Shown here: one piece after another, positions 1 to 64,000 of the stretch
Layout of the letters: every line of letters starts with the position of its first letter
Position numbering within the stretch: the first letter of the stretch is position 1
NCBI RefSeq assembly: GCF_002215035.1
Contig: NZ_NKFP01000002.1
Span: forward strand, 6,364-70,363
DNA from: Leptolyngbya ohadii IS1
GTDB lineage: Bacteria; Cyanobacteriota; Cyanobacteriia; Elainellales; Elainellaceae
DNA length: 64,000 bases
Reading direction: 5' to 3'
Program-made: the position numbers and the translations under genes
Notes under the pieces: model-generated
Databases searched by the model: none
What the model was told of the DNA's origin: nothing
The model's input: only the letters and a program-made list of their open reading frames with translations

Positions 1-257
1 GGGAAAAGTGATACAGCCTTTGAATGAGAGCATTGCTTGAAGAGGGACACTCCCATCGATGACTCTATCACTTGACCCGTCACCAAGAGACCGCTGCTCA
101 TCTCTCTCTCTCTCCTACCACTCCCATGCCGTTAGGCATTCCCTTCTTTATTCTTTATTCCTATCTGTACTTTTATTCCAATTTATTCTTTTCAAAGATC
201 CATCCTAAAGCACTTGATAAATAAGCTGAATTGTGGAGCAGGGATACCGCTCAATAC

Positions 258-407
258 CTGGGTTGACGAGATTAAGAATTACAAGCAACTTAATTGTAAT
301 GCGACTTTTTCGGTCTCTCATAAAACAAGTGTCGTTGGTCAATTATGCTCCAATTCCTGAAAAACCTGCTGTCTTCAGGTCAGTTCATCATTAGCTGGAA
401 GGGTTGA
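258..407 (+). pseudogene. Duplicated leader and fossil start of an ethylene-receptor-like kinase
   Basis: This stretch matches 11205-11335 base by base with scattered changes, from the GGGTTGAC-G/T-AGATTAAG block to TCTTCAGGT. In the other copy the ATG opens a 679-aa kinase starting MPPFLQSLLSSGPFI. Here the homologous ATG at 345 gives MLQFLKNLLSSGQFIISWKG and then stops at 405-407, five bases before the ATG of the kinase at 412. It is therefore a remnant of a lost N-terminal domain. It may still act as an upstream reading frame or promoter leader for the downstream gene (inference). Bases 1-257 hold nothing I recognise. Confidence 0.7.
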
Positions 408-411
408 TACG

Positions 412-1881
412 ATGAACTATTCTCGTTTAACCCATGCCCGTTGGAAAGCTTCTACTGCCCTTAAAGTCGTGTCGCTTTATCTGGTGATGGGATGCTTGTG
501 GATCTTATTCTCGGATCAGTTGCTCGATTACTTCACAGGCTCTTCCAGTCGTGTCCTGACCCGGCTCCAGACCCTAAAGGGCTGGCTCTATGTCCTATTT
601 ACCGCAGCTATCCTCTACTGGTTCATCAATCGTGAGACCCGCTCTAGCCGTAGTGCCAATTTCAGGCTCAAAAATGCTCTTGGTGAACTACAGACTACAC
701 AGGTTGCCTTACAAGAACTGAATGCTCAGCTTGAACAACGGGTAATAAACCGCACAGCCGAGCTTACAGCCCTCAGCGATCGTCTGAAAGAGGTACAGGA
801 AATTGCTCGGATCGGGAGCTGGGAATACGACTTGCTCACTGGACAAATTAGCTGGTCTGATGAAATCTTTCGTATCTTTGCTCTAGTACCAGGGCAATCT
901 ATCCCTAGCTATGAGCAGCACTTAAGAGAGAACTTTTCACCTGAAGAGGCAGCACGACTTAATGCAGCAGTGACACGAGCCTTAGAACAGAGAGAGCCGT
1001 ATGAATTGGATTTGCAAATCATTCGAGCAGATGGCTCAACCGGATGGATCTTGGGCAAGGGTAAGCCGATCGTCAATGAGCATCAGCAAGTGGTGCGCCT
1101 GGTAGGAACTGCTTTAGACATTACAGAGCGCAAGACCCTGGAAGTCGAGCAGCAGCACTTAGTCCAGATGAAGGATGAATTCCTCAGCTTGGTCTCTCAC
1201 GAACTCCGATCGCCCCTCGCTAGTATCAAGATGGCGATTCATCTACTGGAAATCAAGCTGGGTCAAGTCTTGCCTGTGCTTGAAGCAGAGAACCAAGTTC
1301 AGTGTCGGCAAATCCAGCAATACTTGAGCATCCTGCATCAGCAGTGCGACCAAGAGCTTGAGATCGTCAATAACCTGCTGGACTTACAGCGTCTAGAGGC
1401 AGGCGGCATGAGCAAGACGATCGCCCCCATCCAGGTTCTTGAATGGGTTGAGCAGGTTGCTTCTGCTTATCAAGAACGGGCACAGGAACGACAGCAGCAG
1501 CTACAAATATTGCTCCCTCCATCCGTACCAGACTTGCATTCAGATTGTGAGATCTTAACGAGTGTGCTGAGAGAGTTATTGACCAACGCCTGCAAGTACA
1601 CGCCACCCGGAGAAACCATCACCGTACAGGTCGAGCCGACAACAGCCGATATTCGGATTATGGTGCAGAATTCAGGCAGCTTTATCCCGCAAGCAGAACT
1701 AGAACGCATCTTTGATAAGTTCTATCGAGTGCCGGGGGGTGATCCCTGGAAGCAGGGCGGGACAGGACTAGGACTGGCGCTTGCCAAGAAGCAGGTGGAA
1801 TATCTGGGCGGGTCGATGCGGGCTGAGAGTGATGCAAGAGGCGTCAGGTTTGTCATCACTCTTCCGATAGAGATTGGCTAG
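412..1881 (+). CDS. Membrane-bound PAS sensor histidine kinase
   Basis: 489 aa. Two hydrophobic segments (about residues 17-36 and 57-72) anchor it in the membrane. A short coiled coil (about 80-130), one PAS_3-type PAS domain (about 131-240) and a HisKA/HATPase core follow. The phospho-accepting His is 263 in SHELRSPLA, the N box is ELLTNACKY and the G box is GGTGLGLALAKK. From about residue 115 onward the protein is almost identical to the kinase at 11294-13333, so they are recent paralogues with different sensor ends. No receiver domain is attached; the partner regulator is unknown. The ATG at 412 follows an AGCTGGAAGGG tract. The fossil start at 345 suggests the original sensor was replaced. 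Confidence 0.9.
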   Translation: MNYSRLTHARWKASTALKVVSLYLVMGCLWILFSDQLLDYFTGSSSRVLTRLQTLKGWLYVLFTAAILYWFINRETRSSRSANFRLKNALGELQTTQVALQELNAQLEQRVINRTAELTALSDRLKEVQEIARIGSWEYDLLTGQISWSDEIFRIFALVPGQSIPSYEQHLRENFSPEEAARLNAAVTRALEQREPYELDLQIIRADGSTGWILGKGKPIVNEHQQVVRLVGTALDITERKTLEVEQQHLVQMKDEFLSLVSHELRSPLASIKMAIHLLEIKLGQVLPVLEAENQVQCRQIQQYLSILHQQCDQELEIVNNLLDLQRLEAGGMSKTIAPIQVLEWVEQVASAYQERAQERQQQLQILLPPSVPDLHSDCEILTSVLRELLTNACKYTPPGETITVQVEPTTADIRIMVQNSGSFIPQAELERIFDKFYRVPGGDPWKQGGTGLGLALAKKQVEYLGGSMRAESDARGVRFVITLPIEIG

Positions 1882-1971
1882 CTCTATCCATTGAATAATC
1901 TTTTGTAACAGACGGTTTACCATTGAGTTGATACAATGGTTGAATCTTATTATTGAGGGGTCTGGCTGTTT

Positions 1972-2184
1972 ATGAGTCAGCCTCCATCGTTTACAGGGTT
2001 TACGGTCTATCAGGCATCCGATCGCATCATCGTCCGCTCAGGCTTTGAAGATGTCCCAGGCTGGCAAATCATCTGTAGCTGTCGATTGTATGACCAAGCG
2101 ATCGAAGCCGCTCAACAGGCTGCCCGGATTAGAAAATTGCCCTTGAGCATTGTGGATCAGGACATGGGTGAAGAACTGAAGTGA
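1972..2184 (+). CDS. Small GFTVY-family protein, copy 1
   Basis: 70 aa, unknown function. It shares with four other proteins in this window the pattern GFTVY, R-x-GF-x-D-[IV]PGW, [IV]C-S-C and a C-terminal helix A-[IL]-EAAQ-x-AA. It has no signal peptide or membrane segment. It lies 90 bp after the kinase at 412-1881, exactly as copy 4 (13412-13612) lies after the paralogous kinase, so kinase plus small gene duplicated as a unit. The conserved Cys and Trp suggest a compact fold or a binding role, but nothing more can be said. I do not recognise the family. Confidence 0.75.
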   Translation: MSQPPSFTGFTVYQASDRIIVRSGFEDVPGWQIICSCRLYDQAIEAAQQAARIRKLPLSIVDQDMGEELK

Positions 2185-2187
2185 TAA

Positions 2188-2415
2188 TAGCGGCTACCGC
2201 CGCTGCTAACGGGACGGGCTACGCCTGCTTTATCTGGGCAGGTTTTTACTCCTTCAATGCTCCGATGCTCATTGATCAGCAGGTCATCTCTTCAAGCACT
2301 GATTTATTCTTCCCACCTTCAATGCTCTTCTCGTCGATGCTCTCTCGCTTTTGGGGGTTTGGGGGTTTAGTGGGGACGCTGCGCTGACGCTTGCTGGTTG
2401 CTGGGGGACTGCTTA
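2188..2415 (+). repeat. Composite repeat, left half only (copy 1)
   Basis: It starts GCGGCTACCGCCGCTG, then a GGGCTACGCCTG tract, then TGGGCAGGTTTTTAC and TTCAATGC. It ends with a TTTAGTGGGGACGCTGCGC/GACGCTTGCTGG block. The same two blocks recur many times in this window. The inverted right half seen in longer copies is missing. Bases 2400-2570 match 14540-14715 and belong to the larger duplication that contains the next small gene. Confidence 0.7.
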
Positions 2416-2570
2416 CTTCAAGGGGTTCCCACTTAGGCTGCGTCACTAACAGGGCTGCAACAAAGCTCTAGAGTTTTATAGCCTTCTCAACGAACTGTAT
2501 TTCTTCCCGTCACATTTGAATTGACGGTTACGATCGTTAAGTTCCCTGATTATCGATCGTTTCAAGCATC

Positions 2571-2759
2571 ATGAATTCCACCCAAACTCTGTCTGGCTTT
2601 ACCGTTTATCAATCTGCTGGTTTTGTCACCATCCGGTCTGGATTTTCAGACATTCCTGGATGGCGTGTCATTTGTAGCTGCTGGTCTTATGCACAAGCTC
2701 TGGATGCCGCGCAAAGTGCTGCTCACTCTAAGCGACAGCTTCTGAGGGTCAGCAATTAG
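2571..2759 (+). CDS. Small GFTVY-family protein, copy 2
   Basis: 62 aa, MNSTQTLSGFTVYQSAGF onward, with RSGFSDIPGW and VICSCWSYAQALDAAQ. It is nearly identical to copy 5 at 14716-14904, and the 170 bp upstream are also nearly identical. The start ATG follows AAGCATC and is conserved in the duplicate. No known domain is recognised. A perfect 20-bp palindrome begins at its stop codon. Confidence 0.75.
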   Translation: MNSTQTLSGFTVYQSAGFVTIRSGFSDIPGWRVICSCWSYAQALDAAQSAAHSKRQLLRVSN

Positions 2760-2778
2760 GAAGAATATATATTCTTCC
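2759..2778. promoter_or_regulatory. Perfect 20-bp palindrome
   Basis: GGAAGAATAT followed immediately by its reverse complement ATATTCTTCC. It lies between two small GFTVY genes, starting on the last base of the stop codon of the first. There is no loop and no T-run, so a protein-binding site is more likely than a terminator (inference). Confidence 0.4.
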
Positions 2779-2827
2779 TACATCCTTCTGCCACAATTGG
2801 GCGCAAATAAGCGGGAGGGCAGAAGCT

Positions 2828-3076
2828 ATGAAACGTTTATTGAATACTGTTTTCGCTCCGTCAGCTTTGCCAAACGATGAAAGGGGCGGCAAGAACGGCT
2901 TAAACACTACGGGGTTCACGGTCTATCATGCACCTCACTGCATCACCCTTCGTCCGGGCTGTGCAGATATCCCAGGCTGGCGTGTGATTTGTAGCTACCG
3001 ATTATACGAACAAGCTCTGGAAGCCGCTCAAAATGCAGCGATCGATCGGCAACTACCCCTTAGAACCCACAATTGA
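2828..3076 (+). CDS. Small GFTVY-family protein, copy 3
   Basis: 82 aa. The first 27 residues (MKRLLNTVFAPSALPNDERG and a few more) are unique to this copy. The rest follows the family: GFTVYHAPHC, RPGCADIPGW, VICSYRLYEQALEAAQ. The usual CSC is CSY here and the usual GF is GC. It lies 68 bp after copy 2 and GGGAGGGCAGAAGCT precedes the ATG, so it may be co-transcribed. Function unknown. Confidence 0.7.
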   Translation: MKRLLNTVFAPSALPNDERGGKNGLNTTGFTVYHAPHCITLRPGCADIPGWRVICSYRLYEQALEAAQNAAIDRQLPLRTHN

Positions 3077-3295
3077 TAACCTGAATGGGGGCGACCGCTT
3101 CGCGCAGCCGCCAAAGGCAGATTACCTGGGAAGGGTACAGTCGATCGTTAAATGCCCAGTGGCAAAAACAAAAGGTCGCCTGCCACACTAGGACTGAAAA
3201 CTGTCACAAGTCAGGACTGTCAGAGCGGATACCAGGACTAAAAACGCTTTGTTGGGACGGGATGAAGCCACTATAAGCAGGAACTCTCGTCGATA

Positions 3296-4111
3296 GGGGC
3301 AGCTACCGCTGCTGGTAGTTCATGAGGGCTTCCCTCGTCCTGGGCAGGTTTTTACTCATGCAATGTCCCAAGTGCCTTGATTGTCCCCAATGACTCGATC
3401 GCCTCAATCATCCTGCTATTCTCTGACGATCGTTGATGCTCCCCAAATGCCTCGATCGCTTCAATCATTCAATTGCCCCCATTCCTTCATCTTTTTCAAT
3501 TCCCCTCATTCTCCAGTAACCCTGGCTTCAGTGGGCTTCAGTGGGGCTACGCGCTACGCTTGCCTGACGCATCGCCCGCTGGCGATGCTGGGATCAAGGA
3601 GTTCGAGAATGGATAAAACGATCGCCTGATCGCCTAAAGCACCGATCGCTTTATGGCGACCTGGCTCCGTCATTGTGCCTTATCCTGCCTCCTGCCCTGT
3701 CCTACTATGATTCCTGACTAGCTCACGACGACCGCACCGCGCTACGCGCAGGAGCGCAGCGACAAGCGATCGATTCACAGGAAAGGGCGAAGCAAAAGCA
3801 AAGCCTACAGCGCAGCGTAGCGAGCAAGCACCAGGCGCAGCCGGTGCCACTGAAGCCCAAAATCACTGTTGAAGATTGAAGGATTGAGAATTAAAGGGTT
3901 GAAGGGCATTGAGATCTTGAAGACTTGAGAGCTTAAGGGCATTGAAGGAGTTGAATCCTGCCCAGACAGAACGAGATGAGCTTTGCTCATTCCTTCTCTT
4001 CCCACCTACGGCGGTAGCCGTCATCCTATCAACTGGTAGACGATCGCCTCAAATTCTTACTGTAGAAGGTTTCTTACCGCTACTTTGCACCCTGTGACAC
4101 CTTCGCTACCC
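3296..4111. repeat. Composite repeat, full palindromic form (copy 2)
   Basis: The left block GCAGCTACCGCTGCTGG...CTGGGCAGGTTTTTAC begins near 3300 and the GGGCTTCAGTGGGG block near 3528. The inverted counterparts follow: GCGTAGCGAGCAAGCACC...GGTGCCACTGAAGCCC near 3817-3858, and CATTGAAGGAGTTGAATCCTG...CGGCGGTAGCCGTCAT near 3940-4024. A further shared tail (CGCTACTTTGCACCCTGTG, to about 4111) is also found after 8489 and near 25215. No convincing gene lies inside. It resembles a non-autonomous element. Bases 3077-3295 hold nothing recognised. Confidence 0.65.
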
Positions 4112-4123
4112 CCCTGTCTCTAT

Positions 4124-4435
4124 TCAAGAAACGATCGCTGGCTTGGGGCTGGTTGTAATATCTGCTTGTTTGATCCCTGCGGCAATCAGGGCTGGGGTTA
4201 ATCCTTCCTCGAAGTTATCTTCTTCGATGATGACCTGATGCTCAACCAGACGGGCATGAAACAGGATGGTGTCCATCCACCGCTGTTTATCCCACCCTGT
4301 TGCCAGAATCAGAAAGTGTCCAGTCTCCAGATCACACACTGGATACAGCTTGATTGCCTGAAGTCGAGGCTGATCAATGGTTGCTGCCTGTACCGTTTGC
4401 TTCAGAATGTCTGCGTAGCTTAGTGGGTGATCCAT
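4124..4435 (-). CDS. xisI: XisI-like fdxN element excision controlling factor
   Basis: 103 aa, the normal length for XisI. It has the family pattern YADILKQTVQ, LYPVCDLETGHFLILATGWD, DTILFHARL and a C-terminal region ending LTPALIAAGI. Its start overlaps the end of xisH by 16 bp, so the two are translated together. In Anabaena, XisH and XisI assist excision of the fdxN DNA element by XisF. In most cyanobacteria, as here, no such recombinase or element is adjacent, so the present role is uncertain. Toxin-antitoxin-like or DNA-maintenance roles are possible (inference). Confidence 0.9.
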   Translation of the reverse strand: MDHPLSYADILKQTVQAATIDQPRLQAIKLYPVCDLETGHFLILATGWDKQRWMDTILFHARLVEHQVIIEEDNFEEGLTPALIAAGIKQADITTSPKPAIVS

Positions 4436-4839
4436 TGCAGAATCTCCTCCGCGATCGGTTCGTAAACTAATAAGTTGATTCTATTGCGCCTGACCGCTAA
4501 CTGAAAAATCGGCTTTTGAAAATGCTTGAGGTAAATCTCTTGACTCACGGCTAAATACAACTGTCGCTCTGCGTCCTGCTCCTCTAATGCCCATTGATAA
4601 AGCTGGAGTTGTCCCATTGTTTTTTCCAGCTCACTAATGACTGAGGGAGCATCAAAGTCTTTCACTTCTACGGCAATCTTGCGTCCCTGCTTTTCGGCAG
4701 TGAAAAACTTCTCGGCTCCCAGGTCAGCTTTAAGCAGAGTTTGTTCCAGTACCAGAATTAACGGATCGTCTGTGATTGTCCATCCGTCTTTTTCCAGGGT
4801 GCGACGGAGAGGAAAGTGTAAATCGTCTCGCTTGGACAT
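4420..4839 (-). CDS. xisH: XisH-like fdxN element excision controlling factor
   Basis: 139 aa. Starts MSKRDDLHFPLRRTLEKDGW and contains the restriction-nuclease-like core AEKQGRKIAVEVKDF, with the E-x-K typical of XisH (an endonuclease-like fold). SVISELEKTMGQLQLYQWAL follows, as in the family. It is the first gene of the xisH-xisI pair. No XisF-like recombinase is seen in the window. Upstream, at 4930-5012, lies a fragment of the composite repeat. Confidence 0.9.
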   Translation of the reverse strand: MSKRDDLHFPLRRTLEKDGWTITDDPLILVLEQTLLKADLGAEKFFTAEKQGRKIAVEVKDFDAPSVISELEKTMGQLQLYQWALEEQDAERQLYLAVSQEIYLKHFQKPIFQLAVRRNRINLLVYEPIAEEILQWITH

Positions 4840-4929
4840 TGTGATTCATCTTAATGGGAAAAAGCCCCTAGACAGTATAGCTAGAAGCTTGCTACAGCGG
4901 GGATTGTGGGCTAAGCAATCTGCTCTAGA

Positions 4930-5012
4930 ACCAATGGTAAAATCCTGCCCAACAGAAAGAACAAGCATGGCGCAGCTCTCTTCATTTCCAAACACGGCGG
5001 TAGCCGTCATGG
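4930..5012. repeat. Composite repeat, right-end fragment (copy 3)
   Basis: AATCCTGCCCAACAGA, then ATGGCGCAGCTCTCTTCATTTCC, ending CGGCGGTAGCCGTCATGGA. This matches the inverted end blocks near 10600-10668 and 23190-23255. It sits directly upstream of the CHAT protein gene and may have brought or disrupted its promoter. Confidence 0.55.
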
Positions 5013-5099
5013 ACTCATTTTCTCTAGACCCCTATTGAGTTGCTTCTGCCTCCATTCAATACAATTAAAGCGTCTGCAAATAATGATGCTTTGCTCGAA

Positions 5100-7784
5100 A
5101 TGAACGATCGCACAAAAGCAATTCTATTTCTGGCAGCTCAACCCTCCTCCACGGCAAGACTTCGCCTCGATGAAGAGATTCGTGAAATTGAGGCAGGCTT
5201 GCAAAGGTCGAGATACCGCGATCGATTCCGGCTCAAGCAACAGTGGGCTGTCCGCTCGAGAGATTTACAAAGGGCGATGCTCGATTATCGACCTCAGATT
5301 GTTCACTTTTCCGGGCATGGTGTGGGGCAGACAACAGCGCAGGAGGAGCAATCTTCTGAGGGAACACGCAAACTGGTGCCCTTCGATCCGGTAGAAGTCT
5401 TTGAAGAGGGATTGATCTTTGAAGACCAGTCCGGACAACCCCAACTCGTCACGACAGAGGCATTAGCGGCACTGTTTGAACTCTTTCGAGAGTCTGTCGA
5501 GTGTGTCGTGCTGAATGCCTGCTACTCAGAACGACAGGCTCAGGCGATCGCCAACCATATCCCTTACGTCATCGGCATGAACCAGGCAATTGCTGACAAA
5601 GCCGCGATCGAGTTCTCCGTCGCCTTCTATGATGCGATTGGGGCGGGCAGAGATATCAAGTTCGCCTTTGACCTGGCTACTGTCGCCATTAAGATGGCAG
5701 GTATTGCCCAGGATCACATTCCCGTCCTGATTACCCATCGACCAGACAGACCTCCTGCCCCAACCCCTGCCACGATCGCCTTCTCGACCTACAACCCTCA
5801 GACGTTTACGGGAAGGGAAGCAGAGACGAGGATGATTTGTGAGCAGCTCCAAGGCAATTGTCGGATTGTAGCGATCGTCGGTATGACCGGCGTAGGTAAG
5901 ACGACTCTTGCAGAACGGACGATCGATCAACTCGTTCAGGAAGAAGAAGCACTGCCCTATGTCCGCTTCAGCCTAGACGATCGCTTCATTGGAGTTGATT
6001 TCTCCAGTAGTGGCGCGGCACTGCTCAGAGAACTGAGGGATGAATTGACACTAGAAGACCAGCAAGATCCTGCTAATCTGGTCAATCACATCATTAGCAG
6101 GCTACAAAGCCATCCCTGTCGGCTTCAGATTGATTCGCTGGAAAGACTGCTGAAGGGCAATGAACAGGAAGGGTGGAGTGAGTTCACTGACCCCCTCTGG
6201 CTCTCACTGCTGCAACGGGTGCTGTCTGCAAACCAGCTAGGGAGTCAACTGATTCTCACCACTCAGGATATTCCTGGAGATTTGGAGAGCGTGGGCGATC
6301 GTTTCAACCAATTTTGGTTCTGCCAGCCGCTCCAAGGATTGAGTCAGCAGGAGCAGTTAGAACTGTTTCACAAGTTGGGATTGGTGGATGACCAAGAACG
6401 TTTGAAGCGCATTGGGCAGTTCTACGATGGGCATCCCTTAGTGTTGCAAGTCATCGCAGATGAAATTAAACAACGTCCTTTCAATGGCAGTGTTCAGAGC
6501 TATTGGCAGCGATATGGGGAGGAGTTTGAGGCAGTAACTCCCCAGGGCAAGGTCGATCGCTCCCGTACCTTTAGAACTCGTGTCAGGCAAAGAGTGGAGC
6601 AAACGATCGATTCTCTACCTAATTCTGCCAAGCAGATGCTCTGTGCCTGTTCAGTCTTCCGTCGCCCCGTGCCGGAAACCTTCTGGATTGAGATGAGTGA
6701 AGGTGATGACCCCTATGCGGCTTTTGATCTCCTTCAGGGGCGCAAGCTGGTGGAATATGTCGATGTCCCTGGTCAGCCTTCTCTTGTGCGTCAGCATAAT
6801 CTTATCCGCTCCGTCAGCTATAGCTTGCTCAAAACAGATAACGAGCAGTGGGAATGGGCAGAACGAAAAGCCGCTGACCTTTGGCTCACTGCTTATGTGC
6901 CGCTTGATGATGCACCTAACATTGAAACCATTCGGGGCTATCTAGAGGCATTTGACCATTTCTGTGAAATTCAAGATTGGGACAATGTTAAAGAAGTGTC
7001 TTCAACTCGATTAAACACACCCACTCAAGACGACCTCGGCGGGCAACTTTACACCTGGGGCTATTTCCAAGAAAACGTGCTGTTCCATAAGAAGCAGCTA
7101 GAAATGGCACGAATTCATGACGATAAACAAGAAACAGCTTGGGCACTGTGTAATTTGGGCAATGCTTACTTCAGCCTCGGTCAGTACCCTCAAGCTATCA
7201 ACTTCCACCAGCAATCGCTCTCCATCGCACGAGAAATTGACGATCGAAAGGGGGGAGGCGTTTCGTTAGGCAATTTGGGAGGTGTTTACGCCAGCCTTGG
7301 TCAGTATCCACAAGCCATCAACTTCTATCAACAATCCCTCTCCATCGCACAAGAAATTGGCGATCGATTCGGGGAAGGTAGGGCGCTAGGCAATTTGGGA
7401 CTGGCTTATGACAGGCTCGGTCAGTACTCGCAAGCTATCGGCTTCCACCAACAATATCTCTCTATCGCACAAGAGATTAACTATCAATATGGAGAGGTTA
7501 ACGCACTTGTCAATCTGGGTGAAGCCCAACGCAAGCTCCAGCAATACTCAGAGTCTCTCGCCAATAACCAAGCAGCACTACAACTCACTCAAGAAATTGG
7601 CGATCGCGCCAACGAAGCCGAAGCCCTCCTCAACCTCGCCAAACTCTATCATGACCTCAACGACACCCCCACTGCTCTCCCCCTCTGCCAGCAAGCTCTG
7701 GCTCTAGCCTCTGAACTCGGTATCCCCCTCAAAGCCGATTGTGAGGAACTGCTGGACAAGTTGACTAATGGGGATAAGTCATAG
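5100..7784 (+). CDS. CHAT protease - STAND NTPase - TPR protein
   Basis: 894 aa from the ATG at 5100; a TTG start at 5040 is possible but unlikely. The CHAT (caspase-like) domain fills about residues 1-215, with His73 in VHFSGHG and Cys141 in VVLNACYS. An NB-ARC/STAND NTPase follows, with a Walker A motif GMTGVGKTT near 261-269, a sensor-like LILTTQDI and a winged-helix region. Four to five TPRs form the C-terminus (from about 670), each with YPQAINFHQQSLSIAREI-like helices. Such proteins are thought to sense a trigger through the repeats, oligomerise through the NTPase and release protease activity, often in programmed death or phage defence. No partner gene is obvious next to it. Confidence 0.85.
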   Translation: MNDRTKAILFLAAQPSSTARLRLDEEIREIEAGLQRSRYRDRFRLKQQWAVRSRDLQRAMLDYRPQIVHFSGHGVGQTTAQEEQSSEGTRKLVPFDPVEVFEEGLIFEDQSGQPQLVTTEALAALFELFRESVECVVLNACYSERQAQAIANHIPYVIGMNQAIADKAAIEFSVAFYDAIGAGRDIKFAFDLATVAIKMAGIAQDHIPVLITHRPDRPPAPTPATIAFSTYNPQTFTGREAETRMICEQLQGNCRIVAIVGMTGVGKTTLAERTIDQLVQEEEALPYVRFSLDDRFIGVDFSSSGAALLRELRDELTLEDQQDPANLVNHIISRLQSHPCRLQIDSLERLLKGNEQEGWSEFTDPLWLSLLQRVLSANQLGSQLILTTQDIPGDLESVGDRFNQFWFCQPLQGLSQQEQLELFHKLGLVDDQERLKRIGQFYDGHPLVLQVIADEIKQRPFNGSVQSYWQRYGEEFEAVTPQGKVDRSRTFRTRVRQRVEQTIDSLPNSAKQMLCACSVFRRPVPETFWIEMSEGDDPYAAFDLLQGRKLVEYVDVPGQPSLVRQHNLIRSVSYSLLKTDNEQWEWAERKAADLWLTAYVPLDDAPNIETIRGYLEAFDHFCEIQDWDNVKEVSSTRLNTPTQDDLGGQLYTWGYFQENVLFHKKQLEMARIHDDKQETAWALCNLGNAYFSLGQYPQAINFHQQSLSIAREIDDRKGGGVSLGNLGGVYASLGQYPQAINFYQQSLSIAQEIGDRFGEGRALGNLGLAYDRLGQYSQAIGFHQQYLSIAQEINYQYGEVNALVNLGEAQRKLQQYSESLANNQAALQLTQEIGDRANEAEALLNLAKLYHDLNDTPTALPLCQQALALASELGIPLKADCEELLDKLTNGDKS

Positions 7785-7866
7785 GAAGAGGAATGAGAAT
7801 GTGACATCTTTCGATCGTCTCTTGCTGGATGAACTGGAACAGCAGGCAACAAGGGGAAAGGCGATC

Positions 7867-7910
7867 GGTTGTGTAAAATCTGGGCAATAAAGTTCAAGTT
7901 TTACACAACC
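7867..7910. terminator. 44-bp inverted repeat, terminator-like
   Basis: GGTTGTGTAAAA and its exact inverse TTTTACACAACC are separated by 20 bases, 82 bp after the CHAT gene stop. A second copy of identical length lies at 45927-45970, also downstream of a gene (46055-46264, minus). It could be a terminator or a mobile palindrome. Confidence 0.45.
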
Positions 7911-7933
7911 TAGTCAAGCAAAGCATTTCCTAT

Positions 7934-8562
7934 GGGCAGCTACCGCTGCTGGTATTTTAGGGAGGGCTGCGCCTGTCTTTCTGGGCAAATTTTACCCTTC
8001 CAGTGATCATCAGAGCACTGTTCTTCCTTTTACCTATTCAATGACCTTAGAAGCACTGTTTCTGCTTTTTACTCTTTCAGTGTACCTATCTGCACTGTTC
8101 TTCCTTTTATCCATTTAGTGAACATCAGAGCACTGTTTCTGCTTTTTGCTCCTTGTCATGCTCTGATGTTCACCGATAGGCAGTTGTTCTAGCAGCACTA
8201 TTTCTCTTTTTGTCCTTTTGCTGCATCCCTTAAAGCATTGATGTAACTTGTTTCTGGGCTTCAGTGGGGGCTACGCTGCGCTTGCCTGACGCATAAGCTG
8301 GTGCCACTGAAACACCAGAATCACTGTTGAAGATTGAAGACTTCAAGACCTGAAGATTTGAAGACTTGAAGGCTTAAAAGCTTAAGGGCATTGAAGAAGT
8401 TGAATCTTGCCCAGACAAAACGAGATGAGCTTTGCTCATTCCTTCTCTCCCCACTTACGGCGGTAGCCGTCATCATATCAACTTCTGGGCGATCGCCTCA
8501 AACCTTTGCTATATCAGGCTTCTTATCGCTACTTTGCGCTCTGTTGCACCTTCGCTACCCCC
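7934..8562. repeat. Composite repeat, full form with shared tail (copy 4)
   Basis: The left end GCAGCTACCGCTGCTGG is near 7936. The interior has several near-repeats of GCACTGTT-C/T-TTCCTTTTACC type (8000-8230). GGGCTTCAGTGGGGGCTACG is at 8259, then GGTGCCACTGAAACACC. The inverted right end TTGAATCTTGCCCAGAC...CGGCGGTAGCCGTCAT runs 8400-8473. The tail TTATCGCTACTTTGCGCTC reaches about 8562. No gene inside. The stretch 7785-9232 otherwise contains only the inverted repeat at 7867 and the paired motifs at 8665-8817. Confidence 0.65.
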
Positions 8563-8664
8563 TACCGTTCTTATAGTCCTTTGGGAGGAGTAGGGGAGGC
8601 AGAGCCGCTGGAAGGCATTGGCAAGGTAGAGGGGTAGAGGCTGGATAGTATCAGTATTGACGGG

Positions 8665-8817
8665 GTTATCCCGCATTTTCGATAGATAACACCCCTGCTT
8701 ACCAGAATTAACAATCAAGTCTGACAGGACAATACCCTGAAATCCAGGATCTAGACTGCACATTTTCTGTTTAATTCCTGAAAAACTGGGTGTTATCCCG
8801 CAAATCTGCTGTATAAC
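8665..8817. repeat. Two 26-bp palindrome-armed motifs
   Basis: GTTATCCCGCA...ATAAC occurs at 8665-8690 and again at 8792-8817, both exactly 26 bp long with GTTAT/ATAAC arms, 101 bp apart. The middle differs. They may be recombinase or regulator sites; no such gene is adjacent. Confidence 0.4.
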
Positions 8818-9232
8818 GGCTTTTAGCAGGAATGCTATCCAGCACTTCTGACGTTGAATGTTTAGTTAGCTGGCTTCGTTCTTCATCTGGAGATGTATGA
8901 CGATCTTCGTGTGCAGTGCTATTGTCCCATTGATCTTTCCGAGCCAACCAACTCTAAAAGCTATATAACGTTTCCTGCCTTCGTGAGGTGCATTTCTGAG
9001 ATTCAAGTCTCTGCTAAGTCTAGCCTTGGTATATATCATCTATTAAAGAATCGCTATGAGATTCGATAGAAATGTGAGATTCTCATGAAATTTGATGGTT
9101 AAGATTGTGTATCTTCTTTTAAGCAGTAAGTACATCGCTTTACGCACTTAAAAAGCAATGCAAGTTAGAAAAGCGGACTAAATGTGGCATGAAGATAGAC
9201 AAAGTAATTGATGAATTTTACCCTTCATTAAT

Positions 9233-9568
9233 ATGGAAATTATATTTTTAATTTTTGCGCTGCTAAAAGGTTCATACTCGTTGTTTGTCGCCACTATAAA
9301 TTACAAGAACTTACTTAATAAAACCGTTAAGTTGTCTGATGCAAGCAATGAAAAATTATCGGCATCAATAAAATATCGCGTCGCTTTGGTAACTATTGAG
9401 GTGTTTGGCGCGTGTTTCACGCTAATTCCTCTAATCTTAGGAGTTCAAAGTATGAGATATTTAATTTTCGGTTTTGCTGTCTGGTTTGTAGCAGGAGCAA
9501 TTGAAGACTTTACTGAAATTTTAACTTACCGTTGGGAGCAAAAGAGACGAAAACAGCGATCCGAGTAA
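9233..9568 (+). CDS. Small membrane protein of unknown function
   Basis: 111 aa. Hydrophobic stretches lie near residues 2-20, 50-70 and 75-92, with a basic C-terminus (WEQKRRKQRSE). It is more AT-rich than its neighbours, as is the 300 bp before it, which hints at separate acquisition. It is followed 50 bp later by a zinc-ribbon protein and the two may form one transcript. I do not recognise the family. Confidence 0.6.
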   Translation: MEIIFLIFALLKGSYSLFVATINYKNLLNKTVKLSDASNEKLSASIKYRVALVTIEVFGACFTLIPLILGVQSMRYLIFGFAVWFVAGAIEDFTEILTYRWEQKRRKQRSE

Positions 9569-9618
9569 TCCTTTAAACTACAAAACTAATTGGGTCAATC
9601 ATGTAATAAGAGGTAGAG

Positions 9619-9843
9619 ATGCAGAATCAAAAATGTCCTAAATGTGGTGGAGAAATGGATGCAGGGAAGGTGCAAGCTGATAGTTTAATGTACTATTCAG
9701 ATTGGCAGAAAAAAACTTTCAAGCTTGGCATACTCGTTGATAAAGCATGTGCATGTCTGACCTGTGGATATATCGAAATGTATCTGAATCCGGAAGTTTT
9801 AAGGAAAAAGATACAAGACAACAATCCGAATGGAATTAAATAG
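9619..9843 (+). CDS. Zinc-ribbon protein
   Basis: 74 aa. CPKCGGEMDAG near the start and CLTCGYIE near residue 53 form a four-cysteine zinc ribbon. AGAGGTAGAG precedes the ATG. The sequence resembles the short C-P-x-C-G-x-x-M family of one-ribbon proteins of unknown role. AT-rich like the preceding gene. Confidence 0.7.
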   Translation: MQNQKCPKCGGEMDAGKVQADSLMYYSDWQKKTFKLGILVDKACACLTCGYIEMYLNPEVLRKKIQDNNPNGIK

Positions 9844-10056
9844 CCAGCATACTGCGGAAATAAAGGCTTTGTAATAATTAATGCACGCCAGCTAACCCTT
9901 GCGTGCACTGGACGGACTGGCGACCCCTGATCTCGTTTCAGTACGTTCTGCCGCCAGTGACGCTCGCCGTTATCCTGCCTATGTCCCTTACACTGCCTCT
10001 TCTCCACAATTCTTAATCCCACAGTTCAGCGATCGAGTCCCTGAAAATCACCCTGC

Positions 10057-10670
10057 GGCTACCGCCGCTGGTGTTTAAGAGGGCTGCGCCTGTCCTGTCC
10101 TGGAAAGGCTTTTTTCCCTTCAATGCTTCAAGCTCATCAATCTATTTTTTCCTGCCTGCAAGCTCATTAATTCTTTTCTCCTGCTTCGACTCTTCAACAC
10201 CATCGATTCTTTTTACCCTGCTGCTTCACTGCTGGGGTGTGGGCTTCAGTGGGGGCTACGCTACGCTTGCCTGGACGCATCACCATCGGTGATGCTGGGA
10301 TCAGGGGAGGATGGATGGAACGATCGGCGCTGTGTGCGATCGGTTGATGGAGCCAAGTCACCATTATTGTGACCCGTCCTGCCTCCAGTCCTTTCCTGAC
10401 TTGAACTGCTATAACCAGATCACAACGATCGTCTTAGTGAGAAGGGCGAAGCAAAGCGCAGCCTATAGCGCAGCGTAGCGAGCAAGCACCAGGCGAAGCC
10501 GGTGCCACTGAAAACCCAGAATTACTGTTGAAGACCTGAAGGATTGAAGACCTGAAGACTTGAAAACTTGAGAGCTTAAGGGCAGTGAAGAAGTTGAGTC
10601 CTGCCCAGACAGAGGGGAGGAGCATCATGCAGCCCTCTTCATTTCCAGTCACGGCGGTAGCCGTTATGGA
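10057..10670. repeat. Composite repeat, full form (copy 5)
   Basis: GCGGCTACCGCCGCTGG at about 10057, CTGGAAAGGCTTTTTTCCC, GGGCTTCAGTGGGGGCTACG at 10240, the inverted GCGTAGCGAGCAAGCACC...GGTGCCACTGAAAACCC at 10462-10515, then TTGAGTCCTGCCCAGAC and CGGCGGTAGCCGTTAT to about 10668. The interior of the right half is rich in GAAGACTTGAAGA-like short repeats, as in copies 2 and 4. No gene is present. Confidence 0.65.
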
Positions 10671-10774
10671 CTTGATAGATTCGACAGACTTAGAGTGATG
10701 CGATCGAACTACCCTCGATTCCCTCTGCTCTATCCCTTTACTCTTGATGCAAGCTTATACAAATTAAAAGGGCT

Positions 10775-11065
10775 TGGCGGCTACCGCCGCTGCTTAAGTG
10801 AAAGGGCTGAGCCAGTCCTGTCCTGAAAAGCTTTTACCCCTTCAACACCTCAGCACCTCAACACCTTCAATCGCATTAATCCTTTTTTCCCTTCTCCAAT
10901 GCTCCATCAGCATTGATTCTCTTTTTGCCCTCTGCCAAGTCCTGATTCGACATTCTGCATCGATCGACGATCGATCGCCTTTGACTTCTGCTTTTTTGGG
11001 GGTTTAGTGGACGCTGCGCTGACGCTTGCTGCTAGATGCTCACATCGGCGGGTGCCGATGCTCGT
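10775..11065 (+). repeat. Composite repeat, left half only (copy 6)
   Basis: GGCGGCTACCGCCGCTGC at 10778, GAAAAGCTTTTACCCCTTCAAC, and the TTTAGTGGACGCTGCGCTGACGC block at about 11006-11028, then a short hairpin ACATCGGCGGGTGCCGATGC. As in copies 1 and 7, the right half is absent. It lies upstream of the ethylene-receptor-like kinase. Confidence 0.6.
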
Positions 11066-11204
11066 GCTTTCAAGTCAGTGCAGTAGCCAATGATGAATCA
11101 GTCGATCTTTGGATAATTCAAAGATTAATCAGTTTAGGCTAGCTGAACTCTAACTATTAATCGCTCATCACAATTAAATCCAAATTAATGACAGTAACAG
11201 ACAC

Positions 11205-11293
11205 TTTGGGTTGACTAGATTAAGAATTACGAGCAACTTAATCGTAATGCTGCTGTTTTTCGGCTCTCATAAAACAAGTGTTACTGGTCATTT
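11205..11293 (+). promoter_or_regulatory. Conserved leader shared by the two duplicated kinases
   Basis: GGTTGACTAGATTAAGAATT, CAACTTAATCGTAATGC and CTCATAAAACAAGTGTT are almost the same as at 258-343. Conservation of the spacer in both copies suggests a promoter or regulatory leader. TTGAC could be a -35 element (inference). The gap 9844-11293 otherwise contains repeat copies 5 and 6. Confidence 0.45.
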
Positions 11294-13333
11294 ATGCCCC
11301 CATTCCTGCAAAGCCTGCTGTCTTCAGGTCCGTTCATCCCCCACGGTCACTGCTATCTCTGGCAGACTCCCTTAGTAGGGCTGCATCTCCTCTCGGATGT
11401 CTTTATTGCTCTGGCTTACTACTCGATTCCAATATTTTTGGTTGCCTTTTCGGTCAAACGGAAAGACCTGCCCTTTCGTTGGCTCTTTTGGTTGTTTGGA
11501 GCATTTATTGTTTCCTGTGGCACGACTCACTGGCTGGATGTTGTCACGCTCTGGTATCCCGTTTATTGGTTCTCTGGTGGCGTTAAGGCAGTCACAGCAC
11601 TGGTCTCGGTTGCCACCGTCATGGAACTGATTCCGCTCTATCCTAAAGCCCTGGCATTGCCCAGCCCCGCACAGCTAAAGGCGATTAACCAACAGCTAGA
11701 GCAGGAAATTGAGGAACGGAAAGCAGTTGAAGCAGCACTCAGGGAGAGTGAGCAACGTAATGCTGAACTGTCAGCAGCAGCCCTGAAAGAGAAGGACAAT
11801 CTGCTGAATTTATTTGCTCAGTATGCCCCTGCTGGAGTTGTCATGTTTGACGACCAAATGCGCTACCTCATGGCGAGCCAACGCTGGATTGATGATTATG
11901 AGCTGGAGCCGGTTGAAGCCTTAATTGGACGATCGCACTATGAAGTCCGTCCCCATCTGCCAGAACCGTGGAAGCAGGTGCACCAGCGATGTTTAGCAGG
12001 GGCAACCGAACGGTGTGAGGAAGATCGGTTTGTTCGAGCCGATGGAGTGGAAAAGTTCATCCGCTGGGAGGTTCGTCCCTGGTATCAGGCAGCAGGAGAC
12101 GTAGGCGGCATCATTATGTTCTCGGAAGACATTACTGAACAAAAGCAGGCAGAACGGGCACTCCAGCAGCTCAATACTGAACTCGAACAGCGGGTAGTAG
12201 AACGAACAGCCGAACTCACAGCCCTCAGCGATCGTCTGAAAGAGGTACAGGAAATTGCTCGGATCGGGAGCTGGGAATACGACTTGCTCACTGGACAAAT
12301 TAGCTGGTCTGATGAAATCTTTCGTATCTTTGCTCTATCCCCAGAGCAGCCTGTCCCCAGCTATGAGCAGCACTTGCGCGAAAACTACCTGCCTGAAGAG
12401 GCAGCACGACTCCAGGCAGCAGTAACACGCGCACTAGAACAGAGAGAGCCGTATGAATTGGATTTGCAAATCATTCGAGCAGATGGCTCAACCGGATGGA
12501 TCTTGGGCAAGGGTAAGCCGATCGTCAATGAGCATCAGCAAGTGGTGCGCCTGGTAGGAACTGCTTTAGACATTACAGAGCGCAAGACCCTGGAAGTCGA
12601 GCAGCAGCACTTAGTCCAGATGAAGGATGAATTCCTCAGCTTGGTCTCTCACGAACTCCGATCGCCCCTCGCCAGTATCAAAATGGCAATTCATCTGCTA
12701 GAAATCAAGCTGGGGCAGGTGTTGCCTGTGCTTGAAGCAGAGAACCAAGTTCAGTGTCGGCAAATCCAGCAATACTTGAACATCCTCCATCAACAGTGCG
12801 ATCAGGAGCTTGAGATCGTCAATAACCTGCTGGACTTACAGCGGCTAGAAGCAGGCGGAGCCACTAAGACGATCGCCCCCATCCAGGTTCTTGAATGGGT
12901 TGAGCAGGTTGCTTCTGCTTATCAAGAACGGGCACAGGAACGACAGCAGCAGCTACAGGTATTGCTCCCTCCATCCGTACCAGACTTGCATTCAGATTGT
13001 GAGATCTTAACGAGTGTGCTGAGAGAGTTATTGACCAACGCCTGCAAGTACACGCCACCCGGAGAGACGATCACGGTGCAGGTAGAACCCACAACTGCCA
13101 ATATTCGGATTATGGTGCAGAATTCAGGCAGCTTTATCCCGCAAGCAGAACTAGAGCGCATCTTTGACAAGTTCTATCGAGTGCCGGGGGGCGACCCTTG
13201 GAAGCAGGGCGGGACTGGCTTAGGACTGGCTCTCGCTAAGAAGCAGGTAGAGTACCTGGGAGGGTCGATGCGGGCTGAGAGTGATGCGCGAGGGGTGCGG
13301 TTTATTCTCACTCTTCCGATAGAAATTGTCTAG
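11294..13333 (+). CDS. Ethylene-receptor-type histidine kinase
   Basis: 679 aa. Three membrane helices (about 30-53, 62-80, 90-115) form an ethylene-binding domain. Asp35, Tyr42, Cys75 and His79 (in SDVFIALAYYSIPIF and FIVSCGTTHW) have exactly the spacing of Asp25, Tyr32, Cys65 and His69 in plant ETR1, where Cys and His hold copper. A coiled coil, a PAS domain (about 175-285), a second coiled coil and PAS domain (about 290-430), HisKA with SHELRSPLA and an HATPase with G box GTGLGLALAKK follow. It probably senses ethylene or a related ligand, as SynEtr1 does in Synechocystis. The C-terminal half is nearly identical to the kinase at 412-1881. Confidence 0.9.
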   Translation: MPPFLQSLLSSGPFIPHGHCYLWQTPLVGLHLLSDVFIALAYYSIPIFLVAFSVKRKDLPFRWLFWLFGAFIVSCGTTHWLDVVTLWYPVYWFSGGVKAVTALVSVATVMELIPLYPKALALPSPAQLKAINQQLEQEIEERKAVEAALRESEQRNAELSAAALKEKDNLLNLFAQYAPAGVVMFDDQMRYLMASQRWIDDYELEPVEALIGRSHYEVRPHLPEPWKQVHQRCLAGATERCEEDRFVRADGVEKFIRWEVRPWYQAAGDVGGIIMFSEDITEQKQAERALQQLNTELEQRVVERTAELTALSDRLKEVQEIARIGSWEYDLLTGQISWSDEIFRIFALSPEQPVPSYEQHLRENYLPEEAARLQAAVTRALEQREPYELDLQIIRADGSTGWILGKGKPIVNEHQQVVRLVGTALDITERKTLEVEQQHLVQMKDEFLSLVSHELRSPLASIKMAIHLLEIKLGQVLPVLEAENQVQCRQIQQYLNILHQQCDQELEIVNNLLDLQRLEAGGATKTIAPIQVLEWVEQVASAYQERAQERQQQLQVLLPPSVPDLHSDCEILTSVLRELLTNACKYTPPGETITVQVEPTTANIRIMVQNSGSFIPQAELERIFDKFYRVPGGDPWKQGGTGLGLALAKKQVEYLGGSMRAESDARGVRFILTLPIEIV

Positions 13334-13411
13334 CACAGGCGAATTGAACAGACTCTTTAGGCTACTATTTTCCAGTTGCCAGAATTAAATCCTTATCCGT
13401 TCTGGCTGTTT

Positions 13412-13612
13412 ATGAGTCAGCCTTCATTCCCTGTTGGATTCACAGTCTACAAAGCTTCTGATTGCATCACCCTTCGTCCAGGCTTTGACGATATCCCAGG
13501 CTGGCACATTGTCTGTAGCTGTCGATCGTATGACCAGGCACTTGAAGCCGCTCAAAATGCTGCCCAAATCAGGCGATTGCCCTTGAAGATTGCTAATCAA
13601 GACGGGAAGTGA
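13412..13612 (+). CDS. Small GFTVY-family protein, copy 4
   Basis: 66 aa from the ATG at 13412 (MSQPSF), which corresponds to the start of copy 1 (MSQPPSF); an upstream in-frame start at 13376 is less likely. It has GFTVYKASDC, RPGFDDIPGW, IVCSCRSYDQALEAAQ and ends KIANQDGK. It lies 78 bp after the ethylene-receptor-type kinase, mirroring the arrangement at 412-2184. Confidence 0.75.
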   Translation: MSQPSFPVGFTVYKASDCITLRPGFDDIPGWHIVCSCRSYDQALEAAQNAAQIRRLPLKIANQDGK

Positions 13613-13832
13613 AGAACTGAATTGACCCATGAAGCTACCACTGCTAGTAATGAGCTGCGCCAAGGGTGATGCTTGCGCTACGGACTTTCCCTACCCTTCA
13701 AGGCAGACCTGAACAATCAAGCTTCTTACTCCGATCGTCAGACCGCTAACGTTGCTGTTTCTACCACCCGCTAGATACTAATGTGAAGCCAATTTGTAAT
13801 CATAGCGACATAACAAATCGAAGTGACAAACC

Positions 13833-13860
13833 GCCCCCAAGCCATAAAGGGGGCATTTTT
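13833..13860 (+). terminator. Rho-independent terminator
   Basis: GCCCCC and GGGGGC arms with a 10-base loop, followed directly by ATTTTT. It lies downstream of small gene copy 4 and just before the receiver gene. This argues that the receiver starts at the ATG at 13877 rather than at the in-frame GTG at 13823, which would put the hairpin inside the gene. Confidence 0.65.
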
Positions 13861-13876
13861 ACAGGTCTACGCAACC

Positions 13877-14290
13877 ATGCTCGATCGTCCACAAGTTCTT
13901 CGGTCTCAAGCACAGCCCTTAATGGGGTTACGTATTCTGCTGGTTGAGGACGAGTTTGATATTGCTAATCTACTCCTGTTCATCCTGGCAGATGCCGGAG
14001 CAGAAGTCGTTTGGGTGGCACAATCGTCTGATGCTCTAGCTTGTCTACCTGATATTCATCCTGATATTCTCCTGTCCAACATCAAACTCCCTGATGAGGA
14101 TGGAGACTGGCTCATTCAAGCCATTCGTGAGGCAGAGTCAGAAACCTTTCATCACCTTCCTGCCATTGCTATCTCCTCTTACACTAGAGAAGTCGCCGAA
14201 CACCAAATGCTCGAAGCTGGGTTTGAACGATTCCTGCCTAAAATCTTTGACTCAGATCAGCTGATTGCTACCATTCTCGAATTAGTCTAA
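13877..14290 (+). CDS. Stand-alone receiver domain lacking the phospho-acceptor Asp
   Basis: 137 aa, one REC domain only. The acidic pocket VEDEFD and the conserved Lys in FLPKIFD are present. The usual phospho-accepting Asp is Asn (LLSNIKLP, codon AAC at 14078-14080), so ordinary phosphorylation is not expected. It may be a pseudo-receiver that binds a kinase or clock partner constitutively. It lies between the ethylene-receptor-type kinase and the hybrid kinase. The Thr/Ser position is SS (AISSY). Confidence 0.85.
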   Translation: MLDRPQVLRSQAQPLMGLRILLVEDEFDIANLLLFILADAGAEVVWVAQSSDALACLPDIHPDILLSNIKLPDEDGDWLIQAIREAESETFHHLPAIAISSYTREVAEHQMLEAGFERFLPKIFDSDQLIATILELV

Positions 14291-14352
14291 CCCTCCCTCA
14301 GCAATCACTCTGGTATTAGGGCGATCGTTCCAAAAACAGGAAAAGGTGAAAG

Positions 14353-14560
14353 ATGGGCGGCTACCGCCGCTGGTAACGAGCTGGGCTACGCCTGATTTGT
14401 TCGGCAGGTTTTTACCCTTTCAATGCTCTGATGTTCACTGACTTTTTGCCCCAGGCAATGCTTCAAGCACACTAATTCGCTTATCCTCAATGCCTCTAGC
14501 TTTGGGGGTTAGTGGGCGCTACACGCTCCGCTTGCTGGTTGCTGGGGTGGACTGCTTACT
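14353..14560 (+). repeat. Composite repeat, left half only (copy 7)
   Basis: GGCGGCTACCGCCGCTGG, GAGCTGGGCTACGCCTG, CGGCAGGTTTTTACCC, then GGGGGTTAGTGGGCGCTACACG. It continues into the 14540-14715 stretch that duplicates 2400-2570. It sits between the pseudo-receiver and small gene copy 5. Confidence 0.6.
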
Positions 14561-14715
14561 TCAAGGGGTACCCACTCAGGCTGCGCTACAAACTGGGCTG
14601 TAACAAAGCTCTAGAGTTTTATAGCCTTCTCAATGAACTGTATTTCTTCACGTCACATTTGAATTGGCGGTTACGATCACAGGACATTACCTGATTATCG
14701 ATCGTTTCAAGCATC

Positions 14716-14904
14716 ATGAATTCCACCCAAACTCTGTCTGGCTTTACGGTTTATCAATCTCCTGGTTTTGTCACCATCCGTTCTGGATTTTCAGACATTC
14801 CTGGTTGGCGCGTCATCTGTAGCTGCTGGTCGTATGCACAAGCACTGGAAGCGGCTCAAAGTGCGTCTCAGTCCAAACGACAGCTTCTGAGGGTCAGCAG
14901 TTAA
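14716..14904 (+). CDS. Small GFTVY-family protein, copy 5
   Basis: 62 aa, differing from copy 2 (2571-2759) at only a few residues (SPGF for SAGF, ALEAAQSASQ for ALDAAQSAAH). Its upstream 170 bp are also shared with copy 2. It shows the complete family pattern. Function unknown. It is the last element of the duplicated block, upstream of the hybrid kinase. Confidence 0.75.
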   Translation: MNSTQTLSGFTVYQSPGFVTIRSGFSDIPGWRVICSCWSYAQALEAAQSASQSKRQLLRVSS

Positions 14905-15041
14905 GTTGGCTGACGGCAAACCCCGAACTGTATCCCGATCGCCTCAATCCAGCTCCAGCTTTTAAGAGAAAAGTGGGTATTAAATAGGCAAGATCGCTCA
15001 TATTAAGAAATATCTCTGCGACCGCCTTTGACCCAGTGCCT

Positions 15042-18000
15042 ATGAATACCCTGACTGCCCCTGAAGCCGCCTTTTTCTTTGAGCGGTCGCTCGACCTTTT
15101 CTCCGTTATTGGACTTGACGGCTACTTCAAGCGCCTTAATCCCAGATTCAGCGAGCTTCTGGGTTACTCAGAGGCAGAACTCCTAAGCCAGCCCTTTATT
15201 ACCTGGGTTCATCCTAACGACCATTCAGCAACGCTGGCAGAAGTTGAAAAGCTGAAAGCAGGCGCACCTACTCTTCTCTTTGAGAACCGCTACCGAACGC
15301 AGAATGGCTCTTATCGCTGGCTTGCCTGGACTGCCGCTCCCCAGCTTGAGGAGGGGACGATGTACTGCGTGGCGCGGGATATCACTGAGCAAAAGCAGAC
15401 TGAAACCGCACTGCGGCAAAGCGAGGAACGCTGGCAGCTTGCCTTACGAGGTAGCAATGACGGTATTTGGGACTGGAATGTCCAGACCAATGAAGTATTC
15501 TTTTCCCCTCGATGGAAAACGATGCTGGGCTACCGTGAGGATGAAATTAGCAACCACCTGGATGAGTGGGCAAAGCGCGTCCATCCTGAAGATATCGGCT
15601 GGGTCACTCAGGCGATTCAAGATCACTTCAACCGCAAAACGCCCTTTTATGTGTCCGAGCATCGGGTGCAGTGCAAAGATGGCACGTACAAGTGGATTCT
15701 CGATCGCGGTCAGGCTATCTGGGATGAAGCGGGTAACGTGCTGCGAATGGTCGGTGCCCACACCGATGTCACGGAGCGGCGATTGCTGGAAGCCGCTTTG
15801 CAGCAAGCCAACCAGGAACTTGAACAAAGGGTTGCCGAGCGCACCGCAGAACTGGAGCGCGTCAATGCTGCCTTGAAAGAAAGTGAAGAACGCAACGAGC
15901 TTGCAATGGCTGTCGCACGAATGTTTACTTTCGAGTGGCAACCGGACACGGATCGGGTGACGCGATCTGCAAATTGCAGAGGCATTCCCGGTCTAACCGA
16001 TACATCTTTGTATGACGACACTGGCTCATCGTGGTTTCGGTTTATCCATCCAGACGATCGAGACCGCTTCCAGGCAGTCCTACGGGGGCTTACTCCCGAC
16101 AACAGTAGCTATCATATTCTCTATCGTGTGGTGTGTCCCAATAACCGGGTTGTCATGCTGGAGGAGATTGCCCGCGCCCTATTCAACGACCAAGGACAGC
16201 TCCTGCGGCTAATTGGCATCGCCGCAGATGTCACTGAGCGGCAGCAGCTTCAGGCAGACTTAGAAGCGAGTCAGGCAGCTTTGCAGCAACAGCTGGTGGA
16301 AATTGAAACCATTTACCGGTCGGCTCCCGTTGGCTTAGGCTTCTTTGATCCTGACCTACGATTTGTCCGGATTAACCAGCACCTTGCCGAGATCAATGGA
16401 CTACCTGTCGAAGACCATTTAGGACAAACGGTGCGAGAAGCCCTGCCGGACATCGCGGATCGTCTGGAACTCCTGCTGGAACAAGTCATTCAATTGACTG
16501 AGCCAATTGTTGATGTAGAAGTGCATGGGACGACTCGTGCCCAACCAGGAGTTGAGCGGGATTGGCTGGCTTCCTACTATCCACAAACGGATCTAGATGG
16601 GCGAGTTGTGGGAATCAACGTGGTGGTGCAAGAAATCACTGAGCGTTTACGTGCAGAACAAGCTCTCCGGCAAAGCGCAGCGCGTCTTGAATATGTGCTG
16701 GATGCAGTGCAGTTTGGCATCTGGGAAGTGAACCTGCAATCCCAGCCTTACAAAGCCGAACCCCGATCGCTCAAGCACGACCAGATTTACGGCTACGATG
16801 CCCTGCTGCCCGAATGGGACTATGACACCTTCATCTCCCACATCCACCCGGACGACCGAGAACAGGTTGCCCAGAAGTTCCAAGACACGGTTACAACCCA
16901 CATTGACTGGAAGGTTGAATGCCGCATTATCCGCGCCGATGGTGAACTGCGATGGGTTTGGATCAGTGGCAGCCTCTATCGAGACGAGACCGGACAGCCC
17001 ACGGTACTGATGGGACTGATCGCCGATATCACAGAACGCAAAGCGGCAGAGGAAGCCCTGCGTCAGTCCGAGGAACGCTATCGCACTCTGTTTGCATCGA
17101 TCGAGGATGGCTTTTGCATTATTCAAATGCAGTTTGACTCGGAGCAAACGCCTGTAGATTATGAGTTTCTGGAAGCCAATCCCGCGTTTGAGCAACAAAC
17201 TGGACTGGTTAACGCCGTCGGTCGAACTGCCCGTCAACTATTGCCCACGCTCGAAGACTTTTGGTTTAACACCTATGGCAAGGTTGCTTTGACCCAGGAA
17301 CCGATTCGCTTTGAGAATGGCTCTGAGGCGATGGGGCGCTGGTTTGAAGTCTATGCCTTTCCGACTGGGCAACCGGAAGAACACAAAGTCGCTATCCTGT
17401 TTCGCGAGATTAGCGATCGGAAAAATTATGAGACCCAGCGGGAACGGCTGTTGCAGCAGGAACAGGCAGCTCGCACTGCCGCCGAACACGCCAACCGAAC
17501 GAAAGAGCAGTTCCTAGCAGTCCTCTCCCATGAACTGCGAACCCCTCTCAACCCCATCCTGGGCTGGGCGAAGATTCTACAGTTCCCCCAGGTGAGCCAT
17601 GATAGGCTTCAGCAAGGACTAGCGACGATTGAGCGTAATGCCAAGCAGCAGGTCCAAATTATTGATGACCTGCTCGATATCTCTAAAATTACTCAAGGTA
17701 AGCTCACGCTGCAATTTGCATCGATCGATTTGGCTGACCCCATTACATCTGCCGTGGAAACCGTGCAACTTGCAGCACAGGCAAAGAACATTCACCTGGA
17801 GGTCCTGCTTGAACCGATCGGGGGTCTGGTCAATGGCGATGCGGGCAGACTCCAGCAAGTAGTGTGGAACCTGCTCTCAAATGCTATAAAGTTCACGCCC
17901 CCCGGTGGGCAAGTGACGGTTCATCTATCCCAAGATGCTCACAATGCCCAAATCACCGTGAGCGATACCGGGAAGGGCATCCAGCCAGAATTCCTGCCCC

Positions 18001-18596
18001 ACGTCTTTGAACTCTTCCGCCAGCAGGATAGCTCCACCACTCGATCGTTTGGTGGTCTCGGTTTAGGACTGGCGATCGCACGCCAGATCGTGGAAGCTCA
18101 CGGTGGCACCATTACAGCAGCCAGTGAGGGAGAAGGGCAGGGCGCAACCTTCACCGTACAGCTCCCTCTATTGTCCACACCCCAACCTCAATCCTTTGAC
18201 GCTCCCATCCTGCCCCCGGCAGGCTTACAAAACTTGCGCGTCCTTGTCGTCGATGATGAACCAGACTCGCTGGAACTGGTCAAAATCGTGCTGGACGGGG
18301 AAGGGGCGATCGTCTCTACCGCTAGCTCTGCAATAGAGGCACTGGAGATGTTGCAGCAAACCTCGTTTGATCTCTTGATTAGCGACATTGGAATGCCAGC
18401 CCAAGATGGCTATGCCCTAATTCAACAGGTTCGCGCCCTCCCTCACCCAAAACAGAACATTCCAGCCATTGCCCTCACTGCCTATGCCGGAGAAACAAAT
18501 CAGTGTCAGGTCATAGCAGCTGGATTTGAGGCACACTTTGCCAAACCCCTGAGTCCCCAGCCATTCGTAGAACTCATTAAAACTCTGATCAACTAA
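15042..18596 (+). CDS. Multi-PAS hybrid histidine kinase with receiver
   Basis: 1184 aa from the ATG at 15042; an in-frame GTG at 15036 is also possible. Soluble: no membrane helix is seen. Six PAS-type domains occur in a row (starts near residues 12, 130, 290, 430, 550 and 690), separated by E-R-T-A-E-L or ITE-R linkers. HisKA follows with SHELRTPLNPIL, then HATPase with N box WNLLSNAIKF and G box GGLGLGLAIARQ. The receiver at about 1065-1180 has DDE, phospho-Asp in LISDIGMP and Lys in FAKPLSP, so it is intact, unlike the pseudo-receiver upstream. It probably integrates several signals; ligands are unknown. Confidence 0.9.
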   Translation: MNTLTAPEAAFFFERSLDLFSVIGLDGYFKRLNPRFSELLGYSEAELLSQPFITWVHPNDHSATLAEVEKLKAGAPTLLFENRYRTQNGSYRWLAWTAAPQLEEGTMYCVARDITEQKQTETALRQSEERWQLALRGSNDGIWDWNVQTNEVFFSPRWKTMLGYREDEISNHLDEWAKRVHPEDIGWVTQAIQDHFNRKTPFYVSEHRVQCKDGTYKWILDRGQAIWDEAGNVLRMVGAHTDVTERRLLEAALQQANQELEQRVAERTAELERVNAALKESEERNELAMAVARMFTFEWQPDTDRVTRSANCRGIPGLTDTSLYDDTGSSWFRFIHPDDRDRFQAVLRGLTPDNSSYHILYRVVCPNNRVVMLEEIARALFNDQGQLLRLIGIAADVTERQQLQADLEASQAALQQQLVEIETIYRSAPVGLGFFDPDLRFVRINQHLAEINGLPVEDHLGQTVREALPDIADRLELLLEQVIQLTEPIVDVEVHGTTRAQPGVERDWLASYYPQTDLDGRVVGINVVVQEITERLRAEQALRQSAARLEYVLDAVQFGIWEVNLQSQPYKAEPRSLKHDQIYGYDALLPEWDYDTFISHIHPDDREQVAQKFQDTVTTHIDWKVECRIIRADGELRWVWISGSLYRDETGQPTVLMGLIADITERKAAEEALRQSEERYRTLFASIEDGFCIIQMQFDSEQTPVDYEFLEANPAFEQQTGLVNAVGRTARQLLPTLEDFWFNTYGKVALTQEPIRFENGSEAMGRWFEVYAFPTGQPEEHKVAILFREISDRKNYETQRERLLQQEQAARTAAEHANRTKEQFLAVLSHELRTPLNPILGWAKILQFPQVSHDRLQQGLATIERNAKQQVQIIDDLLDISKITQGKLTLQFASIDLADPITSAVETVQLAAQAKNIHLEVLLEPIGGLVNGDAGRLQQVVWNLLSNAIKFTPPGGQVTVHLSQDAHNAQITVSDTGKGIQPEFLPHVFELFRQQDSSTTRSFGGLGLGLAIARQIVEAHGGTITAASEGEGQGATFTVQLPLLSTPQPQSFDAPILPPAGLQNLRVLVVDDEPDSLELVKIVLDGEGAIVSTASSAIEALEMLQQTSFDLLISDIGMPAQDGYALIQQVRALPHPKQNIPAIALTAYAGETNQCQVIAAGFEAHFAKPLSPQPFVELIKTLIN

Positions 18597-19151
18597 CCTC
18601 TCAATCACCGCACCAGGTCAAGGGCATTCCTGCCGTCCTTGCTCTGATCGCTTTATATCACGACTCATATCACGACCCACAACCGTTCGCGCACTCAAAG
18701 CAACCCCAAGAAGCCAAATAACGCATCAGAACGAGTACCCTGGCTGACTCCTCCGACAAAGACGATCCATGCCAATCCTCATCAGGAAAAAAACATAGCC
18801 CCAATTTCATTCCTCAATCAGCGATCCCGACTTCAAGAACTCCCGAAATTGACCCTACTAGGGTCCGGCAATGATTCTGATGAGAAAGGGTCATATCCCG
18901 TGGAACACTTACACAGCAGGACTTTTAGTTTTTAGATGCAGGTACTAATCTTGATCAAGCTAGAACAAGAGGATGCGGCTTTGAGCGATCGCTGGTGGCA
19001 TAAAAAAGCTTGTTAATCCGTAATCATGCTCAAGGAAATGGGCTAATGTCCCTTTTTCGTCAGAATCGTTGCCAACCCCTTTTACGTTGTCGCTGACACA
19101 CTCTACGCGAAAGAGGGTGATCATGTTTTAGATTCGTCAAAAATGCAGTCG
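18597..19151. other. Intergenic stretch without recognised features
   Basis: 555 bp between the hybrid kinase and a convergent membrane-protein gene. I see no credible gene, RNA or repeat family here. A weak hairpin-plus-T-run (AAGGAAATGGGCTAATGTCC then TTTTT, near 19034-19058) might terminate transcription from the left. Confidence 0.4.
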
Positions 19152-19634
19152 TTATCCGTGCCCTCGTCTCATCAATGGAATTAGCCACCAAATAATTCCG
19201 ATTAATAACCCAATAACAGCGGTGCCAAGATGAGACCATTGCCCCCCAACAACTTCATTCAAAACCAGATGGGTGGTAGAAATTAACGTGATCGAAAGGG
19301 CAACTGTTCCACCAACAATAATGCGGGTTGAGCGGCGCTTAAACTTGACCCGATGTTTCAACGGACGGGCGAGACGGTGCTGGGCTGCGGGAGCACTAAA
19401 GCAAATTAGGCTGATGATGGAGCTGATGAATGCAACGATGTAAACCCATTTCTCAAATGGAGCAATCTTGCTAAATCCTTCACTAAAGGGTAAAAGGACG
19501 AGAAACCCTGCGAGGATTTGGCTTCCCTGCTGCAAGATGCGCAACTCCTGAAGCATCTCATTCAGGCTTTTTTCATCGTGGTCATTGCTGTTCAGGTTTT
19601 CCTGGGCAGAATGTGAAATATCCTGGTTTGCCAT
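19152..19634 (-). CDS. DUF6328-like membrane protein
   Basis: 160 aa from the ATG (MANQDISHS), preceded by GAAAGGACAGACGGCG; a GTG start 18 bases upstream is possible. The soluble N-terminus contains SLNEMLQELRILQQGSQILAG. Four hydrophobic segments follow (ILAGFLVLLPF, WVYIVAFISSIISLICF, IIVGGTVALSITLIS, AVIGLLIGIIWWLIP). The EL-R-x-L-Q-x-G-Q-I-L-x-GF pattern is that of DUF6328 proteins, whose function is unknown. Confidence 0.7.
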   Translation of the reverse strand: MANQDISHSAQENLNSNDHDEKSLNEMLQELRILQQGSQILAGFLVLLPFSEGFSKIAPFEKWVYIVAFISSIISLICFSAPAAQHRLARPLKHRVKFKRRSTRIIVGGTVALSITLISTTHLVLNEVVGGQWSHLGTAVIGLLIGIIWWLIPLMRRGHG

Positions 19635-19815
19635 CGCCGTCTGTCCTTTCACGAAGATCTAAGAAGCAAGGTGTCCCACTTCTACCGTCTTAGTTAAGAA
19701 TAGGTTAAGGGTTGTCGCGATCGCATAGTTGAATGGGCTTTGAGACCAGAAATCTTTCCCTAGAAAGAGCCTCACCTTTCCTATGATTTGCGTTAAAGTG
19801 CTCGAATTAGGCATG

Positions 19816-19931
19816 TGGGAAGCGGTGCGATGTAGAAAGCCGAGGGTTTGAGAACTAAAGTCAATCCTCCCAAGTAAGCGGAGAGCCGTCTCTCAAGAGT
19901 GGCATCTGTCCCACTCTCCCCCAGTAAAGAT
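19816..19931. repeat. 116-bp dispersed repeat, copy A
   Basis: AGCGGTGCGATGTAGAAAG, GAGGGTTTGAG, TCAATCCTCCCA and TGGCATCTGTCCCACT match 30426-30540 in the same order with about 20 scattered changes. No gene is inside. Both copies end with a CCCCC-A-TAAA tract. Its nature is unknown. Confidence 0.55.
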
Positions 19932-20158
19932 GAGCAAGACAGGGCAAAGGTCGATCGCGCTTTCCATCAACGTCGAGCATGGCGCAGCTACCGCTGCTTT
20001 AGGAATGAAAAGGGCTGCGCCCGGTTTGTCCAAGCAGGCTTTTACCCTTTCAATGCTTCAACCACATCAATTTATTTTTTCCTGCTGCAACTGTGAAATG
20101 TCAACTATCAAGACCAGTCCTCGCCAATTATATTTTCCTATGATCAACTCAAAAACTA

Positions 20159-20210
20159 ATTGACATCGCGATGACAACTACATAATTGACACCGTGATGA
20201 TAACTACCTA
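20159..20210. promoter_or_regulatory. Tandem IstA-binding-type repeats in the IS end
   Basis: Two adjacent 26-bp units, 20159-20184 and 20185-20210. Both have the form ATTGACA-Y-CG-Y-GATGA-Y-AACTAC. IS21 elements are known to carry multiple transposase-binding repeats at their ends. Only the tandem repetition itself is seen here. Confidence 0.55.
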
Positions 20211-20317
20211 TTTTGAGGATCGCAGGAACACCAATCAAGACAAATAAGTTGACACAAAAATCCATCCAGCAGTGCAACAATAAAACACTGTTGGATGAAC
20301 TTGAGTCATCAATATCG

Positions 20318-21166
20318 TTATTGTTTCGGGTCTGGCTGGACTGCTTTTGCTGCCTTGGCTTGCGTCAGGGCTGCTTGCTGGCGATAGCTGGGTGCTTGAA
20401 TTTCCAGAATCACGGCATGATGCACCAAACGGTCAATCGCCGCCACCGTCATCATCGAGTCTGCAAAGATGCTGTCCCATTCACTGAACGGCTGGTTTGC
20501 CGTAATCATCAAGCTCTTCCGTTCGTAGCGGTGGGCAATTAGCTCAAATAGCACACTCGTCTCCGCCTCACTCTTTTTGACATAGCCCAGGTCGTCAATG
20601 ACCAGCAGATCGTAGCGGTCGAGTTTGGTCAACATCACCGGCAGCGTCAGGTTGAGCTTGGCTTGCTGAAGCGTCTGCACCAGACTGGTGGCGGCAAAGA
20701 ACTTGACTCGTTTGCCCAACTCCAGAGCAGACCGGGCAACGGCAGTTGCCAGATGCGTTTTCCCCGTCCCTGAGGGTCCGAAAATCAAGCAGTTGCTGCC
20801 CTGCATGATCCACTGCATCTGCTGCGCCAGTTGCATCACCACTGCTGGGTTGAGGGTGGGACAGTGGGCGAACTCGAAGTTGCTCAGGGACTTGCCCACA
20901 GGCAGTTGGGACTCGCTCAGGGCACGGGCAATGCGGGCTTGATAACGCCGAGTTGCTTCTAACTCTGTCAGGGCTAGCAGGAATTGGGCATAGCTCCAAT
21001 GTTCCTGGGTTGCCTGCTGCTCCAAGCGCGACCAGTGGTGCAGCATGTGCGACAGCTTCAGGTTCTTCAGATGCAGGTTCAGGCTCTCGTAGCGCGAGAG
21101 CGGCAGGGTGGGGGTCGTCGGCTCGGCGGTCGATGCCGGGGGTGGAGGCACAGGAGAGTGGGTCAT
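20318..21166 (-). CDS. istB: IstB-like ATP-binding transposition helper
   Basis: 282 aa from the ATG (MTHSPVPPPP); an upstream in-frame start would give 298 aa. The AAA+ ATPase core has Walker A GPSGTGKTHLA and Walker B LLVIDDLGY, and sensor region SLMITANQPFSEW. It is the ATPase that directs IstA to target DNA. It lies inside the reading frame of istA, which has no stop until 20595. No frameshift is visible, so it is probably functional. Confidence 0.92.
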   Translation of the reverse strand: MTHSPVPPPPASTAEPTTPTLPLSRYESLNLHLKNLKLSHMLHHWSRLEQQATQEHWSYAQFLLALTELEATRRYQARIARALSESQLPVGKSLSNFEFAHCPTLNPAVVMQLAQQMQWIMQGSNCLIFGPSGTGKTHLATAVARSALELGKRVKFFAATSLVQTLQQAKLNLTLPVMLTKLDRYDLLVIDDLGYVKKSEAETSVLFELIAHRYERKSLMITANQPFSEWDSIFADSMMTVAAIDRLVHHAVILEIQAPSYRQQAALTQAKAAKAVQPDPKQ

Positions 21167-22658
21167 AGTGTAAAAGTTGGTCGTAACTGGATAACTCGTG
21201 CTGGTGAACGACAATCTCAGGCGTTGTTGGGGCTGCGAGCAATTGAAAGTGTTGTTGCAGTGCGCCGATGCTCAAACTGCCATTGCTCAGTTGCTGCTCT
21301 AGATATTGAGCAACGGATGCTTCTTTGTCCTGCGTGGCAGCAATGTAAAGGGCTTCGACCATCAGTCGAGCAGCACTGTCGCGCTCAAAACGATCTAGTA
21401 GCTGCTGCCAGATCGTGCGGTATTGCTCAGTGGGCAAGATGTCAGCAGTCCAGGTGCAATACAGCAAGGCACGCGGCTTTTTCCGCAGTCCCTGGATGAT
21501 ATGGCGGTAGTAGATAGCACGAGCGCGTCGTCCCGCATGTTGGGCTGCAACCGTCAGACGGGGTAGCTCCACCACCGGCTTTTGTCCCAGGTAGCCAATC
21601 CACCGATTGTGATAAAGATGGACCGTCAGCTTGCGTCCAATCAATCGTTCCGGAACGGTGTAGAGCACCGACTTGAGGTCCACCGTACTGCGACAACTGA
21701 CGCGCACACTCACGATGTCGTAGTCGGCGAAACGGTACTGAGGTAAAGGCTGCAACTGGGCTTGCTCGGTAGCGAACTTCTCAATACACTTGCCGTTCAG
21801 CTTTTCGACCACGCCCTGGATGAACTGAGCGTACTCGCCAACGGTGGCAAACTCAAGGCTATTCCGGAGATACAACTGCTGCACCAGGCGGCGTTTGAAG
21901 TAGCCATGGGATGACTCCACCGACCCGTTTTCGTGAGCAATCCCCGTGTTGTTGCGGCTTGATTGCAATCCGTAGTGGCGACATAACGCTTCGTAGCGCT
22001 CGGTCAGCCGATGCTTGCCGCCACTGTTGTGATACGCTGCCGTCAAACTGTCTGTCCGATGGAGGCGCGGCGCACCGCCGCAGGCAACTAGGGCATTTTG
22101 CAGTCCTTCTGCCAGGGCAATAAAGCTTTCACCCCCCTGAACAATCTGCACGTACTGCCAACCGCTGTACGCAAGCCGGTAATGATACAGCAAATGCTCA
22201 TACGGCTTGCCCGCAATCGTAATGGTCACGCCTTTGAGTTCGGTGAAGTCGGAGTAGCCCATCTCGCCGGGGCTGTGCCTTAACTCGAACATCACATCGG
22301 GCGGTGCGCCGTGCAAGGCTTTCCATTCAGATACCCGCCGTTGCAGGGTGCGTAAATTCCGTTCGTATTGTCCGGGATAATGCTCTTGGAGATATTCATA
22401 CAGCGTCATTGCCTCGATTCTCGGCTCTCGCTGGAGCAAGGGAACGAGTTCTTGCTCCCATACACCTGCTAAGGGGTCAGCGCGGGTTCGCCAATCGCGC
22501 GGTTGTCCTTTTTGCGGTTGATGGACGCCCGCTTCAATCCGTCGTCCAGTGCGATCTGAAAAGCCTGCTTTTGCCGCAGCCGTAATTTGGGGGCAGCCAG
22601 ACGCTCTTGCTTCCATGTATACTCGGAGTTGATTTGAATTTATATGTTTTCCAGGCAC
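20595..22658 (-). CDS. istA: IstA-like transposase of the IS21 family
   Basis: About 687 aa from the GTG at 22658, preceded by GGAG; an ATG at 22616 is also possible. HTH N-terminus (AAAKAGFSDRTGRRIE), rve-type DDE core with GYSDFTELKG, RTDSLTAA and NGSVESSHGYFKRRL, then the Mu-type C-terminal beta-barrel region. IstA usually ends near about 500 residues. Here homologous sequence ends near HELSSYDQLL, and the frame then runs open about 190 more codons through istB as low-complexity sequence, so a stop may have been lost. Confidence 0.88.
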   Translation of the reverse strand: MPGKHINSNQLRVYMEARASGCPQITAAAKAGFSDRTGRRIEAGVHQPQKGQPRDWRTRADPLAGVWEQELVPLLQREPRIEAMTLYEYLQEHYPGQYERNLRTLQRRVSEWKALHGAPPDVMFELRHSPGEMGYSDFTELKGVTITIAGKPYEHLLYHYRLAYSGWQYVQIVQGGESFIALAEGLQNALVACGGAPRLHRTDSLTAAYHNSGGKHRLTERYEALCRHYGLQSSRNNTGIAHENGSVESSHGYFKRRLVQQLYLRNSLEFATVGEYAQFIQGVVEKLNGKCIEKFATEQAQLQPLPQYRFADYDIVSVRVSCRSTVDLKSVLYTVPERLIGRKLTVHLYHNRWIGYLGQKPVVELPRLTVAAQHAGRRARAIYYRHIIQGLRKKPRALLYCTWTADILPTEQYRTIWQQLLDRFERDSAARLMVEALYIAATQDKEASVAQYLEQQLSNGSLSIGALQQHFQLLAAPTTPEIVVHQHELSSYDQLLHYDPLSCASTPGIDRRADDPHPAALALREPEPASEEPEAVAHAAPLVALGAAGNPGTLELCPIPASPDRVRSNSALSSPHCPCPERVPTACGQVPEQLRVRPLSHPQPSSGDATGAADAVDHAGQQLLDFRTLRDGENASGNCRCPVCSGVGQTSQVLCRHQSGADASASQAQPDAAGDVDQTRPLRSAGH

Positions 22659-23401
22659 TAGGGGTCTCCGTTGGTCGGGGATAGTCCTAGTGTTTTTTGT
22701 TCCTGCCCCGCTTGTCTGCTTTTGCCCGGTCTCCACGGGACATCTCAGTCGTCAGCAGCAGGTCTCTCTTATTGTCACTGCATATGCAACCCTCCAACAG
22801 CAGCAATTCTTTGCCCTGTCGATGAGAGTGTGGGGCTTCAGTGGGAGCTTCGCTACGCTTGCCTTGACGCATCGCCCGTTGGCGATGCTGGCTTCTGTGG
22901 GGATGGGGCGATCGACTTGTCGCTGCACGATGCGATCCTCGTAACCTGTCTTGCCTTGTCCTACGGACAGCTCATTGACACACGATCGCCTCATTGAGAA
23001 GGGCGAAGCGAGAGCGTAGCCCATAGCGCAGCGCAGCGAGCAAGCAACAGCGAAAGCTGATGCCACTAAAAAACCTAAAACAGTAAAGACAGAACAATTT
23101 GGGGCGATCGTTGCCCTCTTGAAGCTAGTTGAGACGGAATACCTGTTGAGGCTTTGAGCGTTGATGGGTTTGAGCATTGCACTGGGAAAAACTTTGCCCC
23201 GGCAGAAGGGTGGAGCAGAGCGCAGTCCTCATTCCCTACACGGCGGCAGCCGTAGTGAATCGAAACCACTCTCAATCCCGCTCCTAGCAACCCTTTTACC
23301 CTTTCCCCCTCAACCTCGTTGAGTATCCCGTGGGTTAAACCTCATCCCACTCAACAAAGGAGCAATAAATCTACTCCCTCCTGCTTAAGCTGGGAAACGA
23401 C

Positions 23402-23923
23402 TTATCTCGTTTCGTATTTTGGGCTTCGCTGTCTGATGTGACGTTGAGATCTACCTGATCCAGGCAGCGACGACTGCCGATAGGAAGATTGCTGCGGTGA
23501 AGCAGGCTGAGTCCGATCAGTCATCACAATCCTCTTCCCTGTTTCTAGCTCAGGAATAGACTCAGCCTTCTCAATTATCAACAAGAGGACGCGCCGCCCA
23601 TCTGTGATGCGATAGCAGTTTTCGTACCGGCACTCTAAACCTTGTTCCTCCAGTTGGTTTCGACGCGCATCACGCCGCTGGAAGACCTCTAGCTCACTCT
23701 CATCTTCATAGGTCTCCAGGAACGTCTCGACGTTGCCCGTAGCTTGATTTGTATTCATAAAATTGATGCGGAGTGAATGACCTAAGGGAACAATACCCCC
23801 GATTCTACCGATATCTATATTTTTGTGGACAACCGCTTTTGTTGCGTCTGGTGCTGCCGCATCTATGACTTTGCTCCTCTGCTTCTGCCGAGCCGATCGC
23901 ACCGCGCCCAGTTCATCCGTCAT
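23402..23923 (-). CDS. Hypothetical protein with MTDEL start
   Basis: 173 aa, no recognised domain. The first 12 residues (MTDELGAVRSAR) and the upstream palindrome are shared with three other loci in the window (30.7, 34.1 and 35.9 kb), but the body is unrelated to them. The middle (VETFLETYEDESELEVFQRRDARRNQLEEQG) is acidic then basic, and CRYENCYRI contains a Cys pair. The C-terminus is Ser/Arg-rich and disordered. It may be a fusion of the shared start onto another sequence. Confidence 0.5.
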   Translation of the reverse strand: MTDELGAVRSARQKQRSKVIDAAAPDATKAVVHKNIDIGRIGGIVPLGHSLRINFMNTNQATGNVETFLETYEDESELEVFQRRDARRNQLEEQGLECRYENCYRITDGRRVLLLIIEKAESIPELETGKRIVMTDRTQPASPQQSSYRQSSLPGSGRSQRHIRQRSPKYETR

Positions 23924-23932
23924 CTCAATTAA

Positions 23933-23954
23933 TTCTAGTGATATGACACTAGAA
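23933..23954. promoter_or_regulatory. 22-bp operator-like palindrome, copy 1
   Basis: TTCTAGTG-N6-CACTAGAA, perfect 8-bp arms, 9 bases upstream of the ATG of the minus-strand gene 23402-23923. Matching sites at 31022, 34182 and 35957 all precede the same MTDEL-type start. It could be an operator or an mRNA hairpin over the ribosome site. Confidence 0.6.
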
Positions 23955-24221
23955 CTGTTTTACGATCGCCCCGATCGCAGCACGAGCAGCCGCCTGGAAG
24001 TTGAAATCAGAAGGGCAGTGGTCCAGGCGGTTGGCAACGATTTTGACCGAAAGGAGCCATACCCCCTGAAACCTCACTCTGAAAACTTTGTATTGGGCGG
24101 CTTTTTGAAGATTTCCTGAAGTAGAAAAAGTTGGGTTCAACGAAAGAGTGCAGATTTCAGCGATCAGGAAGCACCAGCATAACCATAATAAAGCTACAGT
24201 CCTCCAGCCCTTAGATTCGCC

Positions 24222-24491
24222 ATGCCTCAATACGATGTAGTAGATGTTGAACCACTTGACGGCTACCACCTCCGGCTCACCTTTGAGGATGGCACTTCAG
24301 GCGTGGTCGATGTCGCGCGACGCATCAACTTCACTAGTGTTTTTCAACCCCTCTCCGACCCAGGCTACTTCCGAGCAGTGCGCGTTAATCCTGAAACCAG
24401 AACAATCTGCTGGGAAAATGGGGCTGACCTTGATCCAGTCGTTCTTTATTGTTTAGCCACAGGTCTGCCCATCCCCGGTGAGGACAATTAG
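24222..24491 (+). CDS. DUF2442 family protein
   Basis: 89 aa. The pattern VVDVEPLDGYHLRLTFEDG, DVARRI, F-x-x-L-x-DPGYFRAVRVN and WENGADLDPVVLY is that of DUF2442. Such proteins often sit beside DUF4160 partners and resemble small antitoxin-like proteins; no partner is present here. The gene seems complete. Confidence 0.85.
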   Translation: MPQYDVVDVEPLDGYHLRLTFEDGTSGVVDVARRINFTSVFQPLSDPGYFRAVRVNPETRTICWENGADLDPVVLYCLATGLPIPGEDN

Positions 24492-24705
24492 CCGTACTTC
24501 CAACAGGGCAGTTCGAGTTCCAGAAGGACGGTGCGGGTCGAGTATGGGGGATCACCCAGACCGAGGCGTGCATGGCACAATAATTTAAGGAACAATGGTG
24601 ATCGTATCGCGCTGCGGCGCTCGCGTATCGGGCAAGCCGACCGCATCGCGCTACGCGCAGGAGCAAGAGCGACAAGCGATCGCCCCACTATCTCTTTGAA
24701 AGCGA

Positions 24706-24957
24706 ATGGAGCCTCCCGCTGAAGCCAAACCAATCAACATCTGGCAACTGAAGCCCTGGTGGTGTCAGCCCTGGTCAATTGTGTTGACGGGGGTAGTAGC
24801 GATCGCTGCCACAAATCTTCTCTTCAAAACAATCTGGATCACCGGACTAGTCGCATTGCCGATCTTGACCTGGATGGGCTACTTTTTGCTAATTTACCCT
24901 AGGGTAATGGCACAAATGCTGGCACAGGAGTCTGCACCTTCCGAGGAAGTCAGATGA
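24706..24957 (+). CDS. DUF6737-like small membrane protein
   Basis: 83 aa. NIWQLKPWWCQPWSIVLTG is the signature of a small cyanobacterial membrane family (DUF6737 by recollection). Two hydrophobic helices (about 25-43 and 45-66) follow, then an acidic C-terminus. Its cellular role is not known to me. The sequence just before it (24600-24684) contains GCGCTACGCGCAGGAGC-type repeats also seen near 3738. Confidence 0.65.
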   Translation: MEPPAEAKPINIWQLKPWWCQPWSIVLTGVVAIAATNLLFKTIWITGLVALPILTWMGYFLLIYPRVMAQMLAQESAPSEEVR

Positions 24958-25497
24958 TGTCAGCAACAACCGAGCCGACCAGGAAATTGGCTGCGTCGCT
25001 GTCCCTGTTGCAGATGTGTGTGGTCTAGGTTAACGCGCTGGTAATCCAGTAAGGCTGAGCGATCCGCAATGGCAGCAGCTTCTGTAGGCAGAAGATATGC
25101 GAGGCTTAACATCCTTGGTCTATAAGCATATCTACTTCAATAGCACGTTTTATCTCGACCTATCGAAGCATCTGAATCCGAAATAGGTCATGTAGCCTAG
25201 AAACCTCTCTGTATCAAACTTTCTTCTACTACTTTGCGGGCTGTTGCAGCTTTGCTAGCCACACTCCTACCTTTGCAACTTTTTGTCCTGTATGGAAGGG
25301 AAGTACAGTATTACCTATCATCAGGGCAATACAAAAAAAGGGATAACGAATTCTAAATCTTCACAAGTTTCCCAAATTTGCAGGACATTCTAGATATAGA
25401 CAGTTAGTGAGCTTGGCAGGAGAGCATCGCCTCCTAACGGCATTTGATGCCTCTGTTCAAGTGCCCCGGATGGAAACCTTGTCCTAGAGGAGGGCAT
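24958..25497. other. Intergenic stretch with a repeat-tail remnant
   Basis: 540 bp. No gene is recognised. Around 25215-25260, TTCTTCTACTACTTTGCGGG...GCTTTGCTAGCCAC matches the tail that follows the composite repeat at 4060-4111 and 8515-8562. This suggests a decayed repeat copy. Confidence 0.4.
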
Positions 25498-28400
25498 ATG
25501 GAGTCCTCAGGCTTCGATCGCAGTTTTGCGATTGTCATTGGAATTAACGATTACTGTGGCGGTATTCCTCCCCTTCAGTCCGCCCGACCCGACGCAGACG
25601 CGATCGCCCAACTGTTGGAAACCCAGCACTTATATCAGGTCATCCGACTGACGGACACTACCGAAACTAAGCCGACGTTAAGCAACATCCGGCAGCTCCT
25701 CGAACAAAAACTGCCAGCGCTGATCTACCCTGAAGACAAGACGCGACTGCTGTTCTACTTTGCCGGACACGGCATTGCCCTAAATGGTGAGGAGGGACCC
25801 ACAGGCTATCTGATTCCCCAGGATGCCCAGTTTGGGAACGTCCAGACCTATTTGCCGATGACGGAAGTTCATGACTCTCTGCTAGCGCTGCCCTGCCACC
25901 ATTTCCTGGGTATCCTTGACTGCTGCTTTGCCGGAGCTTTCCGCTGGTCTAGCACTCGCAAACTGATTCCCGTGGAACGGGGTACGCTTTATCGGGAACG
26001 GTTCTCTCGCTTTGTCCACGATCCTGCTTGGCAGATTATTACCTCGGCGGCGGCTGACCAAGCTGCGCTGGATGCCTTCGCGCTTCAGGACGATCGCGGA
26101 CAGGGCGTTCATTCTCCTTTTGCGACTGCCCTCATCGATGCCCTTTGGGGCAAGGCAGACATTTATCCTGCCGCAGAATCCCATAAGCCAGCGGGCGATG
26201 GTATTATTACCGCCACTGAACTCTATCTCTATTTGCGCGATCGGGTTGAACCACCTACCGAAGCACGGGCAATGCGCCAAACTCCTGGCTTCTGTCCGCT
26301 TAAAAAGCATGACAAGGGGGAATATATCTTTGGTGTGCCTGGGCACGATCCTAACCTTCCGTCGGCACCGCCCCTCGATCGCTCCAACAATCCCTATCGC
26401 GGCTTAGAGCCATTTGAGGAGCAGCACCAGGACATCTTCTTTGGTCGAAAAGCCTTAGCTCAGCAGCTCTACGAGTTTGTCATTGCTCATCCCTTCACGA
26501 TCGTTCTGGGGACTTCAGGGTCAGGAAAATCTAGCCTAGTTAAGGCGGGGCTGCTGCCAAAATTGCGCTGTCAAAAGGAGATGATCTGGGCAATCCTGCC
26601 GCCTTTCCGCCCCGGTGAATCGCCCTTTCGATCGCTGAATACTGCTCTAGCAAGCGTGAATCTCTCCGCGATCGTTCCTTCTGACGAAGCAGCGGATTCT
26701 GCTCCCGTGCAGCGGCTTGCAGTGTGGATGCAGGAACATCCTGCCACCCATCTTCTGTTTATGGTTGACCAGTTTGAGGAGCTGATTACCCTTTGCCATG
26801 ATGACCAGGAGCGGCAGCAATTCCTCAATGCGCTTCAGCTAGCTATTGCAGCCTATCCCGATCGCTTTCATGTCTTAATCACGCTGCGGTCGGACTTTGA
26901 GCCGCAATTTCACAACATGGTGTTACAGAATGACTGGATGAATTCTCGTTTTATTGTGCCTGCCATGACACGGGAAGAACTGCGAGAGGCGATCGAGGAA
27001 CCCGCCGCTGCAAGGGTCATGTATTTTAATCCCTATGAACTGGTCGATCAGCTAATTGATGAAGTTGCGAATATGCCAGGGGCATTACCTCTCCTGTCAT
27101 TTGCCCTGAGTGAACTGTACTTAAAATATCTGGAACGGCAGGAAGCCGCAAAACTACAGGGAGAAACGATCGATCGGGCGATTACGCAGGTAGATTATGA
27201 AGCCGTTGGCGGCGTGACGCAATCGCTTACCCAGCGAGCCGATCAGGAATACAGCAAATTAGTCAGAGGTCTGGGGAATGATTCAGCCTATGCTCAAACG
27301 ATTCGCCATGTAATGCTGCGAATGGTGGCTGTCGGCAGCGGTGAATTTGCGCGAAGACGGGTTTTCGCTTCGGAGCTGCAATATCCAGAACCCGAAGATC
27401 AACGAGTGAAGAGAGTGCTTCAGCAATTTCTAGCAGCCCGTTTACTAGTTGCCGGACAGGATGAAAACGGCAATGATTACATCGAGCCTGCCCATGATGT
27501 TCTGGTGCGAGGCTGGCAAAAACTGCTGGAATGGAGAAAACAGGAAGCAGAGGATCTAGTCTTGCAGCGGCGTTTAACTCCAGAAGCGCTCCGATGGTAT
27601 CGCCAGCCAGACAAACAGCTTTTGTGGAATGCCGATCCGCGTCTGCCGCTGCTCAAGGAAATTCTTCGCTCTAGCGATAGCTGGCTAAACCAAGCCGAAT
27701 CTCAGTTTGTGCAGCATAGCCTGAGGCAGAAGCGCAAGAATGTGATGCTGCGTCGAAGCGCCATCGCGACTGCTTTTCTTGCTATCACTGGAGCGGCGAT
27801 CGTTGCCATTAGCAATAGTCTGGATGCCCGAAATCGGACGATCGAAGCGCTGATAAACTCAGCGAATGCTAACTGGACAGCCAATCAACAGCTTGATGCC
27901 ATGATGGATGCTGTCGAGGCAGGTCAACTACTGGAGCCGAAATTCCTTGTGCCCGCGAAGCTAAGAGTTGAGGTCTTAAACACGCTGCGACAGACCGTCT
28001 ATGGCATTCAGGAAAACAATCGCCTGGAGGGACATCTCAATTCCGTTACCAGCGTCAGTTTCAGTCCAGATGCTCAACTCATCGCAACCTCCAGTTCGGA
28101 CAGCACGATTCGCCTCTGGTCTCGTCATGGAAAGCTCATTCGGACGATCGCCAATCTGGACGTCGTTATCTATAAGGTTCGCTTCAGTCCAGACGGCAAA
28201 ACTCTTGCCTCTGCAAATTTTGACGGAACAGCTCAACTCTGGAGTTTGGAGGGCAAGCTGCTCCACACCTTCAGGGCACATACGGGGGCAGTAGCAGACG
28301 TGCGCTTTAGTCCAGACGGTAAACTGTTGGCTTCCTCAGGTCGGGATGGCACAATCCGGATCTGGCAAATCAACGGCAAACTGCTGCATACGCTGAAAGG

Positions 28401-29856
28401 ACATCAAGATACAGTGATGGGCATTCGCTTCAGTCCCAATGGGCAGTTGCTTGCTTCCGCCAGTATGGATGGCACCCTAAGACTTTGGAAAGCAGATGGA
28501 ACTCTACTTAAAGTTTTGAGAGGACACGAGGATGGCGTTTATGCGGTTGATATCAGTCCTGATCAGCAAACCATCGTCTCCGCTGGCGAAGATCACACCG
28601 TGAAATTGTGGCGAGTGGACGGGACTCTGATTCGATCGATTTCAGCCCACACAGCCCCAGTAAGGCAGGTTAAATTCAGCCCTGATGGGAAACTCATTGC
28701 CTCCGGTGGTGAGGATCAAACTGTTACGTTATGGAACCTGGACGGAACGCAGAGTCAATCGTTTCGAGGACACACTGATGTCGTTCTAGACCTAGCCTTT
28801 AGCCCCAACGGAAAGATGATCGCTTCTAGTAGTCGTGATAAAACGACCAGACTCTGGAATTTAAGACGATTGCCCCAAACCGCCCTACAAGATCACACAG
28901 GGACAGTTTGGAGAGTCCGATTTAGCCCGGATGGAAAAATGATCGCTTCAACCAGCGCCGATCAAACGGTGAAGCTTTGGCAATATCCAGAAGGCGTTTT
29001 AATCGGTCGGCTGGCAAAACATCCTGATGCAGTGCGTGCCATTGCCTTTAGCGCTGATGAACAATTGATTGCAACCGGCAGTTCTGACGGCAAGATTAGA
29101 ATTTGGCGACGAGATGGAACGCTGCTCAAAACTATAGGCGGTCATCAGAACAAGATTAGCAGCATCAGCTTTGCGCCAGATAGTAAAACGATCGTCTCAG
29201 GCAGCATGGACGGAACGGTCCGCCTCTGGAACCTCAGTGATGATTCCCAAAAACAGATTGGGGAACACGAAGTTGTGAACACACAAGAGGGCGATGACAA
29301 ATATAAGGTTGGAGTTTGGGATGTTCGCTTTAGCCCTGACGGAAAGCGTATTGCTTCAGTTGGGGGGGACGGCAAAATGAAGCTGTGGAATCTAAACGGT
29401 CATTTGCTGCATACCGTTGAGGAGGAAGAGCAAATTACCGCCGTAGACTTTAGCCCTGACGGAAGCCTGATTGCCTTTACAACTAATCTGACTGGAACGA
29501 TAAAACTGTGGCGGCTGCGAGACCACTCTATCGCCGCTCTCACGGGTCATACAGACTGGGTGACAGATGTTCGCTTTAGCCCGGATGGACAATTTCTTGC
29601 GTCTGCTGCCGAAGATAATACGATCAAGCTCTGGAGTATTGATGGAACAATGCTTGCAAGTATTGAGGGCGATACATCTTTTAACAGCGTTTCCTTTAAT
29701 CCAGACGGAACCGTGCTTGCCTCCGCTGACGAGAATGGTGTGATCAATTTATGGAATTTAGACCGCGAAAATTTAATTTCATGGGGCTGCACATGGTTAT
29801 CAAGCTATCTTTCCAACAATGTTAACAATCAGAAGAGGGTTAGATTATGCAAATAG
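25498..29856 (+). CDS. Orthocaspase - STAND NTPase - WD40 protein
   Basis: 1452 aa from the ATG at 25498, preceded by the strong ribosome site AGAGGAGGG. The N-terminal peptidase C14 domain (about 1-250) has His91 in YFAGHG and Cys143 in LDCCFAGAF. The nSTAND1-type NTPase begins NPYRGLEPFEEQ, with Walker A GTSGSGKSS and Walker B LLFMVDQFEEL. A membrane-type helix (AIATAFLAITGAAIVAIS, about 757-775) and about 13-14 WD40 repeats (SFSPDGKLIAS...LWNLDG) follow. Cyanobacterial proteins of this build are Arg/Lys-specific proteases thought to act in stress or death responses, with WD repeats as sensor. The catalytic residues look intact. Confidence 0.92.
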   Translation: MESSGFDRSFAIVIGINDYCGGIPPLQSARPDADAIAQLLETQHLYQVIRLTDTTETKPTLSNIRQLLEQKLPALIYPEDKTRLLFYFAGHGIALNGEEGPTGYLIPQDAQFGNVQTYLPMTEVHDSLLALPCHHFLGILDCCFAGAFRWSSTRKLIPVERGTLYRERFSRFVHDPAWQIITSAAADQAALDAFALQDDRGQGVHSPFATALIDALWGKADIYPAAESHKPAGDGIITATELYLYLRDRVEPPTEARAMRQTPGFCPLKKHDKGEYIFGVPGHDPNLPSAPPLDRSNNPYRGLEPFEEQHQDIFFGRKALAQQLYEFVIAHPFTIVLGTSGSGKSSLVKAGLLPKLRCQKEMIWAILPPFRPGESPFRSLNTALASVNLSAIVPSDEAADSAPVQRLAVWMQEHPATHLLFMVDQFEELITLCHDDQERQQFLNALQLAIAAYPDRFHVLITLRSDFEPQFHNMVLQNDWMNSRFIVPAMTREELREAIEEPAAARVMYFNPYELVDQLIDEVANMPGALPLLSFALSELYLKYLERQEAAKLQGETIDRAITQVDYEAVGGVTQSLTQRADQEYSKLVRGLGNDSAYAQTIRHVMLRMVAVGSGEFARRRVFASELQYPEPEDQRVKRVLQQFLAARLLVAGQDENGNDYIEPAHDVLVRGWQKLLEWRKQEAEDLVLQRRLTPEALRWYRQPDKQLLWNADPRLPLLKEILRSSDSWLNQAESQFVQHSLRQKRKNVMLRRSAIATAFLAITGAAIVAISNSLDARNRTIEALINSANANWTANQQLDAMMDAVEAGQLLEPKFLVPAKLRVEVLNTLRQTVYGIQENNRLEGHLNSVTSVSFSPDAQLIATSSSDSTIRLWSRHGKLIRTIANLDVVIYKVRFSPDGKTLASANFDGTAQLWSLEGKLLHTFRAHTGAVADVRFSPDGKLLASSGRDGTIRIWQINGKLLHTLKGHQDTVMGIRFSPNGQLLASASMDGTLRLWKADGTLLKVLRGHEDGVYAVDISPDQQTIVSAGEDHTVKLWRVDGTLIRSISAHTAPVRQVKFSPDGKLIASGGEDQTVTLWNLDGTQSQSFRGHTDVVLDLAFSPNGKMIASSSRDKTTRLWNLRRLPQTALQDHTGTVWRVRFSPDGKMIASTSADQTVKLWQYPEGVLIGRLAKHPDAVRAIAFSADEQLIATGSSDGKIRIWRRDGTLLKTIGGHQNKISSISFAPDSKTIVSGSMDGTVRLWNLSDDSQKQIGEHEVVNTQEGDDKYKVGVWDVRFSPDGKRIASVGGDGKMKLWNLNGHLLHTVEEEEQITAVDFSPDGSLIAFTTNLTGTIKLWRLRDHSIAALTGHTDWVTDVRFSPDGQFLASAAEDNTIKLWSIDGTMLASIEGDTSFNSVSFNPDGTVLASADENGVINLWNLDRENLISWGCTWLSSYLSNNVNNQKRVRLCK

Positions 29857-30007
29857 GTGCAAAGAAGAATCAATTAGCGACAGGAATAATAGTAGTGAGT
29901 TTGCGATCGAAAGTTTATCTATTTACAAAGAATCTTTATGAAAAGGAGCGATGAAGCAAACAACCATTTAAAGTGTACTTATAAGCCACAATTTAGGAGA
30001 AATAGAT

Positions 30008-30313
30008 ATGGCTTCAACAAAACTAGAAGGTTGTTTTGATAACGGCGTTAACAATCAAGAAGCATTAGCTGGACAACAAGATCAACAAGGTAGTGATACG
30101 CCGTCATCTGGCTCAGGAAATTCACACGGAGGACATACTGAAGGAAAAGGTTCCCATCATTTCACTCCGGATTATCCGATGCCAGATGTAGATTATTACA
30201 CTGATACTTCACCCAATCGTGAGGAATACGACCTTTCGGGTAAGAAAGATACTCCGCCTCACACATTGATTGATACTACCGAAACAGGCAGTGAACTTGG
30301 ACAAGGACATTAG
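30008..30313 (+). CDS. Small hydrophilic protein downstream of the orthocaspase
   Basis: 101 aa with TTAGGAGAAATAG before the ATG. Rich in Gly, Ser, Asp and Thr (QQGSDTPSSGSGNSHGGH, DTSPNREEYDLSGKKD); probably disordered. No Cys pair, signal or membrane segment. It lies 151 bp after the orthocaspase on the same strand. It contains Arg and Lys in an acidic context, so it could be a substrate or partner of the protease, but that is only inference from position. Family unknown. Confidence 0.55.
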   Translation: MASTKLEGCFDNGVNNQEALAGQQDQQGSDTPSSGSGNSHGGHTEGKGSHHFTPDYPMPDVDYYTDTSPNREEYDLSGKKDTPPHTLIDTTETGSELGQGH

Positions 30314-30421
30314 TCTGTCGGCTGCAAACGCACCGCTTCAATTCCCCTGGCTGAATGCAGCACTTGAACGATCGCCTCCACTAGGGCATCTGGCTCGACC
30401 GGTTTGGCAAGATAGGGGTAT
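30310..30421 (-). pseudogene. C-terminal fragment of a response-regulator receiver
   Basis: Translation on the minus strand reads YPYLAKPVEPDALVEAIVQV, then LHSARGIEAVRLQPTD and a TAA stop overlapping the convergent gene's stop. K-P-V-E-P-D-x-L-V-x-A-I is the conserved receiver end (catalytic Lys and last helix). Nothing upstream continues the domain, because the 116-bp dispersed repeat begins at 30426. It is a truncated leftover. Confidence 0.6.
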
Positions 30422-30425
30422 AGGT

Positions 30426-30540
30426 AGCGGTGCGTTGTAGAAAGTCGAGTGTTTGAGGATTAAAATCAATCCTTCCATGTGAACGGAGAACCGCCTCTCC
30501 CAGTGGCATCTGTCCCACTGTCCCCCCATAAAAGAGTCAT
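30426..30540. repeat. 116-bp dispersed repeat, copy B
   Basis: Matches 19816-19931 in the same orientation: GCGGTGCGTTGTAGAAAG, GTGTTTGAGGATTAAAATC, TGGCATCTGTCCCACTG. It abuts the receiver fragment, so its arrival may have truncated that gene (inference). Confidence 0.55.
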
Positions 30541-30661
30541 CGCCTCCGGTCACGCTGGAAGCAGCAATGAATCCAGGGGAATGCAGACCACAAACGTATC
30601 CTATCTGGAAACTTCATCTGGGTAGAAGCTAGGGGAAGCCCAATTTTTCTGCTCCTCCGCC

Positions 30662-31075
30662 TTAATCGATCGCAGCCGACTCCTCCCCCTCCAACTTGCT
30701 CAACTCCAGAGCCGCAGCCGTAATAGAGGCGATCGCATTCCGTCGGGCAATCTGTGCAACCCAAGCCTTGTACTTCTTGCTGCCCTTCTTGCCCAGGTGC
30801 AGGTAGCGAGTTGCTCCACCCTTGCCCTCAAAGATAGGAAGATCCGCTTGAGCCTTGTAATAGTCGAATTCCTTTGTCGTGCCGTCCTTCTGGGTTTTAA
30901 CCACAGAATAAGGAATGATCGAAACGCCCGTTGGCGCTACCGCGCCTAATGCCGTGATCTGATCCTCTGCTTCTGCCAGAGCCGATCGCGCTGTACTCAG
31001 TTCATCCGTTATCTCGATTAGTTCTAGTGTTATGATACTAGAACTAATTTTATTGTCTAATTCACGAGCTGCCAC
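30662..31075 (-). CDS. Hypothetical protein of the ELSTARSAL family
   Basis: 137 aa. After EITDELSTARSALAEAED comes ITALGAVAPTGVSIIPYSVV, then a Lys-rich region (YLHLGKKGSKKYKAWVAQI) and a helical C-terminus. Related short or broken copies lie at 34053-34172 and 35829-35946. In this copy the codon matching their ATG is ATA, so translation must start upstream at the GTG at 31075, across the palindrome at 31022, or use the rare ATA. RNA-guided or DNA-binding function cannot be claimed; the family is not recognised. Confidence 0.55.
   Translation of the reverse strand: MAARELDNKISSSIITLELIEITDELSTARSALAEAEDQITALGAVAPTGVSIIPYSVVKTQKDGTTKEFDYYKAQADLPIFEGKGGATRYLHLGKKGSKKYKAWVAQIARRNAIASITAAALELSKLEGEESAAID
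31022..31043. promoter_or_regulatory. 22-bp operator-like palindrome, copy 2
   Basis: TTCTAGTG-N6-TACTAGAA. Seven-bp arms pair perfectly. It sits at the same distance from the ITDELSTARSAL start as the other three copies sit from theirs, which supports a start downstream of it. Confidence 0.55.
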
Positions 31076-31938
31076 AGTTCTGCAACCCAGACTTTATCAA
31101 AGAGAATGCGTTCGCAATACAGGTTTCCCCGTTGCTATAACCTGCTCAACAATATCAGCAGCTCTCCTGACTCCCCCTGCCTGCTGAATCGCTGCTTGCA
31201 ACCGCAGCGCATTCTTTTTGTAAGACTCCTCCGTCAAAACTCGCTCAATGGCACCCCGTAGGCGAGCAGTGCTCAATTGCTTCAGAGGAACAACCACTCC
31301 AGTCCCAGTCCAGGCAATTCGGGCTGCTACTCCAGGCTGATCATTGGCAATCGGAATTGCGACCAGGGGAACTCCACAACTCAAAGCCTCCAAGGTTGTA
31401 TTCATCCCAGCATGAGTAATGGTTAGCGTTGTCTGCTGTAACAGTTCTAACTGTGGAGCATATCCCACCACTAGAGGAGATCCCGGCAACGCTGGAAGTG
31501 CTTCTGGGGTGTACCCTCCACCGAGTGCTATGACTAACTGAACATCTAAGCCCTGACAGGCTTCTGCAATGGTCTGGAAGGCTCCGAGCAGCCGATTCTG
31601 AACTGTACCCAGGGATGCGTAAATGAGGGGTTGCCCCGTAAGCTTTTCAAACGGAAAAGCAGCAGGCTCACGGCTGGCAGGGTTAGAGTAAGGTCCAGTG
31701 AAATGAAAACAGGGGGGCAAAGACTTTCGGGGAAATTCAAATTCAATCGGTTGCTGGCAAAGCTGAGCTAATGGAGAATATGCGTCATTTGGACTGTTAA
31801 GGGGCGGTAATTTCCACTGCTGACGGTACTCAGCAACTAATTCCTGGATCGGTTTACCAGTAATCGCGAGCAGCTTGTACCCGGCTTGATTCCGTAATCG
31901 TGCCCATCTACCAGAGTGATAGCCCCAGGATGTATTAA

Positions 31939-33374
31939 CCCTCTTTTGTTACTTTTTGACTAGGGTGAGAGGAAAGAAGGGTTGAACGAGGGTCAAGCAG
32001 CCATGAGCAGTCGCTCCGGCAATATCCTAAAGGTGTCCATCCAATCCATCAACTGGTGTAATGCTCGCTTCAGTCCGGGAATTGGAAAGACTTGTATCCA
32101 TTGTTCTAGCCATCCCCAACACCAGTACGGTTGGATGAGTAAGCGCAAGTTATTCAAGGCGCTCTTCCAAGTTGTGCCCATTTCCCAATCTCGATGCTGA
32201 CCGAATGGCAAAGGGTGTACTGTGGATTCTGCCGCCTCGTCGCCCTCGCCTTGCTGACATCGCTTGAATACATCTGCGTGTAAACTCACGACGAGATACG
32301 CACTAAAAATGATCTCCCACCACCGTTCGATACTCTTGTAATCTGTCAATCGGTAATCATGCCAGCCTAATTCATTTTTGACTTGCTTGAATCCATACTC
32401 AATCCAAGCCCTCAAAGTGTATTGACTCCCGACACTGCCGATGATGTCTCCGGTTAAGTTCGTCATGATGAACCAACTGTCCGCATTATCTGGATTATCT
32501 GTACTACCTTTCGTAATCTGGTAATACCGCACACTACGACGAGTTCCAAAGATAATCTCACGAATGTAGCGACGTTGAGTCGGGTGTTGAACTAGGGGTT
32601 GATCATAAGCGTGCCAGCGGTTGTAGCGGACTCTTTGTGCCTTGGGCATCAGCACACCATGATTGGAGCGGATCGCCACGATGTAAGGCAACTGCAACTG
32701 TTGTAAAAAGCTGATGAATTCACTACTTTCGCCATAAAGACTGTCAGCCAGCACCCGTTCAATCGTAAATCCCATCGTTTGGATTTCACGGATGATATCA
32801 ATGGCAAGTTGCGGTTTTGACTGGTATGACTCGTCTGCTTTCAGCCGGGACTTGGGTTTATAAATCTTGAACAGCAAGGGGTAAGTGATGCCATCGACGA
32901 CGGCATAGGCATTGACACTCACGATTCCATTTGCCGTTGTTCCGATATTGCCAATGTACTGTCTGGCAACGTAATCCGTTGTATTTCCCTTTTTCACATC
33001 CCCCGTTTCGTCAATGCACAAGCTGATGGGACGCGAACCAATCTGTTGTCGGATCAGGTGTAACCGAATCGCTCTGACCTGCTCAACTTGCCACAAAGCA
33101 TCGCGCAAAAAGTGATGCAAACTTTGCCCATCTTTGAGTCCAACCAGTTTAGCAATCTCAGGCAGTGTTTTGCGCGACACGGGGCTAAGCATTCCGACAT
33201 GCAGCCACTTGAAGCATTCGTACAACCGCACGTCCTCAAACACAGCGCGATACAACAGGCAGTAGTCGTCGATAAACCCAACGGTTGCTACAGGTTGTCG
33301 TAACTCCATCACTGTTTTCCACCCAACTCGCCTCTTCCACTCTATTTTCTTCTCGATGTAGTAACAAAAGAGGG
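31939..33374 (-). mobile_element. IS4/IS701-superfamily insertion sequence
   Basis: 1436 bp with inverted ends CCCTCTTTTGTTACT (31939-31953 and inverse to 33374). It is flanked by 5-bp duplications ATTAA at 31934-31938 and 33375-33379. One transposase fills it. It interrupts a glycosyltransferase gene. Confidence 0.9.
31993..33312 (-). CDS. DDE transposase, IS4/IS701 superfamily
   Basis: 439 aa. DDE residues are seen in SLCIDETGDVKKG (first Asp), RVLADSLYG (second Asp) and YTLRAWIEYGFKQVKNELG, which contains the Y-x2-R-x3-E-x6-K signature of the IS4 superfamily. The length and the IDETG-x-x-KKG motif suggest IS701. The frame is complete and the ends are intact, so the element may be active. 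Confidence 0.9.
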   Translation of the reverse strand: MMELRQPVATVGFIDDYCLLYRAVFEDVRLYECFKWLHVGMLSPVSRKTLPEIAKLVGLKDGQSLHHFLRDALWQVEQVRAIRLHLIRQQIGSRPISLCIDETGDVKKGNTTDYVARQYIGNIGTTANGIVSVNAYAVVDGITYPLLFKIYKPKSRLKADESYQSKPQLAIDIIREIQTMGFTIERVLADSLYGESSEFISFLQQLQLPYIVAIRSNHGVLMPKAQRVRYNRWHAYDQPLVQHPTQRRYIREIIFGTRRSVRYYQITKGSTDNPDNADSWFIMTNLTGDIIGSVGSQYTLRAWIEYGFKQVKNELGWHDYRLTDYKSIERWWEIIFSAYLVVSLHADVFKRCQQGEGDEAAESTVHPLPFGQHRDWEMGTTWKSALNNLRLLIQPYWCWGWLEQWIQVFPIPGLKRALHQLMDWMDTFRILPERLLMAA

Positions 33375-34052
33375 ATTAAACGGAGGAATATCCGGATCTC
33401 GGTTCAGCATCAAAGCACAGCAGACACTCACGAACGGAATGTCCAGTAACTGAGCGACAGTTGAAGCCCCAAATGACGTTTGATCGATCAATAGGAACTC
33501 GATGCCAGCGCTTTTGAGAGCGGCTGGAAGTTCTTGGAGCAGCGTGGCAGTCCTTTGCTTAAATAGTTCGATCGTGTAACGCAACGCAGCCAACCCGCTG
33601 AGTTGCCCTAATTGAGCTAGAGATTCTGCGGTTGACCCCAGAGGGGCTTCTTTTTCATCAATTGCCCAAAACTCTAATCCCGCCGCCAATACTTTCGGTT
33701 GAGCATCTAGCACACCGACAAAAGTGACCCGATGTCCTCGCTGTTTTAATTCCCGTCCTAGCGCTGTCATCGGGTTGAGATGCCCGCTACCGGCTGGGCA
33801 GAGAAGCCCAATATGAGCCATAGTTTGTTTTTGTACAGAGACATTAGTAGCCAGATTGCTCTGATACTACCTCAATTACTACGTTGAGCCAGCAATTATT
33901 TGTTGATAAGGAAATTTTTGCAACTAGGAACCAGCGAAATTGCATCTACTGCAACAGATCACCAAATCCGTTTCATGCGCCTTCCAGTAGGGGCAGTAGC
34001 CCCTACCCCCTCTTGAGCCTTATAGCAGTCCGGCTCTATCGTTGATCCGTTT

Positions 34053-34172
34053 TCATCCCTTTCGTATGATGCTGTAGAAAACGATCGGCACACGGACTGG
34101 CGCTACCGCATTGAATGTCTTGATCCAACCCCCAGCCAGAGCCGATCGCGCCGCACTCAGTTCACCCATCAT
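34053..34172 (-). CDS. Truncated paralogue of the ELSTARSAL family
   Basis: 39 aa: MMGELSAARSALAGGWIKTF, then NAVAPVRVPIVFYSIIRKG. It aligns with the first 40 residues of the family region of 30662-31075 (ELSTARSAL..ITALGAVAPTGVSIIPYSVVKTQKDG) and then stops. It is either a very small protein or a decayed copy; the palindrome in front is retained. Bases 33822-34052 hold nothing else recognised. Confidence 0.4.
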   Translation of the reverse strand: MMGELSAARSALAGGWIKTFNAVAPVRVPIVFYSIIRKG

Positions 34173-34181
34173 CTCAGTTAG

Positions 34182-34203
34182 TTTTAGTGTTCACTTACTA
34201 GAA
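34182..34203. promoter_or_regulatory. 22-bp operator-like palindrome, copy 3
   Basis: TTTTAGTG-N6-TACTAGAA, one mismatch in the arms compared with copy 2. It precedes the MMGELSAARSAL start by 9 bases, as in the other copies. The region 34204-34527 has nothing else I recognise. Confidence 0.45.
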
Positions 34204-34527
34204 CTACTTCAGCGATCGCTCAGATCGTTGCTCTAGCATCTGTGTAGAATGGTCGCGGCGGGCTGCTGACGATTGCAATAAAGACGAACCCGACGATTTG
34301 TGGATTGTTTGCAAGAAGCTTGATTAGCTGATCCAGCATGGGAAATTTGGGGAAGCAATTTCAGGCTGCGGTAGCTGAGTGAGCAATTTAGTGTCAGAGT
34401 TCCCAAACAAGACCCTGTGTCTTTTAAGGATTCAATCACTTGACTAACTCTTCACACCGTCAATCGGCTGAATCCTAGTTCTGCGCTCGATTATGCAATG
34501 ACTAAGGTGGAGCAATTGGCTTAGGAG

Positions 34528-35826
34528 ATTTCTGAAGATAACGTTACCCAGCAAGGGGCTGGATCAAGATGTCCCATTTTGGCAAGTCCGGATGTCGCTG
34601 CAATCTGCTTTCAATGTCCCGCATCGCCACTTTAGTCAGCGAAATTCCGGTCGCATACGGTTTATCGTTCAACTTCACAATCGGATGAATCCCTTTCCAG
34701 GTCATACTTTGCGCCCAAGCTAGCATCGTTTGCACATCCCCCAGCAATGTCCCATTCCAGTGCTGTTCCAGAATCCCCCAACACCGCTCAATCGGGTTGT
34801 ACTTGCTGTGGTAAGGCGGATAGTAAAGCAATTGAATCGGCTTGCCAATCGTGTCGCAAAACTGCACCATGCGCTTGAGAAACTGCGTGCGAACACCACT
34901 ACTTTCAGAACCGTTATCCACCTTCAACTGCACCCTTTGCGTCTGTTGCTGTTGCTGGAGCGTCAATGTCTCCCACCAATCACTCAGCGTATCCACAATG
35001 AAATCACTGGTTTTGGAAGAACTGCCAAACTGGATGTATAACTGTCCACTATCTTCATCCACAATGCCGCAAGGAATGTACTTCTCCTTATCTCCCAAAT
35101 CATGATCACACGCTTTGGTGTCTCCCCGTGTTTGTCCACCGCGTGAATACGCTCCGATATTCACACTCGCTTTGCAATCGATGCTCAATCGCTTGACTTC
35201 GCCCTTGTGTTGCTTTGGGTCTTTGGCTTTGATGTTGTCGAAGATCGCGTCGGTTTCGGGCAGTTTTTTTGGGGCTTGGCTTTCATGACGGGACGCAAGC
35301 GATACCCCATCCGATTCAGCACCACTGCCATCGTACTGGGCGCAGGCAACTGTTCAGCAGAAAAGCCTTGCAGTTGCAGTTGTTTGAGAGCGGCTTGAGC
35401 CGTTAATCGCGTGTACGCAATACTCGTTTGAAACGTCGGGTCTTGTTGGGCGTGCTGCTCTGCTAATGCTCTAAGGGCAGTCGCAACATCGGGGTACTTC
35501 TCCTCCCAGCATTTCGCTCCGCTGTAACCAGATTGAGCACCCACACAAATGATTCCAGTTCGCTTTTCTGCCAATCCCACCTCGACGTTGACTCTGCCCC
35601 AGCCAAACACCTGCTCTGCTAATCGCGCATTCCCCTGACAATACTTGAGTGCCATCTCTGCCTGGAAACTACGACGTTCTGCCCCATGCATTTTGGAAGC
35701 GGCAAGCCGCAAGTCTTCGATTTGAGAGGTACTCAAGACTGGACACTGATCACTAAAGTGCTTCAATGGTTTGTCCCTAACTCTAGAGATATTCTAGATG
35801 ACTGGTAACTTCTTTGCCGGAAACCA
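34528..35826 (-). mobile_element. ISAzo13-like insertion sequence
   Basis: About 1.3 kb around a two-frame transposase. Imperfect inverted ends are likely: TTTCTGAAGATAACGTTACC near 34529-34548 and, inverted, GTTTCCGGCAAAGAAGTTACC near 35804-35824. No clear target duplication is seen, so the exact limits are uncertain. Confidence 0.55.
34544..35766 (-). CDS. ISAzo13-type transposase expressed by -1 frameshift
   Basis: Frame 1 (35766 to 35185) starts MKHFSDQCPVLSTSQIEDLR and carries the N-terminal HTH region to KPQKNCPK. Frame 2 continues as KKLPETDAIFDNIKAKDPKQ and carries the DDE core (RLSIDCKASVNIG, VKVDNG-like LKVDNGSESSG, YPPYHSKYNPIERCWG) to residue LIQPLAG. The frames join at A-AAA-AAC near 35263-35272, a classic slippery heptamer in the right phase, so programmed -1 frameshifting is likely. 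Alternatively it is a simple inactivating frameshift. Family assignment rests on the Rhodopirellula-type DDE motifs. Confidence 0.75.
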
Positions 35827-35828
35827 CC

Positions 35829-35946
35829 TTAAAGCTCGCCGTCCTTGAGGATTTCAGTAATCTTGTAGGAAATGATTGGTGAACCTATGACTTTGATCTT
35901 CCGCTGCTGTCAGAGCCGATCGCGCCGCGCTCAGTTCATCCGTCAT
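35829..35946 (-). pseudogene. Frameshifted copy of the ELSTARSAL family
   Basis: It begins MTDELSAARSALTAAED in one frame and continues in the next as IKVIGSPIISYKITEILKDG and a TAA. The second part resembles GVSIIPYSVVKTQKDG of 30662-31075. One base change in GCGGAAGATC joins them. The downstream two thirds of the family protein are missing, ending next to the end of the ISAzo13-like element. Confidence 0.5.
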
Positions 35947-35956
35947 CTCAAAATAG

Positions 35957-35978
35957 TTCTAGTAAGACAACACTAGAA
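35957..35978. promoter_or_regulatory. 22-bp operator-like palindrome, copy 4
   Basis: TTCTAGTA-N6-CACTAGAA; arms TTCTAGT and ACTAGAA. It precedes a broken MTDELSAARSAL start. It shows that the palindrome travels with this gene start. Confidence 0.5.
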
Positions 35979-36099
35979 CTATTTTGGTGATCGACTGGAT
36001 TTTCGCTCTTGCCCTGCGTCCAGTTCCAGGTCAGTCTCACTTGAACACCATGATTAACCAGGAATTAATTGACAGAGTTCAGCCTGCTTCTAGGTCGGG

Positions 36100-37215
36100 C
36101 TAGTCAGAGTTTGAGGGTTCTGGGGGGAGTCCTAGCAGCTCACGGATTTCGGGGTCATACTTTGCTGTCTGCCAGTGCAAGGCAGAGGTGAGCATTGCTT
36201 TAGCCTCTTCTTTGGCTTGAGGTAAGTCAAATTCCTCAATGTATGGGTTCCAAAGCATCGCTCTCTGGAAATTGGCATCCAAAAGGTTTGCCTCCTGAAG
36301 ATTGGCACCCATAAGCTCTGCCCCCTGGAGATTGGCACCTCTAAAATTTGCCCTCTGGAGATTGGCGCCCTCAAGGTCCGCCCTCTGAAGATTGGCACTC
36401 ACAAGCTCTATTCCCTGGAGATTGGCATACCTAAAATCTATCCTTTGGAGATGGGCATACCTTAGGAGTGCCGCTCTTAAATCTGACTTTCTCAAATCAA
36501 ATCTAAAATGCTCCCAATCCGTATTCTTGTGTTTTCGCCTCTTTATTACCGTCAATACTGCTTGAATGTCAGTTGGTAATGGAAGAATCGGCTGTGGCTT
36601 ATCCTCTGCCACTACAGCTTCTTCTATTTTCTCTGCGGGCTGTGCTGGCTCGCTTGAACCCTCCTGTTTCTTATCTTTAGGTGGATAAGGACTGTTCTCC
36701 CGCACAAAGGCAGTCAAGACTTCAAATACTTGCCTGTAGATCTCATCTGGCTCTTTAGGATCAGAGTCGTTGGCAATGCTTTCTAGGGAATAGATTCCAC
36801 CTAAACGAACATGAATACTATCCTTATTCCCCAACATCTCAACCGCTTTGGTGAAGCGTTCCATCGTTAGCCGCTTCTCTGCAAAGTCAGTATCAATTTT
36901 GTTCTTCTCTTGAGTTGCGGTGTAGTTGAGAACCAGGAACACACCTGTCACGATCGTTGCTGCTGTCGTGACAATGCTGAGGGAAGCCTCAAACCGTTTT
37001 TTGGATTCTTCTGTTGGGCTAATCTGAAGTGCAGTCCAAGTCCAAACCACCGCAGCAATCGTTAGCACAGTCCCAGCAGTCGCACCCCAGAAGGCAGCAT
37101 CTACCCACCGCTCACCCCTGAAGCGAGCAAGATTTCTTTGGATGCGATCGCGCACACTTCCTGATTGAGCTGGAGAAGCTTCTGCCATATTGGGTTGTTG
37201 CGGTTGTTCACCCAT
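36100..37215 (-). CDS. Membrane-anchored pentapeptide-repeat protein
   Basis: 371 aa. A soluble N-terminus, two hydrophobic helices (about 38-62 and 78-98), then FAEKRLTMERFTKAVEMLGN and VRLGGIYSLESIANDSD, a motif common in front of pentapeptide repeats. A Pro/Glu-rich linker follows and about 14 A(N/D)LxX repeats from about residue 240 to 320 (YANLQGIELVSANLQRADLE and similar). The repeats fold as a four-sided helix; function is unknown. It is probably bound to the inner membrane with the repeats in the cytoplasm. Confidence 0.85.
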   Translation of the reverse strand: MGEQPQQPNMAEASPAQSGSVRDRIQRNLARFRGERWVDAAFWGATAGTVLTIAAVVWTWTALQISPTEESKKRFEASLSIVTTAATIVTGVFLVLNYTATQEKNKIDTDFAEKRLTMERFTKAVEMLGNKDSIHVRLGGIYSLESIANDSDPKEPDEIYRQVFEVLTAFVRENSPYPPKDKKQEGSSEPAQPAEKIEEAVVAEDKPQPILPLPTDIQAVLTVIKRRKHKNTDWEHFRFDLRKSDLRAALLRYAHLQRIDFRYANLQGIELVSANLQRADLEGANLQRANFRGANLQGAELMGANLQEANLLDANFQRAMLWNPYIEEFDLPQAKEEAKAMLTSALHWQTAKYDPEIRELLGLPPEPSNSD

Positions 37216-37274
37216 ACACCACCCCTCACCCTGGAACTGGCACCTAGATTAACTCAGTCAGACTTTTTTCGCCC

Positions 37275-37613
37275 TTAATTTAAAAAGGATTGTTCTCTGA
37301 CCATGAAATGCAGAACAAAGTGAAGGCGATCGTGACCCTCTCCGTTAGCAGTCCGAGCGTTGCCAAAACTCTTCCGTCTCTGACGCTGGCGATCGCACCA
37401 CCCTTGATCCAACATCCAGTAGCAGTCTAACTGGCGTAACTCCGAGCGGAGTCGCACCGGACAACGCGCCAATCCCTCAATGCGACCGCACGGCTCCTGA
37501 CACAAAACCAGTGCGATGCCCTCCCAGGTAACAGGAGCCTCGTAGGTTCGCCCCGGTAGGGGCAGCCACAGGACAGAGCATTTATTCCAAAGGCGCGGCG
37601 GATGTTGAGCCAT
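37275..37613 (-). CDS. Hypothetical protein
   Basis: 112 aa from the ATG (MAQHPPRLWNKC). VLWLPLPGRTYEAPVTWEGI and LDCYWMLDQGWCDRQRQRRK look like a real protein with conserved-type aromatic residues, and codon use resembles neighbours. A start farther upstream would overlap the divergent zinc-ribbon gene. No domain is recognised. Confidence 0.4.
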   Translation of the reverse strand: MAQHPPRLWNKCSVLWLPLPGRTYEAPVTWEGIALVLCQEPCGRIEGLARCPVRLRSELRQLDCYWMLDQGWCDRQRQRRKSFGNARTANGEGHDRLHFVLHFMVREQSFLN

Positions 37614-37701
37614 ACAAATTGCGCTGCTTGAGGTACACTTCTCCTTCACAGGGTCAGTACCTAAATCACCCAAAAATTTCTCGGCACTGCTCACACTCGC
37701 T

Positions 37702-37998
37702 ATGTCTAAACCCTGCCCTAAATGCAATCAGCCGCTTTCTATAGACGTAGACATCCCTTCGGCTTACATACTCTCCTGCCCCAACTGCGACTACTCGGAG
37801 GCTAAGCTTCTGCTGAATGGCATCAAATTCAGCTTGGGCACTCGGCTAGAGGGTATCTCGATCGATGTGTTTCGACCTTCTGATTTTGACAATGCGGCGG
37901 AAGGGATCAAGCCCAATGGAGAGACGATTCGATTCATCCTGCCATCGTGCAGCTATTTCGTTCCCTATGCTAATCCCAACTTAGAGGACGATCAATAG
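37702..37998 (+). CDS. Zinc-ribbon-like small protein
   Basis: 98 aa. CPKCNQPL near the start and CPNCDYSEAK near residue 26 form a four-Cys zinc ribbon. The rest (GTRLEGISIDVF, IRFILPSCSYF) looks like a small beta fold. Function unknown. Divergent from 37275-37613. Confidence 0.6.
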   Translation: MSKPCPKCNQPLSIDVDIPSAYILSCPNCDYSEAKLLLNGIKFSLGTRLEGISIDVFRPSDFDNAAEGIKPNGETIRFILPSCSYFVPYANPNLEDDQ

Positions 37999-38127
37999 CG
38001 CCAGGGCGAGAGGCGCTGCCGCTGCCGATTGCCGCGCTACAGAAAGGACAGGGGCGTTTTCCAAGCTGAGGCTGAGCAACACCACGCCAAGCACTAGACC
38101 AGCACAGATAAGCACAATTACAGGCAT
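37981..38127 (-). CDS. Short membrane protein
   Basis: 48 aa: MPVIVLICAGLVLGVVLLSL, a short polar stretch, and a second hydrophobic end APLALALLIVL. It overlaps the end of the convergent zinc-ribbon gene by 18 bp. It lies below the three-gene unit 38238-38941 on the same strand. Only its hydrophobic pattern supports it. Confidence 0.35.
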   Translation of the reverse strand: MPVIVLICAGLVLGVVLLSLSLENAPVLSVARQSAAAAPLALALLIVL

Positions 38128-38237
38128 TGGGGCTAAAGGGACGAGCGATCAGGTCATCTCGCTGGAATAGCTGACACGAACACAGCCAGCACAGAGCCGC
38201 TTTGGATCGGGTTGGCGCGTAGCAAGGGTACTAGCCT

Positions 38238-38606
38238 TCAAACCGTGTCATCCTTCCATCCGCACTCCGGGCAGTCCCAATAAACGTAATTGGCAGCAGG
38301 CGGAAACGGATGACGGCACTGAGGGCACAGCCCCGTAAAAAGGGGATGCCAGAGCAAAAGTTCAAGCTGCTGAGCTTTAGTGAGGCGATCGACTGGGGAA
38401 GTAATCGTTTCCCTGTTATAACTGCCAAATTGCTGCGGCTCCCACCACTCATCCTCCAGAGCATTCGGATCAGGGTCATGATCGGGGCATTGCTCAAACC
38501 CATCCTCTACTCCGTAGGGGTGCATGGCGCAAAGCAGGAAGACACTCCGGGCACTATTGCGGCAATCCTCACACTGGGGAAGCTTTCGGATGGGGCGATC
38601 GCTCAT
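38238..38606 (-). CDS. Multi-cysteine zinc-binding protein
   Basis: 122 aa. CEDCRNSARSVFLLCAMHP and CPDHDPDP at the N-terminus, then CPQCRHPFPP...CPECGWKDD at the C-terminus: two probable zinc sites. The N-terminal C-x2-C-x9-C-x2-HP pattern is conserved in small cyanobacterial proteins as far as I recall. It starts three bases after the stop of the gene at 38610-38786, so the two are cotranscribed. Confidence 0.65.
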   Translation of the reverse strand: MSDRPIRKLPQCEDCRNSARSVFLLCAMHPYGVEDGFEQCPDHDPDPNALEDEWWEPQQFGSYNRETITSPVDRLTKAQQLELLLWHPLFTGLCPQCRHPFPPAANYVYWDCPECGWKDDTV

Positions 38607-38609
38607 GAT

Positions 38610-38786
38610 TCAGGGCATCCAAAAGCACTCATACAGATTAATTATCGTTTGTAGATCCTCATTGCTCACTTCACCACCCAGATAGGCTTGAAGCTGCTCG
38701 TGCAGTTCTAGGGGCGTATTACCCTGAAGCCTGCCTGTCCAAAATAGAACATCAATTTGTCGAATGTAGCGATGAGTGTTCGGCAT
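38610..38786 (-). CDS. Small hypothetical protein
   Basis: 58 aa from the ATG at 38786 (MPNTHRYIRQIDVLFWTGRL). Helical, with LELHEQLQAYLGGEVSNEDL and a C-terminal CFWMP. Its ATG overlaps the TAA of the upstream membrane protein (TAATG), which implies translational coupling. Unknown family. Confidence 0.55.
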   Translation of the reverse strand: MPNTHRYIRQIDVLFWTGRLQGNTPLELHEQLQAYLGGEVSNEDLQTIINLYECFWMP

Positions 38787-38941
38787 TACGGCATCCCACC
38801 CTTCAGCAGAAACTCCAGGGCATCCGTCATCTGATTGGTGAGGCGAGTTGTGAGCCACAATCCTACAATCAAGAAAACATCGACTAAGAATTGCCCCACA
38901 ACGAGCATAATAACGAGGCGGCGGGTCAGCTTAAACTTCAT
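38786..38941 (-). CDS. Short single-helix membrane protein
   Basis: 51 aa: MKFKLTRRLVIMLVVGQFLV, then DVFLIVGLWLTTRLTNQMTD and ALEFLLKGGMP. Basic N-terminus followed by one long hydrophobic helix. CCAGGTGTATCT precedes the ATG. It is the first gene of a tight set with 38610-38786 and 38238-38606. Coupling by TAATG supports it as real. Confidence 0.55.
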   Translation of the reverse strand: MKFKLTRRLVIMLVVGQFLVDVFLIVGLWLTTRLTNQMTDALEFLLKGGMP

Positions 38942-39006
38942 AGATACACCTGGGAGCTACCTGCCCAGAGTGCCCAAATGGGAGCAGCAAGTCTCATGAA
39001 AGGAAA

Positions 39007-39150
39007 TCAGCGCCCCTCAGCATGCTCTGTCCAGTATGCCGGATCATCATAGATCTGCTCCATTAATAGGTCATCACTAACTACATCGTCCCAGCCAGAG
39101 CAAGTCCTGGCAGACCTAAACACAGTAAACATCATCATGATTGATGCCAT
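39007..39150 (-). CDS. Small protein, possibly the end of a broken zinc-ribbon gene
   Basis: 47 aa ending SGWDDVVSDDLLMEQIYDDP and AYWTEHAEGR, which looks like real coding sequence. In another frame just upstream the DNA reads YKCPHCGSNGINHDDVYCV and stops. The two could be halves of one zinc-ribbon protein split by a frameshift and a stop. Start uncertain. Confidence 0.35.
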   Translation of the reverse strand: MASIMMMFTVFRSARTCSGWDDVVSDDLLMEQIYDDPAYWTEHAEGR

Positions 39151-39255
39151 TGCTGCCGCAATGGGGGCATTTGTAGAGAGCATCGATAGCTGGCTTAAAC
39201 AGTTGGGAATTCTGAGGTGTAGTCCGATAAACGACTATGCAAAGGGTGACTCCGT

Positions 39256-39765
39256 ATGAATGCTTCCTGGAAGCACTGGCTAATAGCAGCTATGGTTGCA
39301 CTGACCTGCGTTCTATCCACCGTTACAGCAACTAAGGCATCAACAGCATTGCCTATGCATCTCACTTTCGATGAGGGCATGATGGCAATGGTTGTTCCTG
39401 ACACGAACACGACAGCTTCAGCTTACGGTGGGCAGCTTCGAGTTTATGACGTTCACATCGCCAAGATGTTTGAGGTTACTCATAATCTGTGTCAAACAGG
39501 TCGAGTGGGCGGCGGGATTGGCTGGAGCTATTTTGCTGGCAACGGCAGCATCAATATGGGGAACTTTCAGATCTCTTGTGATCTTGCTGCAAACCTTTCC
39601 ATTGCTTACGGATTAGGCGCACCTGAACGTACTGTCATTCATTACGCGGGTGGAGACGGATATGCAGGAACAGTACAGACTTTTGATATCCCGATTTTCA
39701 ACATTACGGGAGAAAAAGTTAGCCGTTGGATGTCCTTTGTTCAGAATTTTCGCCCGACCCGGTAG
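39256..39765 (+). CDS. Secreted protein of unknown function
   Basis: 169 aa. A signal peptide MNASWKHWLIAAMVALTCVL ending near TATKA. The mature part is Gly-rich beta-type (GGGIGWSYFAGNGSINMGNF, HYAGGDGYAGTVQTF) with two cysteines that could pair. It is probably periplasmic or exported. Family unknown. Another signal-peptide protein follows 85 bp later. Confidence 0.65.
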   Translation: MNASWKHWLIAAMVALTCVLSTVTATKASTALPMHLTFDEGMMAMVVPDTNTTASAYGGQLRVYDVHIAKMFEVTHNLCQTGRVGGGIGWSYFAGNGSINMGNFQISCDLAANLSIAYGLGAPERTVIHYAGGDGYAGTVQTFDIPIFNITGEKVSRWMSFVQNFRPTR

Positions 39766-39850
39766 CTCGATCATGCTTCAGGACAAGTAGCTTGAAGCGA
39801 ATACAACGCCCTACGTCTTCGGCTACACCAATTCAGAAAACCTAAAATAC

Positions 39851-40255
39851 ATGAAGCCTCTTCACGCTGCTCTCGCTAGCACGCTTGCATTTCTCGTAAT
39901 TCTCCCGGTTCACGCGCAAACCGTAAACTCATCACCCTTTGGCGCAGCCGTGTTCGGGCGGTGGATGGAAGGCGGGCGATTACAGGAGCAGGGCGATTTT
40001 AATTCTGCCCAGATTCAGTATCAACGAGCATTAGCTGCCGCTCAACAACTATCAAATCCAACTTTGCGGGATTGTGCTACCTCTGGCACTCAAGCCCGGA
40101 TTGCAGCAATGGAGGCAGCAAGAGCCTATATTCGTGCCAATGGCGATAGCTTTGAGGCAATCGCACAAGCACAACGCATTGCTGATGCACAATTTCGTCA
40201 AACGATTAATCAATTTGACCAGGAAAGACCTGATCTTGTCGGTCGTTGTCCTTAA
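39851..40255 (+). CDS. Secreted helical-repeat-like protein
   Basis: 134 aa. Signal peptide MKPLHAALASTLAFLVILPV with cleavage near VHA-QT. EGGRLQEQGDFNSAQIQYQRAL resembles one TPR-like helix pair; a Cys near residue 76 may pair with the C-terminal RCP. Function unknown; possibly co-transcribed with 39256-39765. Confidence 0.6.
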   Translation: MKPLHAALASTLAFLVILPVHAQTVNSSPFGAAVFGRWMEGGRLQEQGDFNSAQIQYQRALAAAQQLSNPTLRDCATSGTQARIAAMEAARAYIRANGDSFEAIAQAQRIADAQFRQTINQFDQERPDLVGRCP

Positions 40256-40338
40256 AGTTTCAGCTTTGGCAATCGGGCTTCCAAAGAGCCTTCATTCAGA
40301 CGAGATAGAAACAGTGAACCTGGCATCTACAGGTAAAT

Positions 40339-41076
40339 TCATTCCAAAAAATCTCCCAAGAACCCCACAATCTCCCCCCAAGCGGCATCTGTCGCAACCG
40401 GATCATAGCGATAACCATCATCCCGCATAAACGTGTGGTCTGCCTCATATAGCAATGACTTGTGCCCTACCCCTGCTCGATCAAGGGCTTCCAGGATAGT
40501 TTGTCGTCCTTCGGGTGGTACATGCGGATCAAGCGTCCCAAAGATGGTTAACACGGTTGCTTGCATCTCACTGGCCCGATCGATCGTATTTGCAACGCCT
40601 CTGCCCAGCTTGCCGTTATGGATGCCTGTGGGATAGCAACAAACAGCAGCCTTGACTTCAGGGTTAAGAGCAGCCCGAAATGCAAGATGCCCACCAATAC
40701 AAAAGCCCATTGCTCCGAGCTTACCAGGGGCAACCCCACTCTCTGCCTTCAGCCACTCTAACACTGCCTTTGCATCGGCATCATAGTAGGCAATCTCGGT
40801 ACGACGGGCATCATCATTGCCTTGTAATCGCCCCAAGTCATTCGGTTCAATCACAGTGCCGATCGGCTCAAGACGATGAAAGATTTCAGACGCGGCAACG
40901 ACATAGCCATAGCCCGCAAGACGATCCGCAAGGCGAGTGATCGGTCTTCCCAGTTGGTAGATATCGGAGTAAAACAAAACGCCAGGGTATTGCCCTTCAG
41001 GTTTGGGAGCGGCAACATAAACGCGCATCAGGCTGTCATCAACGGTTAAGCCGATATTGCGGGTTGTAATTTGCAT
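40339..41076 (-). CDS. Dienelactone hydrolase family protein
   Basis: 245 aa from the ATG (MQITTRNIGLTV), preceded by AAGGGGAAATGTGAG; the longer frame upstream is not needed. Alpha/beta hydrolase with nucleophile Cys in GFCIGG, Asp in FGTLDPHVPP and His in YEADHTFMRDD, the dienelactone hydrolase triad. It probably hydrolyses a lactone or ester in the cytoplasm. Complete. Confidence 0.92.
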   Translation of the reverse strand: MQITTRNIGLTVDDSLMRVYVAAPKPEGQYPGVLFYSDIYQLGRPITRLADRLAGYGYVVAASEIFHRLEPIGTVIEPNDLGRLQGNDDARRTEIAYYDADAKAVLEWLKAESGVAPGKLGAMGFCIGGHLAFRAALNPEVKAAVCCYPTGIHNGKLGRGVANTIDRASEMQATVLTIFGTLDPHVPPEGRQTILEALDRAGVGHKSLLYEADHTFMRDDGYRYDPVATDAAWGEIVGFLGDFLE

Positions 41077-41167
41077 CTCACATTTCCCCTTCCCTTGCTG
41101 CGGATGCCAAATTATAGAATGGGTCGCTTCATTCCAGCAGCTAAGCTGGCTAACGCAAGACCGAGCT

Positions 41168-42364
41168 TTATCCAAACCGTGCTAAATTCCGCGATCGCCC
41201 GATTTGCTCAATCAAATCAATGACTCGATCGACAATTGCACCAGCCGCCACTCCTCGCCCTGCCGACCCGCCTTCGGCGGCAGCACGAAGTGACCGCACT
41301 GTCGCAAACCTGAGCTGGACATCCTCCTGTAGTGCCTGGGACAGGGTAGTCGATCGCCCATACCGCTCGTAGTCCCATTCGAGTGCCGATCGTGCTGCAA
41401 ATAGCTTCTCTGCACTGGGCAACCGATTGCGCTTCACATGACGATTAAAGTCACGGTCAGCCGGAACCAAATTCCAAAGCTCATTGATGGGATAGACCGA
41501 CAAAGGCAGTAGATGATCCAGGTCGTAGGGGATGCCCTGCACGATTCGTTTATCTGTCCAGGGGCAGCGGAACTCTTGCCCTTCCAGCAGCAGGATTTCG
41601 ATCTGGTTGTTTTCCCAGGTCAAGGGTCTGCGATTATCGGGGCGAGCAGTAAGCAGGTTATAAGTCTCTCCTCGGCTCACGGGCTGCTGAGACTGCGATA
41701 CTCGTTCCGTGAACAGACACCATTCATGAATACAGAGAGCCTCAATCCACAAAGACATTTCCTGAAAGGTGTGCCAGAGGTTCGCCTTAATCACAAGGCA
41801 CAAGTCATCTGCCTGAGTTCCGGGTACTGCTGCTACTCGCCCATTCAAATCCCCGTAGGTCATAGGCTTTTCAAAGACGGACCAATTTCCTGGACCTGCA
41901 TACTGAATTGGGGTTCTGATGGTTTTAGCGATCGCCTTTAAGGTCTTCTGATAGGTAGCCAGTAGCTGGGGCGGGTAGGTTGCTCTCCTGCGCGGAATGC
42001 GAAGTTCATGAATTGCGACAAATCCATTTGCTGCTCTGGATAGCCCCCCGGTCTGCTCCTCCCACTGGCGACGAAACTCGCTTAAGATTGGGCGAAATTC
42101 CATATCGTTGTGAAGCTTGCCGTCACGCTCCGATCGTTGTCCCTGGGAAATTGGCTGATTTGACGCGACAAAACCCCAATAGTAAGCGACCCAATACTCT
42201 GCAAGGAGCCGCAGGGGAACGGCTACATCCTGGTGATAGCTGTTCAAATCTGGAAAGGACAGCACGACATCGTTGATAGCCCGGAGCAGCGCAATCTTGT
42301 AGCTCGTCACCTTGCTATCGTGGCGGAGGATGGTACTAATGACCTGACTTGCACCAATATTCAC
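41168..42364 (-). CDS. HNH nuclease protein
   Basis: 398 aa. An unrecognised helical N-terminal two thirds is followed by an HNH nuclease at about 265-330: FRCPWTDKRI, YDLDHLLPLSVYPINELWNLVPADRDFNRH and KRNRLPS, with D-L-D-H and later N and H metal-type residues. It is the third gene of a minus-strand unit with a NERD-helicase and a 70-aa protein (gaps of 26 and 27 bp). HNH plus helicase suggests DNA defence or restriction (inference). Confidence 0.8.
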   Translation of the reverse strand: MNIGASQVISTILRHDSKVTSYKIALLRAINDVVLSFPDLNSYHQDVAVPLRLLAEYWVAYYWGFVASNQPISQGQRSERDGKLHNDMEFRPILSEFRRQWEEQTGGLSRAANGFVAIHELRIPRRRATYPPQLLATYQKTLKAIAKTIRTPIQYAGPGNWSVFEKPMTYGDLNGRVAAVPGTQADDLCLVIKANLWHTFQEMSLWIEALCIHEWCLFTERVSQSQQPVSRGETYNLLTARPDNRRPLTWENNQIEILLLEGQEFRCPWTDKRIVQGIPYDLDHLLPLSVYPINELWNLVPADRDFNRHVKRNRLPSAEKLFAARSALEWDYERYGRSTTLSQALQEDVQLRFATVRSLRAAAEGGSAGRGVAAGAIVDRVIDLIEQIGRSRNLARFG

Positions 42365-42391
42365 CGATCGTCTCCCCTTTGCTCCAATCCA

Positions 42392-42604
42392 CTATTCAGA
42401 GAGCGGCGGAAGCCGCTCATCTACCCATTCTTGAAACCGATCGGGGACGTGCTGATCGATCGCCTGTTTCAACACAGTTGCCTCAATCCTGCATTGCTCA
42501 AAGTCCATCAACAGGTGATAAAACTGCATCACCGCTGCCCCTTCGATTGCTCCAATCAACAAAAGATGATCGATTACCTCAGCAAATTCCTTAACGGTTC
42601 TCAT
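42392..42604 (-). CDS. Small helical protein in helicase/HNH unit
   Basis: 70 aa from the ATG at 42604 (MRTVKEFAEVIDHLLLIG), with AGGGGG upstream; an in-frame GTG at 42613 is possible. It is all-helical by sequence, with one conserved-looking Cys. It sits between the NERD-helicase and the HNH gene. No domain is recognised; an adaptor role is possible. Confidence 0.6.
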   Translation of the reverse strand: MRTVKEFAEVIDHLLLIGAIEGAAVMQFYHLLMDFEQCRIEATVLKQAIDQHVPDRFQEWVDERLPPLSE

Positions 42605-42630
42605 CCGCTGCACCCCCTAGCACTTCTTTT

Positions 42631-44502
42631 CTAGTTCACCCAGCTCATCGCCAGTTCTAACCGCTTCACAAACTCAGATTGACGATCGCACGTCAGCACC
42701 AGTTGATCGATCGCCCTGGTCATTGCCACATATAATAGTCGCGCCTCCTCAGTTTCAGATCCGCCTGGGTTTGGCATAAATCCAATGCCGGGAATAAAGA
42801 TGATCGGGAATTCAAGCCCCTTGCTAGAGTGCATCGTCAGCAGCTTGATACTTTGCTCAGCGGCATTAAAGTCGCGGCTATCGCTGGTTTCGTTGACCCA
42901 TTCGACGGGGATCTCGGCTTCCCGGAGCCGCTTACAAACTTGCTCACCCATAAATCGGGCACGGTAGACGATTGCTATTTCATTCCAGGCAGTGCCCCGC
43001 TCACGAAATTGCTGAATGCGATCGACTAAATAATCAGTTTCCTGCCGGAAGCTGGGCAGGCGAATCAGATCGGGTTTGGCTCCGTGCCGTCCTGCGCTTT
43101 GGGGCTGCACAATCACCGGAGCATCCTCTTCCTGCACTTCAGCGGCAGTAAAGACCTCCTTAGCGAATTCATAGGCAACCGATAAAACTTCTTGAGTGTT
43201 CCGGTAATTCAGTTTCAGGATAGTCGTTCGTCCCTGTGCCTGGATGCCCACGCTCTTGAAGCTAAACTTTCGATTGCTCTGCTTTTCGTAGAGCGATTGG
43301 GCATCGTCGTACAGTACGAGGAGCGATCGTGTTTCGGCATCGACCATCTGCGCCACCAACTTCAACCACTCCGGCTGAAAATCATGCCCTTCGTCAATAA
43401 GAACTGCCCCATACCGACCAGCGGGGATAATTCCGGCATCGACTGATTCGATGACTCGTTGTACCAATTCCTCAACATAAGCTTCACCCTTGTACTGTCT
43501 GGAGTCGGGTCGTGGAATTCGGTAGGCGCGAAGCTCGTCGCTGCACCAGCCATGAAAATGACGGACAACCACCCGATCGCCTAACCCCTTCTCCTGCATC
43601 ATCTGTCGGAGCTTTGCCGCCAGGGAGACGTTAAAGCAGACGACGAGAATCGGCTTGGTGATGCTTTGGGCGAGGAACTGGCAGCGGTACGCCAGAATCA
43701 ACGTTTTGCCGGAGCCTGCCACGCCATGAATAATCCGATTGCCATCCCCCAGGCTACGGGCAAGCTGCTCCTGCTGTAAGTCCATGATGCGGATGATGTC
43801 TGGAATTGTTGCTGCGAGACTTTCGGGTTCTGGCTCGGCGAATTCTTCGATCGCCAACGACAGTTGCTTGCTCGTAATTCGCAGATCAGGAAACAGATGC
43901 CACCGGATGCGATCAATTTGCTCCGATGATAGCCAGTTGCCAAACTGATAGGGACTCAAATCCCAGAGCCGCTGCTGAAATTCACCGGGGTCTATGGTTT
44001 CTCGGATCTCATCCTGGCAAATAACCAAATGAGGATTAAGCACCTGAGAGAGAGCAGGCTCTGACTCAAATGCTTTGCGCGTGATATTGGTCAGTACAAC
44101 TCCATAGGCATAGGGACAGATGAGATTCCCTGCATAACGACCAAATTGCTGCACCAGTTGGTCATCACCCTCCAGCATTTTATTAATGGCAAGCGCATAG
44201 TCCCGCGCCTGTTCTAGCGGGTTTTTAACTTGCTTTGTACCATCGGGCGTGACGATCGTAACCTCACCCGGATTGACCTGTGCGATCGTACTCAGCTTCC
44301 AATCCTTCACTTCCAGCACAAACAGCCCCCGTCCTGGGTGCAGCACAATAAAGTCCGGGTGCAGACGTTTAGGGCCGATCGGTACGTCATACCACAGCAG
44401 ATAATCGTCGTCTAGATGACTCTCAAGTACTCTAGCCAGTCGTCTTTCTCCAGCAGTCATCCGCTGGCTACAGCTACTGAAGGCGGGAATCAGGGTTGCC
44501 AT
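42631..44502 (-). CDS. NERD-domain UvrD/Rep-type helicase
   Basis: 623 aa. The N-terminal NERD nuclease-related domain (GERRLARVLESHL, HPDFIVLHPGRGLFVLEVKDWK, with D..E-x-K) is followed by a superfamily 1 helicase: Walker A GVAGSGKTLILAYRC, motif II VLIDEGHDFQ, motif IV-like LKLNYRNTQEV and LLTMHSSKGLEFPIIF, then LLYVAMTRA. NERD plus helicase proteins are often found on plasmids and in defence islands. It is the first gene of the three-gene unit ending at 41168. Confidence 0.9.
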   Translation of the reverse strand: MATLIPAFSSCSQRMTAGERRLARVLESHLDDDYLLWYDVPIGPKRLHPDFIVLHPGRGLFVLEVKDWKLSTIAQVNPGEVTIVTPDGTKQVKNPLEQARDYALAINKMLEGDDQLVQQFGRYAGNLICPYAYGVVLTNITRKAFESEPALSQVLNPHLVICQDEIRETIDPGEFQQRLWDLSPYQFGNWLSSEQIDRIRWHLFPDLRITSKQLSLAIEEFAEPEPESLAATIPDIIRIMDLQQEQLARSLGDGNRIIHGVAGSGKTLILAYRCQFLAQSITKPILVVCFNVSLAAKLRQMMQEKGLGDRVVVRHFHGWCSDELRAYRIPRPDSRQYKGEAYVEELVQRVIESVDAGIIPAGRYGAVLIDEGHDFQPEWLKLVAQMVDAETRSLLVLYDDAQSLYEKQSNRKFSFKSVGIQAQGRTTILKLNYRNTQEVLSVAYEFAKEVFTAAEVQEEDAPVIVQPQSAGRHGAKPDLIRLPSFRQETDYLVDRIQQFRERGTAWNEIAIVYRARFMGEQVCKRLREAEIPVEWVNETSDSRDFNAAEQSIKLLTMHSSKGLEFPIIFIPGIGFMPNPGGSETEEARLLYVAMTRAIDQLVLTCDRQSEFVKRLELAMSWVN

Positions 44503-44530
44503 AACTTACGCTCTACAGGCGATTGTCCCA

Positions 44531-44764
44531 CTATGCCTCACAGCCAATGCCATCACGGTCGCGATCGAAGCGGTGGGGATCACTGCCGACGACTCGGAAG
44601 TTTCGATGCGGAACATCACCACAGTCCAGGTCAGGTGGGGCTGGCGCGATGCAAACATTTGGATAGGAAGGGTCGCAGTTCGATCGCGCCTGAGTCGGTT
44701 GAACGTTTACGATGAAAAGGATAGAAGCGATAATCACGAAAGCTAAATACAGTATTCGTCCCAT
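44531..44764 (-). CDS. Secreted excalibur-domain protein
   Basis: 77 aa from the ATG (MGRILYLAFVIIASILF). Signal peptide, then a short Cys-containing region and the excalibur calcium-binding motif DLDCGDVPHRNF...DRDRDGIGCE with D-x-D-x-D-G-x-G-C-E. Exported; probably binds calcium at the cell surface. Confidence 0.8.
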   Translation of the reverse strand: MGRILYLAFVIIASILFIVNVQPTQARSNCDPSYPNVCIAPAPPDLDCGDVPHRNFRVVGSDPHRFDRDRDGIGCEA

Positions 44765-44807
44765 AGGTTCTGAAAAAACTGAAGCATCTGCTGTCAGGAT
44801 TCCCAAA

Positions 44808-45035
44808 TCACAGCCCCTTGCTCAGCACCAGAATATGATTCACAGGGGAATAATTTCCCAGCAATGAGGAGGCTTTTTGTATTTGAATAGAAGGGGTGCA
44901 GGCATCCGCATTTGCGAGACATCGTTTCTCCAAAATGCCACAATGGACTTCCTGTGCCAGCGTAGAAGATGGGGCAAGGAAAGGAGTTGTGAACAGTGCA
45001 GTGACGATCGGGAGAATGTGCTCTAGCTTTGGCAT
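44808..45035 (-). CDS. Small secreted Cys-rich protein
   Basis: 75 aa from the ATG (MPKLEHILPIVTALFTTPFL). Cleavage is plausible after LAQ. The mature part has three cysteines (VHCGILEKRC and DACTP). It overlaps an alternative long frame on the same strand that lacks a signal peptide and is less convincing. Function unknown. Bases 45036-45545 otherwise hold only terminator-like hairpins. Confidence 0.4.
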   Translation of the reverse strand: MPKLEHILPIVTALFTTPFLAPSSTLAQEVHCGILEKRCLANADACTPSIQIQKASSLLGNYSPVNHILVLSKGL

Positions 45036-45274
45036 AGCAGATACAGGAGCAGGATGAAAACCCGACCCTTGACCAAGCATCAGGAGTTGATCGGGTGTGA
45101 ATGAATCTACAGATTTTAGAATTCCCGAAGGAGTACCAGAAACAGCGATCGGACAGCGAGTTCATCCTGTCTTTACTGTTCAATTAAGAGACTTTTGCCC
45201 ACAATCCGCCTAATTTCAGTCATACTGGAAATTATAAGCAGAATATAGCTCCACACAACAGATGACTACGATGC

Positions 45275-45305
45275 CCCTCGACAACCCACTATTCGAGGGG
45301 TTTTG
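45275..45305 (+). terminator. Hairpin with T-run
   Basis: CCCCTCGA and TCGAGGGG with an 11-base loop, followed by TTTT. On the plus strand there is no upstream gene close by, so it may end a small transcript that begins nearby. Confidence 0.5.
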
Positions 45306-45450
45306 CTATTGAGTGGGGGACAATCGCCAATAAAAAGCCGACCGTTCAATGAGGGAGACGATCGGGCTTTGGGAGATTGATTTAAGTCTGCTAATACCAG
45401 CAAGTGCGCCCAGATGCAGCAATGGGCTAACGGTAGAAACAGTTGAATAA

Positions 45451-45480
45451 CAAAAAGCCGACAGAGTAGGACAGTCGGCT
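45451..45480 (-). terminator. Terminator of the HU gene
   Basis: On the minus strand AGCCGAC and GTCGGCT form a stem followed by TTTTTG, 66-95 bp after the HU stop. A similar AAAGCC/GGCTTTTT hairpin lies further on near 45326-45367. Confidence 0.65.
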
Positions 45481-45545
45481 GATTCAGGAATGCACCAGTA
45501 ATGGTGATGTTTGTAGGATGCCCCAGTGCAGTGACAAGCTAACGT

Positions 45546-45821
45546 TTAGCCTGCTACAGCATCCTTAAAGCCCTTTCCAGCAGAGAAGGCAGGGACTTTA
45601 GAGGCAGGAATGGAGATAGTTTGTCCGGTCTGAGGATTACGCCCTTCCCGTGCCTGACGGTCGCGACGCTCGAAGGTGCCGAAGCCAACGAGCGTGACTT
45701 TATCACCTTCTGCCACAGCTTCCATGATGGACTCGACGGCTGCACTGAGGATCGCGTCGGCTTCTTTCTTCGTCACGTTTGCCTTTTCTGCAATTTGATC
45801 GACCAGTTCGCCCTTGTTCAT
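45546..45821 (-). CDS. hup: HU family DNA-binding protein
   Basis: 91 aa from the ATG (MNKGELVDQIAEKANVTKKE). Full HU: VGFGTFERRDRQAREGRNPQ and the beta-arm TGQTISIPASKVPAFSAGK. Normal length. It condenses and bends DNA. The open frame continues upstream but only this ATG gives a standard HU. Terminator at 45451-45480. Confidence 0.97.
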   Translation of the reverse strand: MNKGELVDQIAEKANVTKKEADAILSAAVESIMEAVAEGDKVTLVGFGTFERRDRQAREGRNPQTGQTISIPASKVPAFSAGKGFKDAVAG

Positions 45822-45926
45822 GGGTATTTCCGGTAATTCGTCGATTGAATTATAGTGCAGATGATCGTGGCTGGAACCCTCATTCTTTCGTAAGGAATAC
45901 GAAAATGTCAGATTTGGTCTGTGAAA

Positions 45927-45970
45927 GGTTGTGTAAAATCTGAACGCTTCAATCCATTTTTTACACAACC
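45927..45970. terminator. 44-bp inverted repeat, second copy
   Basis: The same arms as 7867-7910 (GGTTGTGTAAAA and its inverse) with a 20-base centre, 85 bp after the stop of 46055-46264 and 106 bp upstream of HU. Either a terminator for the former or a regulatory palindrome for the latter. Confidence 0.45.
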
Positions 45971-46054
45971 TTGTCAGAATCCCCAGACGCATCCTGCCGC
46001 TGCCGCGCCACGGTAGAGGCGCACATCACACCAGCGGCAAGAGAGATCACCAAA

Positions 46055-46264
46055 CTACGATCGCTTTCCCACAGGTCTGGCAACAATCTTGTAATTCCGA
46101 TCGGCGATTGTTTTCTCGTACAGTTCAATATCTCTACGTCGCTGAAAAGGTTTTCCCACAGGCATCCCTTGATCGTTCACTAACCAATATTGCTTCAGTC
46201 CTGCTGCGGTAAGAGTCGCTTGTGCTTCTGGTGGCAGGCAGTCGCCCCGGACGTAGGTTCTCAT
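46055..46264 (-). CDS. Small hypothetical protein
   Basis: 69 aa from the ATG MRTYVRGDCLPPEAQATLTA (a start 36 bases upstream is possible). KQYWLVNDQGMPVGKPFQRR and DIELYEKTIADRNYKIVARP look like a compact alpha/beta protein. Not recognised. Confidence 0.5.
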   Translation of the reverse strand: MRTYVRGDCLPPEAQATLTAAGLKQYWLVNDQGMPVGKPFQRRRDIELYEKTIADRNYKIVARPVGKRS

Positions 46265-46357
46265 GAAAGTTTCAGCTCCAACTCGAATTGCAACAATCAC
46301 GCGAGCAAAGAATTGTGCAGGGGATACTGTGGGATAAAGTGACTCGCACTAACCTTA

Positions 46358-46588
46358 ATGAACCGTCCTCAAACAACCGTCTCCATTGCCGCAGGTCTAG
46401 AACCGGGCGATCTGATTGGCTATTCCAGTAAGCCAGAAGGACAGTTCATGCGCTGGCTTCAGTCTCCCACGATCGAGACAGGCATTATCTGGGAGATTCA
46501 TACCTGGGGAATTCAGTGTGTTCCCCAGGATAACGAGCAGTTAACGCTGATTACGGTTCAATGGCACGAACTTTGTACCCCGTTCTAG
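46358..46588 (+). CDS. Small hypothetical protein
   Basis: 76 aa, MNRPQTTVSIAAGLEPGDLI. Beta-type, ending TVQWHELCTPF. Its end overlaps the end of the convergent AT-hook gene by 4 bp. Unknown family. Confidence 0.5.
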   Translation: MNRPQTTVSIAAGLEPGDLIGYSSKPEGQFMRWLQSPTIETGIIWEIHTWGIQCVPQDNEQLTLITVQWHELCTPF

Positions 46589-47280
46589 CTTTGCTTTTTC
46601 CGTCCCCGACCTTTGCCTGTTGTCGTGCGAGGAGCAGCCTTTGCTTTAGCAGCCGTTTTGGTCGATGCTTTGGTAGACGGTTTAGCAGCAGTTTCAGTGG
46701 TAGTTTTAGCTGCCGTCTTTGTACCCGGCTGTCGTCCCCGACGTTTTTTAGGAGCAGCCTCTTCAGTAGGAGCAGGAATAGGTTCAGGCGTGCTGACGGC
46801 TTCAATGATTGCTTCGATGACGGGAAGTGTTTCAGCCTCTGCTTTAGCTGCCGTCTTAGTAGCTGTTTTGGCAGGTGTTTTAGCAGCCGTCTTCGTACCT
46901 GGCTGTCGTCCCCGACGCTTAGGTGCTTCTTCAACCGGGGCAGGAGTCGGTTCAGGCGTGCTGACTACTTCGCTAACTGCTTCAATGGCGGGAAGCGTTT
47001 CAGTTTTGCGAGGGCGACGGGTGCGGCGCTTGGGTTGACCTTTTTGGGGTAGGTAAGACTTGAGAGAACCAGGAGAAATGGGAATACCATGATCGTGCAG
47101 GATGACTGCAATATCCGCATGGCTATAGCCTCGCTCCAATGCCGTGCGGATCGGCTCTGCCAGCGCTGCGATCGCTTCTCTGAGGGTATATCCTTCCTTT
47201 GCCTTCTCAGGAAGCGTGGTGAGACTATCGGCAATGCTGCTGATTGACGTGGGGGAAACGGCAGAAGAAGAACGAGGCAT
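46585..47280 (-). CDS. AT-hook, histone-H1-like protein with HTH
   Basis: 231 aa from the ATG (MPRSSSAVSPT). N-terminal helical DNA-binding-like region EGYTLREAIAALAEPIRTAL and YSHADIAVILHDHGIPISPG, as in plasmid and conjugation proteins. Then two copies of a unit (LP-x-IEA...STPEP-x-PAP-x-EEA...RRGRQPGTKTAAKT), each carrying an AT-hook-like RRGRQPG, and a Lys/Ala/Thr-rich tail as in histone H1. It probably binds and condenses AT-rich DNA. Confidence 0.75.
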   Translation of the reverse strand: MPRSSSAVSPTSISSIADSLTTLPEKAKEGYTLREAIAALAEPIRTALERGYSHADIAVILHDHGIPISPGSLKSYLPQKGQPKRRTRRPRKTETLPAIEAVSEVVSTPEPTPAPVEEAPKRRGRQPGTKTAAKTPAKTATKTAAKAEAETLPVIEAIIEAVSTPEPIPAPTEEAAPKKRRGRQPGTKTAAKTTTETAAKPSTKASTKTAAKAKAAPRTTTGKGRGRKKQS

Positions 47281-47379
47281 AATTTGAGGATGAGACAACG
47301 AATCTATCTTATTGCACCCCAATACACGTTATCCACTCATTTCTTCAAAATCACCCAAAGGAATTATAGAAAACCAAAA

Positions 47380-47787
47380 TTAAAAACCAAGGAGATACAA
47401 AATCAAGAGAACAAAGATGCCTCCGAGTACCAGGAATACGCCATACCAGAACAGCAGGCAGAATCTTAAAGAGTAAGCAACGATCGCATTGCCCAGCCTT
47501 CGCCCCAACCGTTTCCGCAGCACGTCTTTCAGTGGCGTGACAACCTGCCGGTGCATGAAGCGATTGAGCGGCATCAAATCGAGGAACGGAATCTCGTAGC
47601 CGACGCAGTTTTCAAAATCAATGCGCCTGTAACTCAGGTGTTCCACATCGTGCGCTTTTAAGAGGGGGATAATCGGATCTCGCCCAAACAGCAGGTTGAG
47701 GGCAATCTTTCGCCTGAATGAACCTTTCCACCCGTTGCTTTGGATATAAGCGGTGTATTGGGGGGACACAGCACGTTTACCCATCAC
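47380..47787 (-). CDS. C-terminally membrane-anchored protein
   Basis: 135 aa. Basic, soluble N-terminus (MMGKRAVSPQYTAYIQSNGW, KIALNLLFGRDPIIPLLKAH) and a hydrophobic C-terminus (SLRFCLLFWYGVFLVLGGIF). Its ATG overlaps the stop of the SH3 protein (ATGA), so it belongs to the same operon. Family unknown. Confidence 0.6.
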   Translation of the reverse strand: MMGKRAVSPQYTAYIQSNGWKGSFRRKIALNLLFGRDPIIPLLKAHDVEHLSYRRIDFENCVGYEIPFLDLMPLNRFMHRQVVTPLKDVLRKRLGRRLGNAIVAYSLRFCLLFWYGVFLVLGGIFVLLILYLLGF

Positions 47788-48377
47788 TGCCCCTCACCAT
47801 GAACGAAGCAGCCAAAGATCCATCCAGCTTTGTTTCGTTGACCGACTCCAGCATTACCCGCCAGCGTATTGCTGCTAGCAGCAAGTGGCGCGATCGCGAT
47901 CGCCTCATACCAAAACTCACCCTCGTTAATAGCCGCTCTACCCGTCAGCCTTACCGCCTGCCCTTGTCGAACAACTCCCAAGATTGCTTCATGTGCAAGT
48001 CTTGGCTCTGAACGCAGATTGGCGTTTCCAGATTGTCCGTTGCAACTGCGGATTGTGATAACGCTACTAGGATGACCGGGCGTGGGAGACGGAGAAGGAG
48101 ATGGTTTGAAGTAAGGCGGTTCTGGTTGGGGTGCAGGAGACGGTGCAGGTGTGGGAACCGGAGTTGTGGGAGCAGGGGCAATAACCTGGGGTGAAGTTGG
48201 CGCTGCTGCAATCGCATTTGGAACCACTAGAGGCATCACAGCTCCGCGTTGAGTTGTTGCCATTACAGCAGCTCGTTTTTGCGCCGCCGCAATCGCACTA
48301 GACCGCTGCCAGGACAACACTGAAGTTGCGCCAACGATCGCTACTCCTGAATAGAGAAGAATTCTGCTGAGTCTCAT
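47784..48377 (-). CDS. Membrane-anchored Pro-rich protein with SH3b-like domain
   Basis: 197 aa. N-terminal hydrophobic anchor (RILLYSGVAIVGATSVL), a long Pro/Ala spacer (about 50-105), and a C-terminal SH3b-like region (NLRSEPRLAHEAILGVVRQG, FWYEAIAI, AGWIFGCFV). Its start overlaps the stop of the ATPase gene (ATGA). It probably sits in the envelope, reaching across the periplasm; the SH3b suggests peptidoglycan binding. Confidence 0.65.
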   Translation of the reverse strand: MRLSRILLYSGVAIVGATSVLSWQRSSAIAAAQKRAAVMATTQRGAVMPLVVPNAIAAAPTSPQVIAPAPTTPVPTPAPSPAPQPEPPYFKPSPSPSPTPGHPSSVITIRSCNGQSGNANLRSEPRLAHEAILGVVRQGQAVRLTGRAAINEGEFWYEAIAIAPLAASSNTLAGNAGVGQRNKAGWIFGCFVHGEGQ

Positions 48378-50941
48378 GAAGGCTCACCTCCGATTAATTC
48401 ATCAAAACTTTTCCAATCATTCGGGTCTTCTCCCCACGCTTTACCGGGAAGTTTGCGACCGTTTTCATACAGGATTTTGCGAAACTTCCACTTGGCAGCC
48501 AGGTATTTAATACTCGTTCCCGATCGAGGCGTACCCCACACTTTTTCTATGACTTTGCTCTGGTTTTGAAGCTGGTCGTACTGCACAAGCACCCGCTGCA
48601 CCAGTGCAGGAGAAATGCCCGGTGCAAGGGGATTTTCCGGTGCGGCACCGGAGGCGTGATCAGTGGGGTGCGCCCCTGTAAAATCCTGGTGCAGTAAGTC
48701 TTCAAGCCGCCGCACCACTTCCGGTGCGGGACTGGTGCCATCGGGTGCGGCACCGGAACCTGCACTGTCCGCACCCGCATCTGCACCGTCCGCACCGAAG
48801 TCCGCACCGAGTGTTTCTATGTCCTGCACCGATCGATCGTCTTCATCCAATTGAGTTTGAGTGAGTTCATTTTCCAGGAATTCACTCTCCTCGTCTTCGT
48901 CCGTTTCAGTCGCTTCTAAAAGCGGAATCGTAAAGGTTGAAAGATAAGCATCGGGTGTGGGCATTTGCGCGAGATATGGCTGCTCGTTGGGCAGTGCAAA
49001 TAAGCCGTAATACCTGTATTGTTTGTCTTTCGTTTTGAAGTAGCGTTCGCGTCTGAGGCGGTACTGCGCTTCTAAGTCTGACTTTTCCGTGCCCTTGCAG
49101 CGGTAATTGATCCCGATCGAGATCGCCCCGCCCATAAACAGGAGTCCCAGGTTCTCCAGATCCACCACGTTGATTTTGAGCTGGTTTGCCATCAGGTTTT
49201 GTCCGGCAATCAGGGTCAGCACTCCCAGCTCTGCCCCCATCCGCCACAGTCGGAGAAGGTAGGTGGAAACCGCAAACTTGGGGGGAAAATCATGGTCTTT
49301 CAGCCATTCAATGTCGTCGGGGTCTACCGGCTGGTTAAAGCGGCTGATGACTTCATTAATTTCATCAAAGAAATAAATGCGCTGATCTTCGTCAAACTCG
49401 CGCAAGGGACGATCGTTTCGGTAATCGGCTTCTCTCAATTCAATGCGGCGCTGCACTTCATCGGCAGCTTCCCGCAGTCCCTTCAGGCATTCTTTTGCCC
49501 CCAGGTAGCGAGGTTTTAAGACCTTGAGAGCGGTAGAGAGCTTGGCATCCCCCACGATGAGTTCGGCGTTGCCGCCCAATCGCCGCTGCATGATGGCAAG
49601 GATATTATTGATGCAGACCGTTTTACCCATCCGCGTCGGACCAAAAAGTCCAATGTGGTAGCAGCTCTCGACAAACAGTTCAAAGTGCTCCTGTGGGGGT
49701 TCAGCAATCGCTTCAGCGGCACGGCGAGCTTCTGCTTCCCAATCGACGCCGGAGGTATCGATTGTCAAGCGAATCTGCCGATGCAGCAGTTCAAGTTCTG
49801 GCATCGTGCGACAGCCCGGAACCACGCCTCGGATGCCTTCTTTGACGCGCTCTAGCCGCTTGTAGGCATCGATGAGGCTCTCGGCATATTTGACTTTTTC
49901 GTTCTTGCCAGGGGCGATCACAAGGATGCCAAACGACAATCGAAACTTGGCTTTACCGTAGGGAGTTACGAGGGGCGATCGGACAATGATGCCCTGCTCA
50001 TAGAGGTAGGCAATGACGCGATCCGCGAGGAGTTCTTCGGTGGTTGTGCCTTCCACATACTGGGGCTGCTGCAAGTTGTAGATGTAAAGCCGCTGGGATT
50101 CGATCGTCGCTTCCTGGTCGGCAATCAGTTGTCTGTAGCGATCGATTTCCTTTTGTGCCGCCGCAACCAGGGCATGGTGCTGTTTTTCAAATTCCTCAAT
50201 CAAGAGCTTTCGCTGATTATCGAGGTCTTGCTCTAGCTTGGCAGCACGGGCACTGAGCTGCGATCGGGCGTCTCGTTCGGCTGCATCTAGTTCAACTGCC
50301 TTTTCTTCTGCCCAGGCATGAATGGCATCACGTTCGGCTTTGAGCTGGTTTTTCGTGGCTTCCAGTTCAGCCGTTTGCACTTCTAAGCGTTCCCACTGAC
50401 TTTGCCAGGATTGCGTCAGGCGTTGCTTTTCCGTTTCAAATTCAATTTGCTGATTGGCAAGTGATTGCCTGAGCTGTAAGAGTTCATATTCCTTTTGCTG
50501 CAACAGCTTGGCGTAGTAGTCGATCGTCGATTGGATCTGCTGAGTCGCCTGAGCGTCGTAATACTGCTGAATTTCCCACTGCTGCTGCTGAAGGGTAGCC
50601 TGGTGCTGCTCCTGTAAGCGGGTCATTTGAAATTGGTGCAAAGCTGTGGCTTCGGCGATCGGGTCATAGATTTCTACCTCTGGGTCACGGTAAAGAGCCG
50701 CGATCGCACAGGCGGCTCCACCGAGGCGAATTGCCCACAGCAACGTCGCGAGGAGGGGTTGTTGGGGGCGAACCCCAAAGGTAAGGGTCGTGCAGGTTGC
50801 CAGCACCAAAAGCCATAAACGCGGCTTCACCTCGCGGGTGGGACGCGCCGCAAGAGGACGAAAGGGGTTATCGGTGGGGATGATTTGAGGGTAGGAAGTC
50901 ATAGGCTGCACCGGATGCAGTGAGGGAGCAGGCGTAGGCAC
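48374..50941 (-). CDS. Membrane-anchored HerA/FtsK-like ATPase
   Basis: 855 aa, GTG start overlapping the preceding TAG. Two N-terminal hydrophobic segments (about 42-56 and 64-82), a very long coiled coil (about 95-290), then an ATPase with Walker A GLFGPTRMGKTV (about 430) and Walker B IYFFDEINEV (about 525), plus LTLIAGQNL as a sensor. The C-terminal third is Ala/Gly/Asp-rich and ends with a small helical region (VIEKVWGTPRSGTSIKYLAA). It resembles VirD4/FtsK DNA pumps in layout, so DNA transfer or segregation is likely (inference). It is the centre of a packed operon. Confidence 0.75.
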   Translation of the reverse strand: MPTPAPSLHPVQPMTSYPQIIPTDNPFRPLAARPTREVKPRLWLLVLATCTTLTFGVRPQQPLLATLLWAIRLGGAACAIAALYRDPEVEIYDPIAEATALHQFQMTRLQEQHQATLQQQQWEIQQYYDAQATQQIQSTIDYYAKLLQQKEYELLQLRQSLANQQIEFETEKQRLTQSWQSQWERLEVQTAELEATKNQLKAERDAIHAWAEEKAVELDAAERDARSQLSARAAKLEQDLDNQRKLLIEEFEKQHHALVAAAQKEIDRYRQLIADQEATIESQRLYIYNLQQPQYVEGTTTEELLADRVIAYLYEQGIIVRSPLVTPYGKAKFRLSFGILVIAPGKNEKVKYAESLIDAYKRLERVKEGIRGVVPGCRTMPELELLHRQIRLTIDTSGVDWEAEARRAAEAIAEPPQEHFELFVESCYHIGLFGPTRMGKTVCINNILAIMQRRLGGNAELIVGDAKLSTALKVLKPRYLGAKECLKGLREAADEVQRRIELREADYRNDRPLREFDEDQRIYFFDEINEVISRFNQPVDPDDIEWLKDHDFPPKFAVSTYLLRLWRMGAELGVLTLIAGQNLMANQLKINVVDLENLGLLFMGGAISIGINYRCKGTEKSDLEAQYRLRRERYFKTKDKQYRYYGLFALPNEQPYLAQMPTPDAYLSTFTIPLLEATETDEDEESEFLENELTQTQLDEDDRSVQDIETLGADFGADGADAGADSAGSGAAPDGTSPAPEVVRRLEDLLHQDFTGAHPTDHASGAAPENPLAPGISPALVQRVLVQYDQLQNQSKVIEKVWGTPRSGTSIKYLAAKWKFRKILYENGRKLPGKAWGEDPNDWKSFDELIGGEPS

Positions 50942-51315
50942 TAGAACAGACCCAGGAGAATCCCGATCGCCCCCATCACCAGGGGCAGGATTTGATCGAC
51001 TTTCAAAAGTGTCGTTTGCAGGTCGTGCTGGGCATCAGGAGTCAGATCCAGCTCTTTTTCCACAAGCTCTGCCTGGATAAAGTAGGAAAAGCTCTCCGCG
51101 TCTTTTTGGAGGCGTTTTGCGGCTTTAATCTGACGACGACGGAGTATCTTCAGCCACTTCATCCACGCCGCCAGTCCAAATACGAGGGCAATCACGATCG
51201 CAATCAGGGTGACACCCTGGGGAACGACCGGGAGGAACCACATCACCTTTAGAAGTTGAGCCACGACGCCAGAGACGAGAAGCGCCGATAAACCCACCGC
51301 GATACGTTGTTCCAT
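50941..51315 (-). CDS. Small integral membrane protein
   Basis: 124 aa from the ATG (MEQRIAVGLSALLVSGVV). Helices near 5-22, 28-45 and 105-122, with a basic loop (KWLKILRRRQIKAAKRL) between. Coupled by TAGTG to the ATPase gene. It may be a membrane partner of the ATPase. Confidence 0.6.
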   Translation of the reverse strand: MEQRIAVGLSALLVSGVVAQLLKVMWFLPVVPQGVTLIAIVIALVFGLAAWMKWLKILRRRQIKAAKRLQKDAESFSYFIQAELVEKELDLTPDAQHDLQTTLLKVDQILPLVMGAIGILLGLF

Positions 51316-51370
51316 CGTTGAGGGGTTAAGCCGCCCCCGTGTGGAGCGGCAAAAACGACAAAGAAACGAT

Positions 51371-51856
51371 CTAGTTGAGGTTGGCGTTCGCCGCACTCAT
51401 GCCGGGGAATGAAAAAGAACGCGGCAAGCCGACGCGAATCTCTTTCTCGCGGTACTCACTGCGGCGATCGTCGTTGTGGAACGTCGCTTCACCCAGCGTC
51501 AAATCCAGTGCTTCCAGCCGTTGCCGGAAGAGGTCGCGGTTTAAGTCCACCGCCTGAGTCTCGAAGCTCAAGCGGTCTTGTGCGCCTGTAATTTCAACCT
51601 CGCTAATCGATCGCTCTACTTCCGTTTTCCTGAGGTTATTCCGCAAGATGTCGGTGCGGGTTTGTTCGATCGAGAGCTTGATCTCTTCCTGGCGCAGTTG
51701 CTCCGCCGCGACCTCAACGGATTTTTGCTTGCGCTTGGTGATGAGCTTTTCGCGATCGAGATCGGCTTGCAGTCCCTCCAGTTTGGTGGCACGGATTTGA
51801 CGCAGAATGCGTTCAGACTGAATCTTAAAATCGGACTCGGAAATACCGGCTGGCAT
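51371..51856 (-). CDS. Coiled-coil protein
   Basis: 161 aa, MPAGISESDFKIQSERILRQ and continuous charged heptads (LEGLQADLDREKLITKRKQK) to about 140, then a hydrophobic-aromatic end RVGLPRSFSFPGMSAA. GGAGACCTATAACC precedes the ATG. Structural partner in the operon; family unknown. Confidence 0.6.
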   Translation of the reverse strand: MPAGISESDFKIQSERILRQIRATKLEGLQADLDREKLITKRKQKSVEVAAEQLRQEEIKLSIEQTRTDILRNNLRKTEVERSISEVEITGAQDRLSFETQAVDLNRDLFRQRLEALDLTLGEATFHNDDRRSEYREKEIRVGLPRSFSFPGMSAANANLN

Positions 51857-51910
51857 GGTTATAGGTCTCCTTGTTTTTGAAGGGTTAATCTGTTCCAGTT
51901 CCTCCTTGGA

Positions 51911-52996
51911 CTACTGGGGAGCAGTCGTCGAGGGGGTGTCGTAACGAGGAACGGGGTTTGCCGGAGCAGCCGGAGCCACGGGAGCGGTGGGAACGGGCGC
52001 AACCGGGGCTACAGGCTGCGGGGCTATAGGGGCAAGGGGGGCAGCCGTTGTGGGGTCAGGCAAAGGTACTGGGTCAGACGATCGGCTAAAGAGAAACCCC
52101 AACAAAGCAACCAGGGCAAAGGCAAAAGCGACTAAGCCAATTAGCATCTGCATCCCCTCCGATCGCATCAGGGCAATCAGATCCTCAAACCCGCCATTGC
52201 CTTGAATTAAAAACGCCTGGGGTTGGGGAATAGCGTTCATCAGCGTGGTGGCTTGGTTGACCCCTGCTTCCTGCGCGGCGAGGGTCATTCGCTGGATCGC
52301 TTCAAGCTGCTGGAGCGAGATTTTCTGCTGCTCAAACAGGAGTTCTGCTTCGGTCAGTGCCTTGGGGCGATCGTTCAATCGAGCCAGGGCAGCGTTCATC
52401 TGGGGCAGGACTTGTTGAGCGACCTGAGCCGCTACAGCAGGAGCCAGGTGCGGGGCAAGCTGGTGAGCGATCTCAAGGGCGGGATTATCGCTTCCGGCAA
52501 AAGCATACGCCGGAGTGATAGATGGAGGAATGACGGTGTGATCCGCACTTACAGTGGATCTCGTGGTCATGGAGGTAGATGCCGGAACGCGGCGCTGGGC
52601 GGGGGCATAAGGGTCGAGGTCGCTGGGCGATGGGGTGTAGAGCTGCACGGCGTGGGGCGGGAGAGGGACGATCCCAGCGGCAGGATCTCGCGGTGGGGGC
52701 AGCGACGGTGAGGAGCCTTGCGGCGGCGGCAGATAAGGTTGCAGGGCAGCTTTGAAAGCTTCTGCCTGAGGGGTCGCAGCGGCGTTGGCAAGCTTGAATA
52801 AGCCCGTGGCGCTGTAAAAGATGCGTTCAATCGAGCCGGGTCCAGGCTGGCGGATAAAGTCCACGGCTTCGACCAGGAGCGGGCGGAATTTCCGCAATCC
52901 GTGGTCGGTGAGTCCTAAAGCAGGCATCGCGAGAGCAGTGGGAAGCAAAATGCCATAGTCGGGGTCGATGTAGGGATTGAGGTTGATGGGGGTCAT
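51911..52996 (-). CDS. Single-pass membrane protein with Pro/Ala-rich ends
   Basis: 361 aa. Globular helical N-terminus (MTPINLNPYIDPDYGILLPT, LVEAVDFIRQPGPGSIERIF), a proline-rich linker, a helical region (about 170-270), one membrane helix (QMLIGLVAFAFALVALLGFL, about 287-306) and a Pro/Ala/Val repeat tail. GAGAACTTCTCA precedes the ATG. Likely a scaffold of the same membrane complex. Confidence 0.6.
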   Translation of the reverse strand: MTPINLNPYIDPDYGILLPTALAMPALGLTDHGLRKFRPLLVEAVDFIRQPGPGSIERIFYSATGLFKLANAAATPQAEAFKAALQPYLPPPQGSSPSLPPPRDPAAGIVPLPPHAVQLYTPSPSDLDPYAPAQRRVPASTSMTTRSTVSADHTVIPPSITPAYAFAGSDNPALEIAHQLAPHLAPAVAAQVAQQVLPQMNAALARLNDRPKALTEAELLFEQQKISLQQLEAIQRMTLAAQEAGVNQATTLMNAIPQPQAFLIQGNGGFEDLIALMRSEGMQMLIGLVAFAFALVALLGFLFSRSSDPVPLPDPTTAAPLAPIAPQPVAPVAPVPTAPVAPAAPANPVPRYDTPSTTAPQ

Positions 52997-53098
52997 TGAG
53001 AAGTTCTCCTGATGGGGTTCTGAGAGCGGTCAAAGGGGATGCGATCGATCGGAAAAAACCGATCGGGTGATGAGCCGGATGGGGCGGCTATGGCACGA

Positions 53099-53287
53099 TT
53101 AAAGCGATCCTTTTTGGAGTCCCCGGCAGGTCTCGCACCGACCAGTTGCCGAGGACTCTTCCCTATTGGGGAAGCTGGAAGGGGGAGGAGGTTGAAGCGG
53201 TCTGGCAGCCGGGAGAGCCGCGATTAGGACCAGGGCAGATAGGGCGAGCAGGAAAGTGGCAACGGCGAGAGCTGCTGTCCCCCTCAT
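53099..53287 (-). CDS. Short exported or membrane peptide
   Basis: 62 aa, MRGTAALAVATFLLALSALV, a signal-like hydrophobic segment followed by a Pro-rich stretch and a C-x2-C pair (GRCETCRGL). Its ATG overlaps the stop of the HTH gene (ATGA), which supports expression. Confidence 0.55.
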   Translation of the reverse strand: MRGTAALAVATFLLALSALVLIAALPAARPLQPPPPSSFPNREESSATGRCETCRGLQKGSL

Positions 53288-54135
53288 GCAGCCGAGGTGC
53301 CGGAAGCGGCAGCAGGCTTTCCCAAGCCTTGCAATGTGCTTAGAGCATCCTGTAGGGCTTGTGTCTCTTCGGTTTGTGCCGAACCCACTTGATTGGCTCG
53401 CTCGCGGTAGAACCGCTGTTCCAGCTTCAATTCCTGAGCTTTGGCGACCACTGCGTTTTTGGCTTGGCGAGTCTGCTGTAACTTCTGCTCCCGTTGCTCA
53501 ATGTCCCGCTGCATCGCGTCTTGAAGCAAATCAGCCGCTTCCAGAAACTGCTCAGCTAGAGCTAGCGGATCTTCAATTTCAACTGACTCGACGTGCCGCA
53601 AGCCTTCCAGAGTATAGGTCTGGGGCAACGCCGGAGGGGGAAGCACAATCTTGTGATTGCCCGCATCAACTTCGATCGCAATGGAGAGGGGCTTCTGAGA
53701 AGGGTGAGGTGGTGTAGGGCAAGCTGGAGCAGTGGGGACAGGATACTTAACTCTTGCCTCTGCCAGAAATACTTCAGCCGCCCGATCGCCCTTTTCCCGC
53801 TCCGCTTTATAAGCCTTCAAAACTTCCATGCCGAACGCTGTGAACTCCTCGATTTGTCGAGTTGGGGTTGTGCGTGTCACTACCCTTAATGGCTTAGGGC
53901 AGTAACGAAAAGCAGGTTCGAGCTTGGCAGTCCACCAGATCTTACGCAGAGTAGGTTCTTTAATGCCCAGCTCATCCGCAGCTTCCTGCCAGTTCCAGGT
54001 GCAATAGCAGTCCTCCGAAATAATCCGAATTTCATCCGGTTCAGTATCCGCATCCAAGGTTGTGGATGAGTCCGGGACATGTACGGAGATTGCAAAGTTA
54101 GGGGTCTCCACCCCTTGAAACTCTTGATAATTCAT
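53284..54135 (-). CDS. HTH-containing coiled-coil protein, first gene of ATPase operon
   Basis: 283 aa. YCTWNWQEAADELGIKEPTL followed by RKIWWTAKLEPAFRY is a helix-turn-helix like those in cyanobacterial plasmid proteins. The C-terminal half is coiled coil (LQDAMQRDIEQREQKLQQTR). It may bind DNA and recruit it to the membrane complex, or regulate the operon. It starts the minus-strand operon, divergent from the RHH-like gene. Confidence 0.6.
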   Translation of the reverse strand: MNYQEFQGVETPNFAISVHVPDSSTTLDADTEPDEIRIISEDCYCTWNWQEAADELGIKEPTLRKIWWTAKLEPAFRYCPKPLRVVTRTTPTRQIEEFTAFGMEVLKAYKAEREKGDRAAEVFLAEARVKYPVPTAPACPTPPHPSQKPLSIAIEVDAGNHKIVLPPPALPQTYTLEGLRHVESVEIEDPLALAEQFLEAADLLQDAMQRDIEQREQKLQQTRQAKNAVVAKAQELKLEQRFYRERANQVGSAQTEETQALQDALSTLQGLGKPAAASGTSAA

Positions 54136-54229
54136 GGTTTCCGCCTTTTGTACGAAACTCTAAGGTTTGGCTAAATTCAATCCGGATCGGTGTTGGTTGA
54201 TCCGCTTCCTTACGATTGATGCTAGCATG

Positions 54230-54262
54230 ATATTTAGAGATTTAGATATTTAGATATCTTGA
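54230..54262. promoter_or_regulatory. Direct repeats in the divergent promoter
   Basis: ATTTAGA occurs three times at 8-bp spacing (54232, 54240, 54248), ending in a TAGATATCTTGAT tract. It lies between the HTH operon and the RHH-like gene. RHH regulators typically bind such short tandem repeats, so it is probably an autoregulatory operator. Confidence 0.55.
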
Positions 54263-54306
54263 TTTCTCAAGAGATGGTCACTTGTGGTTGAATTGAGTCA
54301 GAAGCT

Positions 54307-54525
54307 ATGAAAAAAGAGGATGTTTTGGTAGATCGCCGGAAGAGTCCCGATTATCAACAGATTTCGGGGCACGTTGATAAGAACCTCGTGAGACAGTTCA
54401 AGACCTTCTGTACCAGTGAGGACATCACTATTGCGGAAGCGCTTGAGCAAGCGATGGCTGCGTATTTGGAATCTAAAGGAGTGAAGCCTCAGCTAAAAAG
54501 TAGTGAGGGCGATAACCAGGCTTGA
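54307..54525 (+). CDS. RHH-like small DNA-binding protein
   Basis: 72 aa. SGHVDKNLVRQFKTFCTSED and ITIAEALEQAMAAYLESKG form a strand-helix-helix typical of plasmid ribbon-helix-helix partition or copy-control proteins. Charged N-terminus with DRRKSPDY. The tandem repeats upstream would be its operator (inference). Confidence 0.7.
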   Translation: MKKEDVLVDRRKSPDYQQISGHVDKNLVRQFKTFCTSEDITIAEALEQAMAAYLESKGVKPQLKSSEGDNQA

Positions 54526-54830
54526 TTCCGTAGATATCATGTAAGCCATTGCTCACATTGGTTTAGCTTCCAGGTGAAGACTATCAAGTAGGCTAAGCTG
54601 AGTCTGTAGAAGCGATCGAGACAATCGCACTGAGCTTTGACTGAACGACAAACTTTTATCCCAGCGTTATCTGTTTTGGCTATGCCTCTGTGCAAGCTGA
54701 AGCAGTCAATTGATGCGACTTTGATTAGGAGTAATGCGACCGAAGCCAGTCCCAAGTCTGGTTGAGAAACACAGAGGGAACCAATGAGAAAGCGATCGCC
54801 AACTTCCTACGGCAAGCGATCGCCTTCTAA
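54526..54830. other. Intergenic stretch without recognised features
   Basis: 305 bp. Two HIP1-type octamers lie near its end (54790-54828). No gene, terminator or repeat is recognised. Confidence 0.35.
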
Positions 54831-55196
54831 ATGTCGTTTATAGACTTACAAGTCATGATACCAAAAGATTCCTGGCAAGGTACACCCCTTGCGCCAGATC
54901 AGCTTTTTAGTGCCGGTTTTAGGGACGGCATGAATCATCGTGCCCCCCATTCACAGTTTCAGGACAACACCCACTACCTCAAAGGCTACGCAGAGGGGTG
55001 TCGCTCCACGACCGAAAACCCAGAACTGACTGCATTTTGTCGAATTTCTGACCTTACGACTGCCCTACACTCGGTTCACCGCTGGGAACAGGACAGAGAA
55101 CGACTGGGGTTTGGCAAAGTTGCATTGGGCTACCGCGATCGCTACTGGATGGTTCTGGTCACGAAAGATCTGCATGACTCAGTAATGCCCTTCTAA
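54831..55196 (+). CDS. Hypothetical protein
   Basis: 121 aa, MSFIDLQVMIPKDSWQGTPL. FSAGFRDGMNHRAPHSQF, THYLKGYAEGC and LGYRDRYWMVLV look like a small conserved protein of plasmids or phages (F-x-x-G-Y-x-x-G pattern). No function is known. Confidence 0.5.
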   Translation: MSFIDLQVMIPKDSWQGTPLAPDQLFSAGFRDGMNHRAPHSQFQDNTHYLKGYAEGCRSTTENPELTAFCRISDLTTALHSVHRWEQDRERLGFGKVALGYRDRYWMVLVTKDLHDSVMPF

Positions 55197-55304
55197 ATCA
55201 ATTTACTTGCAGGCGATCGCCCTTCCCAGTTGGAGAGAGGCGATCGCTCCCTTGTTGTTTGTCCACCCTTTGGAAACCCACCGCTGCCGTGGGTCAGCTT
55301 TGCA

Positions 55305-55820
55305 ATGCAAAAATTCACTGCCTTTCCCCGTCCAGCTTTTCCACCACCACAGTCTGAACCGGAAGAAGTTCTGGGAAATTCGATCGTTCTTGATCTTGAT
55401 CAATTCCCAGAACTTCAATGGATCTCCCGCTACCTCATTGCCCTGCATAGGCTCCAGGCTGACCGCGATCGTCTTGCTCAGGACATTCGGGCGATCGAGC
55501 AAGAGGGTGACGTTTACTTTGACCAGTGGATTGAGCCTTACGTCAAAACCAAAAACGGCAAACAGTACACCTATCATCAACTGCGCTGGCTCACGGGCGA
55601 GTACAAAAAATCAGGTCAGCCCAAAGTCAAGACGAAGCACCTCTCTCATCAGCAAGTAGGCGAAGTCCGAGCGGCGATCGAGCGAGGGCAGCAGGTGAAA
55701 GCCCTCCAGGAGCAGCAATCGCTGATTGACGCACAGATAGTTCGTCTTAGGCAGCTTGTGCGGGGTACAGGAAGACGGATGAAACGGTTGAGCCATTCAT
55801 CTCTTGCAGGGAGGGGGTGA
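55305..55820 (+). CDS. Coiled-coil plasmid-type protein
   Basis: 171 aa from the ATG (MQKFTAFPRPAFPPPQSEPE). Helical region LQADRDRLAQDIRAIEQEGD, then YTYHQLRWLTGEYKKSGQPK and a basic C-terminus (RLRQLVRGTGRRMKRLSH). It is coupled to the next gene by GTGA. Probably binds nucleic acid; not recognised. The longer frame starting at 55230 is less likely. Confidence 0.5.
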   Translation: MQKFTAFPRPAFPPPQSEPEEVLGNSIVLDLDQFPELQWISRYLIALHRLQADRDRLAQDIRAIEQEGDVYFDQWIEPYVKTKNGKQYTYHQLRWLTGEYKKSGQPKVKTKHLSHQQVGEVRAAIERGQQVKALQEQQSLIDAQIVRLRQLVRGTGRRMKRLSHSSLAGRG

Positions 55821-56860
55821 TCATGATCCATAAAACATTGGAAGCAAACTCCATTCCCATTCCCCCGCAACTGGCAGGACTGCTGAAACAGACGCTGGGT
55901 AAATCTGGAACGGGGTTTGATGAGAGTGCTTTTTTACAGCAGTTACATTACTGGACGGTTAATTCAGCCGTGTCTGGTTGGATCGTCGATGGAAGCAAAT
56001 GGGTCTACAATTCGCTTAAGTCTTGGCAGCAGCAGTTTCCCTGGATGACGCAGTATGGGTTGAGGAAGGCGATCGCTAATCTGAAAAAGCTTGGACTGAT
56101 TCAGACTGCTCAGCATTGGATTACTTCTTATAAGCGCGTTATGTTTTATCGGATTGATTACGATCGGCTATCGGCTTTTGCTGGAGGCGCGTGCGGTCTT
56201 GTCACACCTCGATGTGCGAACAGTGAGCCGATCGAGGTGTTGAGTGATCGCACAACCAATACAGAGACTTCTTCAGATAATTCTTCTTCAGAACAACAAA
56301 CAGCTTTTGTTGTTGTTTCTCAAATGCATGAGGAAGAAGCTGGATCTGCTGAGGCTGGAGAAGCGGCAGGCGGTGAGCAAATTTTCAGTGTAGGAGTGGG
56401 CAGTGCAATAGGAGTGACTCTTTCCCCAGCCAGTTCTGGGAAAGTTCCTGAAATTCAAAGCGCAGAATTCCCAGAACTTGCAGAAGAGGTGGCTGAGGCG
56501 ATCGAGCATCCTCCGAACGCTCCTTTACCTGAGGCTCTTAAGGAGGCGATCGAGCGGTTTCCTGACCGCGTGAAGCCTGCAATTGTCTACTTGCGACACC
56601 AGCAGCAGAAGCGGCAGATCAAGAATCCAGTGGGGTATTTGTATGAGGCGATCGTCCAGGGGTGGGAATTGACGGCTGAATCTTCTGAAGCTGGAGTTCC
56701 TGTTGGTTTTAGCCAGTGGTTCGATCGGGCAAGAGCGCAGGGGTTAGTTATTGCAGCAACGACGATCGAGGGGGTGCATCATACACTGCATATTCAACAA
56801 GGTTGGATACCTACAATGGAAGCTATGCGGAAATACTCAATAGCTGCTGCCGACCACTAA
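55817..56860 (+). CDS. Winged-helix replication-initiator-like protein
   Basis: 347 aa (start GTG at 55817 or ATG at 55823). FLQQLHYWTVNSAVSGWIVD and WQQQFPWMTQYGLRKAIANL with KKLGLIQTAQHW form the winged helix used by phage and plasmid replication proteins. A low-complexity acidic linker follows, then LKEAIERFPDRVKPAIVYLR and IKNPVGYLYEAIVQGW. Likely initiates or assists plasmid replication (inference). Confidence 0.6.
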   Translation: MIMIHKTLEANSIPIPPQLAGLLKQTLGKSGTGFDESAFLQQLHYWTVNSAVSGWIVDGSKWVYNSLKSWQQQFPWMTQYGLRKAIANLKKLGLIQTAQHWITSYKRVMFYRIDYDRLSAFAGGACGLVTPRCANSEPIEVLSDRTTNTETSSDNSSSEQQTAFVVVSQMHEEEAGSAEAGEAAGGEQIFSVGVGSAIGVTLSPASSGKVPEIQSAEFPELAEEVAEAIEHPPNAPLPEALKEAIERFPDRVKPAIVYLRHQQQKRQIKNPVGYLYEAIVQGWELTAESSEAGVPVGFSQWFDRARAQGLVIAATTIEGVHHTLHIQQGWIPTMEAMRKYSIAAADH

Positions 56861-56967
56861 TAAGCATTCACGTTTAGGAAAATTTAGAACATTTCTAGGT
56901 TTATACTTCAGGATAAAAGCTTACACTTAGTAGATAGCTTTTATCAGTCTAAATAGAAGATAAAACA

Positions 56968-57315
56968 ATGAGCACAACTCCTGGCAAGTTGGAAATTACA
57001 GCCGCATACGTTCAAAACGCAGTCGATGTCATTCTCAAGACATTGGGTGAGCCTCAGACAGCTCAACAGAAGCGAGCATTGCAGGCATTCCGGGATGGAG
57101 ACTCAACTCTGATCAAGCGGCTGTCGATCGCGAATTTACAGGACAACTATATCAAGTGCTTAGGCTATCTGATTTCTGCTCCTAAGCTCACTCCTCAAAC
57201 AGACACGATTCTGGCTGAATCAGCTCGTTCTGCGGCTGATCATGTTCGCGATTTAACCTTAATCAATTTGAGCAATGCAATTTTGAAAGATGAAATGATT
57301 ATTGGCGATGATTAG
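56968..57315 (+). CDS. Hypothetical protein next to the CRISPR array
   Basis: 115 aa, MSTTPGKLEITAAYVQNAVD. All-helical with RALQAFRDGDSTLIKRLSIA and acidic end DEMIIGDD. It ends 21 bp before the outermost degenerate repeat of the array. No domain recognised; convergent with the CRISPR transcript. Confidence 0.5.
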   Translation: MSTTPGKLEITAAYVQNAVDVILKTLGEPQTAQQKRALQAFRDGDSTLIKRLSIANLQDNYIKCLGYLISAPKLTPQTDTILAESARSAADHVRDLTLINLSNAILKDEMIIGDD

Positions 57316-57336
57316 AGCTTAGTTTTAGAGAGAAAC

Positions 57337-58631
57337 GTTTAGAAGTGAGTAACAGGATTCAGGTTTTAGCGAGAACCAAGTTGTTCCTGATCTGTTTGAT
57401 GTGGTTCGGTTTCAGTCCCGCAAGCGGGATTCAGGTTTTAGCAAGGCAGCACCCACACTTACCAGACTGGATTCTTAGCAGTCATAAGTTTCAGTCCCGC
57501 AAGCGGGATTCAGGTTTTAGCGAGTAGTTGACATCCAGCAAGTCGATCGTTTTGTTCCAATGTTTCAGTCCCGCAAGCGGGATTCAGGTTTTAGCTAGTT
57601 TGACATCCGGATTGATATCCGCCTCAATTTTTTTAGTTTCAGTCCCGCAAGCGGGATTCAGGTTTTAACAAGTCAGCCCACGTCTTTATCGAGCTGGTTC
57701 CTGAAGATTGTTTCAGTCCCGCAAGCGGGATTCAGGTTTTAGTAAGCAATGTGAGTACTTTACACAACGTTCAATTAGAATTTGTTTCAGTCCCGCAAGC
57801 GGGATTCAGGTTTTATCAAGTTCTCTTTTTCGTGAGAGAGGGGTGAAAACTGGGTTTTGTTTCAGTCCCGCAAGCGGGATTCAGGTTCTAGCAAGCAATG
57901 TGAGTACTTTACACAACGTTCAATGAGAATTTGTTTCATTCCCGCAAGCGGGATTCAGGTTTTAGCAAGGTAATGCAATATGTTGCCCTACTGCTTTAAT
58001 CTGCTGTTTCCGTCCCGCAAGCGGGATTCAGGTTTTAGCAAGTATCCTACCGATCTCTCAGGGGTTAGGAATGTAATACGTTTCAGTCCCGCAAGCGGGA
58101 TTCCGGTTTTAGCAAGCGGAATGGATCGGGTGAAGGCAGAGCTGACAGCCGTGTTTCAGTCCCGCAAGCGGGATTCAGGTATTAGCAAGCAAACTCGATC
58201 GCCTCTCCCACGCTGCCCTCAGAATGCGGTTTCAGTCCCGCAAGCGGGATTCAGGGTTTAGCAAGTCTTAATCGGTTCCGGTGTCCGATCGATAATCGCC
58301 TGGTTTCAGTCCCGCAAGCGGGACTCAGGTTTTAGCAAGCCGTCCGGGGCAGGACACCACAACAGGATTTGAAGTGTTTCAGTCCCGCACGCGGGATTCA
58401 GGTTTTAGCAAGAAACAAAGCGGATACAGCGGCAAAGTCGAGTCACTTTGTTTCAGTCACGCAAGCGGGATTCAGGTTTTAGCAAGGTTCTTCCGTTAAT
58501 CTTCTGTAGATAAAGAATTCCGTTTCAGTCCCGCAAGCGGGCTTCAGGTTTTAGCAAGGCAAGACGTAAGCCTAAGTAGGCTGAAATGGGAGGAGTTTCA
58601 GGCCCGCAAGCGGGATTCAGGTTTTAGCAAG
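57337..58631 (-). CRISPR. Type I-D CRISPR array, 18 repeats and 17 spacers
   Basis: Repeats are 37 nt. On the plus strand they begin GTTTCAGTCCCGC and end GGTTTTAGCAAG. Read on the minus strand they end GGGACTGAAAC, as in the type I-D repeat of Synechocystis, so transcription is leftward and the handle is ACTGAAAC. Repeat starts: 57337 (very degenerate), 57409, 57488, 57562, 57636, 57710, 57784, 57859, 57933, 58006, 58080, 58153, 58229, 58303, 58376, 58450, 58522, 58595. Spacers are 35-42 nt. Spacers at 57747-57783 and 57896-57932 differ at one base. Many repeats carry single changes, including those nearest the leader. Confidence 0.98.
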
Positions 58632-58908
58632 TCCGTAGCGTGAAACTCTTACTACAAGCAGCTTCTAAAAGCCGTTTTCGCAAACCTCAAAATTTGAGCC
58701 GATTCAGAGCTTCAGAAGACAGACGATCGCCCCCTCTTTAAGGGATTTAGATTCTCGAACCTATTAATTTGTCAAGGTTCTAGTCATTTTCGCGAACCCC
58801 CCAGGGTTTTTGACCCCGCTTCGGTTTGCGAAAAATTATGCTCTTATCATAGTCAAAACATTCCTGGGCTGTCGAGATGTTGAGTGTGAATAAGAGCTAA
58901 CTTAATAC
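58632..58908 (-). promoter_or_regulatory. CRISPR leader and operator-like sites
   Basis: 277 bp between the array and the WYL gene. TTTTCGCAAACC (58675-58686) and TTTTCGCGAACC (58787-58798) are direct relatives, and the inverse GGTTTGCGAAAA lies at 58823-58834. Repeated sites between an array and a WYL regulator suggest binding by that regulator (inference). Confidence 0.6.
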
Positions 58909-59868
58909 TTAGCCCTCTCGATTTTCATAGTTCAAAAATGCCCTTCTCAGAACATCCTGTATTTCATCCGCAAACCACTGCGGCTCGATCACTTTAGCAC
59001 TAGCTCCATACTGTAAGATTCGCTGGCGAAACCAGAATAGGTATTCTTCCTCAGTAATGATCTCTACGAACCCTGCTTCATCCTGTCGCAATTGTTCCTT
59101 CTCCTGAGAGCGGCGAGGTTTGTAGGTACTTAAATCACCAAAGAGGCGATACCGAATCGTTAGTGTCGGGAACAGACTGTAAGTCCAGGGCGTTTGAGAT
59201 GCGGCTCCAATGCGAAGAATCCGATCGATCCGAAACATAAAATTTTGGTCAACGTTGGGGAGGTAGTCAAACCGACGGCTCCTCATAGTTGGGACGACCG
59301 CAAAAAGGTAAAGTACACCGTTATGTAGTCTCAACTCGCATTTGTCTAAGTCCCAAGCTGCTTCTCTCCCCTTGCTGCTGCAATACCAAAGGACGAAACG
59401 ACGTTTTTGCTGAATGCGCTGTTGGAGGAGCCGTACCGTCTGGTCGATCGCCTCATCGCTGTAATCCACAGGAGGATGAAAATCAACTTTTAGGGTGGAG
59501 GATTGAACTGCGCTGCGAATATTGCCAATTCGATAAAGCTGGCTCGCCTGGGTAGAAAATCCCATGTCAGCCAGAACATGCGCTGCCAAGACAAGAGACT
59601 CCCGTTGCTCCTCTGCCAGCAGTACCGGGAAGACCGATTCGACTAACCGATAGGGGCAATTTGGAGCACCCTGAATTTGAAAGCCGCAAGACCGTAACTT
59701 TCTAATGGTTCGCTCGATCTTCTGGTCTAAATCCACTGCGACAAAACCGCGATCGCCCAGCGCAATTTCTAACTCTGCCTTTTTATGGGGCTTTTCAGCC
59801 AGGAGCTTCAGAATTTCTAGCGCAAAGCTCAGAGGATTAGAAGAAATAACATCACTTTTTGATGTCAT
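58909..59868 (-). CDS. WYL-domain transcriptional regulator of the CRISPR-Cas locus
   Basis: 319 aa. N-terminal winged helix (LEILKLLAEKPHKKAELEIA), a middle helical part, then the WYL domain at about 130-250 (KRRFVLWYCSSKGREAAWDL, LHNGVLYLFAVV, RFDYLPNVDQNFMFRIDRIL). WYL regulators next to type I-D loci control array and cas expression; the Synechocystis one is a repressor. Divergent from cas3 with about 50 bp between their starts. Confidence 0.9.
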   Translation of the reverse strand: MTSKSDVISSNPLSFALEILKLLAEKPHKKAELEIALGDRGFVAVDLDQKIERTIRKLRSCGFQIQGAPNCPYRLVESVFPVLLAEEQRESLVLAAHVLADMGFSTQASQLYRIGNIRSAVQSSTLKVDFHPPVDYSDEAIDQTVRLLQQRIQQKRRFVLWYCSSKGREAAWDLDKCELRLHNGVLYLFAVVPTMRSRRFDYLPNVDQNFMFRIDRILRIGAASQTPWTYSLFPTLTIRYRLFGDLSTYKPRRSQEKEQLRQDEAGFVEIITEEEYLFWFRQRILQYGASAKVIEPQWFADEIQDVLRRAFLNYENREG

Positions 59869-59918
59869 TTGTTTTCAGACAGGTATTAGACTTGCTTCAA
59901 CGACATCCTCAGCCTACC

Positions 59919-62105
59919 GTGAAAATTCTTCTCAAGCCACTGTATTCACAACTTAACTCCGGACTGGGGCATTGTCCGTTGGGCTGCACTCAGCAGTGCC
60001 GAGTTCGTAAGCAAGCTCCTGAGTTTGCCAGCAGCCTAGATGCGGAATGCCCCCTTTCCTCCCACCAGGCGCAGACCTATGCCGAGGTGATGCAGGGAGA
60101 TGCAGAAATTATCTTCAACACCTCTTCCACGGGGGACGGTAAATCGCTTGCGGCGACACTCCCCATTTTGCTGAATCCTTCTCTGCGAGTCATCAGCCTT
60201 TACCCGACGATCGAACTGGTGGCGGATCAGGAGCGGCAGATCAAGGGCGATAGCAGCAAACAACTGCTGGGATACTGCGATCGATTCAATGTCGCACAGC
60301 AGGTTCGGATTGACAGCTTATATGGCGCAGAATTGGCTCGTCGCGTTGCAGCCGCCGCTAAGGGCAATCGATTTAAGGAATTACTGAAAGCAATCCGGCA
60401 ACAATCCATCATTCTGACCAACCCCGATATCTTTCATTTGATGGCTCACTTCCGGTATCAAGATCCTGCCTATAGTCGGGCGGAGTTACCGATCACCTTA
60501 ACTCGCCATCTCGATCTCTATATTGCAGATGAATTTCATATCTTTGGTGTTCATCAGGAAGCCGCTATCCTGAACTGTCTTCTGCTGATTCGGTACAACC
60601 GTTCCAAAAGAAGACGGATGAAGTTTTTATTTACATCCGCCACACCCAAACCATCCTTTATTCAAACGTTAAAAGCTGCTGGATTCAAAGTCTCGCAGGT
60701 TGCGGGAAATTATTTGAGTGAACCCGCACCCGGATTTCGGCAAATTGCTCAACCCGTTGAACTGGAATTTGCACTGCTAAACCCCGAAACTGATGCGCTA
60801 GCCTGGATCACAGAGCAACTAGAGCAGATTCAGGCTACCTTGAGCCAGGAAGGACGCGGACGAGGGTTAATCATCCTCAATTCCGTTGCGCTGGTCAGCC
60901 GGGTGGTAAGACTTCTACAAACCTTACTGCCGGAGAATCAAGTTCTGGTTCGGGAAATCAGCGGACGGATCGATCGCCAGGAACGGGAGAAAATCCAGGC
61001 AGAGTTAGCCAATGCCCCTCAATCGGTTTTGATTATTGCAACTTCAGCAGTGGATGTGGGAGTTGACTTTAAAATTCACCTGCTGATCTTTGAGGCAAGC
61101 GATTCAGCAACCTCAATTCAACGGCTGGGAAGATTGGGTCGTCATGCTGGATTTTCCTGTTACAAAGCGTTTGTCCTGATTCCGGCTCGGACTCCCTGGG
61201 TAATAGCACGACTCAAAGATCAGTTAAAAGATGGACAGGTGATTAGTCGAATTCGATCGCAGTTTGATGAACTGGATTTCCGCACCGTGATTGAGGAGGC
61301 ATTCGACCCACCCAAAGAATTTGAGCAGTATCGCACCTGTTGGGGCGCACTTCAGGCACAGGGAATGTTAATCAATATGAGTCGTTCTCGCAGCGAAGCG
61401 GAAATTATGCAGCCGCTTCAGGAACTGCTCAAAGCTGACCTGAGACAGGTCTATGGGGAACAGCTTGATAAAAAGCGCAACCATTGGTTTGCCTTGAGCA
61501 ATGATCCTACAGGGACGGGTAAAGCCGTTCAGCGCGAACTACTGCGATTTAGAGGGAGATCAGATTTGCAGGCTGCGGTCTGGGATGGTTCTCGCTTCTA
61601 TCACTATGACCTGCTGAAGCTCTTACCTCATGTCGAAGTAGAGGTAATCGATCGCGATAGCTTCCTGAACGCTGCAATTCAGCACAATCACGCCGACACA
61701 GAATTTGACGATCGCTATATTCAGCTCTATCTCAAAGTCGTCCGCTGGGTCGATCAGCGATTCTCTATCAGCTTAGAATGCAATCGCAGCAGCGAAAAAT
61801 TACACCCCTGCACTCTATCCCTGATCGATCGAATTAGTATCACCGGACATCCTCAAGTTGAAGTCAGCCACTGCATCAAAAAGCAAAAGCTGCTCGCGTT
61901 TCTGGTCGAAGTCGATCGCCATCATCAAAGCAGTCACTGGAATATTAGCAACCAGCTTCACCTAAGTCCTACATTTGGTCTTTATCGGCTGATTGATGGG
62001 GAAGGAACTGCCTATGCTTGTGCATTTAATCAGGATGCTTTACTGCTGGAGGCTTTAAAGTGGCGGATTAAACGCTGTGAAAAGTCCAAAGCTTTTATCT
62101 TTTAA
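59919..62105 (+). CDS. cas3': Type I-D CRISPR-associated helicase Cas3'
   Basis: 728 aa from the GTG at 59919 (VKILLKPLYSQLNSGLGHCP), the usual beginning of this family. An upstream ATG at 59862 would overlap the WYL gene. Helicase motif I STGDGKSLAATLP, DEFH-box YIADEFHIFG, motif III FLFTSATPKP, and motif VI with SIQRLGRLGRHAG. N-terminal cysteines GHCPLGCTQQC are typical. No HD nuclease, as in type I-D where HD is on Cas10d. It unwinds target DNA with the Cascade complex. Confidence 0.93.
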   Translation: MKILLKPLYSQLNSGLGHCPLGCTQQCRVRKQAPEFASSLDAECPLSSHQAQTYAEVMQGDAEIIFNTSSTGDGKSLAATLPILLNPSLRVISLYPTIELVADQERQIKGDSSKQLLGYCDRFNVAQQVRIDSLYGAELARRVAAAAKGNRFKELLKAIRQQSIILTNPDIFHLMAHFRYQDPAYSRAELPITLTRHLDLYIADEFHIFGVHQEAAILNCLLLIRYNRSKRRRMKFLFTSATPKPSFIQTLKAAGFKVSQVAGNYLSEPAPGFRQIAQPVELEFALLNPETDALAWITEQLEQIQATLSQEGRGRGLIILNSVALVSRVVRLLQTLLPENQVLVREISGRIDRQEREKIQAELANAPQSVLIIATSAVDVGVDFKIHLLIFEASDSATSIQRLGRLGRHAGFSCYKAFVLIPARTPWVIARLKDQLKDGQVISRIRSQFDELDFRTVIEEAFDPPKEFEQYRTCWGALQAQGMLINMSRSRSEAEIMQPLQELLKADLRQVYGEQLDKKRNHWFALSNDPTGTGKAVQRELLRFRGRSDLQAAVWDGSRFYHYDLLKLLPHVEVEVIDRDSFLNAAIQHNHADTEFDDRYIQLYLKVVRWVDQRFSISLECNRSSEKLHPCTLSLIDRISITGHPQVEVSHCIKKQKLLAFLVEVDRHHQSSHWNISNQLHLSPTFGLYRLIDGEGTAYACAFNQDALLLEALKWRIKRCEKSKAFIF

Positions 62106-62157
62106 TACATCACTTAATATATATCGCTCAATTTAAATCACCTAACTTCAAAAAGCC

Positions 62158-64000
62158 ATGACTACACTCCTTCAAACTCTCCTGGTTGAAACTCTACCTG
62201 AAGATACTGATCCCATCTTGCGATCGTTCATTGAAACCATTTTGCCTGGGATTGAACGAGAGTTTTCCCTCATAACCGCTTTGGGTGGTTCGGAGGACGT
62301 TCATTACCAGGCGCTTTGTCGCTCAGGAGAACCGCTCGAAAAGGCACGTCAAATCGCCTTTAAGTTTGCGAATAAGCCAGACCAGAGCTTACTGGTTCAT
62401 GTTCTAAACGCTCTGCTCACAGCATGGAATCTAAGCCAATTTCTACCGCCCCATCTTCATCTCTCAGAAGTCGAAAAACGTTTACTTTGTTTGGGAATGA
62501 CGCTGCATGACTACGACAAGGTAGAACGGGGACAGATCCAGGAATTAGTCCTTCCTAAAGCGCATGAAATTCCGAAAATTCTAGAGGTATGTGAACAGTG
62601 GGGCGATCGCCTCAACTTTCAGACGTTCTGGACAGACTGGAAAGATTATCTGCTGGATATTGCTTATCTTGCTCAAAATACTCAGTTTAGCCGTAACAGT
62701 AATCCACTGGTTTCAATCTGGGAGCAGGCTAGCAATCGAGAATTTCACCATGACGATCGCCGTTTAGATAGCCCACTGCGTCACTTATTGGCGTTCGGGG
62801 ATATTGCGGTTCACATGAATGATCCAGCAGATATTGTTACCACTACGAGGGGCGATCGGCTACGCGATCATTTAGATTGGCTGGAAATTCGCCAAAAGTT
62901 AACTTATCATCGCCTGCGAGATTGTCGAGGACTGCTGACGAATCAGATTCACAACGCAGTCGTTCATTTTGCCCATGATTTAAACTGGGAACCCATCCTG
63001 TACTTTGCTCAAGGTACGGTTTATCTTGCCCCTGAGAATTCAAGCACCCCAACACTAAAAGATATTCAAGAAACTGTATGGCACACCATTATTCATGGAG
63101 ATGAAGAGAGGAATCAGACTGGACTTACAGAATACTTGAGTAATGGAGATATTGGATTCATTCGAGATGGCAAGGGACTTAGACCAGCACCTTTAGCACT
63201 TGAGTTTTTTACGCCCATTGAACTAATTAATTTGTTACCCTTTATTACAGAGACTAAAGTTGCAAACTTCAAAGAGCCTGCCACACCTAAGCGATTAAAG
63301 CCAGAGGACAAAAAAGATCCTGTAAAACAAGCAGAGAAACGTCAAAAAATTTTAGTAGGGCTGGAGGAAGCTGCACCAAATCAATTAGAACGAAGCTCGA
63401 TACAGAAATTTTTAGATAGCGGAGGTGACATTCGTGCAGATCGGATTGCAGAAGCAATTATTTTTATGCAAAGGGAGTTCTTTAGCAAGAACAAGGACTT
63501 TCCTACTCGGATACTTAACCTCCTAAACTTGCAGGATTGTGTAACTCCTGAGCAAACCCAAGTTCAGTCCGGAGGTACAATCAACGGATGGTACTATGCC
63601 GCTGCAAAATATATTGCGAGACACCCAAGCTTAAACCTGGATGAGGTGTCAGAAAGGATTACGAGCCTTTCTAAGGCTATAGCAGAGTGGGCACATCAAG
63701 AAAAACTGCTCTCGTCGTACACAATTTCAGCACGCAATGATTTTTTTGAATACATTGCTAACTACCTAGAGATTTTAGGCTGGCATCAATATACATCAAG
63801 TTTTCAGAACGAATTTAATGTCTACTCACTTGCAAAAATCAAAAATAAGCCTATTTGCTCTCTTGGTGGCGGTGAGTACGTTGCAGAGGAACAAGAAATC
63901 TCCGTCGTTTTATTTAAGCCCCAGCAGTACAGCAATAAAAACGCACTGGGCGGGGGGCGAATTAAGCGCGGAATTTCAAAAATCTGGTCGCTGGAAATGC
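62158..64000 (+). CDS. cas10d: Type I-D Cas10d (Csc3), N-terminal 614 aa, incomplete
   Basis: Open from the ATG at 62158 to the window edge; 52 bp after cas3'. Starts MTTLLQTLLVETLPEDTDPI. The HD nuclease motif is His117-Asp118 in CLGMTLHDYDKV. Region PDQSLLVHVLNALLTAWNL and later LFKPQQYSNKNALGG are as in Csc3. Family members normally carry a CxxC...CxxC zinc finger around the last position; here only Cys567 remains (ICSLGGGEYV) and the second pair reads ISKIWS, so the zinc site appears lost. The protein forms the large subunit and DNA-cleaving HD of the type I-D effector. Confidence 0.9.
   Translation, partial: MTTLLQTLLVETLPEDTDPILRSFIETILPGIEREFSLITALGGSEDVHYQALCRSGEPLEKARQIAFKFANKPDQSLLVHVLNALLTAWNLSQFLPPHLHLSEVEKRLLCLGMTLHDYDKVERGQIQELVLPKAHEIPKILEVCEQWGDRLNFQTFWTDWKDYLLDIAYLAQNTQFSRNSNPLVSIWEQASNREFHHDDRRLDSPLRHLLAFGDIAVHMNDPADIVTTTRGDRLRDHLDWLEIRQKLTYHRLRDCRGLLTNQIHNAVVHFAHDLNWEPILYFAQGTVYLAPENSSTPTLKDIQETVWHTIIHGDEERNQTGLTEYLSNGDIGFIRDGKGLRPAPLALEFFTPIELINLLPFITETKVANFKEPATPKRLKPEDKKDPVKQAEKRQKILVGLEEAAPNQLERSSIQKFLDSGGDIRADRIAEAIIFMQREFFSKNKDFPTRILNLLNLQDCVTPEQTQVQSGGTINGWYYAAAKYIARHPSLNLDEVSERITSLSKAIAEWAHQEKLLSSYTISARNDFFEYIANYLEILGWHQYTSSFQNEFNVYSLAKIKNKPICSLGGGEYVAEEQEISVVLFKPQQYSNKNALGGGRIKRGISKIWSLEM

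What the first reader, a model, noticed from the sequence alone, without database searches (positions are those of the whole stretch)
41168..44502. NERD-helicase, small protein and HNH nuclease as a candidate defence cassette
Three genes in one direction with gaps under 30 bp combine a NERD/UvrD helicase, a 70-aa helical protein and a large protein ending in an HNH nuclease. The mix of nucleases and a helicase in an accessory region fits an anti-phage or anti-plasmid system. I do not recognise the three-part set as a named system.
Basis: partly seen in the sequence, partly recalled or inferred. Interest (0 to 1): 0.7.

Follow-up and report, generated by a model that had tools for sequence, protein, structure and literature searches.

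The report
Nuclease-helicase gene block in a cyanobacterium
Three neighbouring genes in a cyanobacterium encode a DNA-unwinding nuclease of a family sometimes found beside virus-defence genes, a tiny helical protein and a second likely DNA-cutting enzyme; the same order was seen in only two other genomes, where it is falling apart, so it looks like a loose block of defence genes more than one fixed machine.

Summary
In detail: three minus-strand genes, NERD-UvrD (623 aa), a 73-aa protein (SMALL) and a 398-aa HNH_4 protein, with gaps of 17 and 27 bp. NERD-UvrD is already catalogued (PADLOC C3a187), keeps its PD..ExK and helicase motifs across phyla, and lies within 5 kb of CRISPR-type or viperin genes in 8 of 24 NERD-positive Nostocaceae genomes. 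SMALL belongs to a small cyanobacterial family of predicted four-helix proteins that sits beside NERD-UvrD genes or remnants at 6 of 9 loci found in its order. The HNH protein is patchy (Cyanobacteria, Chloroflexota, Hymenobacter, Deinococcus) with different neighbours by lineage. The order NERD-SMALL-HNH was found at 3 of 35 HNH loci: here intact; in FACHB-502 (NERD reduced to its last 22 residues, HNH split); in Leptolyngbya FACHB-321 (SMALL decayed). Both others carry an extra gene between SMALL and HNH. Best reading: a block of accessory defence genes whose core is NERD plus SMALL, with HNH a loosely attached second nuclease. A single obligate three-part system is possible but not favoured. 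No function was tested.

The parts
42631..44502 (-). NERD-UvrD nuclease-helicase (PADLOC C3a187 family), 623 aa
   Evidence: motifs P49-D50..E64xK66, Walker A 260-267, D370-E371, motif VI 589-597
42392..42613 (-). SMALL, 73 aa, predicted four helices; its family lies beside NERD genes at several loci
41168..42364 (-). HNH_4 endonuclease-like protein, 398 aa; N-terminal helical region that may be a winged helix (my reading of the model)
38610..38858 (-). paralogue of SMALL in the same window (context)
44531..44806 (-). Excalibur-like 91-aa ORF (sub-threshold Pfam match) ending 28 bp upstream of NERD (context); 79% identical over 296 bp to DNA beside SMALL in G386:C78
57409..58661 (.). CRISPR array, 17 repeat copies, on the same contig (context)
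59859..62105 (+). Cas3d of a type I-D CRISPR-Cas system (context)

Best explanation
It is a block of accessory defence genes on a 108.8-kb contig that may be a plasmid (not tested), not one fixed machine. The working core is the NERD-UvrD protein with SMALL: the SF1 helicase motor moves along invading phage or plasmid DNA, probably from ends or stalled forks, and the attached PD-(D/E)xK (NERD) domain cuts it; SMALL binds the helicase and regulates it or helps it load. The HNH protein is a second, separately mobile DNA endonuclease that may recognise DNA through its N-terminal region; it may share a transcript here but does not need the other two. Shown: gene order, motifs, family memberships, linkage of SMALL with NERD, and the neighbourhoods of NERD. 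Inferred: DNA as target, defence as role, the part played by SMALL, and co-transcription.
For: PD..ExK, Walker A, the DE of motif II, NYRN and YVA.TRA are invariant in 13 of 13 family members sampled from Cyanobacteria, Vibrio, E. coli and Pantoea; flanking positions vary, and the K of motif V is L in the distant L023. CRISPR-type genes (4 genomes) or viperin with its kinase (4 genomes) lie within 5 kb of NERD in 8 of 24 NERD-positive Nostocaceae genomes. SMALL family: 11 places at 9 loci in 5 of 36 genomes of the order; 6 of the 9 loci are within 5 kb of a NERD gene, a NERD fragment or (G386:C35) a 22-residue NERD remnant; a SMALL relative also lies 8 bp upstream of a disrupted, more distant NERD-UvrD in G185, and a decayed copy follows NERD in L022. 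HNH: relatives in other phyla with other upstream genes; NERD or SMALL sequence upstream in 1 of 33 further HNH loci.
Against: The NERD-SMALL-HNH order does recur in two other genomes, and NERD and HNH co-occur in 5 of 217 Nostocaceae genomes against 1.44 expected (P 0.008, not corrected for kinship): more linkage than a purely loose block predicts. SMALL is not general to the NERD family: the SMALL profile finds it at none of the 24 Nostocaceae NERD genomes' loci. No background rate of defence genes was measured, so 8 of 24 may partly reflect accessory DNA in general. The Pantoea copy lies among type VI secretion genes. Thermonuclease-like and Excalibur-type genes lie near several NERD or SMALL loci, which also fits nutrient or DNA-uptake roles. 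No activity is known for any of the three proteins.
Confidence: 0.5

Rival explanations
1. One three-component defence system: SMALL couples the NERD-UvrD motor to the HNH endonuclease, and all three are needed.
For: Tight spacing here; same order in FACHB-502 (L041/L099) and FACHB-321 (L022), with SMALL directly after NERD or its remnant in both; SMALL is linked to both others; NERD and HNH co-occur more than expected in Nostocaceae.
Against: Triple at 3 of 35 HNH loci, with at least one of the three broken in the other two and an unrelated gene between SMALL and HNH in both. None of the 24 Nostocaceae NERD genomes has SMALL near NERD, and 3 have HNH within 6 kb.
Confidence: 0.2
2. NERD-UvrD is an ancillary factor of CRISPR-Cas immunity (clean-up or processing of targeted DNA), here serving the type I-D system on the same contig; SMALL and HNH are passengers.
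For: NERD lies 1.8 kb downstream of cmr6 in a type III-B locus of Nostoc PCC 7524, 0.3 kb after Csx1-type CARF-HEPN genes in G064, 2.7 kb from Cas3b in G078 and 0.2-0.5 kb after Cas2-like and Cas1 genes in G533, where NERD itself is interrupted; a Cas3d and an array lie 13-15 kb away in the window; UvrD and NERD are named among putative CRISPR auxiliary genes in a figure legend of PMC10910872 (passage seen).
Against: In 20 of 24 Nostocaceae genomes no CRISPR-type gene was recognised within 5 kb (four of these have viperin); the 16 without any recognised antiviral gene were judged by eye. The 3 gammaproteobacterial regions fetched have no annotated cas gene.
Confidence: 0.13
3. Plasmid DNA processing, repair or uptake: the nuclease-helicase and HNH act on the replicon's own or imported DNA, with secreted-type nuclease genes as part of the same cargo.
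For: Excalibur-like ORF 28 bp upstream and thermonuclease-like genes (by eye) at several related loci; 22 plasmid records hold an HNH relative and 22 a NERD relative.
Against: Neighbourhood with CRISPR-type or viperin genes in 8 of 24. Links to replication or transfer genes were not tested systematically.
Confidence: 0.12

Closest known systems
PADLOC C3a187 'NERD+UvrD'
   Same: Match over residues 1-616, profile 1-554 of 559, 789 bits; L022 scores 741 and L023 330 bits.
   Different: A model of one protein; SMALL has no PADLOC match and HNH only weak ones (best E 0.0056) to another candidate. A full-text search for the name C3a187 found nothing, so where it comes from is not known to me.
Gabija (GajA + GajB)
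   Same: GajB is a UvrD-type helicase (passage of PMC10952713); the window protein scores E 4.9e-25 to a GajB model through the helicase part.
   Different: Far below the C3a187 score; no OLD/TOPRIM domain in the 8 other ORFs scanned around it.
DRT systems with RTasNERD-Hel; Nhi-like; Mokosh type I
   Same: NERD with a helicase: RTasNERD-Hel E 6e-18; a table in PMC10952713 lists NERD for Mokosh type I and Nhi-like (passage).
   Different: No reverse transcriptase among the ORFs scanned; Nhi is not among the 25 of 41 models shown for the window protein. Mokosh partners were not sought.
HNH_4 proteins, including the Cas9 HNH domain
   Same: HNH_4 motif; D283, H284, N298 and N307 invariant in 22 relatives; weak matches to Csn1 (E 0.0011) and one Cas9 structure (E 0.035), over the HNH stretch and up to about 25 residues beyond it.
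   Different: 398 aa; Pfam finds no RuvC; 17 bits against the Csn1 cut-off of 100.

Membership tests
PADLOC C3a187 (NERD+UvrD) | NERD domain and UvrD helicase in one protein, matching the model over its length | tested here: met
   residues 1-616 on profile 1-554/559, E 5.5e-238; Pfam NERD and UvrD_C
PADLOC C3a187 (NERD+UvrD) | intact PD-(D/E)xK and SF1 helicase motifs | tested here: met
   13 family members
Gabija | GajA (OLD-type ATPase-TOPRIM) encoded next to GajB | tested here: not met
   no such domain in the 8 other ORFs scanned between 36100 and 50941; one search lists no other ORF over 400 aa there except 48374-50941, which was scanned
DRT with RTasNERD-Hel | reverse transcriptase gene beside the NERD-helicase | tested here: not met
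   none among the 8 other ORFs scanned; E 6e-18 only
Cas9 / type II CRISPR | RuvC plus HNH in one large protein | tested here: not met
   HNH_4 only, 17 bits against a cut-off of 100
Conserved three-gene system NERD-SMALL-HNH | the three genes together and intact in several lineages | tested here: not met
   order at 3 of 35 HNH loci, all three intact at 1 of 35; five of the 33 further loci have under 4 kb upstream
Conserved three-gene system NERD-SMALL-HNH | the three genes jointly needed for protection | not testable with these tools
   needs phage assays

The most novel reading that the evidence does not exclude
NERD-UvrD plus SMALL is an unnamed two-gene anti-phage or anti-plasmid system whose small helical protein is the adaptor, followed by an exchangeable effector slot: HNH alone here, a 210-aa gene with an R....H motif (HEPN-like by my reading, no Pfam match) then HNH in FACHB-502, a CAP-domain gene then HNH in FACHB-321.
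Probability: 0.17. Interest if true: 0.6.

Novelty: new variant of a known kind. Interest (0 to 1): 0.4.

Why it matters
NERD-UvrD proteins are catalogued, but the searches made here showed no paper that characterises this family as a system. Linking one branch to a specific small partner, and finding the family next to CRISPR-type and viperin genes, gives a short list of constructs to test. The HNH family (22 members aligned, with an invariant core, and fused to a methyltransferase in Roseomonas) is a second untested nuclease family on cyanobacterial plasmids.

Tried and rejected
HNH with a helicase as a general rule: among proteins of at least 350 aa in loci L022-L048, I counted helicases as 8 of 43 within 4 kb and 3 of 39 farther out; both are minimum counts, since the family lists are capped at 25. 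Fisher P 0.13, so this was dropped.

Folds: the HNH model has mean pLDDT 77, with residues 290-312 below 50; Foldseek gave no match with E up to 0.001; the best second-look row was MukF, Z 3.8, 95 residues, rmsd 3.9, too weak to name a fold. SMALL: model pLDDT 89 from 3 sequences, no Foldseek match with E up to 0.001, best second-look Z 6.3, 58 residues, rmsd 2.6, to a designed complex, usual for small helical bundles. Missing matches show nothing.

Relatives in viral contigs by peptide patterns: none for HNH or NERD. SMALL in the plasmid collection: none at E 0.01. The main text of PMC11229360 has none of NERD, UvrD, helicase or HNH. G389:C44 has a stretch upstream of SMALL that looks by eye like a NERD N-terminus, but tblastn gave E 2.0, so it was not counted. 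One search (viperin papers) gave mostly unrelated listings.

Full report
What is there. The window is a stretch of a 108,788-bp contig (C2) of a 7.9-Mb, 8-contig genome; it is cyanobacterial by its relatives. On its minus strand lie NERD-UvrD (44502-42631), SMALL (42613-42392) and HNH (42364-41168), with gaps of 17 and 27 bp. An Excalibur-like ORF (sub-threshold match) ends 28 bp upstream, so the same-strand run is longer than three genes.

NERD-UvrD. Pfam finds NERD and UvrD domains, and PADLOC model C3a187 'NERD+UvrD' matches almost the full length with 789 bits. In 13 family members from Cyanobacteria, Vibrio, E. coli and Pantoea, PD..ExK, Walker A, the DE of motif II, NYRN and YVA.TRA are invariant; other positions vary. 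Counting the own genome, it occurs in 8 of 386 genomes of the phylum sample at E up to 1e-100, in 7 of 40 relatives at E up to 1e-60, fragments included, and in 24 of 217 Nostocaceae genomes at E up to 1e-100, fragments included. I listed the surroundings in all 24 Nostocaceae genomes, several on short contigs. Eight have known antiviral genes within 5 kb: type III-B cmr genes in Nostoc PCC 7524 (equated with G583 by identical coordinates), two Csx1-type CARF-HEPN genes in G064, Cas3b in G078, Cas1 in G533, where NERD is interrupted, and viperin with its kinase in G019, G072, G167 (UHCC 0926) and G529. The 16 others were judged by eye from ORF lists or annotation, so 8 is a lower bound; no background rate was measured. 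Three gammaproteobacterial regions fetched have no annotated cas or viperin gene; the Vibrio copy has DNA methylase genes nearby and the Pantoea copy lies inside a type VI secretion cluster.

SMALL. Counting the own genome, 2 of 386 genomes of the phylum sample match it directly and no plasmid record does. A ten-member alignment (A2) finds 11 places in 5 of 36 genomes of the order at E up to 1e-5, at 9 loci. Six of these loci are beside NERD: G000:C2 (17 bp; the paralogue 3.8 kb), G386:C78 (1.3 kb), G389:C81 (0.5 kb), the NERD fragments of G000:C7 (1.5 kb) and G395:C454 (31 bp), and G386:C35, where the last 22 NERD residues remain just before SMALL (77% identical; DNA colinear across the junction at 75%). 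G386 also has an intact NERD at C78. The three others (G391:C84, G389:C44, G389:C69) have no convincing NERD. A rough null that keeps SMALL on its contig gives a product of 6e-5 over five contigs; placing loci anywhere in the genome gives 1e-13. The 5-kb limit was chosen after seeing the data, and both nulls ignore shared ancestry and preferred insertion sites. Outside the order, G185 has a SMALL relative 8 bp upstream of a disrupted, more distant NERD-UvrD. The SMALL profile finds nothing at the Nostocaceae NERD loci. In G386:C78 the Excalibur-like stretch is directly followed by SMALL, without NERD between, while NERD lies 1.3 kb away on the other strand: NERD and SMALL can be rearranged with respect to each other. 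The predicted structure has four helices, pLDDT 89, with no informative fold match.

HNH. Counting the own genome, long matches occur in 2 of 386 genomes of the phylum sample (17 more match weakly, over at most about 135 residues around the motif), 3 of 40 relatives and 13 of 217 Nostocaceae. Genome contigs gave 27 loci in Cyanobacteria, Chloroflexota, Hymenobacter, Truepera and a Bacteroidetes MAG; plasmids gave 22 records, of which I saw 8 regions. In 22 aligned members D283, H284, N298 and N307 are invariant. Upstream genes differ: a 79-114-aa 'YCTRN' protein directly upstream in 10 cyanobacterial loci (L024-L030, L037, L049, L050), a MazG-like gene (by eye) or an SLFN-type helicase gene in four Hymenobacter loci, a DUF3427 type IV-like enzyme in one. 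In Roseomonas the same region is fused to a methyltransferase.

The triple. I examined 33 further HNH loci for NERD or SMALL sequence up to 4 kb upstream (five of them cut short by the contig end): only L022 has it. With the window and FACHB-502 (L041, the same contig as L099) that is 3 of 35. L053 was left out because its HNH gene did not cluster with the rest, L066 because it is the same contig as L031; HNH loci known only from G handles or from L104 were not in this count. In L022 (Leptolyngbya FACHB-321) NERD is intact, SMALL is decayed, a CAP-domain gene follows and HNH is intact. In FACHB-502 NERD is a 22-residue remnant, SMALL is followed by a 210-aa gene without a Pfam match, and HNH is split. 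The order is thus older than this genome, but the set is not kept together. In Nostocaceae NERD and HNH occur together in 5 of 217 genomes (1.44 expected, P 0.008 without correction for kinship), on one contig in 4 and 4-6 kb apart and convergent in 3; I read this as shared plasmid cargo.

Literature. Seen as passages only: PMC10952713 lists NERD for Mokosh type I and Nhi-like and describes GajB; PMC10910872 names UvrD and NERD among putative CRISPR auxiliary genes in a legend; PMC12458937 mentions a NERD nuclease in a rare YprA-type system of Chloroflexota; PMC12409351 lists a NERD-domain gene in a Vibrio gene cluster of a phage-infectivity analysis. I found no paper on this three-gene set in the searches; the library lacks most subscription journals.

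Verdict. A real, closely spaced block with intact nuclease and helicase motifs; defence is the most likely role of NERD-UvrD; SMALL is its most likely partner in this lineage; HNH is probably independent. Every statement about function is inference.

Noticed in passing
window 57409-62105: A type I-D CRISPR-Cas system starts here: array of 17 repeats, a WCX-domain (WYL-type) regulator (58909-59868) and Cas3d (59859-62105), on the same contig.
   Followed up: partly
L070 5944-10828; L067 9329-14140; L107 3044-7884; L117 5987-10953: Viperin, its kinase, a small UvrD helicase and NERD-UvrD form a recurring cluster in four Nostocaceae genomes, gene order varying; in L109 the small helicase lies beside NERD without viperin. 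The two helicases may belong to viperin immunity.
   Followed up: partly
L077 9817-11769 (G000:C7): What looks like a broken relative of the methyltransferase-HNH fusion of Roseomonas lies on another contig of the same genome.
   Followed up: no
L030 7772-11014; L115 10005-13727; L106 12263-13303: In Nostoc loci an HNH_2 gene with a partner lies divergent to the YCTRN gene and an HNH_4 gene; in L115 the HNH_4 gene at this place is a different protein, as if swapped, and L106 has an annotated HNH protein of similar size.
   Followed up: partly
L022 6655-9060: The NERD-UvrD reading frame of FACHB-321 continues upstream into an NCH2 (NACHT C-terminal helical) match, either a fusion or two genes in one frame.
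   Followed up: no
window 38238-38858: A SMALL paralogue and a cysteine-rich 122-aa ORF lie side by side; similar ORFs are found around NERD in G185 (L074) and on C7 (L097).
   Followed up: partly
window 718-14903: Several long direct repeats, for example 718-1017 with 12170-12469 (88%) and 2542-2758 with 14687-14903 (92%), about 11-12 kb apart.
   Followed up: no
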